Positions 1 to 64,000 of a stretch of 64,000 nt of DNA are shown piece by piece. Under the pieces are notes generated by a model that worked only from the letters and a program-made list of their open reading frames with translations, ran no database searches and was not told the origin of the DNA. Position 1 is the stretch's first letter. Every line of letters begins with the position of its first letter. Where the stretch lies: positions 1 through 64,000 of the forward strand of contig NZ_JAAITU010000019.1 in assembly GCF_013304385.1 (NCBI RefSeq), written 5' to 3'. This DNA is from Blautia glucerasea. Lineage in GTDB: Bacteria > Bacillota > Clostridia > Lachnospirales > Lachnospiraceae. Position numbers and translations under genes: made by a program.

Positions 1-481
1 CTTCCGATATCCTTAAACCACAGCAATAGAGCAACCTGATAAGAAAAGGGTATACATGGTTCATATTAGGCGAGCGATAGGCATACTGAAGGCCGTCTGC
101 CGCCTTTAACAGACTACAAATCTGTTCCCTTGTGAAAATATATGGAACAAATGAACATCTTTCGTGCTGATGCTCCGGGAGAACATATGCAGGTACACCC
201 ACACTGTTTAAATATACTGCAAGTTGCCTTATCAGAGCTTCCCTCCTCATTTGGGTCATGGGCTGTTCATTCTCTCTTTTAGCAGCAAATCCAAGGACCT
301 GTTCTTTTGTCAAATTTATGGTGTTGTCTGTCGTATGTTCGTTCAGATACCGATTCAATTCCCTGATTGCCCGCACAATTCTTTCTCCATATTTATATCC
401 AAGGCTTCGCCGGTACTCTATAAATGCAATACACGTATCCCCGTATAAGCCATCAAACCCAGTCATTTCTTTTTCACTCAT
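1..481 (-). CDS. Tyrosine recombinase, second of a tandem set (partial)
   Basis: Minus-strand reading frame open from ATG at 481 to the window edge, so only the first 160 codons are visible. It begins MSEKEMTGFDGLYGDT, has a SAM-like core-binding region, and at the truncated end reads YCCGLRISE, the conserved box I arginine context of tyrosine recombinases. The start codon lies inside the end of the upstream recombinase gene (8-bp overlap, ATGAGTGA), so the two are translationally coupled. The rest of the catalytic domain (HxxR and nucleophile Tyr) is outside the window. Head-to-tail overlapping recombinases suggest a recombinase-in-trio (RIT) or Tn554-like element; the third member is inferred, not seen. 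Confidence 0.85.
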   Translation of the reverse strand, partial: MSEKEMTGFDGLYGDTCIAFIEYRRSLGYKYGERIVRAIRELNRYLNEHTTDNTINLTKEQVLGFAAKRENEQPMTQMRREALIRQLAVYLNSVGVPAYVLPEHQHERCSFVPYIFTREQICSLLKAADGLQYAYRSPNMNHVYPFLIRLLYCCGLRISE

Positions 482-1700
482 ATCTTGGTACCTCCAATGC
501 GACTTTTCTTAATCCTTCTAAATCGATTTTGATATAAATCCCTGTCGTGTCCGTATACCTATGTCCCAACACATTTGATATCACAGGAATCGGAATTTCG
601 CTTCTAAGCATGTTGCTGGCTAAAGAAGAACGCATAGAGTGAAGTCCGTGCTTCTGCTCCTCTTTAAAAGTGATTCCCGTGAGTTTAAAATATTTTTGCA
701 ACAGTTCATAGAAATTTCTGTGATCGAATGGTTTCACAGGTGCCCGGTTACTAATCAGCACTTCCCTATAGTTGCATGCAGGACGTGCATTTTTTATATA
801 ATCTGCAAGAGCCATAAGCAGTTCATCACTAATCGACAGAGAAACATATTCGCCGGTTTTAGACTGCACAAAACCAAGAGTTTTTCTTTTCCAGTCTATG
901 TCATCCAAGGTAAGACTGCATATATCGATACATCTCATCCCAAGTGTTGTAGCTAAAAGAAGTATCAGATAATCTCTTTTTCCATACACTGTTTCGGTGT
1001 CAACACTTTGAAGAAGCTTGGTTATACATTCCGGTGTGAAATACGAAGGATACGAGTTCTTTGTATGGATCGAAATGACCGGAAACATTTGCGCCAAATC
1101 TTTACTGCATATCTCTTCTCGACTCATATAACCAAGCAGACTCCGCAGTAAATACTGAAAAGCCTCCTTTGTGGTAACTGAGTAGTAGGATTTGCTCGAT
1201 AAAAAGCCATATACATGTTCGGGACGTATATCCTTGGTGTTTTTTATCCCAATACTTTCGAAATACTTAAATACTTTTCTGGCAGAAAACTCCTTACCCT
1301 TTAGGGTGGTATCCTTGAGCCCTTTTTCCGATTCGTAGGCAATGTAATCAGATAATACATCCTCGAAATAATCAAGACTCATATCTTTTGGCTCTCTCTT
1401 TTTCTGGCGTATTTCTCCATACTGCTGAAATTCGTACAACATCCATATGTGACGTTGAAGGTAATTCTGAGCCAATGTAAGTTTTTTAAAATCAGCCCAT
1501 TCATGTTTGTGATGCTCTCGCAAAAACTGTTTACCAAGATCAAGCGAAAAATGATCTACCCCCTTTCTTTTACAGTACTTGATAAAGACTTTGTAATAAG
1601 CCCGGTATCTTTCCCGGGTGCTTTCTTTGTAGCCAGTGACTTCAAGATGACCTATAAGCCCATCAACTAATTCCTCAACTGTTAGCTTGCGTTGCTCCAT
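474..1700 (-). CDS. Tyrosine recombinase/integrase, 408 aa
   Basis: Full-length tyrosine recombinase. The N-terminal half is the core-binding domain (residues about 1-200). The catalytic half shows box I in LGMRCIDICSL, then LHSMRSSLAS (HxxR) and LGHRYTDTTGIYIKID, containing the second histidine motif and the nucleophilic tyrosine. A good ribosome site (AAGGAGG) sits just before ATG 1700. The stop overlaps the start of the next recombinase. It breaks and rejoins DNA through a 3-prime phosphotyrosine bond; the site is unknown but should lie near 1700-1830, where the element meets a truncated parA. All catalytic residues appear present, so it is probably active. Confidence 0.9.
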   Translation of the reverse strand: MEQRKLTVEELVDGLIGHLEVTGYKESTRERYRAYYKVFIKYCKRKGVDHFSLDLGKQFLREHHKHEWADFKKLTLAQNYLQRHIWMLYEFQQYGEIRQKKREPKDMSLDYFEDVLSDYIAYESEKGLKDTTLKGKEFSARKVFKYFESIGIKNTKDIRPEHVYGFLSSKSYYSVTTKEAFQYLLRSLLGYMSREEICSKDLAQMFPVISIHTKNSYPSYFTPECITKLLQSVDTETVYGKRDYLILLLATTLGMRCIDICSLTLDDIDWKRKTLGFVQSKTGEYVSLSISDELLMALADYIKNARPACNYREVLISNRAPVKPFDHRNFYELLQKYFKLTGITFKEEQKHGLHSMRSSLASNMLRSEIPIPVISNVLGHRYTDTTGIYIKIDLEGLRKVALEVPRYE

Positions 1701-1747
1701 ATAGGAACCTCCTTCCTGTGATTTGTAAGGGGTATTCTATATGGAAA

Positions 1748-1816
1748 ATTATGCTGAGTAAATAGAAACACCTTTACAGGCTATTACTACTGTTGCGGAT
1801 AGTTACCCAGCATAAT
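1748..1816. repeat. Inverted repeat at recombinase-element/parA junction
   Basis: ATTATGCTG at 1748-1756 is repeated in inverse orientation at 1808-1816 (CAGCATAAT). The pair lies between the promoter side of the recombinase gene and the point (about 1825) where ParA homology begins. The element end or attachment site is therefore probably here. The second end is outside the window, so the exact boundary cannot be fixed. Confidence 0.4.
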
Positions 1817-1826
1817 AATTTACTCC

Positions 1827-2228
1827 GCATTAGACTGTATGCCCTCATTGGGAATGTTGACAATCAATGCCCTTACTGCAGCTGACAGTGTATTGATTCC
1901 GGTACAGCCACAATATTATGCGGCAGATGGACTTATGGAATTGCTGAAAGTTGTGAAAGGAATTCATCAGAGATTCAATCCAGCTTTACAGATTGAGGGA
2001 ATTTTGTTTACTATGGACAGTTGTCATTATAACAACTCAAAGAGAAACAAGCAGGCAGTGCGAGATGCTTATGGAGCAGAGATTAAAATTTTCAATCAAA
2101 CGATTCCAAGAACAGAAGCTCTTGCCGAAACTGCATCAGAAGGTGTCAGTATTTTTTCTTACGATGCAAAAGGAAAAGGTGCGTACAGTTATCAGGCACT
2201 TGTCCAGGAGGTGCTGAATCATGCGTAA
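1827..2228 (+). pseudogene. parA: ParA partition ATPase, 5-prime truncated
   Basis: C-terminal half of a ParA/Soj ATPase. From about 1830 it reads LDCMPSLGMLTINAL, the Walker B region of ParA, followed by the usual C-terminal segment with LIPVQPQYYAADG. The Walker A lysine domain is missing: upstream codons lose ParA similarity and run into the recombinase element. ATG 1839 could start a 129-residue protein, but without the P-loop it cannot be a working ATPase. parB follows with an 8-bp overlap, so this was a parAB operon. The lost 5-prime part may lie across the recombinase element, beyond the left edge. Confidence 0.8.
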
Positions 2229-3108
2229 ACCTAAGAAAGAAATTCAGCTTACTTCTTATGATGAATTGCTTGGAATCAATGAAGCAGAACAAAATAGCTT
2301 CAATCAGGTTTTTGAAGTGCCGCTAAACGAGTTATATCCGTTTAAAAATCATCCATTTCATGTAAATGATGATGAAAAAATGGCTGAAACAGTAGAAAGT
2401 ATCAAGAATTATGGCATCTTAAATCCTGCATTGGTACGTCCTCGCGCAGAGGGAGGATATGAACTGATTGCTGGTCACAGGAGAAAACGTGGTTGCGAAC
2501 TGGCTGGAAAAAGTAAAATGCCAGTACTCATACGAAACTATACCGATGATGAAGCCGTAATCGTTATGGTGGATTCTAATATACAGAGAGAAAATTTGCT
2601 TCCAAGCGAAAAGGCATATGCTTATAAGATGAAGATGGATGCAGTAAAACATCAAGGCATAAAAGACGAAAACGCAGTTTCTGTTGACAGTGCAGATCTG
2701 GTTGGACAGGCTGCAGGTGACAGTGGAAGAACCGTTCAGCGTTACATACGCTTGACCTGTCTTATTCCGGAATTGCTGAAATTGTTGGATGAAGGAAAGA
2801 TTAATTTTACAGTAGGTGTTTCATTAACCTATTTATCAGAAACGGAGCAGATTTGGGTGAAAGACTGCATAGTGTCTGGGGCAAGCTCTGTTACAGGTTC
2901 AATGGCAACAAAACTGAAGCAATACAGCGGTGAAGGTAAACTGACAGAATTAGCGGTACAGCTTATTCTGAATGAAAAGAAAACAGAGACAGGAAAAGTT
3001 ACTTTAACTGAAAAGAAAATACGAAAGTATTTCCCAAAGGAATATAACAGAGAACAGATTGAACAGGTTATCTATGAACTGCTTGATAACTGGAAGAAAA
3101 GCCAATAA
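2221..3108 (+). CDS. parB: ParB/Spo0J-family partition protein
   Basis: 295-residue ParB. The N-terminal ParB/Srx domain (residues about 30-120) contains ELIAGHRRKRGCELAG, the CTPase/clamp motif corresponding to GERR, and DSNIQRENLLPSEKA. A central HTH region follows, ending in a short C-terminal dimerisation tail. It should bind centromere-like parS DNA, load as a CTP-dependent clamp and promote segregation of the excised element. It overlaps the end of the truncated parA. With the partner ATPase broken, partition may be lost unless another ParA acts in trans. No canonical parS was recognised in the window. Confidence 0.85.
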   Translation: MRKPKKEIQLTSYDELLGINEAEQNSFNQVFEVPLNELYPFKNHPFHVNDDEKMAETVESIKNYGILNPALVRPRAEGGYELIAGHRRKRGCELAGKSKMPVLIRNYTDDEAVIVMVDSNIQRENLLPSEKAYAYKMKMDAVKHQGIKDENAVSVDSADLVGQAAGDSGRTVQRYIRLTCLIPELLKLLDEGKINFTVGVSLTYLSETEQIWVKDCIVSGASSVTGSMATKLKQYSGEGKLTELAVQLILNEKKTETGKVTLTEKKIRKYFPKEYNREQIEQVIYELLDNWKKSQ

Positions 3109-3130
3109 CGAGGGAAGGAGGGAAAGCAAA

Positions 3131-4198
3131 ATGGCAAAATCCGAAAGCACAAAAATAGAGTTTGGTTATTTTCACGATTATGAATCGGAACAGTTTGCTT
3201 TTTACCGTATTCCCAAAGTATTATTCACAGATGAATATTTCCGTAATCTGTCCAGCGATGCAAAGGTTCTTTATGGGCTGATGCTGGACAGAATGGCTTT
3301 GTCTATCAGAAATAATTGGGTGGACAATGAGGGGAAAGTTTATATCATATTTACATTGGAACAAGTGATGGAATATATGAACTGCGGAAAAGACAAAGGT
3401 GTGAAAATTCTTGCAGAATTAGATACTGATAAAGGAATTGGTTTGATTGAAAGAGTAAAGAGAGGATTGGGAAAACCAACAATTATTTATGTAAAGAGCT
3501 TTGTATATAGAAAAGAAAAAGTATTAGATTCGGCAGAGAATGATAACAGAAGTCAAGAAGTCGGAAAAGCCGAAGTCAAGAGTTCGGAAAAACCGAAGTC
3601 TGGAGTTCTGGAAAGTCGAAGTCAAGAGTTCGGAAAAACCGAAGTCTGGAAGTCGGAAAAATCGAAGTCAAGAGTTCGGAAAAACCGAAGTACAGAAGTC
3701 GGAAAAACCGACCCTAATAATACTAATTATAATTATACTGATATTAGTAATACTGACAGAAGTAATACTGATCTTATCAATCTTTCAGATTCTTCCGAAC
3801 AGCAGTCAATGGATTTGATGGAAGAGATGGGGTTATTCCAGATGAATACTGCACTTGTAAAAAGAAATATTGAATATGACTGTCTTGTACAACGATGCAG
3901 ACTAGGGGAACAGCAACAGTTGGATGAAATTGTGGCACTAATTGTGGAAACAATCAGCATAGAACGGGAGAATATTACGATCAGTGGAGTGAAATACCCA
4001 TATCAGTTCGTAAAAAGCAGATTATTGTTGCTGGAAGAAAGCCACATAGAGTATGTACTTGACTGTCTGCATGAGAATACCAGGGAAGTAAAGAACATAA
4101 AAGCGTATTTGCTTACCTGTCTTATGAATTCAATAACGACAATAGGCAATTATTACCAGGCAAAAGTAAATCATGATATGTACGGAGGTGGCATATGA
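3131..4198 (+). CDS. repA: RepA_N-family replication initiator
   Basis: 355 residues from ATG 3131, chosen because GGAAGGAGGG precedes it; a longer frame from 3059 would overlap parB. Residues 1-130 fit the RepA_N domain (FYRIPKVLFTDEYFRNLS, then a winged-helix region). Residues about 140-225 are low-complexity and encoded by a 23-bp iteron array. The C-terminal third resembles the DnaD-like domain of these initiators. RepA_N proteins start theta replication of Gram-positive plasmids by binding iterons inside their own gene, which matches the layout here. It would let the excised element replicate autonomously. The following membrane gene overlaps its stop. Confidence 0.8.
   Translation: MAKSESTKIEFGYFHDYESEQFAFYRIPKVLFTDEYFRNLSSDAKVLYGLMLDRMALSIRNNWVDNEGKVYIIFTLEQVMEYMNCGKDKGVKILAELDTDKGIGLIERVKRGLGKPTIIYVKSFVYRKEKVLDSAENDNRSQEVGKAEVKSSEKPKSGVLESRSQEFGKTEVWKSEKSKSRVRKNRSTEVGKTDPNNTNYNYTDISNTDRSNTDLINLSDSSEQQSMDLMEEMGLFQMNTALVKRNIEYDCLVQRCRLGEQQQLDEIVALIVETISIERENITISGVKYPYQFVKSRLLLLEESHIEYVLDCLHENTREVKNIKAYLLTCLMNSITTIGNYYQAKVNHDMYGGGI
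3549..3709 (+). repeat. Seven 23-bp iterons, candidate replication origin
   Basis: Units start at 3549, 3572, 3595, 3618, 3641, 3664 and 3687, exactly 23 bp apart. Most begin GAAGTC and end TTCGGAAAAACC or a close variant; units 2, 4 and 6 look identical. Each unit junction forms the small dyad TTCGG-AAAAA-CCGAA. Since 23 is not a multiple of 3, the reading frame rotates from unit to unit, so selection acts on DNA and not on a peptide repeat. In the RepA_N family the origin commonly lies in this central part of the rep gene. Confidence 0.75.
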
Positions 4199-4581
4199 GA
4201 GGAAAAGAAATTATAACAAAATTGATAATTCCTGGTGCAATAGCTATGATTATCTGCTTAATTGTTCACCCTATGTGCATGAATGGTGAAATATTAGACT
4301 GGAGAAAATTATTGCTTTTTGTGGGAATACCTTTCGGAATCCAGAAAATGTTTTTGTTGGTCGTTCCAAGAAATGTGGGGACAGGGGAAATGCTTGGTTT
4401 GGTGGTACTTAAACTGATGGTAGGAAGTTTGATTGGAATAGGGGTTCTTGCCTGGAGATTATTAGCTGTAGCAGGCATTTTGCTAAAAAACGGCATTTCT
4501 GGAATTATATGGATCATAAAAAGACTGAAAGAAATGGTGATCAAAAATGAGCGAAAAGCAACTGGAAAAATTGTATTATAG
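4195..4581 (+). CDS. DUF6050-like membrane protein
   Basis: 128 residues; ATG overlaps the repA stop (ATGA). Three likely membrane segments: about residues 8-28, 38-55 and 68-95, with the motif VGIPFGIQKMFLLVVPR between the second and third. This pattern recalls DUF6050 proteins of Clostridial conjugative elements; the name is from memory of the family. The basic C-terminus is probably cytoplasmic. Function unknown; position between replication and transfer genes suggests an element-maintenance or envelope role. Confidence 0.6.
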   Translation: MRGKEIITKLIIPGAIAMIICLIVHPMCMNGEILDWRKLLLFVGIPFGIQKMFLLVVPRNVGTGEMLGLVVLKLMVGSLIGIGVLAWRLLAVAGILLKNGISGIIWIIKRLKEMVIKNERKATGKIVL

Positions 4582-4834
4582 CATTTATCCAATGAATCAA
4601 TGTGAGACACAAAGTAAAAGTTATGAAGAGACAAAGGAACTGTGTGAAACATTAGAAAAGGAAATGATAAGTCTAATGAGTCCGGATCTGCAGGCAATGT
4701 TTGAGGATTACAAGGAATATACTTTAAATCTTAAACAAACAGAACAGAGAGACGCTTACATAGATGGATTAGCGTTTGGGATTCGCACAATTTCGGAAGC
4801 CTTTTTACATGAGAACAAAAATAGAATATGGTGA
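4547..4834 (+). CDS. DUF6809-like small soluble protein
   Basis: 95 residues, overlapping the preceding gene by 35 bp, with no membrane segment. The sequence LEKLYYSIYPMNQ near the start and RDAYIDGLAFGIRTISE near the end resembles the DUF6809 family of mobile-element proteins, which are mostly helical and of unknown function. It is the last gene before a strong intrinsic terminator, so it closes the parB-repA transcription unit. Confidence 0.6.
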   Translation: MSEKQLEKLYYSIYPMNQCETQSKSYEETKELCETLEKEMISLMSPDLQAMFEDYKEYTLNLKQTEQRDAYIDGLAFGIRTISEAFLHENKNRIW

Positions 4835-4836
4835 TT

Positions 4837-4866
4837 GAAAAAGCAGTCTGTCAAGGCTGCTTTTTC
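4837..4866 (+). terminator. Rho-independent terminator after replication operon
   Basis: Perfect 10-bp stem GAAAAAGCAG / CTGCTTTTTC with a 10-nt loop, starting 3 nt after the stop at 4834. The T tract is part of the descending arm. The A tract on the other arm would let it work in both directions. Confidence 0.75.
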
Positions 4867-4893
4867 TGTACCGCTTACATAGGAGGATGAGAT

Positions 4894-5088
4894 GTGATTG
4901 ATTTGATAATTATTATTATGGCAGGAATAGTGCTTTTGTTTTTGCTGTCTTGTTGCTTTATGGTTGCAAGGCTATTGGATGAGGAAATATCTATGTATGG
5001 ATATGAAGGAAAAGAAAACTGGGAAAGGGAACAACTTCCCGACAAATTGTCGAGAAGTTCAACAGATGAAAGACATGGAGATAAATGA
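4894..5088 (+). CDS. Small single-pass membrane protein
   Basis: 64 residues from GTG 4894, preceded by AGGAGGATGAGAT. Residues 2-25 (IDLIIIIMAGIVLLFLL then SCCFMVARLL) form one membrane helix; the remainder is charged and cytoplasmic. No family recognised. Its 3-prime end holds the first copy of the 23-bp operator-like palindrome, and the next gene (XRE regulator) starts inside it in another frame. Confidence 0.5.
   Translation: MIDLIIIIMAGIVLLFLLSCCFMVARLLDEEISMYGYEGKENWEREQLPDKLSRSSTDERHGDK
5035..5057. promoter_or_regulatory. 23-bp near-palindrome, copy 1 (putative XRE operator)
   Basis: CTTCCCGACAA-A-TTGTCGAGAAG, symmetric except for the centre and one arm position. It ends 8 nt before the XRE regulator's first candidate start at 5066. 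Near-identical copies occur at 6184-6206 and 11272-11294, each just before a block of transfer genes. Confidence 0.6.
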
Positions 5089-5371
5089 AAAGATTCGTTA
5101 TTTTCGGAAACAGAGAGGGCTATCGCAGGAGCTGCTTGCAGAACGAACAGGAATTAATGTGAATACAATTCGGAAGTATGAAATAGGCATACGAAAGCCG
5201 AAAGTAGAACAATTAAAGAAAATTGCGGATGGACTTGAAATTAGTGTAATAGAATTTTTGGATATTGAAATAGAAAATGAAGCGGACTTGATTGCTATGC
5301 TGAAAAAAATCAGTCCGTTTTTTAAATGGGACGGATTGCTTCATGTATTGGTGGGGGAAAAGTTTTTATGA
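5066..5371 (+). CDS. XRE-family HTH transcriptional regulator
   Basis: About 101 residues from ATG 5066 (ATG 5075 is an alternative); the frame is open further upstream but overlaps the previous gene. Residues about 5-60 form a Cro/CI helix-turn-helix (IRYFRKQRGLSQELLAERTG then VNTIRKYEIGIRKPKVEQLK). The C-terminal 40 residues are a short acidic extension. It is probably a repressor of transfer genes: the 23-bp palindrome just upstream suggests autoregulation, and the other two copies precede pcfB and the maff2 block. The next gene overlaps its stop. Confidence 0.8.
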   Translation: MKDMEINEKIRYFRKQRGLSQELLAERTGINVNTIRKYEIGIRKPKVEQLKKIADGLEISVIEFLDIEIENEADLIAMLKKISPFFKWDGLLHVLVGEKFL

Positions 5372-6174
5372 TTGGTGTTGGAAGTGCATTGGTATCACTG
5401 TTGCTGATCTTTGTTTGTTATTCACTGACACTGACAGCGAAAAGAGCAGATGAAAATTTATTGATGATTTGTGAAAAGAATCAGAAAAATGAAGAAGAGA
5501 GAGGAAACCGAGAAATGGAATCACAGAGAGACATTTTAAGAGTAATTGAAAAAGAAATCAAAAAAGGAAGTGCGCCAGTTGCATTTGCAGGTTTGGGGTT
5601 TTCCGAGGAATGTTATCATTTGGTAGATAGTCAGGCTAAGATGAACCAACTTTTAGATTATTTTTTTCGCAATGAAGAATACGCAGCTTTGGCAGAGCGG
5701 CAGGTGAAAAGTAATATCTATGCAGAAATGGGCAAAAGGCTGAATTTCCGTAGTGCCAGATCTGATCGAGACAGAAAGAATATGGAGGTAGCGGCAAAAC
5801 GATGGATTAAGAAAAAGCATCCAACATTTGATGGTGATGTATATGTCGAAAATATCCGGTGTTTTCTGGACATTTCCCAAGAAGAGTTAGAAAAACGTAA
5901 ATGTACAGTCAATGAACAGGATACGACAGCACTTATTTTCAGCCAGAAACATCTTGAAGCATTATACTTGCAATGTCTTATGCACAGACGAAATGCGATG
6001 CAAGAGATTCCGGAATTAAAAGGTTTGTCAGAAACGTGCAACAGGATTTATAAATTGCAGGATGTAGATGTATTATTCCAATGCCTGCTGATGGATCAGA
6101 TGGATTGGGAAGAAGAAAAGTTATATGTGCAGTTCAGCACAATTTATTTATTGAAGCAGACAGTGAAAAATTAA
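5368..6174 (+). CDS. Hypothetical membrane-anchored protein
   Basis: 268 residues from ATG 5368, overlapping the XRE stop; GTGGGGGAAA gives the ribosome site. Residues 2-25 are a membrane helix (MIGVGSALVSLLLIFVCY), followed by a charged coiled-coil stretch (about 35-75) and a mostly helical cytoplasmic domain rich in Lys, Glu and Cys. I do not recognise the family. Co-transcription with the XRE gene suggests it works with the regulator, perhaps as a membrane sensor or antirepressor; that is inference from position only. Confidence 0.5.
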   Translation: MIGVGSALVSLLLIFVCYSLTLTAKRADENLLMICEKNQKNEEERGNREMESQRDILRVIEKEIKKGSAPVAFAGLGFSEECYHLVDSQAKMNQLLDYFFRNEEYAALAERQVKSNIYAEMGKRLNFRSARSDRDRKNMEVAAKRWIKKKHPTFDGDVYVENIRCFLDISQEELEKRKCTVNEQDTTALIFSQKHLEALYLQCLMHRRNAMQEIPELKGLSETCNRIYKLQDVDVLFQCLLMDQMDWEEEKLYVQFSTIYLLKQTVKN

Positions 6175-6183
6175 AACCCATGA

Positions 6184-6206
6184 CTTCTCGATAATTTGTC
6201 GGGAAG
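6184..6206. promoter_or_regulatory. 23-bp near-palindrome, copy 2
   Basis: CTTCTCGATAA-T-TTGTCGGGAAG. It equals the reverse complement of copy 1 except for one base. It lies in the gap between the membrane protein stop (6174) and pcfB (6299), where a promoter for the transfer operon is expected. Confidence 0.6.
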
Positions 6207-6298
6207 TGGAAAGGAGTCAAATTCCAATGAAAATATATCTCCCCCATCTGTTAGTACCACCGTAATTTGCTGATCAGAGTCGAAAGGAGGCGTGCAAA

Positions 6299-6781
6299 TT
6301 GCAGGAAGAAGTTACTCAGAAAACAATCGCATTGTCGGTTAAAACTGCAAGAGTGACTGCCGACGTGTTAAAAAATATGCTGCGGAAGTATCTGTCAGGA
6401 CAGAAGCAAAAGGGAAAGAATTCTTATAAGGTTGGAAAACAGTCATACAAAGAATTGAAAAGCCAGGGTTCTGGTTTATCTAATATTGAGATCACAGATG
6501 GAAATATCAAGTCTTTTGAACGTGTGGCGAAAAAATACCGTTTAGATTTTGCCTTGAAAAAAGACAGTTCGACCAAGCCACCGACCTACTATGTGTTCTT
6601 TAAAGGACAGGATACAGAAATGATGAATCTGGCATTTAAGAAATATTTGGGTGTACAGATGAACAAAAAGGATAAACCATCTATTATGAAAAAACTTATG
6701 CACTTTAAGGATGCTGTGTCTAAAGGAAAGAACAGAGAACGAGCAAGAGAACAGCAGAAAGACAGAGGGCAGAGTTTATGA
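6299..6781 (+). CDS. pcfB: PcfB family protein (DUF3801)
   Basis: 160 residues from TTG 6299, preceded by AAAGGAGG at a good distance; no ATG fits. The sequence matches the PcfB/DUF3801 family in length, in the central LDFALKKDSSTKPPTYYVFF segment and in the basic C-terminus. PcfB of pCF10-type systems is an accessory relaxosome protein that helps deliver DNA to the coupling protein. It is the first gene of the transfer operon, and its stop overlaps the coupling protein start (ATGA). Confidence 0.8.
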   Translation: MQEEVTQKTIALSVKTARVTADVLKNMLRKYLSGQKQKGKNSYKVGKQSYKELKSQGSGLSNIEITDGNIKSFERVAKKYRLDFALKKDSSTKPPTYYVFFKGQDTEMMNLAFKKYLGVQMNKKDKPSIMKKLMHFKDAVSKGKNRERAREQQKDRGQSL

Positions 6782-8385
6782 CGGAGAAAAAACAGCAGCA
6801 TAAGAAGAAAAGAGGAAAAGTTCAGCATATCAGAGGTTCTCCGAAAAAGAGAAAAATATTTGGAAAAGCTGTTTTTTCTTCAGAGAGTATCCCAGGAAAA
6901 ATGCTTGCGGATGTGAAAAATCTGATTACGGACAAGGCAAGTGAATTGAAGAGGGCAGATCAGAAAAAGCTGTTTTTAGCTAATTTCCCCTATCTGATGT
7001 TTGCTTATTTTTTCAATAAGATTGCCTGGCTGTATAGGGTAAACACCGGAGCAACTTCTTGGGATAAATTGATGAATACCATTACTTATTTTGAACTGGC
7101 GTTTCAGAATCTCTGGCCAAGTTTGAATCATATAGATTTGTTGTGTGGAATCGCAGGAGGCGTGGCTGTAAAGTTTATTATTATTTACCGCACGAAAAAT
7201 GCCAGGAAATATCGGCTGGGTGTGGAGTATGGTTCTGCCAGATGGGGAACAGAAAAAGATATACGACCATATGCTGATCCTGAATTTGAAAATAATATTA
7301 TTCTCACAGAAACAGAGAGTCTTACTATGTCAAGCAGACCAAAGAATCCGAAATACGCCAGGAATAAAAACATTCTGGTAATTGGCGGTTCCGGTTCTGG
7401 AAAAACCAGATTTTTTGTAAAGCCTAACATTATGCAGATGCACAGCTCTTATGTGATTACTGATCCGAAGGGAACTGTGCTTCTGGAAGTTGGCAGTATG
7501 CTGGCAAAAGGCAGTCCGATGACGGATGAGAATGGAAAAATCGTGCGGGACAAAGAGGGAAAAGTTATATATGAACCGTATAAAATCAAAGTTTTGAATA
7601 CAATTAACTTCAAAAAATCCATGCACTATAATCCATTTGTATATATCCGCAGTGAAAAAGATATTCTAAAACTGGTAACAACCATTATTGCTAATACCAA
7701 AGGTGAAGGGCAGCAATCAGGTGAGGATTTTTGGGTAAAGGCGGAAAAACTCTATTATTGTGCCTTGATTGGTTATATCTGGTATGAAGGCAGGGAAGAA
7801 GAAAAGAATTTTAATACTCTGTTGGAAATGATCAATGTGTCAGAAGCCAGGGAAGATGATGAGAATTTCAAGAATCCAGTAGATCTGATGTTTGATGAAC
7901 TGGAGCAGAAAGACCCGAACCATTTTGCAGTAAGGCAGTACAAAAAATACAAGCTGGCTGCCGGTAAGACAGCAAAATCTATTCTGATCAGTTGTGGTGC
8001 AAGACTCGCACCCTTTGATATTGCGGAACTGCGGGAGCTTATGAGTTATGACGAGCTGGAATTGGATCTGGTTGGTGACAGGAAAACTGCATTGTTTGTT
8101 ATTATTTCAGATACCGATGATACCTTTAATTTTATTGTTTCTATTATGTACACACAGCTTTTTAATCTGCTCTGTGACAGAGCTGATGATGTATATGGAG
8201 GCAGACTTCCAATTCATGTGAGGTGTCTCCTGGACGAGTTTGCGAACATCGGACAAATTCCTAAATTTGAAAAATTGATTGCTACGATTAGAAGCCGGGA
8301 AATCTCAGCTTCTATTATTTTGCAGTCAAAGTCTCAGCTTAAGGCAATTTATAAGGATAATGCCGATACCATCGAAGGGAACTGT
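6778..8385 (+). CDS. VirD4/TcpA-type coupling protein, 5-prime exon
   Basis: First 536 codons of a VirD4/TraG-like type IV coupling protein ATPase. Two membrane segments lie at about residues 62-80 and 120-140. Walker A is VIGGSGSGKTRF at about residue 200 and Walker B is CLLDEFANIG at about residue 485. The frame leaves the family consensus after EGNC, where a group II intron begins (GTGCG at 8386) and soon hits a stop at 8415. Joining 8385 to 10897 continues in frame as DTTLFLGGKEKTTLKEIAE, giving a 660-residue protein of normal family length. It couples the relaxosome to the conjugation channel. Function depends on RNA splicing. Confidence 0.85.
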
Positions 8386-8956
8386 GTGCGCCCGGAAGTC
8401 GCCAGCGCAATATAAATTGGCGACGTGGTACTTACAGGATACCGCCTTTAGCAAGCGGTAGGTAAAAGTATCAGGTGATGAAAAATCACAACCTATTATT
8501 CTACAACTTATCCGAGAGGGGAAACCCGAAGGGGAGTGTAGCATGTTGTTGTTCCAGGTGGAACGTAAATAGGAAAGGCGCTAATCCTATGCGTCAGAAT
8601 ATTTAAGAATAAAAAATCAGTGTATGAGGTACAAAGCTAAACTGCCTAAACGATAGCCAGAGTGGGGGAACCCGTGCCCCGCATACGAAAAGGATTGAAA
8701 CGTATGCTTTTCATGTTGGTTTCATTTCGCAGTTATGAAAGCAAGCGATACTCATGAAAGAGCAACCGCAAGACAGCGGATAAATGGCGAAAGTCGGTGC
8801 CGACAACACTGAATGCTAATCCTGTATTTACTAACTGGGGATGACCTAAACCTGGTAACAGGCATGGTCACACAGCTCCCATAGTAGTCCGAGACGTTAA
8901 TGACGTTCACATGGCGAAGGGGAGCAGCTTATCAGAAAATACTAAAATGAAGGAAG

Positions 8957-10789
8957 GTGCGAGAGGCATTGAGAAATCCAACTGAGGTATTGAAAAATTT
9001 GATGGAAAAGTCAAAGAATGAAACTTACAGATTTCAGAGATTATACAGAAATCTGTACAATCCGGAGTTTTATTGGCTTGCGTATAAAAATATCTACGCA
9101 AATGATGGCAGTATGACTGCCGGAGCTGATGGAACAACGATTGATGGCATGGGTAACGAGAGAATTGAGAGGATTATTTTATCCTTAAAAAACCGAAGTT
9201 ACCAACCTAAGCCTGCAAGAAGAGAATATATTGCAAAGAAAAACAGCAGTAAAAAACGTCCTCTGGGTATTCAGTCAGGGGATGATAAACTCGTGCAGGA
9301 AGTCGTTAAGATGATTTTGGAGAGTATTTATGAGCCTGTGTTCAGTAATAAATCACATGGGTTCAGACCAAACAGAAGCTGTCAGACAGCACTGAAACAG
9401 ATACAGAACACCTTTACTGGTGCGAACTGGTTTGTGGAAGGAGATATACACGCTTGTTTTGACAGTTTCGACCACCATGTAGTTATCGACCTCTTGAAAA
9501 AGAGGATTGATGACGAAGCGTTTATCCAGCTTATATGGAAATTCCTAAAAGCAGGATATATGGAACAATGGACATTCAACAGAACCTATAGCGGAGTGCC
9601 GCAGGGGTCGGGAGTCAGTCCAGTGCTGGCAAATATTTACCTTCATGAATTGGACAAATTTATGGAAAATTATGCAGAAAACTTCAATACAGAAGCCAAG
9701 AAGAAACATTTTTCTACTGCATATAAGTCCAGTGTCGGTAAGGCATACAGATATAGGAAAAAGGGCAGAGAGATATGGGATAGTCTGTCTGACGAAGAAA
9801 AGAAAATCAGATGCAAAAATCTTAAGGAACTGGAAATGATTGAAAAATCTACAACACCGTACGTCTATAACGACAGTAATTATAAAAGGGTGCAGTATAC
9901 GAGATATGCGGATGATTTTATCATCGGGGTTATTGGTAGCAAAGCAGACGCAGAAGCTATCAAGAAAGACGTGAAAATATTCCTGCAAAAAGCATTGAAA
10001 TTAGAAATGTCAGACACTAAGACAAAGGTTACGCACACTGGAGACAGAGCAAGATTTCTAGGTTACGACATTACGGTATCAAGAGTGCAGACGCTACAGA
10101 AGGCTTCTAACGGAAGGGTTCAGAGATGTCAGACAGGAGTTGTTAAACTGTACGTTCCACGCGAAAAATGGGTAGGTAAGTTAATTGAATACAAAGCAAT
10201 GAAAATCAAAATCAACGAAAACGGAAAAGAGAGATTTGTAGCCCTTCATAGGGGAAAACTGGTAAACCAGAGCGATATTGAAATTCTCGCAAGATACAAT
10301 GCAGAAGTCCGTGGACTATATAATTATTACTCCATAGCGAATGACTCCTTTAAAATAGGGAGATTTGCCAATGTAATGAAATACAGCATGTATAAAACAT
10401 TTGCGTGCAAGTATAAGACGAACGTTCATGAGATTAAGCGGAGATATTGCAGAAACGAATTATTTACAGTTGCGTATGAAACAAGGCAGGGAATGAAAAC
10501 AACAACATTCTACAGGGATGGTTATAAACGGAAGGAATGTGCTACAAAGTTTGATAATGTAAGCGAGCTTCCGCAGTTTTCAAAATATGCCAAGACTAAC
10601 ACTCTCAAACAGAGAGTGGAACGTCATACTTGTGAATTATGCCAAAAAGACTGTAGAAATCTGGTAATACACCAAGTTAAGAAACTCAAAGATTTAAAGG
10701 GAAATACAGAGTGGGTACTTCTCATGCGAAAAAGGAGACGGAAAACACTCGTGGTATGCCCCGAATGCCATAATTTAATTCATTCGTAA
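8957..10789 (+). CDS. ltrA: Group II intron reverse transcriptase/maturase
   Basis: 610 residues from GTG 8957; TTG 8969 is better spaced from AAGGAAGG and may be the true start. The order is RT blocks 0-7 with catalytic YADD in QYTRYADDFIIGV (about residue 320), a maturase domain X (about 420-510), and a C-terminal HNH endonuclease region with the CELC and CPEC pairs and a final CHNLIH motif. It assists splicing and carries out target-primed reverse transcription for retrohoming. All motifs are intact. The gene is contained within the intron. Confidence 0.92.
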   Translation: MREALRNPTEVLKNLMEKSKNETYRFQRLYRNLYNPEFYWLAYKNIYANDGSMTAGADGTTIDGMGNERIERIILSLKNRSYQPKPARREYIAKKNSSKKRPLGIQSGDDKLVQEVVKMILESIYEPVFSNKSHGFRPNRSCQTALKQIQNTFTGANWFVEGDIHACFDSFDHHVVIDLLKKRIDDEAFIQLIWKFLKAGYMEQWTFNRTYSGVPQGSGVSPVLANIYLHELDKFMENYAENFNTEAKKKHFSTAYKSSVGKAYRYRKKGREIWDSLSDEEKKIRCKNLKELEMIEKSTTPYVYNDSNYKRVQYTRYADDFIIGVIGSKADAEAIKKDVKIFLQKALKLEMSDTKTKVTHTGDRARFLGYDITVSRVQTLQKASNGRVQRCQTGVVKLYVPREKWVGKLIEYKAMKIKINENGKERFVALHRGKLVNQSDIEILARYNAEVRGLYNYYSIANDSFKIGRFANVMKYSMYKTFACKYKTNVHEIKRRYCRNELFTVAYETRQGMKTTTFYRDGYKRKECATKFDNVSELPQFSKYAKTNTLKQRVERHTCELCQKDCRNLVIHQVKKLKDLKGNTEWVLLMRKRRRKTLVVCPECHNLIHS

Positions 10790-10809
10790 CACCGCAAATG
10801 ATAAGCGGA

Positions 10810-10843
10810 AAGCCGTATACATCGAGAGGTGTACGTGCGGTTT
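10810..10843 (+). ncRNA. Group II intron domain V
   Basis: 34-nt hairpin: AAGCCGTATACATC, tetraloop GAGA, GGTGTACGTGCGGTTT. It has the AGC catalytic triad, a two-base bulge and a GNRA tetraloop, the signature of the ribozyme active site. Domain VI with the branch-point A follows to 10896. Confidence 0.85.
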
Positions 10844-10896
10844 GGGAGGGAGTGGATGCAAGCCCTTTTCGAAGGATGAGCTGAAGCTTACCTCAT

Positions 10897-11271
10897 GATA
10901 CGACCTTATTCCTGGGGGGAAAGGAAAAAACGACATTAAAGGAAATAGCGGAGATCCTGGGAAAAGAAACCATAGATCTTTATAACACATCGGATACGAG
11001 AGGCAGTCAGCGGTCTTATGGAATGAACTACCAGAAAATAGGAAAGGAGTTGATGAGCCAGGATGAAATAGCAGTCATGGACGGAGGAAAATGTATTCTG
11101 CAGGTGAGAGGTGTCAGACCATTTTTCTCAAATAAATACGATATTTGCAAACATAAAAACTACAAATATCTGTCCGATTATGACAAAAAGAATATCTTTG
11201 ATATTGAAAAATATCTGAGTACTAATCTGATACTGAAACCAGAGGATGAAGTGGAACTGTATCAGATGTAA
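10897..11271 (+). CDS. VirD4/TcpA-type coupling protein, 3-prime exon
   Basis: Last 124 codons plus stop of the split coupling protein. It begins GAT ACG ACC TTA right after the intron and continues LGKETIDLYNTSDTRGSQ, the conserved VirD4 C-terminal ATPase segment. A short internal frame from ATG 11023 exists but is not an independent gene. The 23-bp palindrome copy 3 begins immediately after the stop. Confidence 0.85.
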   Translation, partial: DTTLFLGGKEKTTLKEIAEILGKETIDLYNTSDTRGSQRSYGMNYQKIGKELMSQDEIAVMDGGKCILQVRGVRPFFSNKYDICKHKNYKYLSDYDKKNIFDIEKYLSTNLILKPEDEVELYQM

Positions 11272-11294
11272 CTTCTCGACAAATTGTCGGGAAG
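11272..11294. promoter_or_regulatory. 23-bp near-palindrome, copy 3
   Basis: CTTCTCGACAA-A-TTGTCGGGAAG starts one base after the coupling protein stop and precedes the maff2-virB6-prgI-virB4 block. It differs from a perfect palindrome only at the centre and one position. Confidence 0.6.
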
Positions 11295-11313
11295 TGGATC
11301 ATGGGAGGAAATC

Positions 11314-11415
11314 ATGAATAATTTGGAAAAAAGGAACAGTCGGTATCCATCGACGAAAATGAATATACCGACTGTACGTGTGAAGAATTTTCCAAGTAGA
11401 AAATCCTATGCTTAG
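11314..11415 (+). CDS. Possible 33-residue leader peptide
   Basis: ATG 11314 with GGGAGG six bases upstream; the product begins MNNLEKRNSRYPSTKMN and is very basic, without a membrane segment. A perfect 11-bp inverted repeat is embedded in the frame. It may be a leader peptide for attenuation of the downstream Maff2 operon, or the ribosome site may be incidental. No family is known. Confidence 0.35.
   Translation: MNNLEKRNSRYPSTKMNIPTVRVKNFPSRKSYA
11336..11375 (+). promoter_or_regulatory. Perfect 11-bp stem-loop in maff2 leader
   Basis: ACAGTCGGTAT (11336-11346) pairs with ATACCGACTGT (11365-11375) around an 18-nt loop. There is no T tract, so it is not a classic terminator. A second hairpin, TGGAAAA/TTTTCCA at 11482-11501, abuts the AAAGG ribosome site of maff2. 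Together they look like a structured 5-prime UTR. Confidence 0.45.
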
Positions 11416-11512
11416 TGTAGCACAAAAGGCAGGGTTTATATAGTGTTTTCTTCCCTTTCTGGAAAAAATCTAAGAAAGGACTGGAAAATGTAAGTTTTCC
11501 AAAGGTACACTT

Positions 11513-11728
11513 ATGGCATTTTTTACAACGGCAATTACGACCTTAAAAACATTGGTTTGTGCGATCGGAGCCGGACTTGCAGCCTGGGGAGTGATCAATC
11601 TGCTGGAAGGATATGGAACGGACAATCCGGGTGCAAAGTCACAAGGAATAAAACAGTTGATGGCGGGCGGTGGCATCGTACTGATTGGAATAAACCTGAT
11701 TCCACAGCTTGCAACTTTGTTTGGATAA
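11513..11728 (+). CDS. Maff2 family protein
   Basis: 71 residues, with membrane helices at about 10-30 and 48-68 separated by LLEGYGTDNPGAKSQGIKQL. This is the Maff2 family (PF12750), a short two-helix protein in Clostridial conjugative elements, always next to the VirB6/PrgI/VirB4 cluster. Size, topology and position resemble VirB2-like channel or pilin subunits, but that role is inferred. It is followed 4 nt later by the VirB6-like gene. Confidence 0.85.
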   Translation: MAFFTTAITTLKTLVCAIGAGLAAWGVINLLEGYGTDNPGAKSQGIKQLMAGGGIVLIGINLIPQLATLFG

Positions 11729-11732
11729 ATAA

Positions 11733-12605
11733 ATGGGTGGAATAACCGAAAAAATAACAGAGTTCATAAAGGATCTGCTAACAGGCTGGATCACATCAAA
11801 CCTGGATACCATGTTCACCGATGTAAATACCAAAGTAGAAACGATTGCTACAGAGGTTGGGAAAACACCCCAAAATTGGAACAGTGGCATTTTTTCCATG
11901 ATAAAAAATCTGTCGGATAATGTCATTGTCCCCATTGCGGGGATGATTATTACATTTGTACTGTGTTATGAGCTGATTTCCATGATTATGGAAAAAAACA
12001 ATATGCACGATACGGATACGTTTATGTTTTTCAAATACATTTTTAAGATGTGGGTAGCGGTATATCTGGTTACTCATACTTTTGATATTGCGATGGCAAT
12101 TTTTGATGTAGCGAATCATGTGGTATCCAATGCTGGCGGTATGATAACCGGTTCCGCATCTATTGATGTTACAGAAGCATTGAAAACGCTTCTTGAAACG
12201 CAGATTGAAGATATGGGAATCGGAGAATTACTGGGGCTTGGTCTGGAAACGATGCTGGTCAGTTTATGTCTAAAAATCATATCAGTCCTGATTACCGTCA
12301 TTTTATATGGACGAATGATAGAAATATATCTTTATGTCTCTGTGGCACCTATTCCGTTTTCAACATTTACGAACAGGGAATGGGGAAGTATTGGAAATAA
12401 TTATGTGAAGGCATTATTAGCGTTGGGATTCCAGGGATTTTTTATGATGGTATGTGTTGCGATTTATGCAGTTCTGGTAAATGCTATTACAGTTGCGGAT
12501 AATCTTCATACAGCTATCTGGTCAGTTGCAGCATATACAGTTATTTTATGTTTCAGCCTGTTTAAGACCAGTTCCCTGGCAAAATCAATCTTCAATGCAC
12601 ATTAG
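11733..12605 (+). CDS. VirB6/TrbL-like conjugal transfer membrane protein
   Basis: 290 residues with an N-terminal amphipathic region and about six membrane helices between residues 65 and 285. The motif YVSVAPIPFSTFTNREWGSIG lies near residue 205, typical of the CD1112/TrbL-like family of Tn1549-type elements. It probably forms the inner-membrane part of the mating channel with VirB4 and PrgI. It is co-transcribed with maff2 and prgI (14-nt gap, AGGAGG). Confidence 0.82.
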   Translation: MGGITEKITEFIKDLLTGWITSNLDTMFTDVNTKVETIATEVGKTPQNWNSGIFSMIKNLSDNVIVPIAGMIITFVLCYELISMIMEKNNMHDTDTFMFFKYIFKMWVAVYLVTHTFDIAMAIFDVANHVVSNAGGMITGSASIDVTEALKTLLETQIEDMGIGELLGLGLETMLVSLCLKIISVLITVILYGRMIEIYLYVSVAPIPFSTFTNREWGSIGNNYVKALLALGFQGFFMMVCVAIYAVLVNAITVADNLHTAIWSVAAYTVILCFSLFKTSSLAKSIFNAH

Positions 12606-12619
12606 GAGGAAACAAGAAT

Positions 12620-13048
12620 ATGGCATATGTTCCAGTGCCGAAAGATTTTTCAAAAATAAAGACAAAATTAGCACTGAATTTAACTAAAAGACAAATTATA
12701 TGTTTTTCTCTGGCAGGAATTTGTGGGGTTCCGGTCTATTTGCTGACAAAAGCAGGACTGGGAACAGATGTGGCAGCAACGCTTATGATCATAGTGATGC
12801 TGCCATTTTTCTTTTTTGCAATGTATGAAAAGGATGGATTTCCAGCAGAGAAAATACTGCTTCACATTATCCGGCAGAAATTTTTAAGACCTGGAATCAG
12901 GGTCTATCGTTCAAAAAACTTATATGACCGGATTATAGAGTACGATAAATTAGAGAAAGAGGGTGCATGGCTTGAGAAAAAGGCAAAAGAAGCCAGGGAA
13001 GCGAGAAATCCGTTCCATTTCTTTAAAAAAGCAGACCGAAAAAAATAA
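12620..13048 (+). CDS. PrgI family protein (VirB3-like)
   Basis: 142 residues beginning MAYVPVPKDFSKIKTKLALN, the PrgI family (PF12666) opening. Two closely spaced membrane helices lie at residues about 28-70, followed by a basic cytoplasmic tail. PrgI takes the place of VirB3 in Gram-positive type IV secretion and directly precedes virB4. Its 3-prime end overlaps the VirB4 frame by up to 86 bp. Confidence 0.85.
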   Translation: MAYVPVPKDFSKIKTKLALNLTKRQIICFSLAGICGVPVYLLTKAGLGTDVAATLMIIVMLPFFFFAMYEKDGFPAEKILLHIIRQKFLRPGIRVYRSKNLYDRIIEYDKLEKEGAWLEKKAKEAREARNPFHFFKKADRKK

Positions 13049-15485
13049 GAAACAGAAAACCGGACTTACGAAAGAGGAAAAAAAGCGTCTGAAAGAACTT
13101 CGGATGATAAAAGCGGAGAATCAGAAGAAGAGGAAGCCTTTTACAGCGCAGGATACGATTCCATATAAGGAAATATATAAGGATGGTATCTGCAGAACGG
13201 ATGATAACTATTATTCAAAAATGGTGCAGTTCTACGATATAAATTACCAGTTAGCGCAGAATGATGATAAAGCGGCTATTTTTGAGAACTATTGTGAGTT
13301 CCTAAATTCATTTGACAGCTCTGTTGAGGTACAAATTACATTTCTTAATCAACAGGTGAATTTTGATGAGTATGCAAAAAATATTGATATTCCAGAGCAG
13401 GATGACTGTTTCAATGATATCCGGAAAGAATATTCGGATATGTTGAAAATGCAGCTTTCCAAAGGAAATAACGGGCTTGTAAAAACAAAATATATCACAT
13501 TTTCCATTAAAGCGGATAATCTGCGAAATGCAAAATCCAGGCTGGAGAGAATTGAAGCCAGTGTGTTGAATAATTTTAAGGTGATGGGAGCCATGGCAGA
13601 GCCTTTAAATGGAGTAGAACGTCTGAAAATTCTGCATGATGTGATGAATATGGACACAAAAGAATCTTTCCATTTCCATTATGGGATGGTTGCAAAAACA
13701 GGTCTGCAGACAAAAGACTTTATTGCACCTACCGGATTTGATTTTCGCAATGACAGCTATTTTCGGATGGGACAGACTTTTGGATGCGTGTCATATTTAC
13801 AGATTACATCACCAGAACTTACGGATAAACTGCTGGCAGATCTGCTGGATCTGGAAGAGAATCTTATCATCAATATGCACTTGCGTCCCATTGATCCCAA
13901 GGCAGCTATTAAAAGTCTGAAAAGTACGCTGTCAAATATTCAGAAAATGAAAATTGAAGAACAGAAGAAAGCGGTCAGAAGCGGATATGATATGGATATT
14001 ATTCCAACGGACATTTCTACATACGGAGAGGATGTGGAGGGATTGCTCAATGAAATCCAGTCCAGAAATGAGAAACTTTTTGAACTTACTTTTTTGCTGA
14101 TGAATACAGCGGACAATAAGAGAAAACTGGACAATATTGTGTATCAGACGGCAGGAATTGCCCAGAAATATAATTGTAATATACGGAGACTTCAATATCA
14201 GCAGGAACAGGGACTTGTGGCATCACTGCCACTGGGAATGAACCAGACTGGAATACAGAGAATTATGACTACGACTTCTACAGCAATCTTTGTTCCGTTT
14301 ACCACACAGGAACTTTTCCAAGGCGGTGAAGCTCTTTACTATGGCTTAAATGCACTGTCAAACAATCTCATTATGGTGGATCGGAAACGATTGAAAACAC
14401 CTAACGGCCTGATTTTGGGTACTCCTGGTTCCGGTAAGAGTTTTGCAACGAAAAGGGAAATTCTCAATGTTTTCCTGATTACAGACGATGACATTATTAT
14501 CTGTGACCCGGAGGGAGAATATTTTCCGCTGGTAAATGCCTTAAATGGTGAAGTTATTAAAATCAGTGCAAAAAGTAATGATTACATCAATCCTATGGAA
14601 GTGAACCTGGATGTTATTTATCATCCGGAGAAATACAGGATTAATGGCGATGTGGAGGATATTGATACCATTATTGCTGATAAAGCAGAGTTTATCACAT
14701 CTTTCTGCGAGGTCATTATGAAGAAACCTCAAAATGCAGAATTAAATGGTGATGAGGTTTCCATGATTGACCTGTGTGTAAAAGACATTTATAAAAAATA
14801 TCTTTACAATGATCCAAAACCGGAAAATATGCCGACTTTGCAGGATTTCTATGAACGTCTGAACTTTTATGCACCAGATAAACCAGCAGCACAGAACATT
14901 GCCAACAGTCTGCAGTTGTATGTAACAGGATCGCAGAATGTATTTAACCATCGAAGTAATGTTGATACGCAGAACAGAGTGGTATGCTTTGATATCCGGG
15001 AACTTGGAACCACATTACGAAAAGCAGGGATGTTGATTGTCCAGCATATGGTTTGGACAAGAGTATCACAGAACCGCAGTCGCAGGAAATCAACCCGTTA
15101 TTATGTGGATGAATTTCACCTTTTGCTGAACCAGCCACAGACTGCTAATTATTCTATTGAAATGTGGAAGAGATTTCGTAAGTGGGGTGGAATCATTACA
15201 GGAATCAGCCAGAATGTAACAGATTTTCTTGGCTCTCTAGCAGTAGAAAGTATTGTGGGAAACAGTGATTTTATCCTGATGTTAAATCAGCACAGTGGGG
15301 ATCAGAAGATCCTTGCGGAGAAATTGAATATTTCCAAACATCAGATTTCTTTTGCAAATAACAGTAATGCAGGAGAAGGGCTGCTTTTTTACGGAAATGT
15401 AATCATACCTTTTGCAGACAGATATCCGCAGGATACCAGAACCTATGCTTTGATGAGTACTAAACCGGATGAGATTCAGACTTAA
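12963..15485 (+). CDS. virB4: VirB4-type conjugation ATPase
   Basis: Up to 840 residues from GTG 12963. The first 50 residues are lysine-rich and overlap PrgI, so the real start may be later, for example ATG 13104. Walker A is ILGTPGSGKSFATKR at about residue 480. Walker B and the C-terminal ATPase region follow (YYVDEFHLLLNQPQTANYS; LMLNQHSGDQKILAEKLN). VirB4 powers assembly and substrate passage through the mating channel. Gene order PrgI-VirB4-hydrolase is the norm in Tn1549/CTn elements. No damage is seen. Confidence 0.92.
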   Translation: MHGLRKRQKKPGKREIRSISLKKQTEKNKKQKTGLTKEEKKRLKELRMIKAENQKKRKPFTAQDTIPYKEIYKDGICRTDDNYYSKMVQFYDINYQLAQNDDKAAIFENYCEFLNSFDSSVEVQITFLNQQVNFDEYAKNIDIPEQDDCFNDIRKEYSDMLKMQLSKGNNGLVKTKYITFSIKADNLRNAKSRLERIEASVLNNFKVMGAMAEPLNGVERLKILHDVMNMDTKESFHFHYGMVAKTGLQTKDFIAPTGFDFRNDSYFRMGQTFGCVSYLQITSPELTDKLLADLLDLEENLIINMHLRPIDPKAAIKSLKSTLSNIQKMKIEEQKKAVRSGYDMDIIPTDISTYGEDVEGLLNEIQSRNEKLFELTFLLMNTADNKRKLDNIVYQTAGIAQKYNCNIRRLQYQQEQGLVASLPLGMNQTGIQRIMTTTSTAIFVPFTTQELFQGGEALYYGLNALSNNLIMVDRKRLKTPNGLILGTPGSGKSFATKREILNVFLITDDDIIICDPEGEYFPLVNALNGEVIKISAKSNDYINPMEVNLDVIYHPEKYRINGDVEDIDTIIADKAEFITSFCEVIMKKPQNAELNGDEVSMIDLCVKDIYKKYLYNDPKPENMPTLQDFYERLNFYAPDKPAAQNIANSLQLYVTGSQNVFNHRSNVDTQNRVVCFDIRELGTTLRKAGMLIVQHMVWTRVSQNRSRRKSTRYYVDEFHLLLNQPQTANYSIEMWKRFRKWGGIITGISQNVTDFLGSLAVESIVGNSDFILMLNQHSGDQKILAEKLNISKHQISFANNSNAGEGLLFYGNVIIPFADRYPQDTRTYALMSTKPDEIQT

Positions 15486-15512
15486 CGGACAAAAAAGCAG
15501 AGGTGAGGTACA

Positions 15513-18353
15513 TTGGGAAAACAAAAATATACGGCGAAAGAGAAGAAAGTCAGCCGTATGACCAGAAATGGTCTGGTTGAGGAAAATCTTGCAACAAAGG
15601 AGACCAGAAAAGTTACAAACAGCGATCAGGAGTTGTCTTATAAACAGAAGGATGTAGAACAGGCATTTATTACTTCTGAAAAGAAGAAAAACTCTCATAA
15701 AAAAGCTGAAAAGAAACAATTTTCCGAAAAAGTTCAGGAGGGAAATCCTGCGAAAAAAGAAGAGGCTGCAAACAGTCCTCCGGGAAAACAAAAAACACAG
15801 GGACGGTACAGATACCGGGACAAGCCTGCAGGTGTATCTGTGGATTCAGCGGTAGAAATACGTGAGCGCAAAGAAAAACACAGGAGCCAGTATCAGCGAC
15901 AGAAAAAGAAACAGCAGAGACTGCAGTTTGGAAAACTGGAGACAGATGGAAGTCTGAAGAAAGAAAAGAAAACTTCGTCTGAAACAGATGGAGGACATTT
16001 TCAGGCAGAGAAGAATGATGTTTCTACAAATCGAAAAAAAAGAACGCAGAAATATAGCCGAAAAACAATAAAAACTTATCAGGAAGTGGATAAGGCTGCA
16101 AGAAAACAGGAAGCTGAAAGGCAGAACAAAATTCCGAAAGATTCTGTTTATATCAAGAAAACAAATGAGGAACAGAAAGCAAAGGTAAAGTATCATTTAT
16201 ATTTCGATAAAAAAACAGGGAAAACGGATGGTAAAAAGAAAACATTGTCTTCTGTTCCCCAAAAAGCATTAAAAAATGCAGTATATCAGAAAACAGGCGA
16301 GGAAGAGGAGGAAAACAGTGCTGTAGATGCAGCGCATAAGCTGGTGCGTTCGAGTGAGTGGATATTACAGGAACATAGCAGTCGAAATATCCGGAAGAAT
16401 CGCAGTCAGATACATAAAGAAAACCGTTTAGAGCAAAAAGCCTGGAAGAGTGCAGCCAGGTATCAATATCAGAAATATCTGGAAGAACATCCAGAGATGC
16501 AGAAAAAGCTGATCAGAAAATTAATACAGAAGCAGAGGATTAAGCGAGAGTATCAGATGGCATACCGGGCTGGGAAGATTGCAAAAGAAACAAAAGACAC
16601 CTCAATCCGGTCAGTAAATCTTGCTACTAAAATTGCAAGAAAGGCACAGGAAGTATTTGTAAGAAATGTAACTACTCTGATCTCATTGGGGTTGTTATTG
16701 ATTTTGCTTCTTTCTGTAATGACAGGATTTGCTTCCTGTTCGGCTATGTTTTCTAATGGAATTTCTACGGTAATCGCTTCCAGTTACATTGCGGATCCGG
16801 ACGAAATTGAAAAAGCAGAGTTGTATTATACGCAGTTGGAAGCCAGTCTTCAGCAGAAAATAAACCAGATGGAAGCCCGGTATCCAGGAAAAGATGAATA
16901 CAGATATAACATTGGTGAAATCGGCCATGATCCCCATACATTGATCAGTTATCTGACTGCCAGGTATGGGGATTTTAAGTTTGAAGAGATAAAAGGAGAA
17001 CTGGAAACAATTTTTTCTTTACAGTACGGAATCACCATAGAGGAAAAAAGTGAAACCCGGCAGGAAACATCTACGATACAGGTAGGGCAGTCATTGGGAA
17101 ATGTGGTGACCAGTGGATATTGTAACTGTCCCATCTGTTGTGGCGTGTGGAGTGGAGGACCTACTGCTTCAGGGGCAATGCCACAGGCTAATCATACGCT
17201 TGCGGTTGATGCTGCAAATCCATTTCTTCCAATGGGGACGAAAGTAGTGATGAATGGGATTGAGTACACCGTAGAAGATACTGGAAACTTTGCCCAGTAT
17301 GGTGTCCAGTTTGATGTTTATTATGATAATCACGCAGTAGCTGAGGCACATGGTCATCAGACCTGGGAATGTTTTCTGGCAGAGGGCAATCAGAACTCTG
17401 TGGAAGTTACCCGTACAGTAACTGCAGATGTACTGAATGTTTCTGTTCAGGCAAAACCGCTTAGAAGTGTTATTCTGTCCAGAATGGAAGAGGATGAGCA
17501 GGAAATTTATGAAGAGGTCTATTCCAACAGAGGAAATTTACAGACATATAAAACTCCGGTTGAGTTAAACTGGTATGCCTATATCAGTACCTATTATGGG
17601 TATTCTGTAAACAATGGAACCGGGCAGACACAACTTCACAGAGGTGTGACGATTAATGTACGACAGGGAACAGAAGTGAAGTCAGCGATGAATGGTTTTG
17701 TTGTAGATGTAGGATATAGCGGAACTTTTGGAAATTATGTAGTTACGCAGGATAAAAAAGGTGTGCAGATTAAATACGCTTATCTGCAGAGCATTTCGGT
17801 AGCAAATGGTCAGGAAGTAACAACAGATACTGTAATTGGTACAACGGGAAGTACAGGAAGTGCAACCGGAAGCCAGTTATATTTGGAACTGGTCAAAGAT
17901 GGGGAATATTATAATCCTGTTTTTTATATCAGTACCGGAGATAGCGGGCTGTATGGTGGAGGCGGCAGTTATGATGATGAGACTGTGCGGAGATTATTTG
18001 CGGAAGCAGACAAATATCTTGGTATGCCGTATGTATGGGGCGGTTCCAGCCCGGAGACTTCTTTTGACTGTTCTGGTTTTGTAAGCTATGTGTTTACCAA
18101 TTCGGGTGTCTGCAATATGGGAAGACTTACTGCACAGGGAATTTATGACATTTGTATGCCTGTATCACCAGAAGAAGCAAGGCCAGGAGATATTATCTTT
18201 TTCACTGGGACGTATGATGCGGGAGAGCCGGTTACCCACGTAGGAATTTATGCCGGAGATGGACAGATGATCCATTGTGGAAATCCAATTCAGTATACGT
18301 CCATTAATTCTGCATACTGGCAGTCTCATTTTTATGCTTTTGGCAGGCCATAA
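15513..18353 (+). CDS. Conjugation cell-wall hydrolase: 3D-like, degenerate M23, NlpC/P60
   Basis: 946 residues from TTG 15513 (GAGGTGAGG upstream). Residues 1-385 are a very basic, low-complexity cytoplasmic region. A membrane helix is at about 393-412 (ISLGLLLILLLSVMTGF). Outside come a 3D-like domain (CNCPICCGVWSGGPTASG to AVDAANPFLPMGTKV), an M23/LytM-like domain, and a C-terminal NlpC/P60 domain with FDCSGFVSY, THVGIYAG and MIHCGN supplying Cys-His-His. The M23 part has lost most zinc ligands (HRGVT for HxGxD, YAYL for YAHL, QLYLE for HLHFE), so it is probably a binding module. It opens peptidoglycan for the mating channel, like VirB1 or Tn916 Orf14. Confidence 0.85.
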   Translation: MGKQKYTAKEKKVSRMTRNGLVEENLATKETRKVTNSDQELSYKQKDVEQAFITSEKKKNSHKKAEKKQFSEKVQEGNPAKKEEAANSPPGKQKTQGRYRYRDKPAGVSVDSAVEIRERKEKHRSQYQRQKKKQQRLQFGKLETDGSLKKEKKTSSETDGGHFQAEKNDVSTNRKKRTQKYSRKTIKTYQEVDKAARKQEAERQNKIPKDSVYIKKTNEEQKAKVKYHLYFDKKTGKTDGKKKTLSSVPQKALKNAVYQKTGEEEEENSAVDAAHKLVRSSEWILQEHSSRNIRKNRSQIHKENRLEQKAWKSAARYQYQKYLEEHPEMQKKLIRKLIQKQRIKREYQMAYRAGKIAKETKDTSIRSVNLATKIARKAQEVFVRNVTTLISLGLLLILLLSVMTGFASCSAMFSNGISTVIASSYIADPDEIEKAELYYTQLEASLQQKINQMEARYPGKDEYRYNIGEIGHDPHTLISYLTARYGDFKFEEIKGELETIFSLQYGITIEEKSETRQETSTIQVGQSLGNVVTSGYCNCPICCGVWSGGPTASGAMPQANHTLAVDAANPFLPMGTKVVMNGIEYTVEDTGNFAQYGVQFDVYYDNHAVAEAHGHQTWECFLAEGNQNSVEVTRTVTADVLNVSVQAKPLRSVILSRMEEDEQEIYEEVYSNRGNLQTYKTPVELNWYAYISTYYGYSVNNGTGQTQLHRGVTINVRQGTEVKSAMNGFVVDVGYSGTFGNYVVTQDKKGVQIKYAYLQSISVANGQEVTTDTVIGTTGSTGSATGSQLYLELVKDGEYYNPVFYISTGDSGLYGGGGSYDDETVRRLFAEADKYLGMPYVWGGSSPETSFDCSGFVSYVFTNSGVCNMGRLTAQGIYDICMPVSPEEARPGDIIFFTGTYDAGEPVTHVGIYAGDGQMIHCGNPIQYTSINSAYWQSHFYAFGRP

Positions 18354-18365
18354 GGAGGGGCGTAT

Positions 18366-18614
18366 TTGAACATTGAACGAATAAAAGAAGAACTTGCCAG
18401 AACCTACGCTAAGATTGAAAAGCTACAGAAAAAAGCAAGGGATCTGGAAGAACAGAAGAAACAGGCAGAGGATATGGAGTATCTGAAAATTATCCGAAGC
18501 AATGGAGTTTCCGCAGAGGAACTTCAGTTGATGATTGATATCAGCAAGGAGGAACAAAAAAAGATATTGGAAACCAGAGAAAAGGAGCAGACAGAAAATG
18601 AAGAAATTTCATAA
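18366..18614 (+). CDS. DUF4315 family protein
   Basis: 82 residues from TTG 18366, with AAGGAGGGG upstream. It begins MNIERIKEELARTYAKIEKL: one long charged coiled coil followed by SNGVSAEELQLMI, as in the DUF4315 family that always sits between the NlpC/P60 hydrolase and the DUF4366 protein. Function unknown, presumably a scaffold for transfer. It overlaps the next gene by 17 bp. Confidence 0.82.
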   Translation: MNIERIKEELARTYAKIEKLQKKARDLEEQKKQAEDMEYLKIIRSNGVSAEELQLMIDISKEEQKKILETREKEQTENEEIS

Positions 18615-20094
18615 AAGAGCAGCTGTATTTTTAACCGCAGCTACGTTAGCAGGACTTCCGGCAGGAGCTTTCTTTTATAGTTCACCCGGAAGTCTGACTG
18701 TATGGGCAGATAATGTAGAAGTGGAATCATCAGAAGAAAGTAGCCCGGAAGATGTTGATTTTTCAGATGGATCAGAAGCTGAAATTCTTGCAGATCCAGT
18801 GGAACAGGCACAGGAAGATGCAGGAAATGATGTGACGGAAACACCGGAAGTAGGGATTACCTTTACAGAACCCGAAGGCTGGCAGACAGATACGGCAACC
18901 GTAAAAATTCAAGTGGAAGATACAAAGAATACAGGTGCTTTTTCTATTGCAAAAGTAGAAGCAAGACTTTCAGAAAATGGAGGATGGTCAGACATAACCG
19001 GAAATATGGAAGTATCCATCTCTTCTAATTGTAGTGTTTATGTGAGAGTTACCGATCAGAATGGAAATACTTATGAGCAGAATCGTTACATAGAGTGTTT
19101 TGATAAAACCAAACCAACTATTATTGCGGCTGCGAAGAATGGGATACTGATCGTGCAGGGAGTTGATGCGGAATCGGGAATTGCTGCTTTGTATGTCAAT
19201 GGAAATGAATTCACAGAACTGACGAATAATACATTAAATGTCCGTTTGCAAAAAGCGGATACTTCCTATGAATACTTTACCCTGCAGGCAAAAGACAAAG
19301 CAGGAAATATGTCAGAGATCTATAAAGTAGGAAACCCTTATTATGAAAATCCAGATGCAGTAAAAGAGAATACAGAGGTTTCCGGAACGGAGCAGAATGC
19401 AGCTTCTTTGCCAGCCGATGGAACTGCAAGTAAGCCCACCAGTGCTACGGCAACCGTAACGGAACATCAGACAACGAACGAGACTGCTACTGCACCAACA
19501 GAACCAGAAAACACAGGAAATGAAACGGATACAGAAGCAGATACCGGACGGGTGCAGGGAGAAAGTTCTGCTTCCGGCATGACAACAGGAACAGTTCAGG
19601 ACAAAGGGGGAAAGGAATTTTATACGATCAAGACAAAAAGTGATAAGGTTTTTTATCTGATTGTAGATAAGGATAAAACGGATGAAAATGTTTATCTTCT
19701 TACAGAGGTAGGCGAAAATGATCTTTTGAACTTTACGGATACCAACATGGTCACACTTCCACAGAACCAGGCTATTGCAGAATCCGCACTGCCACTTGAA
19801 ACAGAGAAGATCACAGAGATACCGGAACCAGAAGTTACGATCATACCGGAAGAAAAGGAAGAACCTGAGAAGAAAAGCAATAATTCCGGCACGATTTTAT
19901 TAATGCTGCTGGTTCTGGCAGGAGTTTGTGGTGCTTACTATTATTGGAAATTTATGAAAGGAAGAAATACTTCTTTTGATTATGAAGAGGACGAGGACGA
20001 CGATGAGGAGGAAGATACAATTCGTGAGGATGATGAAGAATTAGAAGAATATGAAATGGAAGGTGAAGTAGAAGACGAAGAATCAGAGGAATAA
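18598..20094 (+). CDS. DUF4366 surface/membrane protein of the transfer operon
   Basis: 498 residues from ATG 18598, which gives a good signal peptide (MKKFHKRAAVFLTAATLAG). An acidic Ser/Glu stretch follows, then an Ig-like region at about 75-230, a Thr/Glu-rich linker, and a DUF4366 core (KEFYTIKTKSDKVFYLIVD). A membrane helix lies at about 432-450 and a highly acidic cytoplasmic tail of Asp/Glu runs to the end. The family is specific to Clostridial conjugative elements and predicted to be exposed and membrane anchored. The role is unknown, possibly cell contact or channel stabilisation. Confidence 0.8.
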   Translation: MKKFHKRAAVFLTAATLAGLPAGAFFYSSPGSLTVWADNVEVESSEESSPEDVDFSDGSEAEILADPVEQAQEDAGNDVTETPEVGITFTEPEGWQTDTATVKIQVEDTKNTGAFSIAKVEARLSENGGWSDITGNMEVSISSNCSVYVRVTDQNGNTYEQNRYIECFDKTKPTIIAAAKNGILIVQGVDAESGIAALYVNGNEFTELTNNTLNVRLQKADTSYEYFTLQAKDKAGNMSEIYKVGNPYYENPDAVKENTEVSGTEQNAASLPADGTASKPTSATATVTEHQTTNETATAPTEPENTGNETDTEADTGRVQGESSASGMTTGTVQDKGGKEFYTIKTKSDKVFYLIVDKDKTDENVYLLTEVGENDLLNFTDTNMVTLPQNQAIAESALPLETEKITEIPEPEVTIIPEEKEEPEKKSNNSGTILLMLLVLAGVCGAYYYWKFMKGRNTSFDYEEDEDDDEEEDTIREDDEELEEYEMEGEVEDEESEE

Positions 20095-20142
20095 CTTTGT
20101 TTCACTTAATTACAGCGACAGGTGCAGAAAGGAGATAGAAAA

Positions 20143-22245
20143 TTGCAGCTTGTAATTGCGGAAAAACCCAGCGTAGCCAGAAACATTGCGAAGGTGCTTC
20201 ATGCCACAAACGTAAAAGATGGCTACCTAGAAGGAAAAGAATATCTGGTTTCCTGGTGTATTGGGCATTTGATTGAACTGGCCAGTGCGGATCAGTACCG
20301 GGATGACTGGAAAGCATGGAGATATGAGACACTTCCCATGATCCCGGAGAATTGGAAATATCAGATCAAAGAAAGTACCAAAGGGCAGTTTCGGATTTTA
20401 AAGGAATTGCTTCACAGAGCAGATGTCACAGAAATTATATGTGCAACAGATGCAGGAAGAGAAGGGGAGTTGATTTTCCGTCTGGTATATAACCAGGCAG
20501 AATGTAAACTTCCCTTTAAAAGACTGTGGATTTCTTCCATGGAGGAAAAAGCAATTCTGGAAGGATTTCAGCAGATGAAAGATGGACATGAATATGATGA
20601 TCTTTATTATTCTGCGGTGGCGAGAAGTGAAGCAGACTGGCTGGTGGGAATTAATGCAACCAGACTGTTTACGGTGTTGTACCACCATCGGTTGATTGTA
20701 GGTCGGGTGCAGACACCTACACTTGCAATGCTGGTGGAACGGGAAAAGAACATCGAGAACTTCCAGAAAGAAAAGTATTATCTGGTTCATCTTCTGATGG
20801 ATGGATTGGATGCTGTAAGCAGCCGGATAAAAGAGAAAAGTACTGCCGTTCAGATGATGGAGGATATGAAGGATGAAACTGCACAGATTCTTTCAGTAAA
20901 GAAAGAGAAGAAAAAGGTACAGCCGCCGAAATTATATGATCTGACCACATTACAGAGGGAAACAAATCGTCTTTTTGGATTTACGGCACAGCAAACCTTG
21001 GACTATACCCAAAGCCTTTATGAGAAGAAACTGGTGACGTATCCAAGGACGGATAGCCAATATCTTACAGATGATATGGAAGAAAATGCGTTTTTGGTTA
21101 TTGATGCGGTAAATAGGGTATTTCCAGGAATATCAATGAAGGGTTCGGAACCAGAGATAAAAAGACTTTTAAACAGCAAAAAGGTATCAGATCATCATGC
21201 AATTATACCAACGGTAGAAATTGCAAACACGGATTTAAAAGCACTTCCGGGTGGAGAAAAAGAAATTCTCATGCTGATTGCATCAAAGTTATTATGTGCA
21301 TCGGAACAGGAATACATATATGAGAGTATTAAGACTGAAATTTCCTGTCATGGAGAACTGTTTACTGCATCTGGAAAGAATGTTCTCCAATATGGATGGA
21401 AAGAAGTGGAAGAACGGTTCTTTAAATCATATGGGAAAAATGCAGAAAAGCCAGAAGAGGAGGAAAGTGATTTTCCAGATATAAAAATAGGACAGGTATT
21501 TGAATGTGTTGTTGTAAAATTTAGTGAACATTTTACAGCACCGCCGAAACATTATACGGAGGATACGCTCCTTAGTGCCATGGAACACGCTGGAAGTTCG
21601 GATACGATAGAAGACGCAGAGAGAAAAGGGCTTGGAACTCCGGCTACCAGGGCAGCGATTATTGAAAAACTGATTGAGAAAGGCTTTATTGAGCGTAAAA
21701 AGAAGCAGATATTACCTACAGCAGATGGAAGAAATCTGATCAGGATTCTTCCGGAAATGATCAAATCACCAAAACTTACAGCAGAATGGGAAAATGATCT
21801 GACACTGATTTCCAGAGGCCAGAAAAATGTAGAAGAATTTCTCTTCGAAATTGAAAAAATGGTTACCAAATTGGTAAGTGATAATGGACAGCCAGTGGAA
21901 GAATACCAGAAACTATTTTCAGATGGTCGGAAAGAAATTGGAAAATGCCCAAGATGTGGCAATAAGGTTTATGTGGGAAAGAGAAATTATTATTGTTCAG
22001 GAAGTGATTGCAGTTTTACTTTATGGAAAAATAACCGATTTTTTGAGAGTCAGGGAAAAATACTTGATGAAGCAACTGTCAGGAAGCTGCTGAGTGAGAA
22101 GCAGGTGCATTTCAAAGATCTGGTATCAGAGAAAACAAAAAGGAAGTATGAAGCAACTATAAAGATGGAGGTTTCAGAAACCGGAAATCCAAAGTTTCAG
22201 TTGATTTTCCCGGAACGGAAGAAAGGAAAAAAGAATGAAGAATAA
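20143..22245 (+). CDS. topB: DNA topoisomerase III
   Basis: 700 residues from TTG 20143, chosen because GAAAGGAG lies at the right distance and MQLVIAEKPSVARNIAKVL is the typical start. The TOPRIM domain has CATDAGREGELIFR (about residue 105). The catalytic tyrosine is in TYPRTDSQYL (about residue 300), and a C-terminal zinc ribbon is CPRCGNKVYV...CSGSDCSF. Type IA topoisomerases on conjugative elements relax or decatenate DNA during transfer and replication. Its stop overlaps the adhesin start. Confidence 0.93.
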   Translation: MQLVIAEKPSVARNIAKVLHATNVKDGYLEGKEYLVSWCIGHLIELASADQYRDDWKAWRYETLPMIPENWKYQIKESTKGQFRILKELLHRADVTEIICATDAGREGELIFRLVYNQAECKLPFKRLWISSMEEKAILEGFQQMKDGHEYDDLYYSAVARSEADWLVGINATRLFTVLYHHRLIVGRVQTPTLAMLVEREKNIENFQKEKYYLVHLLMDGLDAVSSRIKEKSTAVQMMEDMKDETAQILSVKKEKKKVQPPKLYDLTTLQRETNRLFGFTAQQTLDYTQSLYEKKLVTYPRTDSQYLTDDMEENAFLVIDAVNRVFPGISMKGSEPEIKRLLNSKKVSDHHAIIPTVEIANTDLKALPGGEKEILMLIASKLLCASEQEYIYESIKTEISCHGELFTASGKNVLQYGWKEVEERFFKSYGKNAEKPEEEESDFPDIKIGQVFECVVVKFSEHFTAPPKHYTEDTLLSAMEHAGSSDTIEDAERKGLGTPATRAAIIEKLIEKGFIERKKKQILPTADGRNLIRILPEMIKSPKLTAEWENDLTLISRGQKNVEEFLFEIEKMVTKLVSDNGQPVEEYQKLFSDGRKEIGKCPRCGNKVYVGKRNYYCSGSDCSFTLWKNNRFFESQGKILDEATVRKLLSEKQVHFKDLVSEKTKRKYEATIKMEVSETGNPKFQLIFPERKKGKKNEE

Positions 22246-25200
22246 AAAAAATATGAGAAGATTTTTGTCGGGATTCTTGGCAATGCTTACAGTGTTATCT
22301 ACAATTCTATCTCCAATACTGTCCTATGCGGCAGATGTAGTGCCAGAAGAGCCACCGTTATACGAAAAGGTAAAAAATGAACTTGATGCAGATGAGGTGG
22401 TAAAAGCAAAAGATCTGGAACTGGAAACAGGCAGTATTTTTGAAGTGGAGAAAGATTTTACCGGACTGGAAATACCAGATGAAAAAAAGGTGAAGATCAC
22501 TTTCCATGAGGCAAAAAATGAGGAAAAGCAGGACTTTACAACAGATTACGAAGATACATACAAAGCTGTTTATTATGTAGAGCCAGTAAGTGGCCACCCA
22601 ATTTATCAGATCAATCGTAAGCTGATTGTAAAGGAAGCGGTGGTGCAGGTTGCTGAATCTGAGAATCAGGAATCTGTAAGCAACCAGGAAGATGAGAATG
22701 AAGCAGAAGGCGAGGAACCAGCCATAGGCACTGCAGAGAGTGAAGAACCTGTGCAGGATGAGGTAAATGTAGAAATTCCGTCAGAGGATAAAATCTATGA
22801 AGAAGTAACTCCGACAGAAATTCCGGTTGAGGAAGAGCCAATAGATACACCAATCCCGGAAAATCCGTCTGAGGAAGTTTCAACAGAAGAACCTGCCATA
22901 GATGATAATCCGGATACAGACAGCACATTTGAAGAAATTACAGATACAGATCCGGAAGAAATGCCAGAGGCGACAGACGACTCTTTTACAGATGGAACAG
23001 AGAAAACAGAAGATGCAGATGGAAATTATCAGGTAAATATTGTTCGTGGAGAGGAATTTCATATTGAGCTGAACCATGAAGATGGACAGTATCAGCCAGG
23101 AGAAACCGTTGTATTTTCCGGAGATATGCCGCAAGGCAGCTTAATTGCAGTAGGAACAACAAAAGTACAGGCAAACCAGACAGAGAATACAGAAGATTTA
23201 TTGTATTCAGAGGTGACTTATCACGAAGAATCGGATAAATTCAGTTTTGAAATGCCAGCAGATGACATTGACCTAAGTGTTTCCATGGATCAGGCAGAAA
23301 ACGGTATCATGTTACTTGCAACCGATACTCCATGGGATGATGCAACAAATATTGAAGCAAATAAATATTACTATTATTCAGATGGCCAGCTTCATCCGTT
23401 TGATACAGTTATGGGACAGGGTGGAAATGACAGCTACAAATATGTTCGTTACAAAGCAGGCGGAAAGACTTATACAGTAAATGCGTATTGTATGCAGCAC
23501 TCCATGCAGTCACCTCCAAGTGGGACAACATATAAAAATATGGTTGAACTGGATGAAGGCGGAGATGATAAATATTTGAGAAAAGCCTTATTCTATGGAT
23601 ATGGCGGTCCAGGATGGGGACATACATTCAATGGATATAATGTAAAATCCATTATGGAAAAATATGGATGTAGTTCTGAGACAAGAGCCATGCAGCATTA
23701 CCTGGTTGACTATTTATATGATGGCGAATCCGGATTTGGAGGTGCGCTTTCTACAACCGCTAAAAATATGCTGAAAGAGATTAAAGCAGCTCTTGCTAAA
23801 ATGCCTGATCCGACAGCAATGAAACTTCTTCCAGGACTTTCCGTTAATGCAACGGGAAAGGAAACAGAAAGTTTTACCTGGAAGGCAAATGAAGCATTTA
23901 CCATTACCATTCATCTGGAAAATGGTGTGAGCCTTGTCAACGAAACTACAGGAAAGACGGCATCTGGAAATGTCACTGTAAAAGGTGGAGAGAAATTTCA
24001 TCTTGTAGCTACAACAGCCAATATGGGCAGTCTGAAAGGAAAGTATGCGATCACTTCCAATTTTCCCCTGGATTTCCATGCAATGCTTTTAAAACTGGAG
24101 AGTTCACAGGATATTGGATTTGGCTACTATACGGATTCCGCTGATCTGCAGATTACAGTTGACTGGCCGGAAGAAGCAGTTATCGAAATTACAAAGAAAG
24201 ATGGAGATACTGGGAAAAATCTGGCCGGAGCCGTGTATGGAGTATATAGTGATAACGCCTGCACAAAGCTGATTGTTAAGATGCCGCCAACAGACAGCAA
24301 TGGTTCTTCACGAGTAACTCTTACCAAGACACAGGATACTGTTTACTTAAAAGAGATTACAGCACCGGAAGGTTATGTTGTCCAGGCTTCTTCGTATGGA
24401 GTGAAATTAGTAGTTGGCAGTACAACCAAACAGACTGTAACGGACAAAGAGCAGAAAGGAAATCTGACCGTTTATAAAGAGGGAGAAGTTTTTGTAGGAG
24501 CTGTATCTGATGAAAATGGAACTTCATTCCAGTATGAGAAACGCCGTCAGAAAGGAGCCGTTTATAACATATATGCTGCTGAGGATATTGTAACAGCAGG
24601 TGGAAAAACAGTTTACAAAAAAGGCGCAGAAGTAGCGAAAAATCTGATCACAGGTGAGAACGGTTCTGTAACGGTAAAGAATCTTCCGCTTGGAAGCTAT
24701 AATGTAACAGAAGCACAGGCCCCGGAAAATTTTTATAATGCAAAAGAAACAAAAAAAGTAACCATTTCTTATGCAGGGCAGACTGCAGAAGCGGCTTTCT
24801 CAGAGACTACCTTTACAAATGACCGTCAGAAAGCAGTGGTGCAGGTGATAAAGAAAGACAAAGATACTGAAAATACACTATCCGGAGGGCATTTTGCTCT
24901 GTTTGCAGCGCAGGATATGAAAACTGTGGATGGAAAAGTAGCGGTAAAAAAAGATGCTCTGATTGAGACTGCAATTACTGGTACTGATGGAAAAGCAGCA
25001 TTTAAAGCAGATCTTCCAGTGGGATTTTCTTATTATGTAAAAGAAGTCCAGGCTCCGGCTGGTTATGTCAGAAATGAGAACGATACTTATTCTTTCCAGT
25101 TCAGTTATACCAATGATGAACAGGCAAAAATTTCTTTCAGTCATACTTTTGTGAATGACAGGGTCAGTGCTGCAATCTCTTTGAATAAAAAAGATGCCGA

Positions 25201-28200
25201 GACAAAAGAAAATAAGGCACAGGGAGATGCTTCCCTGGAAAATGCGGTGTATGGACTTTATGCAAGAAACGACATTACCCATCCAGATGGAAAGACAGGC
25301 GTTATTTATAAAGCCGGAAGCCAGATTGGTACGCTAACTACCGATAAAGAAGGAAAAGCAAGGATAGAGAATCTTTATCTTGGAGAGTATTACATCAAGG
25401 AAATTACCCCATCCGTAGGATATCTGGCAGACGAGCATGAATATGATCTTGTATGCAGTGATGAAGGTGATCTGACAGCGGTTGTAGAAAAAGAGTGTAC
25501 CTCACTGGAAACGGTGAAGAAACAGCCGTTTGAACTTATTAAAGCTGCCAATAATGGAGACACAGATGCTGCATTACTATCCGGAGCTGGATTTAGTGCA
25601 TATCTGGTATCTTCTTTGGTGGTAAAAGAGGATGGAAATTATGATTTTTCCTCTGCAGAGCCGGTTGTGATCGGTGAAAATGGAGCAACGGAAATTTTTA
25701 CAAATGAGAAAGGTTATGTAAAATCCATTGCAATTCCATATGGAACATATCTGGTGAGAGAAACTACAACACCCCATAATTACAAACCTGTAGATGATTT
25801 TATTGTCCGGATTACAGAGAATAAACCAACAGAGCCGCAGACATGGAGAGTTCTTTTGGATAAAGAATTTTCTGCAAAACTGAAAATCATCAAACAGGAT
25901 GACGAGACTAAAAAATCAGTTTTAATTCCGGGAACAGAGTTTAAAATTTATGATCTGGGTCATGAAAAATATGTAGAGCAGGTAACTACATACCCGACAA
26001 CCGTTACACATACCTCTTATTTCACAGATATAGACGGATATCTGATCTTGCCGCAGAATTTAAAAATCGGTCATTATAGAATCGAAGAGGTAACAGCACC
26101 GGACGGTTATACCATTAACAAAAATTATGTCGAAATACAGGTGGACACCAATACCCTGTATCAGACTGATCCGGTATCAGGTGATGCAATCATTGAAGTT
26201 GTATATGAGAATCATCCGGTGAAAGGAAAACTCACTGTACAGAAAAAAGGAGAGGTTCTTTCGACCTATAAGAATGATTTTAAGTATGAAGTTCAGAATC
26301 TTTCCGGTGCAGTATATGAAGTGTATGCTGCAGAGGATATTTATACAGCTGATTTCCAGAAAGATGACACAGGAAAAAGAATCCTGGAATATGCAAAGGG
26401 TGCAAAAGTTGCAGAACTGACAACGGATGAATCCGGAAAAGCAGATCTTGATAATCTGCCTTTAGGAGAATACAAAGTGGTAGAAAAGACTGCACCAGAG
26501 GGATTTGTATTAAATAAAGAAGAACAGAAAATTTCTTTCGTCTATGCAGACCAGGATACACCAGTGATCTCACAGAGTGCAGAGTTTATAAATGACCGCC
26601 AGAAAGTAGAAGTGTCAGTTGTGAAAAAAGATGCTGAAAATGAGAAAGGGCTTTCTGGAGCAGAGTTTGGTCTTTACGCAAAAGAGGATATAAAAGCAGG
26701 GGATAAGGTACTGGTAAAAGCAGACGAACTGCTTACAAAAGCGGTAACAGGTGAAGATGGAAAAGCTGTTTTTGAGCAGGATCTGCCATTTGGAACTTAT
26801 TATATAAAAGAACTGGCAGCACCAGATGGTTTTGTATCTTCAGATGAGCAGATTGAGGTGACTGCGAAATATCAGGGACAGGAAGTAAAAACAGTAAAAC
26901 TGGAAACTGTTTTTAGGAATGCGCCGACAACAACTGAATTTACGAAATCAGATATTACAACAGGTGTGGAACTTGACGGAGCAACACTGACGATTTTGGA
27001 TTCAGACGGAAAAGAAGTAGAAAAATGGACTTCTGTAAAAGGAAAAGCTCATGTAATAAAGAGACTTCATGTGGGAGAAAATTACACACTTCGGGAAGAG
27101 TTTGCACCATATGGTTATCTGCAGGCAGAGGAAGTGAAATTTACAGTTTCTGATACTGCAGATGTTCAAAAAGTAGAAATGAAGGATGCTGTTCCGGTTG
27201 GACGAATCATCATCAATAAAAAAGGTGAATTTGTCAAAGAAGTTACCTGGAAAGATATGCTGGCAGGCGGCATGGACGCAGCATTTGGTTATGTTACAGG
27301 TTCTTTGAAAGATGTTACTTTTGAAATTTATGCAGCGGAGGATATCAAGGCTGCAGATGGGGAAAGCAGTGATTATTATAAAAAGGACGAACTGGTAGCA
27401 ACAATTACGACAGATGCTCTTGGATATGCGAGATCAGAAGATCTTCCTTTAGGCAAATATTATGTAAAGGAAAAAGAGACGGCGGATGGATATGTTCTGG
27501 ATGGAGAAATCAGAGAGGTTGATCTGACTTATCGTGATCAGAATACTCCGGTTGTGACTTATGATGAGGACTGGCAGAATAACCGCCAGAAAGCAAAAGT
27601 AACTGTAGTTAAGAAAGAAAAAAATACAGACCGTGTTCTGGAAGGCGGAGTATTTGCACTTTATACAAAGAATGATATTTTAAATGCAGAAGGCGAAGTA
27701 ATCCTGAAAGCAGATACCATGATCGAGCAGAAAGCTACGGATCAGGATGGAAGAATTGTATTTACGGCAGATCTTCCAATCAATGGCAGCTACTATGTAA
27801 AAGAAGTGCAGGCTCCTGCAGGATTTGTAACAACAGAAGAAATCAAGGAATTTGACTTTACTTATGCGGGAGAAGATGTTGCAGAAGTATCCTTTGAGTT
27901 CACTTATGAAGACGAGCCAACTACTTTTGAAATCACAAAATCAGATCTTACAACTGGGGAAGAATTACCAGGTGCAAAACTGAAAGTATCCGATCCAGAG
28001 GGAAACGTTGTGGATGAATGGACTTCCGGAAGCACACCACACATCATTAAGGAACTGGAAGTTGGAAAGAAATATACATTAACAGAGACAATTCCTGCTG
28101 ATGGTTATGCAACTGCAGAATCCATTACGTTTGTAGTAGAAAATACTGCAGATATACAGAAAGTAGAAATGCAGGATGATACAACAAAAATTCTGATCAG

Positions 28201-28966
28201 TAAGGTGGATATGACAGATGGAAGCAGCGAGGTCAAAGGTGCGAAGCTGTATATCCTTAATGAAAACCAGGAAGTTATGGAAAGCTGGACGTCTGGTGAT
28301 CAGCCCCATTATGTGGAGAAACTTCCAATCGGTACTTATACATTATTGGAGGAAACAGCACCGAAGGGTTACATTGTGGCAAATAAAGTGACATTTGAGA
28401 TTAAGGACACCGGAGATATTCAGGGAGCCAAAATGGAAGATGAACAGGCAATGGGCAAGGTGATCTTAAATAAAACAGATAAAGATACCAAGAAGCCAAT
28501 GAAAGGTGTAGAATTTGCCCTTTGTGACAGCAAAGGTAAAGTTCTGGAAACTCTGGTAACAGACAGTGCTGGCCATGCAGAATCAAAGAATTATCCGATT
28601 GCGACTTTTAAGAATGGGCAGTATAAAAAAGCAATCACATATATCCTGAAAGAAACAAAAACACTGGATGGCTATCAGCTTGATGAAACCGAGCATAAGA
28701 TTCAGTTTGAATATGTCAATGACCGTACTCCTGTGATTGAATATACTCTGGATCTGACAAATAAGAAAGCTCCGGAAAAAGACACTCCGGAAACATCAGA
28801 AAACCAGGGAGTCAGCACTCCTGGTTCCCATGGTTCTGATGCGACTTCTGTATCCAATTCACCAAAAACAGGAGATAATACAAATATTGCTATTTTTGTG
28901 CTGGCACTTGCAGTATCAGCAGGATGTCTGGGAACTGTAGTGACAGTTAAGAGAAAACGCAAATGA
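22235..28966 (+). CDS. Giant CnaB-repeat surface adhesin with thioester domain
   Basis: 2243 residues. The order is: signal peptide (1-33), acidic Glu/Pro/Thr stalk (about 140-260), thioester-type domain (about 365-530), and some 14 CnaB/SpaA repeats from residue 650 onward. It ends with sorting signal SPKTGD, a membrane helix and tail KRKRK. The thioester pair is probably Cys about 419 (AYCMQ) and Gln about 487 (AMQHYLVDYL), able to bond covalently to host or cell-surface amines. CnaB units start with (V/I)xKKD-type lysines and end near YxxND or F-x-N, giving intramolecular Lys-Asn isopeptides. Such proteins may promote mating-pair contact or gut adhesion. Sortase anchoring is inferred from the LPxTG-like motif. 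Confidence 0.88.
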   Translation: MKNKKNMRRFLSGFLAMLTVLSTILSPILSYAADVVPEEPPLYEKVKNELDADEVVKAKDLELETGSIFEVEKDFTGLEIPDEKKVKITFHEAKNEEKQDFTTDYEDTYKAVYYVEPVSGHPIYQINRKLIVKEAVVQVAESENQESVSNQEDENEAEGEEPAIGTAESEEPVQDEVNVEIPSEDKIYEEVTPTEIPVEEEPIDTPIPENPSEEVSTEEPAIDDNPDTDSTFEEITDTDPEEMPEATDDSFTDGTEKTEDADGNYQVNIVRGEEFHIELNHEDGQYQPGETVVFSGDMPQGSLIAVGTTKVQANQTENTEDLLYSEVTYHEESDKFSFEMPADDIDLSVSMDQAENGIMLLATDTPWDDATNIEANKYYYYSDGQLHPFDTVMGQGGNDSYKYVRYKAGGKTYTVNAYCMQHSMQSPPSGTTYKNMVELDEGGDDKYLRKALFYGYGGPGWGHTFNGYNVKSIMEKYGCSSETRAMQHYLVDYLYDGESGFGGALSTTAKNMLKEIKAALAKMPDPTAMKLLPGLSVNATGKETESFTWKANEAFTITIHLENGVSLVNETTGKTASGNVTVKGGEKFHLVATTANMGSLKGKYAITSNFPLDFHAMLLKLESSQDIGFGYYTDSADLQITVDWPEEAVIEITKKDGDTGKNLAGAVYGVYSDNACTKLIVKMPPTDSNGSSRVTLTKTQDTVYLKEITAPEGYVVQASSYGVKLVVGSTTKQTVTDKEQKGNLTVYKEGEVFVGAVSDENGTSFQYEKRRQKGAVYNIYAAEDIVTAGGKTVYKKGAEVAKNLITGENGSVTVKNLPLGSYNVTEAQAPENFYNAKETKKVTISYAGQTAEAAFSETTFTNDRQKAVVQVIKKDKDTENTLSGGHFALFAAQDMKTVDGKVAVKKDALIETAITGTDGKAAFKADLPVGFSYYVKEVQAPAGYVRNENDTYSFQFSYTNDEQAKISFSHTFVNDRVSAAISLNKKDAETKENKAQGDASLENAVYGLYARNDITHPDGKTGVIYKAGSQIGTLTTDKEGKARIENLYLGEYYIKEITPSVGYLADEHEYDLVCSDEGDLTAVVEKECTSLETVKKQPFELIKAANNGDTDAALLSGAGFSAYLVSSLVVKEDGNYDFSSAEPVVIGENGATEIFTNEKGYVKSIAIPYGTYLVRETTTPHNYKPVDDFIVRITENKPTEPQTWRVLLDKEFSAKLKIIKQDDETKKSVLIPGTEFKIYDLGHEKYVEQVTTYPTTVTHTSYFTDIDGYLILPQNLKIGHYRIEEVTAPDGYTINKNYVEIQVDTNTLYQTDPVSGDAIIEVVYENHPVKGKLTVQKKGEVLSTYKNDFKYEVQNLSGAVYEVYAAEDIYTADFQKDDTGKRILEYAKGAKVAELTTDESGKADLDNLPLGEYKVVEKTAPEGFVLNKEEQKISFVYADQDTPVISQSAEFINDRQKVEVSVVKKDAENEKGLSGAEFGLYAKEDIKAGDKVLVKADELLTKAVTGEDGKAVFEQDLPFGTYYIKELAAPDGFVSSDEQIEVTAKYQGQEVKTVKLETVFRNAPTTTEFTKSDITTGVELDGATLTILDSDGKEVEKWTSVKGKAHVIKRLHVGENYTLREEFAPYGYLQAEEVKFTVSDTADVQKVEMKDAVPVGRIIINKKGEFVKEVTWKDMLAGGMDAAFGYVTGSLKDVTFEIYAAEDIKAADGESSDYYKKDELVATITTDALGYARSEDLPLGKYYVKEKETADGYVLDGEIREVDLTYRDQNTPVVTYDEDWQNNRQKAKVTVVKKEKNTDRVLEGGVFALYTKNDILNAEGEVILKADTMIEQKATDQDGRIVFTADLPINGSYYVKEVQAPAGFVTTEEIKEFDFTYAGEDVAEVSFEFTYEDEPTTFEITKSDLTTGEELPGAKLKVSDPEGNVVDEWTSGSTPHIIKELEVGKKYTLTETIPADGYATAESITFVVENTADIQKVEMQDDTTKILISKVDMTDGSSEVKGAKLYILNENQEVMESWTSGDQPHYVEKLPIGTYTLLEETAPKGYIVANKVTFEIKDTGDIQGAKMEDEQAMGKVILNKTDKDTKKPMKGVEFALCDSKGKVLETLVTDSAGHAESKNYPIATFKNGQYKKAITYILKETKTLDGYQLDETEHKIQFEYVNDRTPVIEYTLDLTNKKAPEKDTPETSENQGVSTPGSHGSDATSVSNSPKTGDNTNIAIFVLALAVSAGCLGTVVTVKRKRK

Positions 28967-28984
28967 TAATATAAATAGTGTTCT

Positions 28985-29015
28985 GGGGCTGTGGTTACTG
29001 CACAGCCCCATTTTG
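28985..29015 (+). terminator. Intrinsic terminator after adhesin
   Basis: GGGGCTGTG pairs with CACAGCCCC around a short loop, followed by ATTTT. It ends the long transfer-adhesin transcript before the XRE gene; the T tract is weak, so some read-through is likely. Confidence 0.6.
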
Positions 29016-29029
29016 AAAAGGAGAAGAAA

Positions 29030-29500
29030 TTGAAATTAGGAGCAAGAATAAGAAAAATCCGTATGTTTCGCAACATAACTCAAAAGGAATTGGGACGCAG
29101 ATTAGGATATGGGGAAAGTAGTGCGGATGTGAGAATCGCCCAATATGAAAGTGGACAGCGTACACCGAAGCAGGAAACGCTTATCCGGATAGCAGAAATA
29201 TTGGAAGTTGATGTCCGAAATTTTTTAAGTCCTGGAATTGCGACAATGGACGAATTAATGGAAACTTTATTCTGGATGGATGAAGAAAATAGAGGGCTTT
29301 TTCATCTGTTCCTGCTAAATGATTCAGAAAGTGAAATGGCTGGAATCACAATAAGGGATAAAAAAACAATGTCTTATCTGCAGGAATGGATGGGGAAAAA
29401 GCAGAAATTGGGCGATGGAAGAATCACAGAAGAGGAATATCTGGAATGGAAACTGCATTGGCCAGAGAATAAGAGAAAAACAGAATATAAAACCGTATGA
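29030..29500 (+). CDS. XRE-family HTH regulator
   Basis: 156 residues from TTG 29030 (AAAGGAG at 29017). The HTH domain spans about residues 3-65: LGARIRKIRMFRNITQKELG and RIAQYESGQRTPKQETLIR. The remaining 90 residues form an acidic helical domain (YLEWKLHWPENKRKTEY near the end). It lies alone between the adhesin and the holin-like toxin and may regulate either. Frames upstream of 29030 pass through the terminator and are not used. Confidence 0.82.
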   Translation: MKLGARIRKIRMFRNITQKELGRRLGYGESSADVRIAQYESGQRTPKQETLIRIAEILEVDVRNFLSPGIATMDELMETLFWMDEENRGLFHLFLLNDSESEMAGITIRDKKTMSYLQEWMGKKQKLGDGRITEEEYLEWKLHWPENKRKTEYKTV

Positions 29501-29630
29501 AGTAAAAAGGAATTGCTTTGCGGAGAGTTACCTGTTAGAATATTACTGGAGTAACCGTGTACAGGGTTGGTAAAAACCTCCTGGATTTTCAGATTCCGTT
29601 AAGGGATACAGAAGAAGGGAGGTGGAGCGA

Positions 29631-29732
29631 ATGGATACATACGAAGTCTTGAGCTTATTGTTCTTAGGCGGTACGTTTCTGATTGCTTTGCTTGCCTATT
29701 TGGATAATAGGGACAACAAGCGAAAAAAATAG
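29631..29732 (+). CDS. Putative holin-like toxin (type I TA)
   Basis: 33 residues (MDTYEVLSLLFLGGTFLIAL then LAYLDNRDNKRKK) behind a strong site GAAGGGAGGTGG. One membrane helix and a basic tail match the Hol_Tox (putative holin-like toxin) family of Firmicutes, considered membrane-acting toxins of type I systems controlled by antisense RNA. The downstream region carries several hairpins as expected. On a conjugative element it could stabilise inheritance. No protein antitoxin is adjacent. Confidence 0.75.
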   Translation: MDTYEVLSLLFLGGTFLIALLAYLDNRDNKRKK

Positions 29733-29877
29733 CCTACCCTGTCTGCCAACAGGATAGGCAGCTCTCTTTGAGAGCAAAATAAATTAAAACCTAATCCAGG
29801 AGCATCCACCTTGTGGGCGGTTACTCTTTTCAATTAGAATATAGCATTTTCTCTCCGAAAAGTAAAGTACATTTTAT
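29733..29877. ncRNA. Candidate antisense RNA/terminator region of the toxin
   Basis: No protein-coding frame. It has hairpins CCTACCCTGT/ACAGGATAGG (about 29734-29759), GCTCTC-TTT-GAGAGC (about 29762-29776), and a GGAGCATCCACC/GGGCGGTTACTC structure (about 29801-29828). Such regions downstream of Hol_Tox genes often hold the shared end of toxin mRNA and antisense antitoxin RNA. Transcription was not demonstrated. Confidence 0.4.
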
Positions 29878-29912
29878 GCAGCCAATTCTAAAAAAGAGTG
29901 GGCTGTTTTTTT
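29878..29912 (+). terminator. Intrinsic terminator before helicase gene
   Basis: CAGCCAATTCT pairs with AGAGTGGGCTG (one mismatch, one G-T) around a short A-rich loop, followed by seven T. The AGGAGGG site for the next gene starts just after it. Confidence 0.7.
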
Positions 29913-29932
29913 ATTGATAGGAGGGAAGTTTA

Positions 29933-32900
29933 ATGTCTAAACTACAGGACATCCGAAACTTGGTGCAGGAACATGCCGTATCAGTGAGCAGTTCGCCAGG
30001 GGATTGGATGGATTATATGGACACAGCATCAAGGTTATATCGTTATTCTTTTTCAGACCAGCTTCTGATCCATGCACAGCGTCCAGACGCAACAGCCTGT
30101 GCATCACTGGAACTATGGAATGAAAAGATGTTACGCTGGGTAAATCGTGGTGCAAGAGGAATTGCCTTGTTTGATGAAACCTGGCAGAATACCAAACTTC
30201 GTTATGTGTTTGATATTTCGGATACCCACATGGTAGCCGGAGGCAGAAGCCCATATCTTTGGAAGATGCAGGAACACCAGAGAGAAGAGATCCTCACCCA
30301 TCTGGCAGAAGTCTATGCTCTGGAAGAAAAGGATGCGGCAACTTTGCAGGACGCATTGATGGCGGTCGCAAGGGAAATGGTCAATGACAATCTGGAGGAA
30401 TACCTGGATGGATTGGAATATGCTGTAGAAAGTACTTATCTGGAAGATCTGGATGAGGTGACGATCCGCAGTGATTTTCGTCAGCTGGCAACAGACAGTG
30501 TTTACTATCTGCTTTCCAGGCGATGCGGGCTTGACCCGATGGAACTTCTGGAAGAAGAGGACTTCATGCATATCACAGATTATAACCGTCTGTCAGTTCT
30601 CACCTTCCTTGGAAATGCGGCAAGCCAGCTCAGTGAGAGTATTCTGATTGATATTGGAAAGACCGTACATAAAATTTCTCTGGAAGAAGCGAGAAAAGAG
30701 GTTGAAAAATCCAATGAAAGGAATTATAATAACTTTACCACGTTAATACGCGAAATTAAAAACCAGGATGCAGAAACGAAAAAAGAAGAAAATATTGAAA
30801 ATGAAGGAGGAAACGATTATGGAACTGACATATCATCGCAAGGGAGATTACCTGTTTCCGAATCTGACCGTCGAAGAGGAAGAAGTGACGATCGGGAAAT
30901 ATGGGATGCTGCGGAGGACATTTCTGAAAGAACACAAGAACAGCCTTTATCAGAGCCTGTTCCTGACCGGGAAGCTGAACGGCCATCTGGAACAGATCGA
31001 GAAAGCAGCACAGGAGAGAATGGACAGCCAGATGGAGAAATTACTGGAGAAGAATCCGGCACCGGACAAGGAAGCAGATCCGATGGCATGGACAGCACAC
31101 ATGAACGCACTGATGGCAACAGCGGAAGAGAGCATCTTGACGGAATTGGTATACAGTTAGTCGAAGATACAAGAGAAGATGGATTGAGTAAAGCAGAGGA
31201 AGAGATCGCCTCTGCTTTATCTTTGCCCGAATATCCCACCGCAAATGAACAAAGACGGAAGATCGAGGAAAAGGCAGCTGCCCTTTATGCCGGAGAAATT
31301 CCGATTCCAGAGCAAGTTGTTGATGAGATCTTACGGACAGGAGGAAACCGGAAAGCCAGCCAGCTCCGGATCATCTATAATTTCATGAGTGAACAGACAC
31401 CGGAGGAATATACGGAGTTTGTGAAGCGTGAATACCGTAAAGGTGGAAAAGGTTTTCAGATTGATGGAAATGAATATTCAGTCTGGTTTGATGAAACCGG
31501 GATGCAGATCGCAGTAGGGCATACGGTTACAGACCATATCTTAGATAAGGCATTTTTATCATGGGAAGATGTCAGCGGACGTATCCATCAGCTTTTAGAC
31601 CAGGGTGAATATGCACCGCAGTCTGTATTGGATGCGGCAAGAAGTAATGCAGTAAAAGAACACGCCCAGGCTCTTGCCTATATGAAAGGGGATATGGCAG
31701 AAGGAGTAGCGGAGATTGTTTTTGACGAAGAGGACTTACCACATCTTCGCAGTATCTATCCGGAGATCACGGATTATCTGGAAGAAAAGCTGGAGGATCC
31801 CCAGTGGCTTTCGGAACTGAATGAAAGACTGGATGCACTGGCAGAAGCCTATGAAGAAAATCATTCTATTATGCGTTTCCATCATTATAATCCTATAAAT
31901 ATCTCAAAGCAGTTTCAAAAGTTTGCGGATGAGGTGATTCCTTATCAGGTTAGGGACGGCTTTGCCTGGAAAGAACATCCGATGTTCATTACACAGGATG
32001 AGATTGATGCTTATCTTGCAGGAGGTGGAGCGTATTCGCAGGGCAGGCTTAGGACGTATTCCTTTTATCTACTTCATGAAGATGAAAGATCGAGGACAGG
32101 TTTTATCAAGGAACAGTATGGGATCGGTGGAAGCAGTCATGCACTGTCTGGTGCCGATGATTCACACGCAAACTATGATGGAAAAGGCTTGTTTCTTGCA
32201 AGAGGTGCTTATGGGAATCCATATACGTCAATTTTATTATCCTGGAATAAAGTTGCAAATAGAATAGCTTATCTGATCAAGAATGACCAGTTTCTGCAGG
32301 CAGAAGATTATGCTCGTATGCCGGAATATGAACGGGAGCAGATGGCAAATAAGGTACTCCGCTTTTATGACCGTCTGCCGGAAGAGATAGACAGACCATT
32401 TACGGATGATTTCTTCTGGGAAAAACCAGGAAAAGAAATGGAGGCAGTATTAGAGAATCCAGAGCAGACAGAGGAACTGTTACAGAAGATGGATGCAGCA
32501 TTGGCAGCTCTTCCATTGGATTTTGAAGCGTATGGGACAAACTACCAGCAGAAAACAGAACTTCTTTCAGAACTCCACCAGTATGCAGAAGGAACCTATA
32601 CGATTTTCCCGACACCGGAAGCAGAACCGTCTTTTGTGGAATCATCCGGACACCAGATGACCATGTTTGATTTCTTGGATACGAAGGCAGTGACAGAACC
32701 GACCGTAGTAGATATGTCAGATGTGGAGGAAATAGAAGAGGAAGAGGTTACTGCCAAAGAAGATATTCCGGAAAGTCAGGAACAGGAAAAAGCTGTGTTA
32801 GAACTACACAACTTCCGTATCCAGGATAATGACCTTGGTGCAGGCGGTCCGAAGGCAAAGTATAAGGCAAATATGGAAGCCATCCATTTGTTACAGACTT

Positions 32901-35900
32901 TGGAGAAAGAAGAACGTTTGGCAACACCCGAAGAGCAGGAAATCTTATCCCGTTATGTTGGCTGGGGTGGTATCCCACAGGCATTTGAGGAGAGTAACAG
33001 CAGCTGGGCGAATGAGTATCTGGAATTAAAGAATACTTTATCGCCGGAAGAATATAGTGCAGCAAGGGCATCGACCTTAAATGCTTTTTATACGTCCCCG
33101 ACCGTGATCCGAAGTATGTATGAAGTACTGGAAAATATGGGACTGAAACAGGGAAATATTCTGGAGCCGTCCTGTGGTGTCGGTAACTTTATGGGACTGA
33201 TCCCGGAGAGTATGGGCAAAGCCAATATGTACGGTGTGGAACTCGACCCGGTTTCGGGAAGAATCGCAAAACAGCTTTACCAGAAAAACAAGATTGCAGT
33301 ACAGGGATTTGAGGAAACCAGTTATCCGGACAGCTTTTTTGACTGTGTGATAGGCAATGTTCCATTTGGGGCGTATCAGGTCAGTGACCGCAGATATGAC
33401 CGGCATCATTTTATGATCCATGATTATTTTATTGCAAAATCCCTTGATCTGGTCCGTCCGGGCGGTGTAGTTGCAGTGGTAACTTCCAGTGGAACGATGG
33501 ATAAGCAGAACCCGGCAGTGAGACAGTATATCGCAAACCGGGCAGAACTGCTTGGAGCCATCCGATTACCGAATAATGCGTTCCAGAGAAATGCCAATAC
33601 CAGCGTTGTTTCTGATATTCTGTTTTTCCAGAAAAGGGACAGGGCATCCATTGAGGAACCGGAATGGTTAAATTTAAAGGAAACACCGGAAGGCTATTCA
33701 GTCAATGCTTATTTTGCAGAGCATCCGGAAATGGTGCTTGGTGAGTTTACTACAGAAAGTACCCAGTATGGAAAGCAGGAAGTGACCGTAAAACCAAAAG
33801 AAGGAATTATCTTAGAAGAACAATTAAAAGAAGCTGTCCAGAATATCCATGGTACGATCACGGAACTGGAACTTTCGGATACAGAGCTGGAGGAGGATGT
33901 TGTCTCTATCCCGGCAGACCCGGAGGTAAAGAATTTTAGTTTTACTGTGGTAGATGATGAAGTTTATTACCGGGAAAACTCTGTGATGAACCGCATGGAG
34001 CTTCCGGCAATGACAGCGGAACGTGTCAAAGGGATGGTGAAGATTCGTGATATTACGAATGAACTGATCCAGTGCCAGATGGAAGAGGGAAGCGATGAAC
34101 AGATCACAAAGCTGCAGGGAAAACTCAATGAAGAATACGATACCTTTACAGCAAAATATGGTCTTATCAGCAGCAATGCCAATAAGCGGGCATTTAGTCA
34201 GGACAGCAGCTATTGTCTTTTGACTTCTCTGGAATTTCTGGATGATAAGGGAGAACTGAAACGGAAAGCGGATATTTTTACCAAAAGGACGATCCGCCGG
34301 GCAGAAACGGTGACTTCTGTGGATACTGCCAGTGAAGCCCTTGCTGTTTCCATTGGTGAGAGGGCAGGTGTTGAACTTTCCTATATGGCACAGCTTTCCG
34401 GGAAAACAGAAGCAGAGCTTACCGAAGAACTGGCAGGGGTGATCTTTAAGAATCCGATCAGTGAAAAATGGGAGCCGTCGGATGAATATCTTTCTGGAAA
34501 TGTGAGGGAGAAACTGCAGATTGCAAAACAGTTTGCAGAAGATCACCCGGAATATCAGGTGAATGTGCAGTATTTGGAGCAGGTACAGCCAAAAGATCTG
34601 GATGCATCAGAGATTGAAGCAAGACTTGGGGCAACCTGGATCTCCGAGGATTACATTACACGGTTCATGGCAGAAACATTCCATACACCAAGATATTATG
34701 TAGGGAGCAAGGTCAAAGTCCAGTATGCCGAAGTGACCGGACAGTGGAATGTTATGGGAAAAAATGTGGACAGCTACGGAAATGCCCTTGTTACTTCCAC
34801 ATATGGAACACAGAGAGCCAATGCCTACCGCCTTTTGGAAGATGCCTTAAACCTTAGAGATACCAAGATTTATGACACGGTACAGGATGCCGATGGGGAA
34901 CACCGGGAATTAAATCGGAAGGAAACGATGCTGGCACAGCAGAAGCAGGAGCTGATCAAAGAGGAATTTAAGGAGTGGATATTTAAAGACCTGCACCGAC
35001 GGGAAGATCTCTGTAAGATCTATAATGAACGATTTAACAGCATCCGTCCACGGGAATATGATGGAAGCCATATTCAGTTTGTTGGCATGAATCCGGAGAT
35101 CACCCTGATGCCGCACCAGAAAAACGCAGTGGCTCATGTGCTGTATGGAAATAATACGTTACTGGCTCATTGCGTAGGAGCCGGAAAGACGTTCCAGATG
35201 ATCGCAGCCGGTATGGAATCAAAGCGGCTGGGACTCTCACAGAAGAATCTTTATGTTGTGCCAAACCATCTGACCGAGCAGTGGGGCAGTGACTTCTTAC
35301 GCCTCTATCCGGGAGCAAATATTTTGGTGGCAACAAAGAAGGATTTTGAGCCGGCAAACCGAAAACGGTTCTGTTCCCGTATTGCGACAGGGGATTATGA
35401 TGCGGTGATCATCGGACATACACAGTTTGAGAAAATCCCTCTTTCAAGGGAACGTCAGATTGCCATGCTGGAAGATCAGATTGCAGATATTACATTTTCC
35501 ATTGAAGAAGCGGCACATCAGGCAGGGCAGAATTATACCATCAAGCAGTTGGAAAAAACAAAGAAGAGTCTGCAGGCGAGGATGAAGAAACTCAATGACC
35601 AGACCAGAAAGGATGATGTGGTAACTTTTGAACAGTTGGGTGTAGACCGGCTGTTTGTGGATGAAAGCCATTCATTTAAAAATCTTTTCCTATATACAAA
35701 GATGAGAAATGTGGCGGGTATCTCACAGACGTATGCACAGAAAAGTTCGGATATGTTTATGAAATGCCGGTACATGGATGAACTGACCGGCGGCAGAGGG
35801 ATCACCTTTGCTACAGGTACTCCCGTATCAAACAGTATGACGGAGCTTTACACTATCATGCGTTATCTCCAGTATGATACACTCATGCGTATGGGTATGG

Positions 35901-35952
35901 GACACTTTGATTCCTGGGCGGCAACGTTCGGGGAGACAGTAACCGCAATTGA
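29933..35952 (+). pseudogene. Methylase/SNF2-like helicase, 5-prime part (split by element)
   Basis: First 2006 codons of a giant conjugative-element protein; ATG 29933 follows AGGAGGG. An N-terminal LtrC/ArdC-like region comes first, then a low-complexity linker at about 285-420 that overlaps tnpV. An N6-methyltransferase fold follows with motif [13 protein letters not shown] (about 1078) and NVPFG (about 1142). The helicase begins with [12 protein letters not shown] (about 1745) and DESHSFKNL (about 1909). The reading frame is cut at the GA dinucleotide 35951-35952 by a 12.9-kb element and as it stands ends at 36034 with 27 foreign codons. Rejoined to 48844 it gives exactly 2595 codons in frame. 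The function is thought to be DNA processing or host-defence evasion during transfer. Confidence 0.88.
30819..31160 (+). CDS. tnpV: TnpV family protein overprinted inside helicase gene
   Basis: 113 residues read in the +1 frame relative to the helicase. ATG 30819 has a textbook site, AAGGAGG, 8 bases upstream. The product begins [16 protein letters not shown] and continues with [15 protein letters not shown] and [19 protein letters not shown], matching the TnpV family of Clostridial transposons. The helicase frame over the same bases is a Ser/Glu/Arg/Gly-rich linker with no fold, so tnpV is the constrained frame. Its role is unknown; in Tn4451-type elements TnpV is an accessory protein. Confidence 0.8.
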
Positions 35953-35954
35953 GT

Positions 35955-35976
35955 TCGCTCCACTATTAGAGGTACA
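35955..35976 (+). repeat. Left terminal inverted repeat of the serine-recombinase element
   Basis: TCGCTC, four unmatched bases, ATTA, one unmatched base, AGGTACA; 17 of 22 bases match the reverse complement of 48818-48839. It begins two bases after the boundary GA. Confidence 0.7.
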
Positions 35977-36010
35977 AAACAATTCCAGTCCATACAGAAA
36001 TGCGCAAAAA

Positions 36011-36040
36011 AGGCAATCACATAAAAAATTGTGATTGCCT
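36011..36040 (-). terminator. Bidirectional terminator after agrC
   Basis: Perfect 11-bp stem AGGCAATCACA / TGTGATTGCCT with an 8-nt loop, flanked by A6 on the left and T7 on the right. It ends the minus-strand agrA-agrC transcript and also blocks read-through from the interrupted helicase gene. Confidence 0.8.
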
Positions 36041-36053
36041 GATTTTTTTGCAT

Positions 36054-37352
36054 TTATTGTTTCAAGGTTATGATTGTGTGGAAAGTACCGGAATCATTAT
36101 CATAATACATTTGCAAATTTCCGTGATATTGTTTCACGACTTTTTTAATACTCTTGATTCCGAAACCATGTCTGCCCTTGCTTGATTTATGGGATACAGG
36201 AAGTCCATCCTGATCATATACAGGGGTGCTTCGGCAGGAATTTATGATTATGATAACGATAAAAGGTGAATTTTCCTTTTTTTGTACTGTAAGCTCAATA
36301 AAAGAATCAGGGATATTATCTGCTGATTCCACTGCATTATCCAATAAGTTGCAGAATAACGATGTTAAGTCATGCTGATAAATATTTTGAACAGTACCGC
36401 TTCTGATGTCAGTATGAAAAACAATATGTTTTTCATTACATTGTCGCTGGTAGCGGCAGAGAATTGCATTCAGCATTTCATTATCACAGATTTTTGAGGT
36501 TTCTTTTAAGTCAGAAGATTCCATAAGCTGTTGTATATAAGCATTTATTTTATCAGAATCATTTTTTTCATTGAGTAATTTGATAGATTGTAGATGTTTT
36601 TTTATATCGTGAATCAGAATGCTCTGGTTTTCATTTTGTGAAAGCATCATTTCATAGTATTCAACGGAATCCGATTCTTTCTGAAGAAGCAACTGCATAT
36701 CAGTATATTCCTGTGATTTTTTCTGATTATATTGGTTGATGCCGAATACAAGCAGATTGACCATCAGCAGAAAAACAGCACAGATTGTTACCATAAAATC
36801 AATAGGCGGTGCAAAGGCTGATGTTTCACCCATTGCTGCAAAAGTAAAAATTATAAAAATAGACGAAACCGGAATTAACATTAAAAGAAGTTCGGAGTGA
36901 TCGTACTGTTCCTGATTTGATTTTTTTCCTTTGAACAGATGAATTAATAAATAGATGACTGCAAAAAAGAAAATTTTGCTAAAAACCGTATAAAAAACAA
37001 GTTCGACATCTGTTTCTAAGAGAAAATGCGGAAAAAATCTTGATGTAATCCCCAGAACTGCAATTTCAGATATACCCATAATTGCTGTAAGGATAGCCGA
37101 ATGGAAGAGTGCCAATAACAACTTGAGTTTAAACAACATATAAAGAAAAACAGTGTTAAACACAAAAAAGCTGACAACGTTTAGTCCTGTTTGTTCGAGC
37201 AGGGAAAGAAGAAACAATATTGTATAAAGAACACTCAATAGTGCCAGCCTTATTTTACTGCTATAAGAAGAGGTAAAAAGGCTGGATGCGTATTGCCATA
37301 GTATAACTGCTTCTGTAAAAAAGCTAAAAAGAAGTAAAACGATATGTCCCAT
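36054..37352 (-). CDS. agrC: AgrC-like sensor histidine kinase
   Basis: 432 residues. Residues 1-205 hold six or so membrane helices, the peptide-sensing domain. Then a coiled linker leads to the phospho-acceptor motif SILIHDIKKHLQS (about residue 250) and a GHKL ATPase with LLDNAVESADNIP (N box) and GRHGFGIKSIKK (G box). This is the HPK10/AgrC type that detects a cyclic autoinducing peptide and phosphorylates a LytTR regulator. It lies 6 nt downstream of the response regulator gene, in the same minus-strand operon, and divergent from agrD-agrB. Confidence 0.88.
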   Translation of the reverse strand: MGHIVLLLFSFFTEAVILWQYASSLFTSSYSSKIRLALLSVLYTILFLLSLLEQTGLNVVSFFVFNTVFLYMLFKLKLLLALFHSAILTAIMGISEIAVLGITSRFFPHFLLETDVELVFYTVFSKIFFFAVIYLLIHLFKGKKSNQEQYDHSELLLMLIPVSSIFIIFTFAAMGETSAFAPPIDFMVTICAVFLLMVNLLVFGINQYNQKKSQEYTDMQLLLQKESDSVEYYEMMLSQNENQSILIHDIKKHLQSIKLLNEKNDSDKINAYIQQLMESSDLKETSKICDNEMLNAILCRYQRQCNEKHIVFHTDIRSGTVQNIYQHDLTSLFCNLLDNAVESADNIPDSFIELTVQKKENSPFIVIIIINSCRSTPVYDQDGLPVSHKSSKGRHGFGIKSIKKVVKQYHGNLQMYYDNDSGTFHTIITLKQ

Positions 37353-37358
37353 TTATTT

Positions 37359-38066
37359 TTACCTCATACTTTCCAGATATAGTAGATAAGCATTTTTAAA
37401 GGAACTGTATTTTCTGCGTGTCAGATAAGCTGCAATCTGCTGATTCGATAAATGTATGGTGGAATGATCAAAGTCCACAATATGTTCGAAATTAACAATA
37501 AAGCTCCTGTGTGTCTGGAAAAAACTGTTTTTGGGGAGTTGTTCCAGCCAATAATCCATATTATGAATGGAATCAAAATCCTGCCGGGTAGTATGTACAA
37601 TTACTTTTCGTCCCTGTGCTTCTATTGTAATTATCTGTGAAGCAGGAAATGAATATACTCCCTGCTTAGTTTCAACAGGAATTTTGGTAGTAATGGAATT
37701 GTAATATGCTAAGGCGTCTTTCATATTTCGGAAAAAACGCTGCTTGTCCAAAGGTTTGGAAAGATAGCGGAATACATGAAAACGCATTGCTTCATCCAGA
37801 TATTCAGAATATGAGGTCACCACAAAAATAATGACATTTTTGTTTGCTTTTTTTAATTCATTTCCTACATAAATTCCATTCATACCGGGCATTTCAATAT
37901 CCAGAAAAACAATATCTTTTTCGCTTTTCTCAGCCAATAAAGATTCGCCACTGGTAAAGGAAACTAATTCGGGACATTTTAAATGATTTGACTCAAAGTA
38001 GGATTCAATATATTTCTGTAATTGTTCAATTATCAGAGTATCGTCATCACAAATTAAAATACGCAT
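37359..38066 (-). CDS. agrA: AgrA-like LytTR response regulator
   Basis: 235 residues. The receiver domain (1-120) has acidic pocket DDD at 8-10, phospho-acceptor Asp in IVFLDIEMPGMNG, and the conserved Lys in YLSKPLDKQR. The C-terminal LytTR DNA-binding domain follows (about 130-235; FFQTHRSFIVNFEHIVDFD). It should activate the divergent agrD-agrB promoter and its own operon after phosphorylation by AgrC. ATG 38066 is followed downstream by agrC. Confidence 0.88.
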   Translation of the reverse strand: MRILICDDDTLIIEQLQKYIESYFESNHLKCPELVSFTSGESLLAEKSEKDIVFLDIEMPGMNGIYVGNELKKANKNVIIFVVTSYSEYLDEAMRFHVFRYLSKPLDKQRFFRNMKDALAYYNSITTKIPVETKQGVYSFPASQIITIEAQGRKVIVHTTRQDFDSIHNMDYWLEQLPKNSFFQTHRSFIVNFEHIVDFDHSTIHLSNQQIAAYLTRRKYSSFKNAYLLYLESMR

Positions 38067-38288
38067 TTTTGCACCTGGCTTTCTAATGAATGTATATTTA
38101 CATACATCTTATCATATAGAATTTCCAAATGCAAAAAATGCGTATGAAAAGACATTTTAATTACAATTTTGGTTCATTATATGTTTTTGTTTTGTTATTT
38201 CGTTTTACAAGCAGTTCGATAAAGTCTCCGGCATATGATTGTTTATGTGAAAATCAATGACAATCTTTAGGAAAGGAGAGAGGACATT
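38067..38288. promoter_or_regulatory. Divergent agr promoter region
   Basis: 222 AT-rich bases between agrA (minus) and agrD (plus), which must hold both promoters and AgrA sites. A GATTGT/ACAATC dyad lies at about 38237-38265, close to the agrD ribosome site. No exact LytTR consensus repeat was recognised. Confidence 0.5.
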
Positions 38289-38438
38289 ATGAAGAAACGG
38301 GTAACTAAATCGGTTGCAAAAGGGATGAAAGCAGCATTAGATGTTGTGTTACAGACTGAAGCCAACACAGCTTCATGTGCGATTATGTATCAGCCAAAAG
38401 CACCGAAAGAATTAATGAAATACAGGAGAAACAAGTAA
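38289..38438 (+). CDS. agrD: AgrD-like cyclic lactone autoinducer precursor
   Basis: 49 residues starting MKKRVTKSVAKGMKAALDVV, an amphipathic basic leader. The core TASCAIMYQPKAPKEL follows, then a charged tail ending YRRNK. A single Cys followed by hydrophobic residues and the P-K-x-P-KEL block is the pattern of cyclic lactone autoinducer precursors in Clostridia. The mature signal is probably a thiolactone formed from Cys30. It stands directly before agrB; in most agr loci agrB comes first. Confidence 0.82.
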   Translation: MKKRVTKSVAKGMKAALDVVLQTEANTASCAIMYQPKAPKELMKYRRNK

Positions 38439-38458
38439 TGGAAAAATGAGTTGATTGG

Positions 38459-39010
38459 ATGGTCCGGTGTAATGCGATAAACGAGGCGGATAAGGAACTT
38501 TACAAGTATGCATTATATAGTTTTTTTCTATTGGTATCACCACTTATCCTTGCAGGAGGTGTTGGCTTTGGCTTAGGGAGTGTAAAACACGGAGTTGCAC
38601 TTATTTTTCCGTTTATGGTTCTGAGAAAATTTAGTGGTGGTTATCATGCAAAAAATTTGCACACTTGTATTCTTGAATCTGGTTTTCTATTGTTTCTGTG
38701 CATAATGTTATCAATGCATGTGCAATGTGATTTGAAGTTGGCAATAGCTACAGTTATTGCGTCTGTGAGCCTGATTACATTTAGTCCAATAGACAGTGAA
38801 AACAGAAGACTTGATACTAACGAGAAAAGGACATATAAAAAAACAACAGTGTTCTTCGTGATATTGTTTGGGCTGTTAGATATAGCTTTATTCTTGCTGG
38901 GAAAGTACATCTATACAATCTGTTTTTCTGTTGGAATATTACTGACAGCAGGCTTACAAGCACCTTGTATCGTAAAGAAAATGTGTAAATCGACCAAAAA
39001 CAGACTGTAA
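38459..39010 (+). CDS. agrB: AgrB-like peptide-processing membrane protease
   Basis: 183 residues. The catalytic pair is in KFSGGYHAKNLHTCILESG: His in GGYHA and Cys seven residues later, as in AgrB. Four or more membrane helices surround it. It cleaves and cyclises AgrD. The start is uncertain: ATG 38459 lacks a good ribosome site, and upstream in-frame codons (GTT GAT TGG) end at a TGA just 3 codons from ATG 38440, so the annotated N-terminus is slightly shorter than usual. This may be a recent frameshift or a non-standard start. Confidence 0.82.
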   Translation: MVRCNAINEADKELYKYALYSFFLLVSPLILAGGVGFGLGSVKHGVALIFPFMVLRKFSGGYHAKNLHTCILESGFLLFLCIMLSMHVQCDLKLAIATVIASVSLITFSPIDSENRRLDTNEKRTYKKTTVFFVILFGLLDIALFLLGKYIYTICFSVGILLTAGLQAPCIVKKMCKSTKNRL

Positions 39011-39040
39011 ATGTCGTTTGGTGCAAAAGGGGTTGAAATC

Positions 39041-39121
39041 ATGGCAAAAATAAAGATAATAAAGTTTGTCATTGATTTGATCAAAGTTCTTTATTTACAG
39101 TTAATTCAGTTTGTTCATTGA
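39041..39121 (+). CDS. 26-residue amphipathic peptide, delta-toxin/PSM-like
   Basis: ATG 39041 with AAAGGGG 7-13 bases upstream, 30 nt after agrB. The product begins MAKIKIIKFVIDLIKVLYLQ and ends LIQFVH. Charged or polar residues at 5, 8, 12, 15, 23 and 26 fall on one face of a helix and the rest is aliphatic. Length and pattern are those of phenol-soluble modulins and S. aureus delta-toxin, which is also encoded in its agr locus. Sequence identity is not claimed; the resemblance is physical. It may be a quorum-controlled secreted peptide or simply a short membrane peptide. Confidence 0.5.
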   Translation: MAKIKIIKFVIDLIKVLYLQLIQFVH

Positions 39122-39224
39122 AAGGGAGTGGATTCCAATGGGACAATGATAGAATTCTATCACTTTAAATTGAGTAGTTCGGTTCGGAGTAGTTAAACGG
39201 ACATAATGGAGGTAAAAGATTAAA

Positions 39225-39617
39225 ATGACACATAAGAAAGAAGTTGTTTTTAGCTTGTTGTTTGTAATAATGGTGTTATGTACAGGCTGCAGTGATAAAG
39301 ATAATGGAGATACGTCTAAAAATAACAGGACTTCAGGAGAATCATTTGTTCAAGAAGAAACTATTGAGAGTACTGACAATATAGACAATACAGACAATGC
39401 AGACGGCAGCTCGGCACCAACGCCAGAACTGAAAACGCCCCGAACGAAAAAGGAATTGGAAGATGCGCTTGGTACAGTGAATGAGTCGGGAAAATGGACG
39501 CCACCAGCCGGTTCTCATATAGATCCCAAAACAGGTAATATACTGAATAAAGATGGGGTCGTGGTTGGAACTACTCAGGAACCTTATAGTAAAGCGCGTC
39601 CAGGTTCTCAAGGATGA
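39225..39617 (+). CDS. Putative lipoprotein linked to the agr locus
   Basis: 130 residues with AATGGAGGT upstream. The signal sequence is MTHKKEVVFSLLFVIMVL, then CTGC, with Cys22 the likely lipidated residue, although the -3 position is Cys and so atypical. The mature part is acidic, Ser/Thr/Asn rich, then has a basic, Pro/Gly-rich end (WTPPAGSHIDPKTGNIL). No known domain. Its place after agrB suggests an output of the quorum system or a surface factor. Confidence 0.6.
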   Translation: MTHKKEVVFSLLFVIMVLCTGCSDKDNGDTSKNNRTSGESFVQEETIESTDNIDNTDNADGSSAPTPELKTPRTKKELEDALGTVNESGKWTPPAGSHIDPKTGNILNKDGVVVGTTQEPYSKARPGSQG

Positions 39618-39806
39618 TGATATGGTGTAAAAAAAAACAGGAAGCAGTCCTTATGGAATGCGCTTTGTGCCAGTGAAGAGCAGTGGGGTTGCCTGTTCCA
39701 ATAGTGGTATATGGAGAAAAACTGGTCAGACAGGAAGAATGTATACTGATTATGGATCTGGAGACACTGGTACAGGTACTAGTGTGCTGACCGTTTTATA
39801 CTTAGT

Positions 39807-40448
39807 CTAATTATTTTTCACCACCACATCAAATTTAGGATAGAGAGATACCAGCTTAGTTCGGGCATTATCGGTAGTGAACTGCCATTGGATACAGGCG
39901 GTATGTTCATTGCGGTTGCCCTCCCATGCTGCCAACTCCTGACGGAGCAGTACTATGTCCGCAATTCTACGGGACAGACACTGACGTGTCATTACATTAA
40001 GTTCTATTTCGGCAATATCCAGCCAGCTCCCATGTTTGGGAGTGTAATGGATTTCCAGCTTTTTGGCAATCCTGCGGGCTTCCGGAGCTGGAAATGTTTT
40101 GTACAGGGATGAAAGCGCATGGGTGTTCAAATTGTCCATGACAAGTATGATCTTATCTCGGTCAGGGTAACTGACATCCACTAAATACCTGATTTCCTCA
40201 GCCCAGTCAACTGCAGTACGGTGTTCCCGGACACTTACATGCCGTACGCCGCCCAAAGGCTCCACAAATACAAATATGCTGCATAAGCCCTTTCGGACAT
40301 ATTCGGAATCGGTTTTCTGTGTGTCACCTGGGCGCATGGGCAGAGGTTCTCTGGTTTCCCCGAGAAGCTGGTAGGGTTTTTCATCCATGCATACCACTGG
40401 AACTTCAGGGTTATATGGCATTTCATAAATGTCCAGGATATCCGCCAT
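39807..40448 (-). CDS. IS630 transposase, DDE catalytic part (second frame)
   Basis: 213 residues as an isolated frame, but the natural product is fused to the upstream HTH part. The triad is visible as VVCMDEKPY (first D), ILVMDNLNTH (second D) and GSWLDIAEIELNV (final E). Conserved sequence in this frame extends upstream of the ATG (SYWCIPPKENAEFVACMAD), showing the ATG is not the real start. A -1 shift at eight A residues (minus strand, 40526-40519) joins the frames into about 388 residues. Confidence 0.85.
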   Translation of the reverse strand: MADILDIYEMPYNPEVPVVCMDEKPYQLLGETREPLPMRPGDTQKTDSEYVRKGLCSIFVFVEPLGGVRHVSVREHRTAVDWAEEIRYLVDVSYPDRDKIILVMDNLNTHALSSLYKTFPAPEARRIAKKLEIHYTPKHGSWLDIAEIELNVMTRQCLSRRIADIVLLRQELAAWEGNRNEHTACIQWQFTTDNARTKLVSLYPKFDVVVKNN

Positions 40449-40453
40449 GCAGG

Positions 40454-40972
40454 CTACAAATTCTGCGTTTTCTTTTGGAGGGATACACCAGTAGGAGTTT
40501 TTGTGAGGTCGAAGTTCATTTTTTTTAATGTTTCCCGTATGGTTTCCCTTCCAACCGGAATATCAAGCTCAACACGGGCTTTTTCCTCCAGTAGCCGGAT
40601 CGTCCAGCGGGAATGTCCCTCCGGGACAGGGCCGCAAGCCATCTGGATAATACGTGTTTCGGTACGTCCATCCATTTTACGGAGCGCAGCGCTGGAATTG
40701 GGGCTGATATTGTAACGGACAATATTCGTTATGCCATTTTTGACATAAGACTGGACGATATTAGTTATAGTGGCAGGGCAGACTGCATAACTGCGGGCAA
40801 TCTGGGAATGGGTAAGCCCGGTTCCCTGTTCTTCGTCCAGTTCAAGCAGTATCTGACACCGTTTTAAAACAGTTTTACAAGTCTTTTTGTTACGGATAGT
40901 CTTTTGAAGTGCTGCTCTTTCATCATCGCTGAGCTTAATAATATAAGTCTTAGGTCTTGCCATAGTCGCCAC
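40454..40972 (-). CDS. IS630 transposase, HTH part (first frame)
   Basis: 172 residues beginning MATMARPKTYIIKLSDDERA, with paired helix-turn-helix domains (LTHSQIARSYAVCPATITNI and a winged domain with RWTIRLLEE) that bind the terminal repeats. After ETLKKMNFD the sequence loses family similarity because the catalytic frame lies at -1. The A8 run just there makes an A-AAA-AAA slippery site likely. Alternatively the run could be a disabling mutation. Confidence 0.82.
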   Translation of the reverse strand: MATMARPKTYIIKLSDDERAALQKTIRNKKTCKTVLKRCQILLELDEEQGTGLTHSQIARSYAVCPATITNIVQSYVKNGITNIVRYNISPNSSAALRKMDGRTETRIIQMACGPVPEGHSRWTIRLLEEKARVELDIPVGRETIRETLKKMNFDLTKTPTGVSLQKKTQNL

Positions 40973-41159
40973 CGCCGTTTCTTTTTATTGTAACATGGAA
41001 TAGCAATATATGGAAGAATTATTTGGCTAAGTATAAAACGGTCAGCACACTAGGTATTTAGGTGCAAGAATTGATGACGATTATTATCCGAGTAATGGTT
41101 ATACATCTACTTATATGAGGTGCTATTGTAGCGCCGTTTTACATAGGTGAGGGAAAATA

Positions 41160-41231
41160 ATGAAGCGGAAAAGGTTTTTAGTAGGATTTGTATTGGTGGG
41201 AGTTATATTCGGTGATATCAAGTCATTATAA
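41160..41231 (+). CDS. Short signal-like peptide, possibly frameshifted
   Basis: 23 residues, MKRKRFLVGFVLVGVIFGDI then KSL, behind GTGAGGG. It looks like a signal peptide with no mature part. A different frame continues from about 41218 as SSHYKEDIDILCDVVYGVKK to a stop near 41300, so a one-base shift would create an exported peptide of about 46 residues. Either a broken gene or a short membrane peptide. Confidence 0.35.
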   Translation: MKRKRFLVGFVLVGVIFGDIKSL

Positions 41232-41324
41232 AGAGGATATTGATATTTTATGTGATGTTGTATATGGGGTTAAGAAAGGAATGTTGAAAAAAATCAGATA
41301 AAAAGAAATGTATCGTGAGGAGTG

Positions 41325-41759
41325 ATGAATATAGGAAAAGTATTACTGATATTTTTTGAAGGAAACGAAGAAAAGGTAATAGATTCTATTATTTCAGTCT
41401 TAGGCGTTGGTAGAGAGAAATTTGCATTTCAACAAATGTATTCGAACTCAGAAGTGAATTACAAAGATATAATTTTTGATTTTAAGCGACGAGAGGTTGT
41501 TAAAAGTAATGAAGAAAAGAAATTTACATATACAGAGTTTGAAATCCTCCAGCTTCTCGCTCAAAATCCCGGCAGGGTATTCAGTAAGGAGCAGATATAC
41601 GATATTGTTTGGAATGAACCGTATTCTGGAGATTACAATATTGTGATGAGCCATATCAGCCATATTCGGGAAAAAATAGAGGATGATCCGAGTCATCCGG
41701 TCTATATTCAGACTGTGTGGGGAGTTGGTTATAAGTTTAATGAAAAAATGTGTGAATAA
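41325..41759 (+). CDS. Winged-helix (OmpR-type) regulator without receiver domain
   Basis: 144 residues from ATG 41325 (GTG 41322 possible; GTGAGGA upstream). Residues about 65-144 are a Trans_reg_C winged helix: YTEFEILQLLAQNPGRVFSK, then EPYSGDYNIVMSHISHIREK and IQTVWGVGYKF. Instead of a phospho-receiver domain there are only some 60 residues starting IGKVLLIFFEGNEEKVID. No histidine kinase gene is adjacent. A paralogue with the same layout occurs at 58591-58953. It probably binds DNA constitutively or responds to something other than phosphorylation. Confidence 0.75.
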   Translation: MNIGKVLLIFFEGNEEKVIDSIISVLGVGREKFAFQQMYSNSEVNYKDIIFDFKRREVVKSNEEKKFTYTEFEILQLLAQNPGRVFSKEQIYDIVWNEPYSGDYNIVMSHISHIREKIEDDPSHPVYIQTVWGVGYKFNEKMCE

Positions 41760-41870
41760 TTAAATCAGATCCAGTGTTGTGTGACTGTCAAAAAATGATA
41801 GATATTTCTGATGGTTCGTGGTATGATAAAGACAGAAACATGAGTGCTATTTTAAGAAAGGGTGATGGTT

Positions 41871-42029
41871 ATGGCATTGGCACAGGCAACGAAATCCCGT
41901 GAAACAACTTATACGATCAACGATGCAATGGATGTCCTTCTGTCAAAGCTGGATGAAGCCATTGACGATATGGAAAATGGCAGAGTGCAGACAGTGGAAG
42001 AAGCATGGGCAGAAATTGATGCAGTATAA
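41871..42029 (+). CDS. Type II antitoxin (RelB-like partner)
   Basis: 52 residues, MALAQATKSRETTYTINDAM onward, acidic and helical, with TVEEAWAEIDAV at the end. Ribosome site AAGGGTGATGG is close upstream. It precedes a RelE/ParE toxin by 9 nt, the usual antitoxin-first order. No DNA-binding fold is obvious; it neutralises the toxin and may help autoregulate. Confidence 0.65.
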   Translation: MALAQATKSRETTYTINDAMDVLLSKLDEAIDDMENGRVQTVEEAWAEIDAV

Positions 42030-42038
42030 GGGGTACGG

Positions 42039-42380
42039 ATGGAAAACAAAAAATACAAAGTTGTCATTGCCCAGAGCGGCAAGCTGGATGTGAAAGAAAA
42101 AAAGAAATATATCCTTCAGCAATTTAAGTACCGGGAATATGCAGAAAACTTTTCCAAAAAGATTAAAAAAGCGGTTCTTGCACTTGATACACTTCCGACC
42201 GGGTATAATACAACAGGCTTCCGGTATCGTGGTTATGATATTTACATGAAACCGTGTGAATCCTATCTGCTGTTTTATACCGTGGATGAAGCAGTGAAAA
42301 CAGTTACAGTTCTGCGTGTCATGCAGGATGGAATGGACTGGCAGTATATCATCAATCGGTGGCTGCGGGAAAACGCATAG
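42039..42380 (+). CDS. RelE/ParE-family toxin
   Basis: 113 residues with the RelE/ParE fold pattern: KVVIAQSGKLDVKEKKKYIL, a central RYRGYDIYMKPCESYLLFYT and the closing VTVLRVMQDGMDWQYII. This family cuts mRNA on the ribosome or blocks gyrase; which one cannot be told here. Together with the preceding antitoxin it likely stabilises the mobilizable element in its host. Confidence 0.78.
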   Translation: MENKKYKVVIAQSGKLDVKEKKKYILQQFKYREYAENFSKKIKKAVLALDTLPTGYNTTGFRYRGYDIYMKPCESYLLFYTVDEAVKTVTVLRVMQDGMDWQYIINRWLRENA

Positions 42381-42402
42381 GATATACAAAAAGATTATAG
42401 TG

Positions 42403-42441
42403 ACAGGCAGTATTCAAACAGATTGGGTACCGCCTGTTTTT
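42403..42441 (+). terminator. Terminator after toxin-antitoxin operon
   Basis: ACAGGC (42403-42408) pairs with GCCTGT (42432-42437), followed by TTTT. The loop is long (23 nt), so strength is moderate. Confidence 0.5.
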
Positions 42442-42598
42442 ATGTCCGCTGAAAACAGATGGACAGCAGAAGAAAAATATTAGAAAATAACGGACAGATT
42501 GTGAAATTTAAAAGAGAAAAAACTTTTTCAAAAATATTCAAAAATATTGGAACATTTTAATGGGACTTCTGCCATGTATCAGTAGGGGGTGATTTTGG

Positions 42599-43558
42599 AT
42601 GAAAGATGTAAAAGAACAGAAGCAGAATGACAATGGAGAAATCATTGAAATGAAGCAGGGACAGGTGATAAAAATTCCAAAGAACGGCGGCAAAGCATGG
42701 CTGACATTATTCTATAGTCTGCCGCAGGAGTTTGTCAGCAAACGTCTTGTTTATCTGAACTTACCACGCTGCCCTTATGAGGTGCTGCGGACGGATAAAT
42801 ATGACAGTCTGATAAAGGATGATACATTTCTGGAACTGGTCTGGGATTGTGTGGCATGGAGCGCATGGCAGTATTTTGAAATACCGTATCAAAATGGAAG
42901 TGGTTACCGGGAAATACCGGGCAGTCCGGCACAGTATTCCGGGGACTTCCCTTTGTGGAGGCTCTCTTACTCTATGCTGCCGCTTCTACGTGACAAATTT
43001 GAGGTCAGTGGATTTTCTTTCCAGCAGCTTTACAACGTGCCGGAAGGAACAGAACTTCCGTGGCTCACTTATCAGCAGTTTGGCAATCTGATCGGTACCC
43101 TTGTACCTGAAATTATACAAGAACAGAACTGGCAGCCGATGATTGATGAAATCTGGAACAACCGAACCCTTGAGGACTTCGATAAAAGGGGAAGTCAGGT
43201 AAAGCTGGACTTCATGCGTTCGTGGGGACACAGCCGTTCCAGAAAAAAGACGGTATCCATAGAGCAGCTTGCAGAGGAAGCAGAAGAAAATGGCACAGAC
43301 TTTGATATTCCGGATACGAGGAGTGAGTTTGAAAACTCGGTGCTGTCAGAACTTCAGATTGCGGAGTTTGCCGCAAGGTTTTCCGGGCGTGATAAGAAGA
43401 TTTTGGAAATGAAAATGGAGGGGCATACGGCACAGGAGATTGCGGAAGCTGTAGGCTATCAGACACACAGTGCGGTGCTGAAAAGAATCCGTCATATTGC
43501 AGACTGTTATGAGGATTTTATCTCAGAAGAATATCAGAAATATCTGGAAACATTCTAA
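42599..43558 (+). CDS. Sigma-70 region 4-like HTH protein of the mobilizable element
   Basis: 319 residues; AGGGGGTGATTTTGG precedes ATG 42599. The N-terminal 230 residues are unlike known sigma domains (Trp/Tyr-rich, AWLTLFYSLPQEFVSKRLVY). The C-terminal 60 residues read as sigma region 4 HTH: FSGRDKKILEMKMEGHTAQE then IAEAVGYQTHSAVLKRIRHI. Such proteins often precede excisionase genes in Firmicute mobilizable elements and may act as activators. Leader sequence similar to that of the next gene suggests joint control. Confidence 0.6.
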   Translation: MKDVKEQKQNDNGEIIEMKQGQVIKIPKNGGKAWLTLFYSLPQEFVSKRLVYLNLPRCPYEVLRTDKYDSLIKDDTFLELVWDCVAWSAWQYFEIPYQNGSGYREIPGSPAQYSGDFPLWRLSYSMLPLLRDKFEVSGFSFQQLYNVPEGTELPWLTYQQFGNLIGTLVPEIIQEQNWQPMIDEIWNNRTLEDFDKRGSQVKLDFMRSWGHSRSRKKTVSIEQLAEEAEENGTDFDIPDTRSEFENSVLSELQIAEFAARFSGRDKKILEMKMEGHTAQEIAEAVGYQTHSAVLKRIRHIADCYEDFISEEYQKYLETF

Positions 43559-43633
43559 TCCATCCATCCCATCGGCGGCTATCCTTACGATAGCTGCTTT
43601 CTTTTACCCATTTTCGGACAGGGGGTGATTTTT

Positions 43634-43882
43634 GTGGGGAAAGAATTATTTGAAACGCTGCCGGACGTGCTGGATGCAAAACTGCTGGCATCGGCCCTTT
43701 CTATTTCAAAGGCAGGAGCGTATCAGCTATTGAACCGTCCGGATTTTCCAACCTTGCAGGTGGGAGGGCGGAAACTTGTCACAAAGCAGAAGCTGGCTTT
43801 GTGGATGGAACAGCATACAAATACAGCAGAACAGGCGGGAGCCGGAAAGGAGAAAAAAGCAGATGAAACTGACAAAGTATGA
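43634..43882 (+). CDS. Excisionase-like helix-turn-helix protein
   Basis: 82 residues from GTG 43634, spaced like the previous gene from AGGGGGTGATTTT. The MerR/Xis-type winged helix is DAKLLASALSISKAGAYQLL then NRPDFPTLQVGGRKLV and an alanine-rich tail. Proteins of this shape bend DNA at attachment sites and favour excision, or act as small regulators. The next gene overlaps by 20 bp. Confidence 0.6.
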   Translation: MGKELFETLPDVLDAKLLASALSISKAGAYQLLNRPDFPTLQVGGRKLVTKQKLALWMEQHTNTAEQAGAGKEKKADETDKV

Positions 43883-44153
43883 GCAGGAAACGATTATCAA
43901 TTTTAATAACGATGAACAGGAAGCCAGTATTTATACAGCCAGCCCGCAGATGATGCGAAAACTGGATGCACTGGCTGCAGCTTATCCGGAGCATTACCGG
44001 GTGGTAGGGCAGACCGAAGTGAGTAAAACCTATTCCTGTGAAAAACACCTCATCAATCTTCGGAAACCGAGAAAGCAGAATGAGGAACACAGCCAATGGG
44101 CAAGGCAGAGGATGCAGAAAATGAACCGCCATAAAAATGCGGGGAATTTGTGA
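43863..44153 (+). CDS. Conserved hypothetical mobile-element protein
   Basis: 96 residues from ATG 43863, with AAAGGAG in the upstream gene. The pattern EQETIINFNNDEQEASIYTA then MMRKLDALAAAYPEHYRVVG and a basic C-terminus is common in Clostridial mobilizable elements, but no function is known to me. It is soluble, and its position beside the excisionase-like gene suggests a role in element control. Confidence 0.6.
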   Translation: MKLTKYEQETIINFNNDEQEASIYTASPQMMRKLDALAAAYPEHYRVVGQTEVSKTYSCEKHLINLRKPRKQNEEHSQWARQRMQKMNRHKNAGNL

Positions 44154-44340
44154 AAGAACCGCACCACAGAGGTGACAGCTCTGTGTCAGGAAGAAAGCTG
44201 TCCGTGAAAATACGGAAATTAAGAAAAATAGAAAACCAAATGGCAGGAGAGCGGCTATGGACATGGAAAAGGTTCAGGCTGTTTTTTTATGCCATAAAAT
44301 AAAAAATCAAACAGAAAAATGAGAAAAGGAGTATAAACAC
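44154..44340 (+). other. Intergenic leader with hairpin and tiny ORF
   Basis: 187 bases without a firm gene. A perfect 7-bp stem CACAGAG/CTCTGTG lies at 44165-44185. A 21-residue frame (MDMEKVQAVFLCHKIKNQTE) runs from ATG 44256 to 44321 behind AGGAGAG; it may be translated but resembles nothing known. Confidence 0.35.
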
Positions 44341-44748
44341 ATGATAAAAAACAGGAATGAAACCAGTGCTGCAATGGATAAGGCACTGAAAAATCTGGAA
44401 CAGGCAAAGGCAAGATATGAGGCAGAGCGCAAAAAGGAGAATGAGAAACGCAGGAAAGCACAGAACCATCATAAATATCTGATGGGCGGCATTGTTGCAA
44501 AGTATTTCCCGGAATGTTATCAGTATGAAGAAAAAGAACTGAATGTGATCTTGTCAGCGGCTCTTGCTTCGGCAGAGTGCAGGCAGGCGGTGGAAAACGT
44601 AAAAAGGATGGAGAAAAATGCGGATGACATGGAAGATGAAAAAGACAGAAACGGCGGTCACGCCGATGAAACAAAGACAAAAGAAAACAGCGGCGGATAC
44701 GCCAATTCAAAAGATTTTGCGGGTGGCAGTTTTTCGCAGGGAGTGTAA
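44341..44748 (+). CDS. DUF3847 family protein
   Basis: 135 residues. An N-terminal coiled coil (KALKNLEQAKARYEAERKKE) is followed by GGIVAKYFPECYQYEEKELN, the core of DUF3847, and a low-complexity acidic/Gly tail. These proteins sit directly before MobA/MobL relaxases, with the oriT-like region between, and probably act as relaxosome accessory (MobC-like) factors. That role is inferred from position and size. Confidence 0.72.
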   Translation: MIKNRNETSAAMDKALKNLEQAKARYEAERKKENEKRRKAQNHHKYLMGGIVAKYFPECYQYEEKELNVILSAALASAECRQAVENVKRMEKNADDMEDEKDRNGGHADETKTKENSGGYANSKDFAGGSFSQGV

Positions 44749-44772
44749 GCAGTATCTCCGGGAGTATGGGTT

Positions 44773-44897
44773 CACCCCAGTTATGGGGTGCGCACAGATA
44801 GACCACACTCCGTATGGTCTTGTGCGCTCTCCGAGGGCACCTGCGGTGGGCGTTGCCTGCCTTGCACCAGTCAAGAGGGGAAATAACCTTTCCCCTC
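44773..44897 (+). other. Candidate origin of transfer (oriT)
   Basis: Non-coding stretch just before the relaxase gene with three nested dyads. CACCCC/GGGGTG is at 44773-44790. A bulged 13-bp repeat pairs GCGCACA (bulge GAT) AGACCA at 44790-44805 with TGGTCTTGTGCGC at 44815-44827. GAGGGGAAA/TTTCCCCTC is at 44875-44897. A hairpin of this kind upstream of a MobL relaxase is the usual oriT layout. The nick site is not identifiable by eye. Confidence 0.55.
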
Positions 44898-45025
44898 CGT
44901 CCGCTGCGCTTCCTACCCCTTTGTATCCTTTGCATCTGCCCGTAACCCGGAAAAAACACCCGGCTTTCGTCCATCTGCAAAGGCTTTTCTTGCTGCCCTC
45001 TATTTTACGGTAAGGGAGGAACTTT

Positions 45026-46729
45026 GTGAGTATGCGCACGAAATATGCCAGCACAAGGTTCGGCATTGTAAAGCGGAGCAAAGGGCAGTCGGCGGTAGAT
45101 GCAGCTTCTTACATCAGCAGGAGTGTTCTTGTCAGCGAGTATGACGGGAAAACGTATCGCCCGAAATACCATGAAGATTTGGTGCATTGTGAAATCAATC
45201 TCCCGGAATATGCACCGGAGGAATGGCTGGACAGGGCAGTGCTGTGGAACTCTGTGGAGCTGAATGAGAAACAGAAAAATGCCCAGCTTTGCCGGACACT
45301 GAAAGCAGCACTTCCAAATGACTGGAGCTATGAGCTGGCAGAAGAAACGGTGCGGGATTATGTGCAGCGGAATTTTGTTTCCAAAGGGATGTGTGCGGAC
45401 TGGGCAATCCATGATTCTGTTAATCAACATGGCATCCATAACCTGCATTTCCATCTTATGCTCACCCTGCGCCCGGTGGAAGAAAACGGGAAGTGGGGAG
45501 CCAAGCAGAGAAAGGAATATATCCTTGATAAAGACGGCAATAAAATCCGCAATAAGTCCGGACGGGGATTTAAGAGCAGGGCGGTAGATGTGAATGACTG
45601 GAATGAAAAAGGTAATTCCAGGAAATGGAGAAAGGATTTGACGGACACCATCAATGTGGTGAATGACCGGATCGGACTGCCGGAATACTGGGAACACCGT
45701 TCTTTTAAAGAGCTGGGACTGGAGCAGGAGCCGACCAGACACTTAGGCCCGATTGCCAGTGCATTGGAGAGGAAAGGCATCCGTACCGAAAAAGGGGATG
45801 CGAACCGGGCAATCATGGAGCATAACCAGACGCTGCAAAGGGCAAGGATGTTCTATGATATTGCATGGAACAGTGTGAAAAATTTGGAGAAATGGGAACA
45901 GGAAAAAGCTGCGGAAGCTGCAAAGAATGCCGCAGAAAAGAAAGCAGGAAAAATGGCAGGAGACATCCCTGCGGCACAGGAAGGTGAAGCAGAACAGACG
46001 GCAGTTGGTTCGATACAGAAAGAAACTTCCGGTACAAAGGAAGTCAGCGTATTTGCAGCGATGAAAAATGAGGTTCTGGAAATGCTGGAACGTATTCTTG
46101 CAGCATTTGGAAGGCTTCATCTGCCGCTGATACAGGCACCGAATTTTAAAAAGGTAAGTAATCGCGCAGTACTGATGGATATTGAAAACGTGCGTAGGTT
46201 CGTGGAAGAAAAAGGCATTGACAGCTTTGAAGCACTGGAAACCTTTGCAGTACAGCAAGAAGCATCCAAGAAAGAAGCAGAGGAAATCTGCAACAGAGAT
46301 GGAAGGGAAATCCGGCGGTTAAAGGAACTGTCAGAGGCTTATGCCGCCTATGCTCCATACATTCCCATCCGTAATGAATATCTGCAGAAGAAAGGAATCG
46401 CACAGGCAGTTTATCACAGCCAGCATAAGAAAGAACTGGAAACGGCGAAAGAACTCCGTATTCCGGTCTATGAACTTCTTCGGGAAGGAGAAAAATTCAC
46501 ACCGAAAAAGTGGGAAGCACAGATCAAAGAGCTGACACAGGAATACGAGAAACAGTCCAGACGTTACGGCAGGAGTACCGTCAATCTTGCCTATGTGGAG
46601 CTGCTTCGTCATAACCGGAAGATGGATGAGCGGGATCAGAAGAACAAAGACCAGTCCCAGAGCCGACAGCATGAAAAAATGGACAGGGGGCAGAAGCAAA
46701 AGAAGAAACATCAGGAAATGGAACTTTAG
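45026..46729 (+). CDS. mobL: MobA/MobL-family relaxase
   Basis: 567 residues from GTG 45026 (GGGAGGAAC upstream). The relaxase domain spans about 1-230: an early YASTRFGIVKRSKGQSAVDA with YIS, then HNLHFHLMLTLRPVEENGKW supplying the metal-binding His cluster. The C-terminal half is helical and charged. The protein nicks oriT, stays covalently bound through tyrosine and pilots the strand into a type IV channel, here perhaps the surrounding conjugative element's own. It defines this element as mobilizable rather than self-transmissible. Confidence 0.85.
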   Translation: MSMRTKYASTRFGIVKRSKGQSAVDAASYISRSVLVSEYDGKTYRPKYHEDLVHCEINLPEYAPEEWLDRAVLWNSVELNEKQKNAQLCRTLKAALPNDWSYELAEETVRDYVQRNFVSKGMCADWAIHDSVNQHGIHNLHFHLMLTLRPVEENGKWGAKQRKEYILDKDGNKIRNKSGRGFKSRAVDVNDWNEKGNSRKWRKDLTDTINVVNDRIGLPEYWEHRSFKELGLEQEPTRHLGPIASALERKGIRTEKGDANRAIMEHNQTLQRARMFYDIAWNSVKNLEKWEQEKAAEAAKNAAEKKAGKMAGDIPAAQEGEAEQTAVGSIQKETSGTKEVSVFAAMKNEVLEMLERILAAFGRLHLPLIQAPNFKKVSNRAVLMDIENVRRFVEEKGIDSFEALETFAVQQEASKKEAEEICNRDGREIRRLKELSEAYAAYAPYIPIRNEYLQKKGIAQAVYHSQHKKELETAKELRIPVYELLREGEKFTPKKWEAQIKELTQEYEKQSRRYGRSTVNLAYVELLRHNRKMDERDQKNKDQSQSRQHEKMDRGQKQKKKHQEMEL

Positions 46730-46791
46730 ATTTATACATCGTTAAGGAAAATCTGCCGGGATGTTCCCCGGCAGGCAGAAAGGAGATTGCA

Positions 46792-47061
46792 ATGAGTAAA
46801 GATTGCAGGACTACGAAAAACAGAAACAATAGTTTGACAGTTGGTGTGCTGGCAGGGATAATCCTCTGCCAGCATTGGTATTTATGGAGGGATTTTATGC
46901 AGAGAAAAGCAGGGAACCGTCGGAGAGAACCCATCCGCTATGTGGTGGAACACGTTTATTCCGGCAAGGAGAGCATGGAAAAGGTACTGACTGCCGTTAG
47001 TGAAGAAGCGGCGAAACAGAATGTAAAGGAGAAACTGGAAAATCAGAAAAAGGTGGGATGA
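46792..47061 (+). CDS. Small protein upstream of recombinase (TnpW-like position)
   Basis: 89 residues (AAAGGAG upstream). A hydrophobic stretch is present at about 15-33 (LTVGVLAGIILCQHWYLW), then a basic region with EPIRYVVEHVYSGKESMEKV. The latter half weakly recalls TnpW-type accessory proteins of Tn4451-class elements, but I do not claim the family. A GC-rich hairpin CTGCCGGG/CCCCGGCAG lies just upstream at about 46761-46782. Confidence 0.5.
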   Translation: MSKDCRTTKNRNNSLTVGVLAGIILCQHWYLWRDFMQRKAGNRRREPIRYVVEHVYSGKESMEKVLTAVSEEAAKQNVKEKLENQKKVG

Positions 47062-47181
47062 GAAAAGATGCAGATTTCACCGGAAAAATAAAATCAGCAG
47101 TTGCAGGAGGTGGCAGGAATCGCTATAATAAAGACAGCGTATTTCTGTCACTGGATATTGAAGAAACCACAGGAGGTCAAT

Positions 47182-48807
47182 ATGCAGACAACAGAAATCA
47201 GAGAAACATGGACAGCACTTTATGCAAGATTATCATTGGATGACGGCAATGTGGGCGAGAGCATGAGCATCCAGAGCCAGAAGGCGATCCTTACAAGAAA
47301 AGCAGAAGAACTGGGAATTTATAATTATCGGTTTTATGTAGATGATGGTTATTCCGGTACGAATTTCAACCGTCCGTCCTTTCAACAGATGATAGCGGAC
47401 ATCGAAGCAGGAAAAGTTACCTGTGTGATCACAAAAGACCTTTCAAGATTAGGCAGGAACTATCTGGAGAGCGGTGCTTATATCGAGGTATTTTTCCCAA
47501 AACATCAGGTACGGTATATCGCCGTGAATGACGGTGTGGATTCCGCAAACAGCGGTGAGATGGATATTACCCCGTTTAAGAACATTCTTAATGAGTTTTA
47601 TTCAAGGGATGTTTCTAAAAAGGTGAAGTCAGGTAAGTACATCCGGGCAAGCCAGGGAAAATTCATGGGAACACACGCACCATTCGGGTATCAGAAAGAC
47701 CCGGAGGATAAAAACCACCTGATTGCTGATGAAGAAACCGCACCAACCGTCCGTTATATTTTCCAGCTTGCACTTCAGGGAATGGGAAACAATAAAATCG
47801 GGAAAATCCTTTATGAACAGAAAATCCCAAAGCCGGCATATTATAAACCGGAATATTTTGGAAAGTTTCTGGTAAAAGAAGATGATGCCTATAGCTGGAA
47901 ACAGGAAACCGTTATCCGGATTTTACGCAACCCGCTTTACAAAGGCTATTTCTGGGTGCAGAAATATGATAAGAAGCATTTCAAGCAGGAAACAAGGGGT
48001 TATATCCCCATGAGTGAGCGAACCATTATTCCCAGTGACCATGAGGCACTTGTCGATGAACACACATGGGACACGGTGCAGGAAATCCTTGACCGCCATA
48101 CGAAAGTCAAGCCCTGTACTTCCGGGTATGAGAATAAGTTCCGGGGCATTTTAAAATGTGCCGACTGCGGAAGTACCCTGATGGTGCATACCGATGGCAG
48201 GAATAAAGAGAAGCCAGTCATCGAACGGACTTTTTATCAGTGCCGCATCTACCGTGTGAGGGGAACCGGGTTCTGCAGCCAGCACCGCATCAATGCGGAC
48301 GATCTGGAGGAACTTGTACTTGCGGACATCCAGACCCATGCAAAAAAGGTCATAAAAAACCGGGAGAAATTCATGCGGAAGGTACTGGGGCAGATGGATA
48401 TGACAGCGGTGAATAACCGGGAAAATATCCAGAAAAAGCTGGAGAAACTGGAGAAAAAGCTCCTCGAATCGGACAGACAGTTCATCAAGCTGTATGAGGA
48501 TTTTACAAAGCAGCTTGTGTCAGAACAGCAGTTCCGGATGTTGTCCACCCATTTTGAACAGGAAAAGAAAGAAACAACCGAAGAAATTGAAAAACTGAAA
48601 ACTACGGCTGACAATCTGAAGGACAGCACCTGCAAAGCGGAACAGCTTGCCAATGAAATGGCAGAATGTGCAGAAATCAAAGAGCTGACCACAGCCATAG
48701 TAAACCGTCTTATCGAAAAGATTGAGGTATCTGAACCTCAGACCATCGACGGAGAGAAAGTCCAGAATATCCGGATTTTCTACAAGTTCGTTGGAGAAAT
48801 CAATTAA
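47182..48807 (+). CDS. tnpX: Large serine recombinase (TnpX/TndX type)
   Basis: 541 residues from ATG 47182 (AGGAGGT upstream); a longer frame from 47101 lacks a site. Resolvase domain: YARLSLDDG with catalytic Ser18, VITKDLSRLGRNYLESG with the conserved arginines. Next comes the recombinase domain (THAPFGYQKDPEDKNHLIAD) and a zinc ribbon (CADCGSTLMV, later CRIYRVRGTGFCSQH), ending in a long coiled coil. It excises and inserts the element at GA dinucleotides through 2-bp staggered cuts. It ends 34 bp before the right boundary. Confidence 0.92.
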   Translation: MQTTEIRETWTALYARLSLDDGNVGESMSIQSQKAILTRKAEELGIYNYRFYVDDGYSGTNFNRPSFQQMIADIEAGKVTCVITKDLSRLGRNYLESGAYIEVFFPKHQVRYIAVNDGVDSANSGEMDITPFKNILNEFYSRDVSKKVKSGKYIRASQGKFMGTHAPFGYQKDPEDKNHLIADEETAPTVRYIFQLALQGMGNNKIGKILYEQKIPKPAYYKPEYFGKFLVKEDDAYSWKQETVIRILRNPLYKGYFWVQKYDKKHFKQETRGYIPMSERTIIPSDHEALVDEHTWDTVQEILDRHTKVKPCTSGYENKFRGILKCADCGSTLMVHTDGRNKEKPVIERTFYQCRIYRVRGTGFCSQHRINADDLEELVLADIQTHAKKVIKNREKFMRKVLGQMDMTAVNNRENIQKKLEKLEKKLLESDRQFIKLYEDFTKQLVSEQQFRMLSTHFEQEKKETTEEIEKLKTTADNLKDSTCKAEQLANEMAECAEIKELTTAIVNRLIEKIEVSEPQTIDGEKVQNIRIFYKFVGEIN

Positions 48808-48817
48808 ATTTCCATAA

Positions 48818-48839
48818 TGTACCTATAATTCAAGAGCGA
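48818..48839 (-). repeat. Right terminal inverted repeat of the serine-recombinase element
   Basis: TGTACCT, one base, TAAT, four bases, GAGCGA: reverse complement partner of 35955-35976 (17 of 22). The boundary GA lies at 48842-48843. Confidence 0.7.
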
Positions 48840-48843
48840 TTGA

Positions 48844-50608
48844 ATTATCACCGGAAGGAACGGGCTATCGTGCAAAAACACGGTTTGCCCGTTTTTTCAA
48901 TCTTCCGGAGCTGATCTCCATTTTTAAGGAAGCTGCGGATATTCAGACTTCGGATATGCTGAATCTTCCCGTACCGGAAGCAGAGTTTATCAATGAAGTC
49001 TTGAAGCCAAGTGAAGAACAGCAGGAAATGGTCAGTGCCTTTTCGGAACGTGCGGAAGAAGTAAGAGCCGGTCTTGTGAATCCAACGGTGGACAACATGC
49101 TCAAGATTACCAATGACGGAAGAAAATGTGCATTGGATCAGAGGCTATTAAATGAACTCCTTCCGGATGCAGAAAAAAGCAAGGTCAATACCTGTGTGGA
49201 AAATGCTTTTCAGGTATGGGACGAGGGAAAAGCAGATCGGACAACACAGCTGATCTTCTGTGACTTGTCTACTCCAAAAGGGGATGGGACTTTCAATGTA
49301 TATGATGATGTCCGAAACAAACTGGTTGCTAGGGGAATCCCGAAAGAAGAGATTGCGTTTATCCATGAATACAACACGGAGACAAAGAAAGCAGATTTGT
49401 TTGCAAAGGTACGGGCCGGGCAGGTGAGAATCCTTATGGGTTCCACTCCAAAACTCGGTGCTGGTACCAACGTACAGGACAGGCTCATTGCCCTCCATCA
49501 CCTTGACTGTCCGTGGAAGCCGTCTGATCTGGAACAGCAGGAAGGACGTATCTTAAGACAGGGAAACCAGAATGACAAAGTAAAGATATTCCGGTATGTG
49601 ACGGAAAATACTTTTGATGCGTATATGTGGCAGATTTTGGAGAATAAGCAGAAGTTCATCAGCCAGATCATGACCAGTAAATCCCCGGTCAGGGCTTGTG
49701 AAGATGTGGATGATACGGCACTGTCCTATGCAGAGATCAAGGCACTTGCTACAGGCAATCCGTACATTAAGGAAAAAATGGATCTGGATGTGCAGGTGAG
49801 TAAGCTGAAACTTCTAAAGGCAAACCATACCAGTCAGATTTACCGTCTGGAATCCGATATTGCAAAGAATTTCCCGGTACAGATCAGTGCATTGAAAGAG
49901 CGGATTGCCGGGATGCAGGTGGATTCGCAGGTAGTAAAAAGCGTGGATTTACAGGATAATGACACGTTTGCCATGACGGTAGGGAATGTCCTTTATGAAG
50001 ATAAGAAAGAAGCAGGCGAGGCATTGATCGCCGCCTGTGCAGGGTTAAAAACTGTCAGCACCGGCGGAAAGGTCGGGGAATATCATGGGTTTGCGTTATC
50101 TGCTTCCTACAATATGTTCTCCAATGCGTTTGAACTGACGGTCAAAGGAAAATGCTCTTATAAGCTGGAGATTGGAAAAGACCCGATAGGAAATATGCAG
50201 CGTATCCATAACACCCTTTCTTCTATCGACAGGAAACTGACGGAAAGTGAGCAGAAATTGGAAACTGTACAACAGCAGCTTGCTACTGCACAGGAAGAGG
50301 TAAAGAAGCCATTCCCGAAAGAAGCAGAGCTGAATGAAAAGATGGAACGATTATCCGAGTTAAATGCCCTGCTGAACATGGATGAAAAGGGTAATGAGAC
50401 GATTATGGCAGATGAGGATATTGGCAGAGAAGGAAGCAGCACAGACAGCAGGGATGCCATAGAAGAAAAAGAACTTCCGGAAACAGCAGACAGAATCCTT
50501 AAGCCGTCTATTCTGGAACGCTTAAAGCAGGAGAAGGCACAGCAGAATACAGCGGAACAGCCATCTGTACAGAAAGCTGCAAAGAAAAAACATGAACAGG
50601 AGTTATAA
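48844..50608 (+). pseudogene. Methylase/SNF2-like helicase, 3-prime part
   Basis: Remaining 588 codons plus stop of the split helicase, resuming after the element as LSPEGTGYRAKTRFARFFNL. It holds helicase motifs V-VI: MGSTPKLGAGTNVQDRLIAL and QQEGRILRQGNQNDKV, followed by a long coiled-coil C-terminus. A start at ATG 48956 could give a 550-residue fragment, but that lacks the P-loop and would not be an enzyme. With a single GA from the left part the frame is exact. Confidence 0.85.
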
Positions 50609-50662
50609 AAGATTTCCCGTCAGAGTTTTCTCTGGCGGGGACATAAAATGGAGGGTTTGTTT

Positions 50663-53600
50663 ATGGCAAATAATATAGAAAAACAGTTAAAAGAAATATC
50701 GGAACGGCTGGAACAGGGAGTAAAGGAAATCTTTACTTCGGAGAGATATACCGAATATCTGAATACCATGTCAAAGTTCCACAATTACAGCTTTAATAAC
50801 ACGTTGCTGATCACCATGCAGAAACCGGAAGCAACACTGGTGGCAGGCTATCAGGCATGGCAGAAGAAATTTAACCGTCATGTAAAACGTGGAGAGAAAG
50901 GAATCCAGATCATCGCACCAGCACCGATACGGGAGAAACAGGAGATTGAAAAGATCGACCCGGTAACAAAAGAGCCTGTGATCGGGGATGATGGACAGCC
51001 GGAAACAGAGATCGTGGAGATGGTGATACCGAGATTCCGTGTAACGACAGTGTTTGATGTCAGCCAGACAGAGGGGGAACCGATCGCAGAACTGGAGGTA
51101 CCGGAGCTTACCGGAAGTGTACAGTTTTATGATACGTTTATGCAGGCATTGCAGAATATTTCTCCTGTACCGATCCGCATGATGAATGTGGAAGGGGATG
51201 CAAAAGGCTATTATCACCAGACAGAAAAATATATTGCGATAAAGGAAGATATGAGTAATGTACAGACGATGAAAACCGGAGTCCATGAAGTGAGCCACGC
51301 ATTGCTGCATGACCGGGAAGTAATGGATGTGGAAGGCGTCTTAAAAGACCAAACAACAAAGGAAGTGGAAGCAGAAAGTATCGCTTATATTGTCTGCAAC
51401 CATTTTGGTCTGGATACTTCAGAATATTCGTTTACCTATATCGCCAGCTGGTGCGAGAGCAGGGATATGAAGGCGTTGAAAGCATCAATGGATACCATCC
51501 GAAAAACATCTGCAGAGATCATTGGGAACATTGAGGAGCAGATGCATGAGCTGGAAAGAGAAAATATCATGCAATATGAAGAAAAAGAAGCATCTGCCAC
51601 CAGACAGGAAAAACTGGAACAGGACAGTGCGGAAAAGATTGATGAAACTTTGCTTTTTCATGGAGAAAGCGGTCGTTTTGCAATCTATCAGATGGATACG
51701 GGCGGAGAGCATACTTATCAGTTTATGGGTTTTGAATCAGCTAAAAAATTAGGCTATACCATTGAGGGGAAAGACTACAGGATGGTGTATGCGGCTCCGT
51801 GGACACCAACGATCACATTAGAGGATATTTTTGAGAGATTTAATATCAACCGCCCGAACGATTTTCATGGACATTCCTTATCGGTAAGCGACGTCATAGT
51901 TATAAACCGGACGGCGGAGACAAAGGCTTATTATGTGGATTCTTTCGGCTTTGAGGAACTTCCGGACTTTGTACAGCAGAGAATGGAGATGCTGGAAAAT
52001 AATCATACCAGAGCCTATCCGCCAGTTTATAAAGGAACACTTGCTCAGGCAATGGAAGAACGGGATGTAGATGCTTATCTGGATTCCAGAAAGTTAAATA
52101 TTGATTGTAAGAAAGCAATCGAGGAAGCAATCGCATTAAATTTTGACGGGCTGCATTTAAAGGAAGATGTCGCAAAACAAGTGCTGGAACAGTTTGGAGA
52201 AGAACGTATGACGTTTGTTATGGCAAATACACTTCGGGAACTTTCTTATGACGGCAGATTTTCCAAACAGAACAAAGACTGGGCAGAACATATCGAAATC
52301 CCGGAAAATATCAATCAGGGGAAGAATCTGAATCAGGATTATGTGATAGAAAGCCACCCAGCGGTGTTAGATGGATTTATTGATATGGCAAGGGCAGAGA
52401 TCCGTATGCAGAAGATTGAACAGGCATTAGATGAAGCGGAAGTCACCATTACAGCAGATACCAGAGGATTTGAAGCAGATGGACATGCAGGAACCTGGCA
52501 TACAGTAGATGAAAGAGAGTATGCAGGGGAGAAGTTCTTCTTCATGGAACATGATGAGTATGGTTCAGATGTGGCAGGGATTATCGTATCGGAACATGGT
52601 CAGCTTGTCGCAGAAGATCTCTGGAATGGGTATGATGCAGGAGCATTGGAAGCTATTTCAGAATATCTGCAGGAGAAAGGGATTTCTGTGGAAGGACTTA
52701 TGCCGGAACTGGAACCGGATGAACTGGCATATAAGATTGACGATAGGTATTTTGCAATCCAGAGAACAGAGGAAGGCTATGATTATACCTTTTATGCTTT
52801 GGATTACGATGAGATCGACGGCGGTGCCTATGACAATCCTGATATTTCTATGCAGCAGGCAATGGAAGATATTCTGGAAGATGAAGAAATGTCCCTGGAA
52901 AATGCAGTTCCCGTTGACTATGAGGATTTGATGGCAGAAGTGGAAGAAGCAGGCGAACGGCAGATGCAGCTGGCACAGTTATTAAAGAATTGTCCACCAA
53001 GTATTTTTGAGGATTATGACAGGAAAAGAGCAGTGGATACCTGTGAGGGAATTGTAATGCAGTTTACCAAGAGCAAAGGGTATCTGACCGTACAGGCAAC
53101 GGAAGAAGGCTATTTTTATATTTTTTATGATTCTGACCTGCACGAAATCCATTCCAATGATTATGACGATCCCAAAGTATCTGTTCAGAAAGCTACTTAT
53201 GAAATCTTAAAAAGTGAAAGAATGGATGATATGGAATGTGTCAAAGTGGACTATAAAGAATTTGAGGCAATGACCATCCAACATTCAAAGGATTTACTAC
53301 AGTCAGGTGAGCTTCGTGCGACTTCTGAGATTGGAAGAGATGAAGCAGCATTAAATGGTCTTAGCAGGGCAGAAGTGGAACGGGGTGTCTTGTATCACGC
53401 ACAGGGTATTCTGGAAGATATGGGATTAGAAAATGAAGTAGAGCTGCTTGCAGCAAGGGTGCATGGTTCCAGAAGCAGAGAGGAACTTTACAGAGATGAT
53501 TCTGACCTTGATGTGGTGCTTTCTTATCGTGGCAATATCCGGGAGGACAGTTTCTTCAATGAATTAAATGCTCATGGTATAGCAATGGCAGGTATTAAGG

Positions 53601-54517
53601 TGGACATCAATCCTATCGCAGAAGAAAGAATCACTCTGGCAGAATATATGAAAGAGTCAGAAGCCTATCTTGATCAGAAGGAAATCGAAAAGCTGGCGGT
53701 GGATTTAGATAATTTCAGCTATGAATATGACACTTACGAATATAAAGATATCGTTGAGAACAGGGAAGAACAGGTGAAGAAAATCACAGAGGACATTCTG
53801 AATAAGAAAACAGGGTGTTTAAAGGACTGGTTGGTTGAAGTATCGGAAGAATCTGATATAGACAGTGATGTGATAACTGCCCGGTCACTGCTCTCCCGTT
53901 TAGAAAATGCAGAAACCTTTTCTATCTTTACCAGACAATCAGAACAGGAACAGCCAGAAGCTACGATCAGTTTCTATGTAGCAGAGTGCATGGAGTTCCC
54001 GGTCATGGGTGAGTACCATAATAATCTTACTCTGGAAGAAGCAATCAAAATCTATGAAAGTATTCCGGCAGAACGCCTGCATGGAATCAAAGGGATTGGT
54101 TTTGATCTGCAGGACGGGGATGAGGATTATTCCGGGGAATACGGACTCATGAGTGGAGACAGGATAGACAGGGATCTGATTGATATGATTCCACATTATA
54201 AGGAAAGCCCATTGGTACAGAAAGCAATCAATGACATGGAAAAGTATCTGAATGAGAAACATGGAAAAGTGCAGGAGGCAGAACAGACCGTGGAAGTGAA
54301 ACAGAAAGTTTCAGAAACACCATTCAAGAAAGAATCCGTATCAGTAGAATCGAACCGGGAACAAAACAAAGAGCCTGCAAAGGGTGGAAAAGGGGAACTG
54401 AAAAAATCCGTGCTGCAGTCGTTAAAAGAGTTCCAGGCAAGAGCAAAAGCACAGGAGCAGAAAGAAATGGCAACTGAAAAATCCAAAGCACATAAGAAGG
54501 GAAATGTAGAATTATGA
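50663..54517 (+). CDS. ArdC-like antirestriction protein with YodL and nucleotidyltransferase regions
   Basis: 1284 residues from ATG 50663 (GGAGG in the previous codons; ATG 50648 also possible). The N-terminus is ArdC-like ssDNA-binding (YSFNNTLLITMQKPEATLVA). A metallopeptidase site HEVSHALLHD is at about residue 210. A YodL-like stretch follows (FHGHSLSVSDVIVINRT), then two similar acidic domains (about 570-760 and 790-870). At about 930-985 there is a polymerase-beta-type nucleotidyltransferase motif: HGSRSREELYRDDSDLDVVL with a third Asp in KVDINPI. ArdC proteins protect incoming single strands from restriction. The nucleotidyltransferase part is complete enough to be active. The next gene overlaps its stop. 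Confidence 0.8.
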   Translation: MANNIEKQLKEISERLEQGVKEIFTSERYTEYLNTMSKFHNYSFNNTLLITMQKPEATLVAGYQAWQKKFNRHVKRGEKGIQIIAPAPIREKQEIEKIDPVTKEPVIGDDGQPETEIVEMVIPRFRVTTVFDVSQTEGEPIAELEVPELTGSVQFYDTFMQALQNISPVPIRMMNVEGDAKGYYHQTEKYIAIKEDMSNVQTMKTGVHEVSHALLHDREVMDVEGVLKDQTTKEVEAESIAYIVCNHFGLDTSEYSFTYIASWCESRDMKALKASMDTIRKTSAEIIGNIEEQMHELERENIMQYEEKEASATRQEKLEQDSAEKIDETLLFHGESGRFAIYQMDTGGEHTYQFMGFESAKKLGYTIEGKDYRMVYAAPWTPTITLEDIFERFNINRPNDFHGHSLSVSDVIVINRTAETKAYYVDSFGFEELPDFVQQRMEMLENNHTRAYPPVYKGTLAQAMEERDVDAYLDSRKLNIDCKKAIEEAIALNFDGLHLKEDVAKQVLEQFGEERMTFVMANTLRELSYDGRFSKQNKDWAEHIEIPENINQGKNLNQDYVIESHPAVLDGFIDMARAEIRMQKIEQALDEAEVTITADTRGFEADGHAGTWHTVDEREYAGEKFFFMEHDEYGSDVAGIIVSEHGQLVAEDLWNGYDAGALEAISEYLQEKGISVEGLMPELEPDELAYKIDDRYFAIQRTEEGYDYTFYALDYDEIDGGAYDNPDISMQQAMEDILEDEEMSLENAVPVDYEDLMAEVEEAGERQMQLAQLLKNCPPSIFEDYDRKRAVDTCEGIVMQFTKSKGYLTVQATEEGYFYIFYDSDLHEIHSNDYDDPKVSVQKATYEILKSERMDDMECVKVDYKEFEAMTIQHSKDLLQSGELRATSEIGRDEAALNGLSRAEVERGVLYHAQGILEDMGLENEVELLAARVHGSRSREELYRDDSDLDVVLSYRGNIREDSFFNELNAHGIAMAGIKVDINPIAEERITLAEYMKESEAYLDQKEIEKLAVDLDNFSYEYDTYEYKDIVENREEQVKKITEDILNKKTGCLKDWLVEVSEESDIDSDVITARSLLSRLENAETFSIFTRQSEQEQPEATISFYVAECMEFPVMGEYHNNLTLEEAIKIYESIPAERLHGIKGIGFDLQDGDEDYSGEYGLMSGDRIDRDLIDMIPHYKESPLVQKAINDMEKYLNEKHGKVQEAEQTVEVKQKVSETPFKKESVSVESNREQNKEPAKGGKGELKKSVLQSLKEFQARAKAQEQKEMATEKSKAHKKGNVEL

Positions 54518-54765
54518 TGAATCTGGCAATGAACTTTGATACAGATGAATGCTTAGTGACCGCAATGTTTGATAAAGGCAACCGAAATGATACGATGGAA
54601 GCTATCGACAATATCATTCCATTTCTGAAAGGGGATGCGGATATGATCGGGCTGGTCTGCAATACCATAAGAAAGCTGTTCTGCATGAGTGATGAAGGCT
54701 ATGAGATTTTTCTTATGGATCTGGAAGATTATAAAGTGGATTTGGAAGATAATTATAAAAAATAG
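54514..54765 (+). CDS. Transposon-transfer assisting protein (TTRAP)
   Basis: 83 residues, MMNLAMNFDTDECLVTAMFD onward, ending DLEDNYKK. It matches the TTRAP family (PF14203) of short acidic proteins that follow the helicase/ArdC genes in Clostridial conjugative elements. ATG overlaps the stop of the previous gene (TTATGATGA). It marks the end of the recognisable transfer backbone. Confidence 0.8.
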   Translation: MMNLAMNFDTDECLVTAMFDKGNRNDTMEAIDNIIPFLKGDADMIGLVCNTIRKLFCMSDEGYEIFLMDLEDYKVDLEDNYKK

Positions 54766-55042
54766 AGAATATTTTGTGTGAATTAGTGTTAGATAGAATT
54801 TATTTAAATTGGAGAAAGTAGCCAATCCGATTGAGAAACTGGCACATATTATTAATATGATAAATTTTATTATTGGCTTTTAAATTTCACAATGCATCAT
54901 AGTAAAATAAAGCGAGTATGTAAAAGAGCAGTGTAATTAATGATATAATAAAAAGCAAGAAAAATATTTTTGACTATCTTTTTGTACAATTTATTCGTTA
55001 TATATAATAGAAAGTGCTTTCAGTAGAAAAAGGAGGAAAGAA
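54766..55042 (+). promoter_or_regulatory. AT-rich gap with ECF-operon promoter
   Basis: 277 bases with no gene. Base composition becomes clearly AT-richer here, marking the change from transfer backbone to cargo. A good -10 box TATAAT is at 55003-55008. The best -35 candidates are TTGTAC (54982, spacer 15) and TTGACT (54970, spacer too long), so the promoter may use the ECF factor itself. Confidence 0.4.
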
Positions 55043-55555
55043 GTGGATGCAGATTTTCTTTTGATTCACAAAATGAAAAATGGTGATGAAGAAGCTATAG
55101 AGGTATTCGTAAAAAAATACTATTCAACTATACGGAATTATTGTCGATTACATACATACACAGACTGTGATGCAGAAGATATTACTCAAGCAACATTTGA
55201 ACACTTTTTTCGATCATTTAGATCGTATCATCATTTGGGAAAGACTGCTAATTATTTGTATGTGATTGCTCGAAATTTATGTCGGGATAGTTATAAGAAA
55301 AAAAGAGATATTGTGATGGAAGCGTTACCAGATAAGGGGGAAAATCCAATTGCTGTAATTGAGAATAAAATAGATATAGAAGAATCAATAAAAAAACTTC
55401 CAGAAGATTTGCAGGAAGTAGTTATTCTACATTATTTTCAGGATTTGAAATTAAAAGAAGTAGCAGACATTATTGGCATAGGACTTCCTCTTGTAAAATA
55501 TAGGATAGGAAAAGCAAAAGAATTGTTGAGTGTTTATCTGGGGGATAAGAAATGA
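55043..55555 (+). CDS. ECF-type RNA polymerase sigma factor
   Basis: 170 residues from GTG 55043 (AAGGAGGAAAG upstream). Region 2: DCDAEDITQATFEHFFRSF and NYLYVIARNLCRDSYKKK. Region 4: LPEDLQEVVILHYFQDLKLK then EVADIIGIGLPLVKYRIGKA. It is a compact two-domain ECF factor. Its stop overlaps the next gene, a membrane protein that may be its anti-sigma factor. The operon continues with an ABC exporter, suggesting envelope or peptide stress control. Confidence 0.88.
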   Translation: MDADFLLIHKMKNGDEEAIEVFVKKYYSTIRNYCRLHTYTDCDAEDITQATFEHFFRSFRSYHHLGKTANYLYVIARNLCRDSYKKKRDIVMEALPDKGENPIAVIENKIDIEESIKKLPEDLQEVVILHYFQDLKLKEVADIIGIGLPLVKYRIGKAKELLSVYLGDKK

Positions 55556-56316
55556 TGATGACAGTTGATGAAAAATTGCATGCGTATGCAAAAAATCAGA
55601 AGGATAGAAATATAGATGAGAAAAAATTACAACAGACCATTATAAAATCGAAAGAAGCATATTGGGATAGAGAAATCGAAAGAAATATGTCATGGTTAGA
55701 ATTTTTATATCAGCAGGCTTCGTATATACAGAAGCACTGGTGGTTTGCTCAAGGGGCAGTATTACTAATCCTTTGGATGACAATGTTCTTATCAGACAGT
55801 AGTATTTATACAAGGCGCTGCATGGGGATTTTGGCACCGAGTTTTGTAATATTGATACTTCCGGAACTCTGGAAAAATAGAAGCAATGGGGCTATGGAAG
55901 TAGAAGGTGCAACATTTTTTTCCATAAAGAATATATATGCCGCACGAATGCTACTCTTCGGCATGGTAGATGTTTGCCTATTGAGTGTGTTTTTGATAAC
56001 CAGCACTTTTGTGTTACAGATTACATTTATGGATATCTTAATACAATTTATTTTGCCAATGAATGTGACATGCTGCATATGTTTTCGATTACTTTGCAGT
56101 AAAGGAGATGATTATGTATCTTCCACATTATTTTCCTGTCTGATTTGGATTGCTGTTTGGACGCTTGTAGTTCTCAAAGATAGTATTTATGAGCATATAT
56201 CTACATCAATATGGTGTGGAATGATGATATTATCTGTTTTATATTTGTGTTACAGTATTTGGCGAGTATGGAAATGCAGTGAAAGATATTACGAGAGTAA
56301 TGGGGCAAGTGTATAA
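55552..56316 (+). CDS. Membrane protein, possible anti-sigma factor
   Basis: 254 residues, ATG overlapping the sigma factor stop. The first 60 residues are cytoplasmic, charged and helical (DEKLHAYAKNQKDRNIDEKK). About six membrane helices follow from residue 65 to 240, with a Trp/Cys-rich style. Coupling to an ECF gene and a cytoplasmic N-terminal domain suggest anti-sigma activity, but no zinc-binding motif is seen. It may also be an ABC transporter partner. Confidence 0.55.
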   Translation: MMMTVDEKLHAYAKNQKDRNIDEKKLQQTIIKSKEAYWDREIERNMSWLEFLYQQASYIQKHWWFAQGAVLLILWMTMFLSDSSIYTRRCMGILAPSFVILILPELWKNRSNGAMEVEGATFFSIKNIYAARMLLFGMVDVCLLSVFLITSTFVLQITFMDILIQFILPMNVTCCICFRLLCSKGDDYVSSTLFSCLIWIAVWTLVVLKDSIYEHISTSIWCGMMILSVLYLCYSIWRVWKCSERYYESNGASV

Positions 56317-56385
56317 GACTATTATGGTGTCAATTACGAGAAATCACACAACGGTCGTAATCAGAGAAATGTGAGGAATTTGATT

Positions 56386-57273
56386 ATGGAATTAGAATTG
56401 AAAAAATTAACAAAAGAATTTCAGGGATTTAAAGCAGTTGATGATATCACGCTGACGATGAGTAATGGAGTTTATGGGCTTCTTGGTGTCAACGGTGCTG
56501 GAAAAACAACGCTGATGAGAATGCTCTGCACACTTATTAAACCTACTTCGGGAAGCATATTATGTGATGGAAAAGATATTTTTGCATTGGATGGCGAATA
56601 TAGGAGAATTCTTGGTTATTTACCTCAAGAATTTGGATTTTATCCGGAATTTTCGGTTCATGATTATTTAATGTATATTGCGTCAATTAAAGGAATGCGA
56701 ATAAGTATTGCACGAAAGCGTGTAACAGAACTTCTGCGGCAGGTTGGGTTGGCTAAAATGCAGAATAGAAAAATGAAAAAATTGTCTGGAGGAATGAAAC
56801 GCCGTGCAGGGATTGCCCAAGCTATGCTAAATAACCCAAAGATTTTGATCCTCGATGAGCCTACTGCAGGTCTGGATCCGAATGAAAGGATACGTTTTCG
56901 AAATCTGATCAGTGAATTGTCACAGGATCGTCTCGTGCTATTATCAACACATATTGTGTCGGATATTGAATACATTGCCAACCAGGTGTTATTGATGAAA
57001 GATGGAAAGATTAGCCATTCAGGAACACAAGAAGAGATTATTCAGTCAGTACCAGTAAAAGTATGGAGTTGTGTAGTTGCAAATAATGAAGTTGAAATGT
57101 GGCAAAAACAGTTTAAAGTCTCAAATATGAAAACACTTTCGGATGGAATAGAATTACGCATTTTGTCTGAAAAATCTCCACACTATAATGCGAAAGAGGA
57201 AACGATGACTTTGGAGGACATATTCTTATATTATTTCGGAGAGAAAACAGGTGATGATTATGACGTATTATGA
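56386..57273 (+). CDS. ABC transporter ATP-binding protein
   Basis: 295 residues from ATG 56386. Walker A GVNGAGKTTLMRML, Q-loop YLPQEFGFYPEFS, signature LSGGMKRRAGIAQ, Walker B ILILDEPTAGLDP and H-loop STHIVSDIE are all intact. This is the CcmA/BcrA-like class used in bacteriocin or antibiotic export. The permease gene starts within its last codons. Confidence 0.9.
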   Translation: MELELKKLTKEFQGFKAVDDITLTMSNGVYGLLGVNGAGKTTLMRMLCTLIKPTSGSILCDGKDIFALDGEYRRILGYLPQEFGFYPEFSVHDYLMYIASIKGMRISIARKRVTELLRQVGLAKMQNRKMKKLSGGMKRRAGIAQAMLNNPKILILDEPTAGLDPNERIRFRNLISELSQDRLVLLSTHIVSDIEYIANQVLLMKDGKISHSGTQEEIIQSVPVKVWSCVVANNEVEMWQKQFKVSNMKTLSDGIELRILSEKSPHYNAKEETMTLEDIFLYYFGEKTGDDYDVL

Positions 57274-58489
57274 AATAAAAAAAGTTTTTTCAAAAAAAGG
57301 AAGTAAGGTTGCGCTGATATTTATTTTTATTGTAATTTCAGTAGTCTTGTCTTTTATCATCGGGGATAATAAATATGTGAATCGTAATGGTGATGCGGAA
57401 AGTGGAATATCGGCTATGTTAAAGGTTCGTGAGTTGAAAAAAGAATGGTCAGGAGAACTGACAGAGGATGTGCTTAGAAAAATTATTGAAGAAAATGTCA
57501 GGATTTCACAGACACCGGAAGCTAAGTCGAATGATTTTAGACAGAATGATATAGCATATAGTCAAAGACAGGGTTTCATGGATATAAGGGATTTACTAAA
57601 TTGTGATTATGGAGAGTTTAACGATTATAATTATTATCTGGCAGATTCTCTTTCTCCTGATGAAGCAGTAGATTTTTATTCTAATCGTATCAAAAATTTG
57701 AAAAATTGGTTAGAAACTGATGGAAAGGATCAGTTTTCTGAAAAGGAAAAAAGTTATTTAATAAGAGCGTATGAAAAAATGAAAACCCCTTTATATTATG
57801 ATTATCAAGCGGGATGGAAAAACTTATTTCAATATTCACCCTCAATAATTATGATTTTGACATTGGTATTAGGTTTCCTTTGTGCAGGTATTTTTTCAGG
57901 TGAATTTCAGCTGAAAGCGAATGCAGTTTTTTATTCTTCTTATTATGGCAGAAATAAGGCTGTATGGGCAAAAGTGAAAGCAGGAGCAATCATAATAACG
58001 GCTATTTACTGGGCGGTTATGTTGTTATACACTATGCTTGTTTTGGGAATTCTTGGTGTAGACGGAGCAAATTGTCCCATACAGTCTAGTATGAGTGGGT
58101 GGAAGAGTATTTATAATATCACGAATGCTCAGGAATATATTTTGATAGTTCTTGGTGGATATCTGGGATGTTTATTTATGCAATCTCTAACTATGTTGGT
58201 TTCTGCGAAGACAAACTCATCAGTAATAGCGGTAATCGTGCCTTTTATTTTGATTTTTCTTCCATCATTTTTATCAGGAACAAGTCTACCATTATTAAAT
58301 AAAATTTTGGGACTTCTTCCAGATCAAATGCTTCAAATGAATCAGGTAGTTAAATTTTTTAACTTGTATGAAATCGGAGGAAAAGTGTTTTGCGCAGTTC
58401 CTATTTTAATAATATCGTACTCCATTCTGCTATTATTGATTGTTCCAGTTATTTATTTTATATATCGCAGAAAAGAAGTTTATAATTAG
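57260..58489 (+). CDS. ABC-2 type transporter permease
   Basis: 409 residues from ATG 57260 (earlier starts at 57251 and 57254 are possible). One helix is at about 15-37, then an extracytoplasmic domain of about 150 residues, then five more helices from about 195 to the end. This large loop after the first helix is typical of ABC-2 exporters that handle peptides. It forms a complex with the ATPase encoded just upstream. Confidence 0.8.
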   Translation: MTYYEIKKVFSKKGSKVALIFIFIVISVVLSFIIGDNKYVNRNGDAESGISAMLKVRELKKEWSGELTEDVLRKIIEENVRISQTPEAKSNDFRQNDIAYSQRQGFMDIRDLLNCDYGEFNDYNYYLADSLSPDEAVDFYSNRIKNLKNWLETDGKDQFSEKEKSYLIRAYEKMKTPLYYDYQAGWKNLFQYSPSIIMILTLVLGFLCAGIFSGEFQLKANAVFYSSYYGRNKAVWAKVKAGAIIITAIYWAVMLLYTMLVLGILGVDGANCPIQSSMSGWKSIYNITNAQEYILIVLGGYLGCLFMQSLTMLVSAKTNSSVIAVIVPFILIFLPSFLSGTSLPLLNKILGLLPDQMLQMNQVVKFFNLYEIGGKVFCAVPILIISYSILLLLIVPVIYFIYRRKEVYN

Positions 58490-58590
58490 ATGAAGAAACA
58501 TCTGTTAGAGGGAGTGAAAACATAGGAAAAATATTATTATTATCGTTTAAAGATAGTGAAGAAGAAATAATAGAGTCTGTTCTTGCTGCT

Positions 58591-58953
58591 TTGAAAACCG
58601 GACGAAATATATATTGTGATGAAAAAAATATAAATCCATTGAAAATACATTATGGAGATATTGTTATTTTATTAGCCACAAGAGAATTATTCCGAAAGCA
58701 GAAAAAAATAGATTTGTCTTTTACAGAGTTTGAAATTTTGCATTTATTAATGCGAAGTCCTGGAAGAGTGTTTAGTAAAGAACAAATATATGATATAATC
58801 TGGAATGAACCCTATTCGGGTGATTACAATGTTGTTATGCGACATATCTGCAACATTAGAGAAAAGATAGAAGATGATCCTGGACATCCGGTATATATAC
58901 AAACGGTGCGCGGTGTAGGATATCGGTTTAACGGAAATTTAGGCAGCGAGTGA
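58591..58953 (+). CDS. Receiver-less winged-helix regulator, paralogue
   Basis: The winged-helix domain (FTEFEILHLLMRSPGRVFSK; NEPYSGDYNVVMRHICNIRE; VRGVGYRFNG) closely matches the regulator at 41325-41759. Codons homologous to that protein's N-terminus continue upstream to about 58522 (IGKILLLSFKDSEEEIIESV). However, no usable start is in frame there: the leader reads GTGAAAACATAGG where the paralogue reads GTGATGAATATAGG, as if one base were deleted. Translation could begin at TTG 58591 (120 residues), giving a shortened protein. It follows the ABC exporter genes and may control them. Confidence 0.65.
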   Translation: MKTGRNIYCDEKNINPLKIHYGDIVILLATRELFRKQKKIDLSFTEFEILHLLMRSPGRVFSKEQIYDIIWNEPYSGDYNVVMRHICNIREKIEDDPGHPVYIQTVRGVGYRFNGNLGSE

Positions 58954-58972
58954 AATCGCTGCCTATTATTAT
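58941..58972 (+). terminator. Terminator after ECF-ABC operon
   Basis: AGGCAGCGA pairs with TCGCTGCCT (58941-58949 and 58956-58964), 6-nt loop, followed by an A/T-rich tract. It overlaps the end of the regulator gene. Confidence 0.6.
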
Positions 58973-58976
58973 GGTT

Positions 58977-59183
58977 TTACAAAGAAGGAAGTTTGTTATG
59001 AGAAGATCTTTGTATTTTAGGAGCATCCTGTTTGAGATATTTGGACAGGTTTTGATGTATCAATTCCAACTCTTTTGTTTCTTGCTTAAAGGAAACGTAT
59101 TGAGTATTTATTGACTTCTTGTTGGAAATAAGATTTGAAAGTTGCTCCTGTAACTTATTAGTATTAAGATGCTTGGGAAACAT
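58977..59183 (-). pseudogene. Possible C-terminal remnant of a relaxase-like gene
   Basis: Minus-strand frame of 68 codons, with KLQEQLSNLISNKKSINTQY then SFKQETKELELIHQNLSKYL: a coiled coil like the C-terminal ends of conjugative relaxases. Just upstream an in-frame TAA intervenes, while the preceding sequence still looks coding in the same frame (GHLKAFFDKELYDTLR), so the gene is a decayed fragment. It occupies the 58954-59303 interval, where no intact gene is present. Confidence 0.3.
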
Positions 59184-59303
59184 CCGGAGAAACCATTACC
59201 TCAGGGTGTCGTAAAGTTCTTTATCAAAGAAGGCTTTGAGATGCCCTTTCTTTTTTTATCCAAATCTTTCCTCTTGTTTACATATATAAACCTAAGAAAA
59301 AGC

Positions 59304-59336
59304 TTGACGTTTAAATATTACAAGTGTAATATTTAA
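59304..59336 (+). promoter_or_regulatory. Promoter with BlaI/MecI-type operator
   Basis: -35 TTGACG (59304-59309), 17-bp spacer, -10 TAATAT (59327-59332). A 26-bp palindrome covers the spacer and -10: arms TTAAATATTACA (59311-59322) and TGTAATATTTAA (59325-59336) about a 2-bp centre. The TTACA-N2-TGTAA core is the BlaI/MecI box. Binding there would block the promoter until a beta-lactam signal removes the repressor. No blaI or blaR1 gene is seen in the window. Confidence 0.78.
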
Positions 59337-59367
59337 GAAAATATGAAAAAAGGAGAAATAAAACTAT

Positions 59368-61470
59368 ATGAGAAAAAAGAAAAGAAAAAAACACACGAAG
59401 ATTATTACAAAAATAGTTTTATTTAGCGGTATATTGATTGGTGGTGGAATCGGTATTGTAACAATAATGAATTGTAATGTTCCTGAAAAAAGACTAATGG
59501 AATATATGAAATATATTGAAAAAGGGGAATATGAGCAAATGTATGCCATGCTGGATCAGAAAAAAAGCAGCATGAACAGTAAGGAAGAATTTATAGAACG
59601 AAATTCTAAAATATATGAAGGCATTGAGATGTCTGATCTGTCCATAACCGATATTACAGTAAAAAGACAAGAAAACGGAAATGCGGCAGTTTCCTATACA
59701 ACAAATATGCAGACTGCTGCAGGAAATGTAGAATTTACCAACGATGCGGTATTTTCACATGATTGGACAGGATATCATTTAATCTGGCAGGATCAGTTGA
59801 TTTTTCCAGAGTTATCTGCAACGGATAAAGTTCAGGTAACGTCAGAAGAGGCAAAGAGAGGAGATATTTTAGACAGAAATGGTCGTCAGTTGGCTGGAGA
59901 GGGAACTGCATCTTCGGTAGGAATTGTTCCGGGCAGGATGGAGAACAGAGAAGATACAATAAAAAAACTGGCAGAGTATCTTGGAATTGGAGCAGACGAA
60001 ATTGAGGATAAGTTAAAAGCCGGTTGGGTAAAAGCAGATTCTTTTGTACCAGTAGCAACAATTCCTAAAATACAAGAGGTCGATCTTTTGACAGTGAATC
60101 CGGATAAAACTGTTCTGGAAGAAAAAGAAAAGCAGGACACATTATTGAAGATTCCAGGTATTATGTTATCTGATGTAAAAGTACGAACTTATTATCTAAA
60201 AGAAGTTGCCTCTCATCTGGTAGGGTATGTACAGGCGGTTACAGCCGAAGATTTGCAGGAACATAAAGGGGAAGGGTATCGTACAAACAGTGTGATTGGA
60301 AAGACTGGACTGGAAACGCTTTATGAAAAAGAACTAAAAGGAACAGATGGGTGTGAAATCTGTATTGTAGATGCAAATGGAAATAAAAAAAGTGTTATTG
60401 CATATGAGCCTAGAAAAGATGGAGAAGATATCCATACTACGATTGATGGTGATCTTCAAAGTACTCTTTATGAACAATTTAAAGAAGACAGAGGATGTTC
60501 TGTGGCTTTGAATCCTTACACAGGGGAAGTATTGGCGTTGGTAAGTACGCCATCTTATGATGATAATGATTTTGTACGTGGAATGGACAACAGCCAGTGG
60601 AGTGCATTAAATGAAAATGAAGATAGGCCTTTATACAACCGCTTTCGCCAGACATGGTGTCCTGGCTCAACTTTTAAACCTGTAATTGCTGCAATTGGAT
60701 TAAAAGTGGGGGCATTTACTGCAAATGACGATTTTGGAAATGAGGGTCTGGCGTGGCAGAAAGATTCCTCGTGGGGAGATTATACAGTGACTACACTTCA
60801 TGATTATGAACCTGTGATCTTGAAAAATGCGCTTATTTATTCAGATAATATTTATTTTGCAAAAGCAGCATTAAAAATTGGTGCGGATCAACTGATGCAG
60901 TCTCTAAATCAAATAGGATTTAATCAGGAACTTCCATTTGATATTAAAATGTCAGAGTCCCAATATTCTAATATGGACAAGATAGAAACAGAAATCCAGC
61001 TTGCTGACAGTGGGTATGGACAGGGACAGATTCTGGTAAATCCTTTGCATCTTGCAAGCATTTATACGGCTTTTCTAAATGATGGAAATATGATAAAGCC
61101 ATATCTTCACGCGGATGATGGAAGCACTTCCAGTGAAATCTGGATAAAAGATGCTTTTTCACCACAAATTGTTTCGGAGGTTATGGAGGGGTTAGAGGGT
61201 GTAGTGAATAACCCGGAAGGAACTGGTTATGGAGCATGCCGGGAAGACATTAGATTAGCAGGAAAAACCGGAACAGCGGAACTGAAAGCTACAAAAGAAG
61301 ATACATCTGGAACAGAAATTGGCTGGTTTACAGTTTTTACTACAGATAGAGATACAAAGAATCCTATTTTGCTCATCAGTATGGTAGAGAATGTGAAAGA
61401 TATTGGAGGAAGCGGTTATGTGGTGGAAAAGGATAAGGCGATACTGGATGAATATCTTGGTAATGAATAA
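59368..61470 (+). CDS. MecA/PBP2a-like penicillin-binding protein
   Basis: 700 residues (AAAAGGAG upstream). One N-terminal membrane anchor (residues about 12-35) is followed by a MecA_N/NTF2-like domain (about 38-150), a PBP dimer domain starting EAKRGDILDRNGRQLAGEGT and a transpeptidase domain. Active-site motifs are S434-TFK (WCPGSTFKP), S492-DN (YSDNIYFAK) and K633-TGT (LAGKTGTAE), with spacing like S. aureus PBP2a (403, 462, 597). It crosslinks peptidoglycan; the MecA_N domain and operator control suggest low beta-lactam affinity and inducible resistance, which is inference. Two exported proteins follow in the same operon. Confidence 0.88.
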   Translation: MRKKKRKKHTKIITKIVLFSGILIGGGIGIVTIMNCNVPEKRLMEYMKYIEKGEYEQMYAMLDQKKSSMNSKEEFIERNSKIYEGIEMSDLSITDITVKRQENGNAAVSYTTNMQTAAGNVEFTNDAVFSHDWTGYHLIWQDQLIFPELSATDKVQVTSEEAKRGDILDRNGRQLAGEGTASSVGIVPGRMENREDTIKKLAEYLGIGADEIEDKLKAGWVKADSFVPVATIPKIQEVDLLTVNPDKTVLEEKEKQDTLLKIPGIMLSDVKVRTYYLKEVASHLVGYVQAVTAEDLQEHKGEGYRTNSVIGKTGLETLYEKELKGTDGCEICIVDANGNKKSVIAYEPRKDGEDIHTTIDGDLQSTLYEQFKEDRGCSVALNPYTGEVLALVSTPSYDDNDFVRGMDNSQWSALNENEDRPLYNRFRQTWCPGSTFKPVIAAIGLKVGAFTANDDFGNEGLAWQKDSSWGDYTVTTLHDYEPVILKNALIYSDNIYFAKAALKIGADQLMQSLNQIGFNQELPFDIKMSESQYSNMDKIETEIQLADSGYGQGQILVNPLHLASIYTAFLNDGNMIKPYLHADDGSTSSEIWIKDAFSPQIVSEVMEGLEGVVNNPEGTGYGACREDIRLAGKTGTAELKATKEDTSGTEIGWFTVFTTDRDTKNPILLISMVENVKDIGGSGYVVEKDKAILDEYLGNE

Positions 61471-61479
61471 TTTTTACCT

Positions 61480-61498
61480 TTAAATATTACAAATGTAA
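61480..61498 (+). promoter_or_regulatory. Second BlaI/MecI-type half-palindrome
   Basis: TTAAATATTACA at 61480-61491 repeats the left arm of the pbp operator exactly. With TGTAA at 61494-61498 it forms TTACA-AA-TGTAA. It merges with the ribosome site (AAGAGGA) of the next gene, so a bound repressor would block that gene as well. Confidence 0.6.
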
Positions 61499-61510
61499 GA
61501 GGAAAATGAT

Positions 61511-62668
61511 ATGAAAAAAATTTGGAAAATATTTGTGGGAGTTATTTTTCTTGCTGTCTGTAGTGGATGTGGCATAAAGAAAGAGCAGAAAAAGACAATT
61601 GAAGATACGAAAGAAAAAATTTACAGAGAGTGTGAAATGCTAGCAGAAGGCTATCGGAACATATATGAGAATGCTGTGAAAGAAAATGCACTATATGAGC
61701 TGAGTACAATACAAAAAAGTATGGATTATTTTGGAAAATATGGATATGCAGTAATTGATTCCTACAATCAGCTGGATATGGTTCAAAGTATTAAAGTAGA
61801 TGATTTTTTGAAAAAAGCAGAAAAAGAGAAGAATGGAAAAACTACTATATTTCAAGTTATAGCAGGGGATCATTTTATCCGGTATGATCTGAAAACCAAA
61901 CAGGGGAAAATAGACGTTGAAGTAAGCTCTTTTAAATGGAAAGAGGACACTTGGCAGGAAACATATTATCATGAGTTTAGAGCTAATTCATGGAAATATA
62001 CAGAAAACGGGCATTTCTTTATAGAAGAATATCATCCGGCAGGATATGATGGACCGTCTGGATATCGGGACTTTCGGGTAGCACCGTTAAATAAAAAATG
62101 TCGGGAGTTGAATCGAAAATATATACTTCCTTTTGGATATACACTTAATAAATTGTTTACTTCTAATTGGAGTGAAAAAAATTATGATGGAATAAATTTT
62201 TATGATGTTTTTGATCGTTTACTTTCAATGGAAGAAAAAACTGATGAATTTAAGGAAGGAAAGACTTATGAAATCCCAAAAGAATCATTTGAAACGATAT
62301 TTCAAAAATATTTTAATATAAGCGCAGAGATACTGCAGACAGGAACGGTATTTCACACAGAAATACAGACATATCGGTATCGAACCAGAGGAATCGTATA
62401 TGATTTTGCTCCCACACCATATATTCCATATCCGGAAGTTGTTTCCTACATAGAAAATCAAGATGGAACAATAACACTGGAAGTAAATGCGGTATGGCCA
62501 CAAAAAGAATTAGATCAGGCGTTTTGTCATAGCGTAACCATTCGGCTGTTAGATAAAGATAGATTTCAATATGTATCCAATTATGTATCAAGGTCAGAAA
62601 TAGAGGTTACCTGGTATACAGAAAGATTATCAGACGAAAAGTGGGAGGAATGTTATGGAGATAATTGA
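61511..62668 (+). CDS. Putative lipoprotein of the PBP operon
   Basis: 385 residues. The lipoprotein signal MKKIWKIFVGVIFLAVCSGC has lipobox C-S-G-C and Cys20 as lipidation site. The mature protein is mixed alpha/beta, Tyr/Trp rich, with GYDGPSGYRDFRVAPL near the middle. I do not recognise the family. The C-terminal half is clearly related to the next gene (FRVAPLNKKCRELNRKYILP versus IRIKPLSDECREVSKRCVYL; both then give a LP/L-G-Y motif). It is probably an envelope partner of the PBP, co-induced through the operator at 61480. Confidence 0.6.
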   Translation: MKKIWKIFVGVIFLAVCSGCGIKKEQKKTIEDTKEKIYRECEMLAEGYRNIYENAVKENALYELSTIQKSMDYFGKYGYAVIDSYNQLDMVQSIKVDDFLKKAEKEKNGKTTIFQVIAGDHFIRYDLKTKQGKIDVEVSSFKWKEDTWQETYYHEFRANSWKYTENGHFFIEEYHPAGYDGPSGYRDFRVAPLNKKCRELNRKYILPFGYTLNKLFTSNWSEKNYDGINFYDVFDRLLSMEEKTDEFKEGKTYEIPKESFETIFQKYFNISAEILQTGTVFHTEIQTYRYRTRGIVYDFAPTPYIPYPEVVSYIENQDGTITLEVNAVWPQKELDQAFCHSVTIRLLDKDRFQYVSNYVSRSEIEVTWYTERLSDEKWEECYGDN

Positions 62669-63902
62669 TATGATTACAAAAAGAAAACTGAAAAAGATGA
62701 TGAGCGTTTTATTTATTTCGGGATGCTTTTTCATAGGAAATACAAAATGTAAAGGGGCTGATTTAGAATATATTTCACAGGAAACTGCGAATTATGCTGT
62801 ACAAGAAAGAGGATATGATTTGCCAGTAGATGAAGTCGTGAAAGAAGAAGCTATTGAAGATTGTAAGAATGTTATGAATCAGATGAAAGTCATTTATCAA
62901 AAGGCGGATAAAGGGACTTCATCGAATATAGTAGTTTCTGAGACAGTAATGGAAGAAATGCAGGAAGTATTAAAGGAAAAAAATGTCCCCGTTATTACAT
63001 CAGCACCGTATTCAAATATGGCTAATTATTCTAAAATGGAAGAATTTCTTTTCAGGGCAGAACAGGATCTGACAGGAGATATCGTCTTATATAGGATTAA
63101 CAGGGATGGTGGGATAGAAAGACTCAAATTCAATTATGATGGGACAGATATGTATTTGCTGGCTGTGAAAGCTGTTTGGGGTATGAACGACAATCCATCT
63201 ATTGTATATGTTTCGTATACAAGGATAGAAGAATGGAAATATACAGAAAAAGGCTGGTTTGGTTATACGCTATGCGTTCCAAAGTATCCGGAAGTATCAG
63301 AAGCGGTTGATGGCAGTTCTATGATAAGAATTAAACCTTTAAGTGATGAATGCAGGGAAGTTTCAAAGAGGTGTGTGTATTTGCTTGGATATCAGGGGAA
63401 TAATCTTTTATGTTCTGATTGGGATAGATCTGATATGGAAGGGTTAGATTATAATGGTTTATATGAATATTTATATCGAATGAAATACGGGGAGAGATAT
63501 GAGTTTTCAGGTAACTCAAGTGGAATTCCGGCAGAAGAGTTTGAAAATCTGATAATGGAGTTTTTGCCGATAACAGCAGATCAAATTAAAAAATGGGCAG
63601 TATTTGATTCGGAACATCAAACTTATGACTGGGAACGATTAGGCTGTTTAAATTATAGCCCTACTTATTTTGGAACATCTTTACCGGAGGTCGTTGAAAT
63701 AAGAGATAGCGGAGAGGGAAACAGTGTGTTGGTTGTTGATGCTGTATGTGATACATTTATATGTAATGATGCCGTTATTACAAGTGAGCTGACTGTTAAG
63801 TTCAACGATGATAAGAGTTTTAAATATATGGGGAATAAAATTCTGAATAATGGTACGAAAGAAGTTCCCAAATATCAATATAGAATAAAAAGAAAGAACT
63901 GA
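62655..63902 (+). CDS. Exported protein, paralogue of the PBP-operon lipoprotein
   Basis: 415 residues from ATG 62655 (GGGAGGA upstream; ATG 62670 is an alternative), overlapping the previous gene by 14 bp. The signal peptide is KLKKMMSVLFISGCFFIGNT, with no firm lipobox. The shared central and C-terminal regions with the preceding protein (WKYTEKGWFGYTLCVPKYPE versus WKYTENGHFFIEEYHPAGYD) show tandem duplication. Function unknown; probably works outside the membrane with the PBP and its partner. Confidence 0.6.
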   Translation: MEIIDMITKRKLKKMMSVLFISGCFFIGNTKCKGADLEYISQETANYAVQERGYDLPVDEVVKEEAIEDCKNVMNQMKVIYQKADKGTSSNIVVSETVMEEMQEVLKEKNVPVITSAPYSNMANYSKMEEFLFRAEQDLTGDIVLYRINRDGGIERLKFNYDGTDMYLLAVKAVWGMNDNPSIVYVSYTRIEEWKYTEKGWFGYTLCVPKYPEVSEAVDGSSMIRIKPLSDECREVSKRCVYLLGYQGNNLLCSDWDRSDMEGLDYNGLYEYLYRMKYGERYEFSGNSSGIPAEEFENLIMEFLPITADQIKKWAVFDSEHQTYDWERLGCLNYSPTYFGTSLPEVVEIRDSGEGNSVLVVDAVCDTFICNDAVITSELTVKFNDDKSFKYMGNKILNNGTKEVPKYQYRIKRKN

Positions 63903-63929
63903 TAACAACTATCAGCCCTTTCATATTTG

Positions 63930-64000
63930 TTAATTCCATATATGTAATTTTTTTAAGATATCAGAAGTGATTTCAAATGCTTTTTTGCCAGTTGCATTAG
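63930..64000 (-). CDS. C-terminal end of a convergent gene (partial)
   Basis: Minus-strand open frame from the window edge to TAA at 63930-63932, ending NATGKKAFEITSDILKKLHI then WN. It is convergent with the preceding gene; a weak CTGATA/TATCAG hairpin (63899-63915) lies between them. Too short to name a family; coding potential is only suggested by composition. Confidence 0.35.
   Translation of the reverse strand, partial: NATGKKAFEITSDILKKLHIWN

What the first reader, a model, noticed from the sequence alone, without database searches (positions are those of the whole stretch)
59304..63902. Mobile MecA-like PBP under a BlaI/MecI-type operator in a Clostridial element
A PBP with a PBP2a-like plan (membrane anchor, MecA_N region, STFK, SDN, KTGT at matching spacing) starts 31 bp after a perfect 12-bp-arm palindrome that covers the spacer and -10 box of a consensus promoter. 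TTACA-N2-TGTAA is the BlaI/MecI core. This combination outside staphylococci, beside a conjugative element, suggests an inducible and transferable beta-lactam tolerance locus in gut Firmicutes. The repressor and sensor are not in the window.
Basis: partly seen in the sequence, partly recalled or inferred. Interest (0 to 1): 0.82.

Follow-up and report, generated by a model that had tools for sequence, protein, structure and literature searches.

The report
Inducible MecA-like cassette in gut Blautia
A conjugative element of a gut bacterium carries a complete, recently spread gene cassette that resembles the methicillin-resistance locus of staphylococci in plan but not in descent, with two envelope proteins of unknown function that appear to be under the same switch.

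Summary
The PBP (59368-61470) has MecA_N, dimerisation and transpeptidase domains; its promoter overlaps a perfect BlaI-type palindrome (59311-59336), and a second site lies at 61487. The 'missing' regulators are just past the window on the same contig: BlaR1 (63930-65726, minus; its last codons are in the window) and BlaI (65737-66108, minus). Between lie two DUF6070 envelope proteins. The ~6.9 kb cassette is 98.3-99.75% identical in 7 other genomes of the genus whose rpoB regions are 82.6-83.4% like the host's: recent horizontal spread, beside a relaxase gene. A promoter-operator pattern taken from it and searched genome-wide gives 18 hits (0 control) in 64 genus genomes and 48 (8 control) in 397 family genomes; of 46 sites examined (of 63), 42 precede PBP, DUF6070 or beta-lactamase genes. 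The PBP scores nearer enterococcal PBP4/5 and Listeria PBP3 than MecA, so this looks like an independent mec-like assembly. Induction, low beta-lactam affinity and transfer are inferred, not shown. DUF6070's place in the regulon is the newest part; its role is unknown.

The parts
59304..59332 (+). pbp promoter: TTGACG (59304-59309), 17-bp spacer, TAATAT (59327-59332)
   Evidence: read; the same spacing to the operator in 38 of 42 operator-bearing PBP loci
59311..59336 (.). perfect 12-2-12 palindrome with core TTACAAGTGTAA, BlaI operator of pbp
   Evidence: conserved in all 8 carriers
59368..61470 (+). pbp, 700 aa: membrane anchor, MecA_N, PBP_dimer, transpeptidase
61487..61498 (.). second operator TTACAAATGTAA before the first DUF6070 gene
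   Evidence: present in all 8 carriers and at the like place in L022, L024, L052, L080
61511..62668 (+). DUF6070 protein 1, 385 aa, probably envelope-anchored (CSGC, an imperfect lipobox)
62655..63902 (+). DUF6070 protein 2, 415 aa, lipobox-like N-terminus
63930..64000 (-). last codons of blaR1; the gene runs on to contig base 65726 and is followed by blaI at 65737-66108 (minus) with TACATATGTA at 66132-66141, all outside the window
58591..58953 (+). lone C-terminal half of a response regulator (Trans_reg_C); a homologous copy stands after blaI, outside the window
58954..59172 (.). left flank holding a copy of the relaxase 3' end (about 198 nt); the shared cassette begins at 59173
6778..54517 (+). 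conjugation genes of the carrier element (coupling protein, TrbL-like, TraG-like, topoisomerase, ArdC/LPD protein); inside lie unrelated genes too
   Evidence: the ends of the element were not determined

Best explanation
This is a mobile, self-regulated mec-like cassette. BlaI dimers sit on palindromes over the -10 box of the pbp promoter, between pbp and the DUF6070 genes, and before blaI itself, and keep the genes off. When a beta-lactam acylates the outer sensor domain of BlaR1, its M56 metalloprotease ends BlaI repression; the MecA_N-type PBP and the DUF6070 envelope proteins are made, and the PBP takes over transpeptidation while the housekeeping PBPs are blocked. The cassette travels as cargo of a conjugative element, near its relaxase gene, among Blautia species. 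Shown here: gene content, operators and their fixed place in the promoter, a genome-wide box that marks PBP, DUF6070 and beta-lactamase genes, recent horizontal spread. Inferred from known BlaR1/BlaI systems: sensing and induction. Inferred from domain kinship with PBP2a, PBP5 and Listeria PBP3: low beta-lactam affinity. Not known: what DUF6070 does.
For: Domains; BlaR1 over the curated cut-off, 622 against 400, with HELQH, STYK, YGN and KTGT; BlaI 118.6 bits against Penicillinase_R cut-off 22.6. Operators: 4 cores in 8.8 kb, 0.17 expected. Palindrome upstream of the PBP in 25 of 27 loci with BlaI, 4 of 17 without BlaI and with at least 9 kb held downstream. TTGAC exactly 8 bp before the palindrome in 38 of 42 loci. 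Genome-wide box: 18 hits against 0 control in 64 genomes, 48 against 8 in 397; 42 of 46 examined precede PBP, DUF6070 or beta-lactamase genes. Spread: cassette 98.3-99.75% and rpoB region 82.6-83.4% identical between the host and 7 other carriers.
Against: No expression, binding or susceptibility data. The PBP misses the MecA and PBP4(5) cut-offs, so low affinity rests on kinship. BlaI misses the curated BlaI cut-off (124 against 180). 4 loci with the operator and at least 9 kb held downstream show no BlaI, and 2 with BlaI lack the palindrome. In the second cassette of the host the exact core TACANNTGTA is absent and the looser TTACANNTGTAA with up to 2 mismatches is not clearly above chance over 20 kb (18 found, 11.5 expected, 11 of 200 shuffles), though the one-mismatch sites stand at the pbp and blaI promoters. 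In one neighbour genome (MSJ-19) the near-identity also takes in the ABC module to the left.
Confidence: 0.75

Rival explanations
1. An inducible cell-wall-stress module: BlaR1 answers to wall damage or peptidoglycan fragments, and the PBP with DUF6070 remodels or repairs the wall; it gives little beta-lactam resistance.
For: The PBP's affinity is unknown; it misses the curated MecA and PBP4(5) cut-offs; DUF6070 of unknown function is in the regulon. A peptidoglycan fragment as trigger in B. licheniformis is the title claim of PMC3305447 (search listing only).
Against: BlaR1 has a full penicillin-sensor domain, and the same promoter box marks 4 class D-type and 1 class A beta-lactamase genes, which points to beta-lactams as the signal.
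Confidence: 0.15
2. The PBP is an ordinary extra class B PBP and the neighbourhood with BlaRI is an accident of cargo stacking; the operator belongs to something else.
For: Cargo blocks do stack in this element; the host has three further Penicillinase_R genes outside the two cassettes.
Against: The arrangement recurs: 28 of 65 PBP loci hold BlaI, all 28 with BlaR1, in many genera, and the operator is fixed in the promoter.
Confidence: 0.04
3. DUF6070 genes are mere passengers, not functional parts of the system.
For: 6 of 14 other DUF6070-bearing genomes show neither PBP nor BlaRI in the stretch held, though contig ends limit some; 4 of 28 BlaI loci have no DUF6070 in the DNA held.
Against: Six DUF6070 genes stand directly behind the promoter-operator box, some of them away from any PBP; an operator lies before the first DUF6070 gene in all 8 carriers.
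Confidence: 0.25

Closest known systems
mecA-mecR1-mecI and blaZ-blaR1-blaI of staphylococci
   Same: PBP with MecA_N, BlaR1-type sensor protease, BlaI-type repressor, operator with TACA-N2-TGTA core (the staphylococcal operator is recalled, not taken from a call); mobile
   Different: PBP about 35% identical to MecA and under the MecA cut-off; blaR1-blaI convergent to pbp at the far end instead of a divergon (divergon: passage of PMC9834060); two DUF6070 genes; carried by a conjugative element with a MobA/VirD2-type relaxase
PBP4/PBP5 of enterococci and PBP3 of Listeria
   Same: Domain plan and motif spacing; highest curated score, 589 bits with PBP4(5); best solved relative Listeria PBP3, 7bn9
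   Different: Under the PBP4(5) cut-off of 700; the fetched E. faecium, E. faecalis and Listeria copies have no BlaI/BlaR1 hit in the stretches held
PBP next to BlaRI in a Priestia megaterium plasmid and in Enterococcus raffinosus
   Same: PBP of the same broad kind with BlaI and BlaR1 nearby
   Different: 36-37% identical PBP; other gene order; Priestia has a class A beta-lactamase between; no DUF6070 found there
blaCDD with BlaRI of Clostridioides difficile
   Same: BlaRI control in a clostridium (stated in PMC9834060, passage seen); CDD-like genes carry the same promoter-operator in Lachnospiraceae
   Different: The target there is a beta-lactamase, here a PBP and DUF6070 proteins

Membership tests
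PBP with MecA_N (subclass B1-like) | MecA_N + PBP_dimer + Transpeptidase in one chain | tested here: met
   all three over their Pfam cut-offs
PBP with MecA_N (subclass B1-like) | SxxK, SxN, KTG motifs in order at usual spacing | tested here: met
   STFK, SDN, KTGT; 58 and 141 residues
PBP with MecA_N (subclass B1-like) | low beta-lactam affinity | not testable with these tools
   needs acylation kinetics
MecA / PBP2a | score over the curated MecA cut-off | tested here: not met
   442 bits against 750
PBP4(5) of enterococci | score over the curated cut-off | tested here: not met
   589 bits against 700
BlaR1 sensor | curated BlaR1 cut-off; M56 domain and penicillin-sensor domain with HExxH, STYK, YGN, KTG | tested here: met
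   622 against 400
BlaI/MecI repressor | Penicillinase_R domain | tested here: met
   118.6 bits against 22.6
BlaI/MecI repressor | curated BlaI or MecI cut-off | tested here: not met
   best BlaI_of_BCL 124 against 180
mec-type locus | operator in the pbp promoter and before the regulator genes | tested here: met
mec-type locus | divergent arrangement of PBP and sensor genes | tested here: not met
   convergent
mec-type locus | induction by beta-lactam | not testable with these tools
   needs transcript measurement
cargo of a conjugative element | lies between transfer genes of one element | tested here: met
   transfer genes to the left in the window; relaxase and MobC to the right in L018; in the host itself the contig ends in the relaxase 3' end
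cargo of a conjugative element | ends and actual transfer | not tested
   ends not determined; transfer needs a bench test

The most novel reading that the evidence does not exclude
DUF6070 proteins are a new class of BlaI-controlled envelope proteins of Lachnospiraceae that work with (or for) an inducible MecA_N-type PBP, so that the gut has its own independently assembled, mobile mec system with a component that the staphylococcal one lacks.
Probability: 0.6. Interest if true: 0.78.

Novelty: new variant of a known kind. Interest (0 to 1): 0.7.

Why it matters
If it works as it looks, common gut commensals hold a switchable and mobile target-replacement system against beta-lactams, in genes that the curated MecA and PBP4(5) models do not name. 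It also gives DUF6070, a family without known function, a testable setting, and adds an independent case of how mec-type loci are put together.

Tried and rejected
Rejected: 'the palindrome is chance'; 'no BlaI in the host'; 'it is MecA'. A prophage carrier for the second cassette (contig C90, beside phage-type replication genes) was considered: of four C90 flank proteins only the neighbouring XRE regulator recurs at 90% identity or more (5 of 65 loci, two of them short pieces). Contig ends limit this, so phage carriage is unsupported rather than excluded. The viral-contig scan gave no relative. The one strong hit in the phage collection, MT836875, is an unverified 8.4 kb faecal clone with a whole cassette and no annotation.

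Structure prediction of DUF6070 (alignment A2, 41 proteins) never started: the machine was busy at all 17 attempts, so no fold search was made.

Literature: ten searches of the held library listed no paper whose title or abstract start deals with DUF6070 or with a BlaRI-controlled PBP in Lachnospiraceae. I saw listings (capped at 10-20 papers a search), and passages of PMC9834060 and PMC6807378; no paper was read whole. In one search the term MecA_N was read as 'mecan' and was useless. Most subscription papers are not held, so this is weak evidence of absence.

Rows dropped: 12 of 77 loci (weak PBP hits in Massilia and its kin, L083-L094); 3 of 65 loci with under 200 bp upstream in the operator test; 8 of 65 loci in the tree (best PBP piece under 600 bits or too short). 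The tree is a quick one with long branches and is used only for the separate grouping; in its labels the row Listeria_PBP was wrongly put in 'noBlaI_seen' by a name rule. 17 of the 63 promoter-box sites came without DNA and were not examined. The first rpoB comparison missed reversed loci; one search replaces it. One search stopped on a script error at its motif part; one search replaces that part.

Full report
WHAT IS IN THE WINDOW. The ORF at 59368-61470 encodes a 700-aa protein with MecA_N (61.2 bits), PBP_dimer and Transpeptidase domains. Its promoter reads TTGACG-17 bp-TAATAT, and a perfect 26-bp palindrome (59311-59336) covers most of the spacer and the -10 box. TTACANNTGTAA occurs twice in 64 kb, here and at 61487 just before the next gene, against 0.07 expected. 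The two next ORFs both belong to DUF6070. Among curated models the PBP scores best with PBP4(5) of enterococci (589 bits, cut-off 700) and next with MecA (442, cut-off 750); neither cut-off is met. The best solved relative is Listeria-type PBP3, 7bn9 (the species is recalled, the table gives the molecule name).

WHAT LIES JUST OUTSIDE. The window is bases 1-64000 of a 66,766-base contig. On the minus strand follow blaR1 (contig 63930-65726, 598 aa) and blaI (65737-66108, 123 aa). BlaR1 has the M56 domain and the penicillin-sensor domain and passes the curated BlaR1 cut-off (622 against 400), with HELQH, STYK, YGN and KTGT. A TACATATGTA core lies before blaI, and a further TTACAAGTGTAA lies inside the 5' part of blaR1; in the 8.8 kb stretch there are 4 cores against 0.17 expected.

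A SECOND CASSETTE IN THE SAME GENOME. Contig C90 holds another PBP (60% identical), three DUF6070 proteins, a 503-aa ORF, BlaR1 (48%) and BlaI (75%). It has three TTACN4GTAA palindromes before the PBP and three around the blaI promoter, though the exact TACANNTGTA core is absent. The genome has two MecA_N proteins and five DUF6070 proteins, all in these two cassettes. Three further Penicillinase_R genes lie elsewhere.

THE FAMILY. A search of named genomes kept 77 loci, of which 65 are real relatives, mostly Lachnospiraceae and other Clostridia (12 dropped; the tool kept the best 80 of 187 candidates, so this is a capped list). Of the 65, 28 hold BlaI, all 28 with BlaR1 and 24 with DUF6070. 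A TTACN4GTAA palindrome lies within about 350 bp upstream of the PBP in 25 of 27 BlaI loci with enough upstream DNA. Where BlaI was not found it is present in 15 of 35; if only loci with at least 9 kb held downstream are counted, in 4 of 17. Background is 0.07 per 410 bp. Related loci are not independent, so the Fisher value is only a guide. In 38 of 42 operator-bearing loci (window and C90 included) TTGAC stands exactly 8 bp before a palindrome, and at no other distance in the 22 bp looked at; the -10 position reads TAATAT in 57 of 86 operators and TAATAA in 21.

GENOME-WIDE TEST OF THE REGULON. The pattern TTGAC-N9-TTAC-N4-GTAATA was searched in whole genomes without reference to genes. In 64 genomes of the genus it has 18 matches and the reversed control none. 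In 397 genomes of the family it has 48 matches in 40 genomes and the control 8 by my count of the table. These are 63 distinct sites; 46 came with DNA and were examined. Next behind them are 28 PBPs homologous to the window's (47-100% identity), 2 other class B-type PBPs, 1 small 260-aa ORF followed by a PBP, 6 DUF6070 genes, 4 class D-type beta-lactamases nearest the CDD family, 1 class A beta-lactamase, 3 other genes and 1 contig end. The class A protein passes its general cut-off (305 against 200); the class D-type proteins are nearest blaCDD but below the cut-offs shown. So the box marks beta-lactam genes, and DUF6070 is behind it in its own right, also away from a PBP (L209, L212). In G015 a further box (C75:31486) lies just before a DUF6070 match (C75:31856).

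DUF6070. Found in 15 of 120 genomes of the family; in a class-wide sample of 291 only the host itself has it. In the 14 other family genomes it lies with PBP or BlaRI in 7, with a PBP remnant in 1, and with neither in the stretch held in 6, some cut by contig ends. 29 of 41 aligned proteins have a lipobox-like N-terminus by a simple pattern; others have a variant (the window's first protein) or a membrane-helix-like start. No PDB relative was found for the first protein.

MOBILITY. In the genus, 8 of 64 genomes (host included) carry the PBP at 97-100% identity; the next best full-length one is 63%, and one fragment 74%. By coordinates four of the others are Blautia massiliensis GD8, B. luti MSK.16.34, Blautia sp. 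MSJ-19 and B. schinkii MSK.6.26; that the host is a Blautia follows from sharing their genus. The cassette (contig 59173-66093) is 98.3-99.75% identical between the host and the other seven (an insert in G181 left out), while the rpoB regions are 82.6-83.4% identical. Between some other pairs the contrast is small, for example G127 and G135 (rpoB 99.35%, cassette 98.66%). The neighbouring element gene on the left is only 78-94% identical in the five carriers where it was found; in MSJ-19 the near-identity also takes in the ABC module (99.6%). To the right stands a winged-helix regulator and a convergent MobA/VirD2-type relaxase gene (relaxase 92-100%): full-length next to the cassette in 6 carriers, a remnant with a full copy about 14 kb further on in G181, and in the host the contig stops in the relaxase 3' end while contig C148 begins with most of a relaxase gene, probably its continuation. 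To the left in the window are conjugation genes: coupling protein, TrbL-like and TraG-like proteins, topoisomerase. A second lineage, 97-99.6% identical between a faecal clone (MT836875), Eubacterium ramulus, Faecalicatena contorta, an uncultured Lachnospiraceae bacterium and genome G102, suggests another recent spread.

CARGO STACKING. The left flank of the window's cassette ends in a copy of the same regulator plus about 198 nt of relaxase 3' end. G132 has two such remnants, G135 one of 139 nt, and in G181 the cassette is followed by a 607-nt relaxase remnant, another cargo block and then the full relaxase. This looks like serial insertion of cargo blocks at the relaxase 3' end, each bringing a copy of the regulator and gene end. 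How it happens was not tested.

COMPARISON WITH WHAT IS KNOWN. The mode of work should be that of bla/mec in staphylococci (mechanism in PMC9834060, passages seen). The members are not those of mec: PBP 35% identical to MecA, convergent order, DUF6070 added. In a quick tree 60 PBPs of this family form one group apart from MecA, PBP4/5, Listeria, Priestia and E. raffinosus sequences. PBP-BlaRI pairs were also met in a Priestia plasmid and an E. raffinosus replicon, so the pairing itself is wider. Ten literature searches listed nothing on this cassette (see Tried and rejected).

VERDICT. I call it a new variant of a known kind: an independent, mobile, BlaRI-controlled MecA_N-type PBP cassette of Lachnospiraceae with a new regulon member, DUF6070. 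Resistance, induction and transfer remain to be shown.

Noticed in passing
window 58591-59172; loci L184, L185, L189, L190: Cargo blocks appear stacked in series at the relaxase 3' end of this element family, each followed by a copy of a lone winged-helix regulator and a relaxase 3' remnant of differing length (139 to 607 nt).
   Followed up: partly
L007 7250-8761: 503-aa ORF between DUF6070 genes and blaR1 in the second cassette, also found in G057 (64%); no family beyond a weak Sortilin-Vps10 match.
   Followed up: no
L008 3721-6811: Another BlaI/M56 pair in the host whose M56 protein lacks the penicillin-sensor domain match; it and the secreted protein before it end in similar repeats, and three TACANNTGTA sites lie around. 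Perhaps a BlaI-type system with another signal.
   Followed up: no
host contigs C69, C87, C92, C98 (two), C100, C120, C175: 8 of the 15 TTACANNTGTAA sites in the host genome (5 reversed-control sites) have the same core TTACATCTGTAA, unlike the cassette's operators; perhaps another BlaI-family regulon.
   Followed up: no
genome G181, cassette copy in L184/L185: About 1.2 kb is inserted near the 3' part of the second DUF6070 gene, with a 12-base overlap of the two matching pieces, as a target duplication would give.
   Followed up: no
MT836875 (L140): A record filed as a bacteriophage holds a complete PBP-DUF6070-BlaR1-BlaI cassette nearly identical to Lachnospiraceae genomes; it may not be phage DNA.
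   Followed up: partly
window 8957-10789: Group II intron reverse transcriptase and maturase within the conjugation genes.
   Followed up: no
window 36054-38066 (minus): GHKL histidine kinase and LytTR response regulator pair, agr-like, inside the element region.
   Followed up: no
window 55043-58489: ECF-type sigma factor, a 254-aa protein without family, ABC ATPase and a 412-aa protein: the cargo block left of the cassette, 99.6% identical in Blautia sp. MSJ-19.
   Followed up: no
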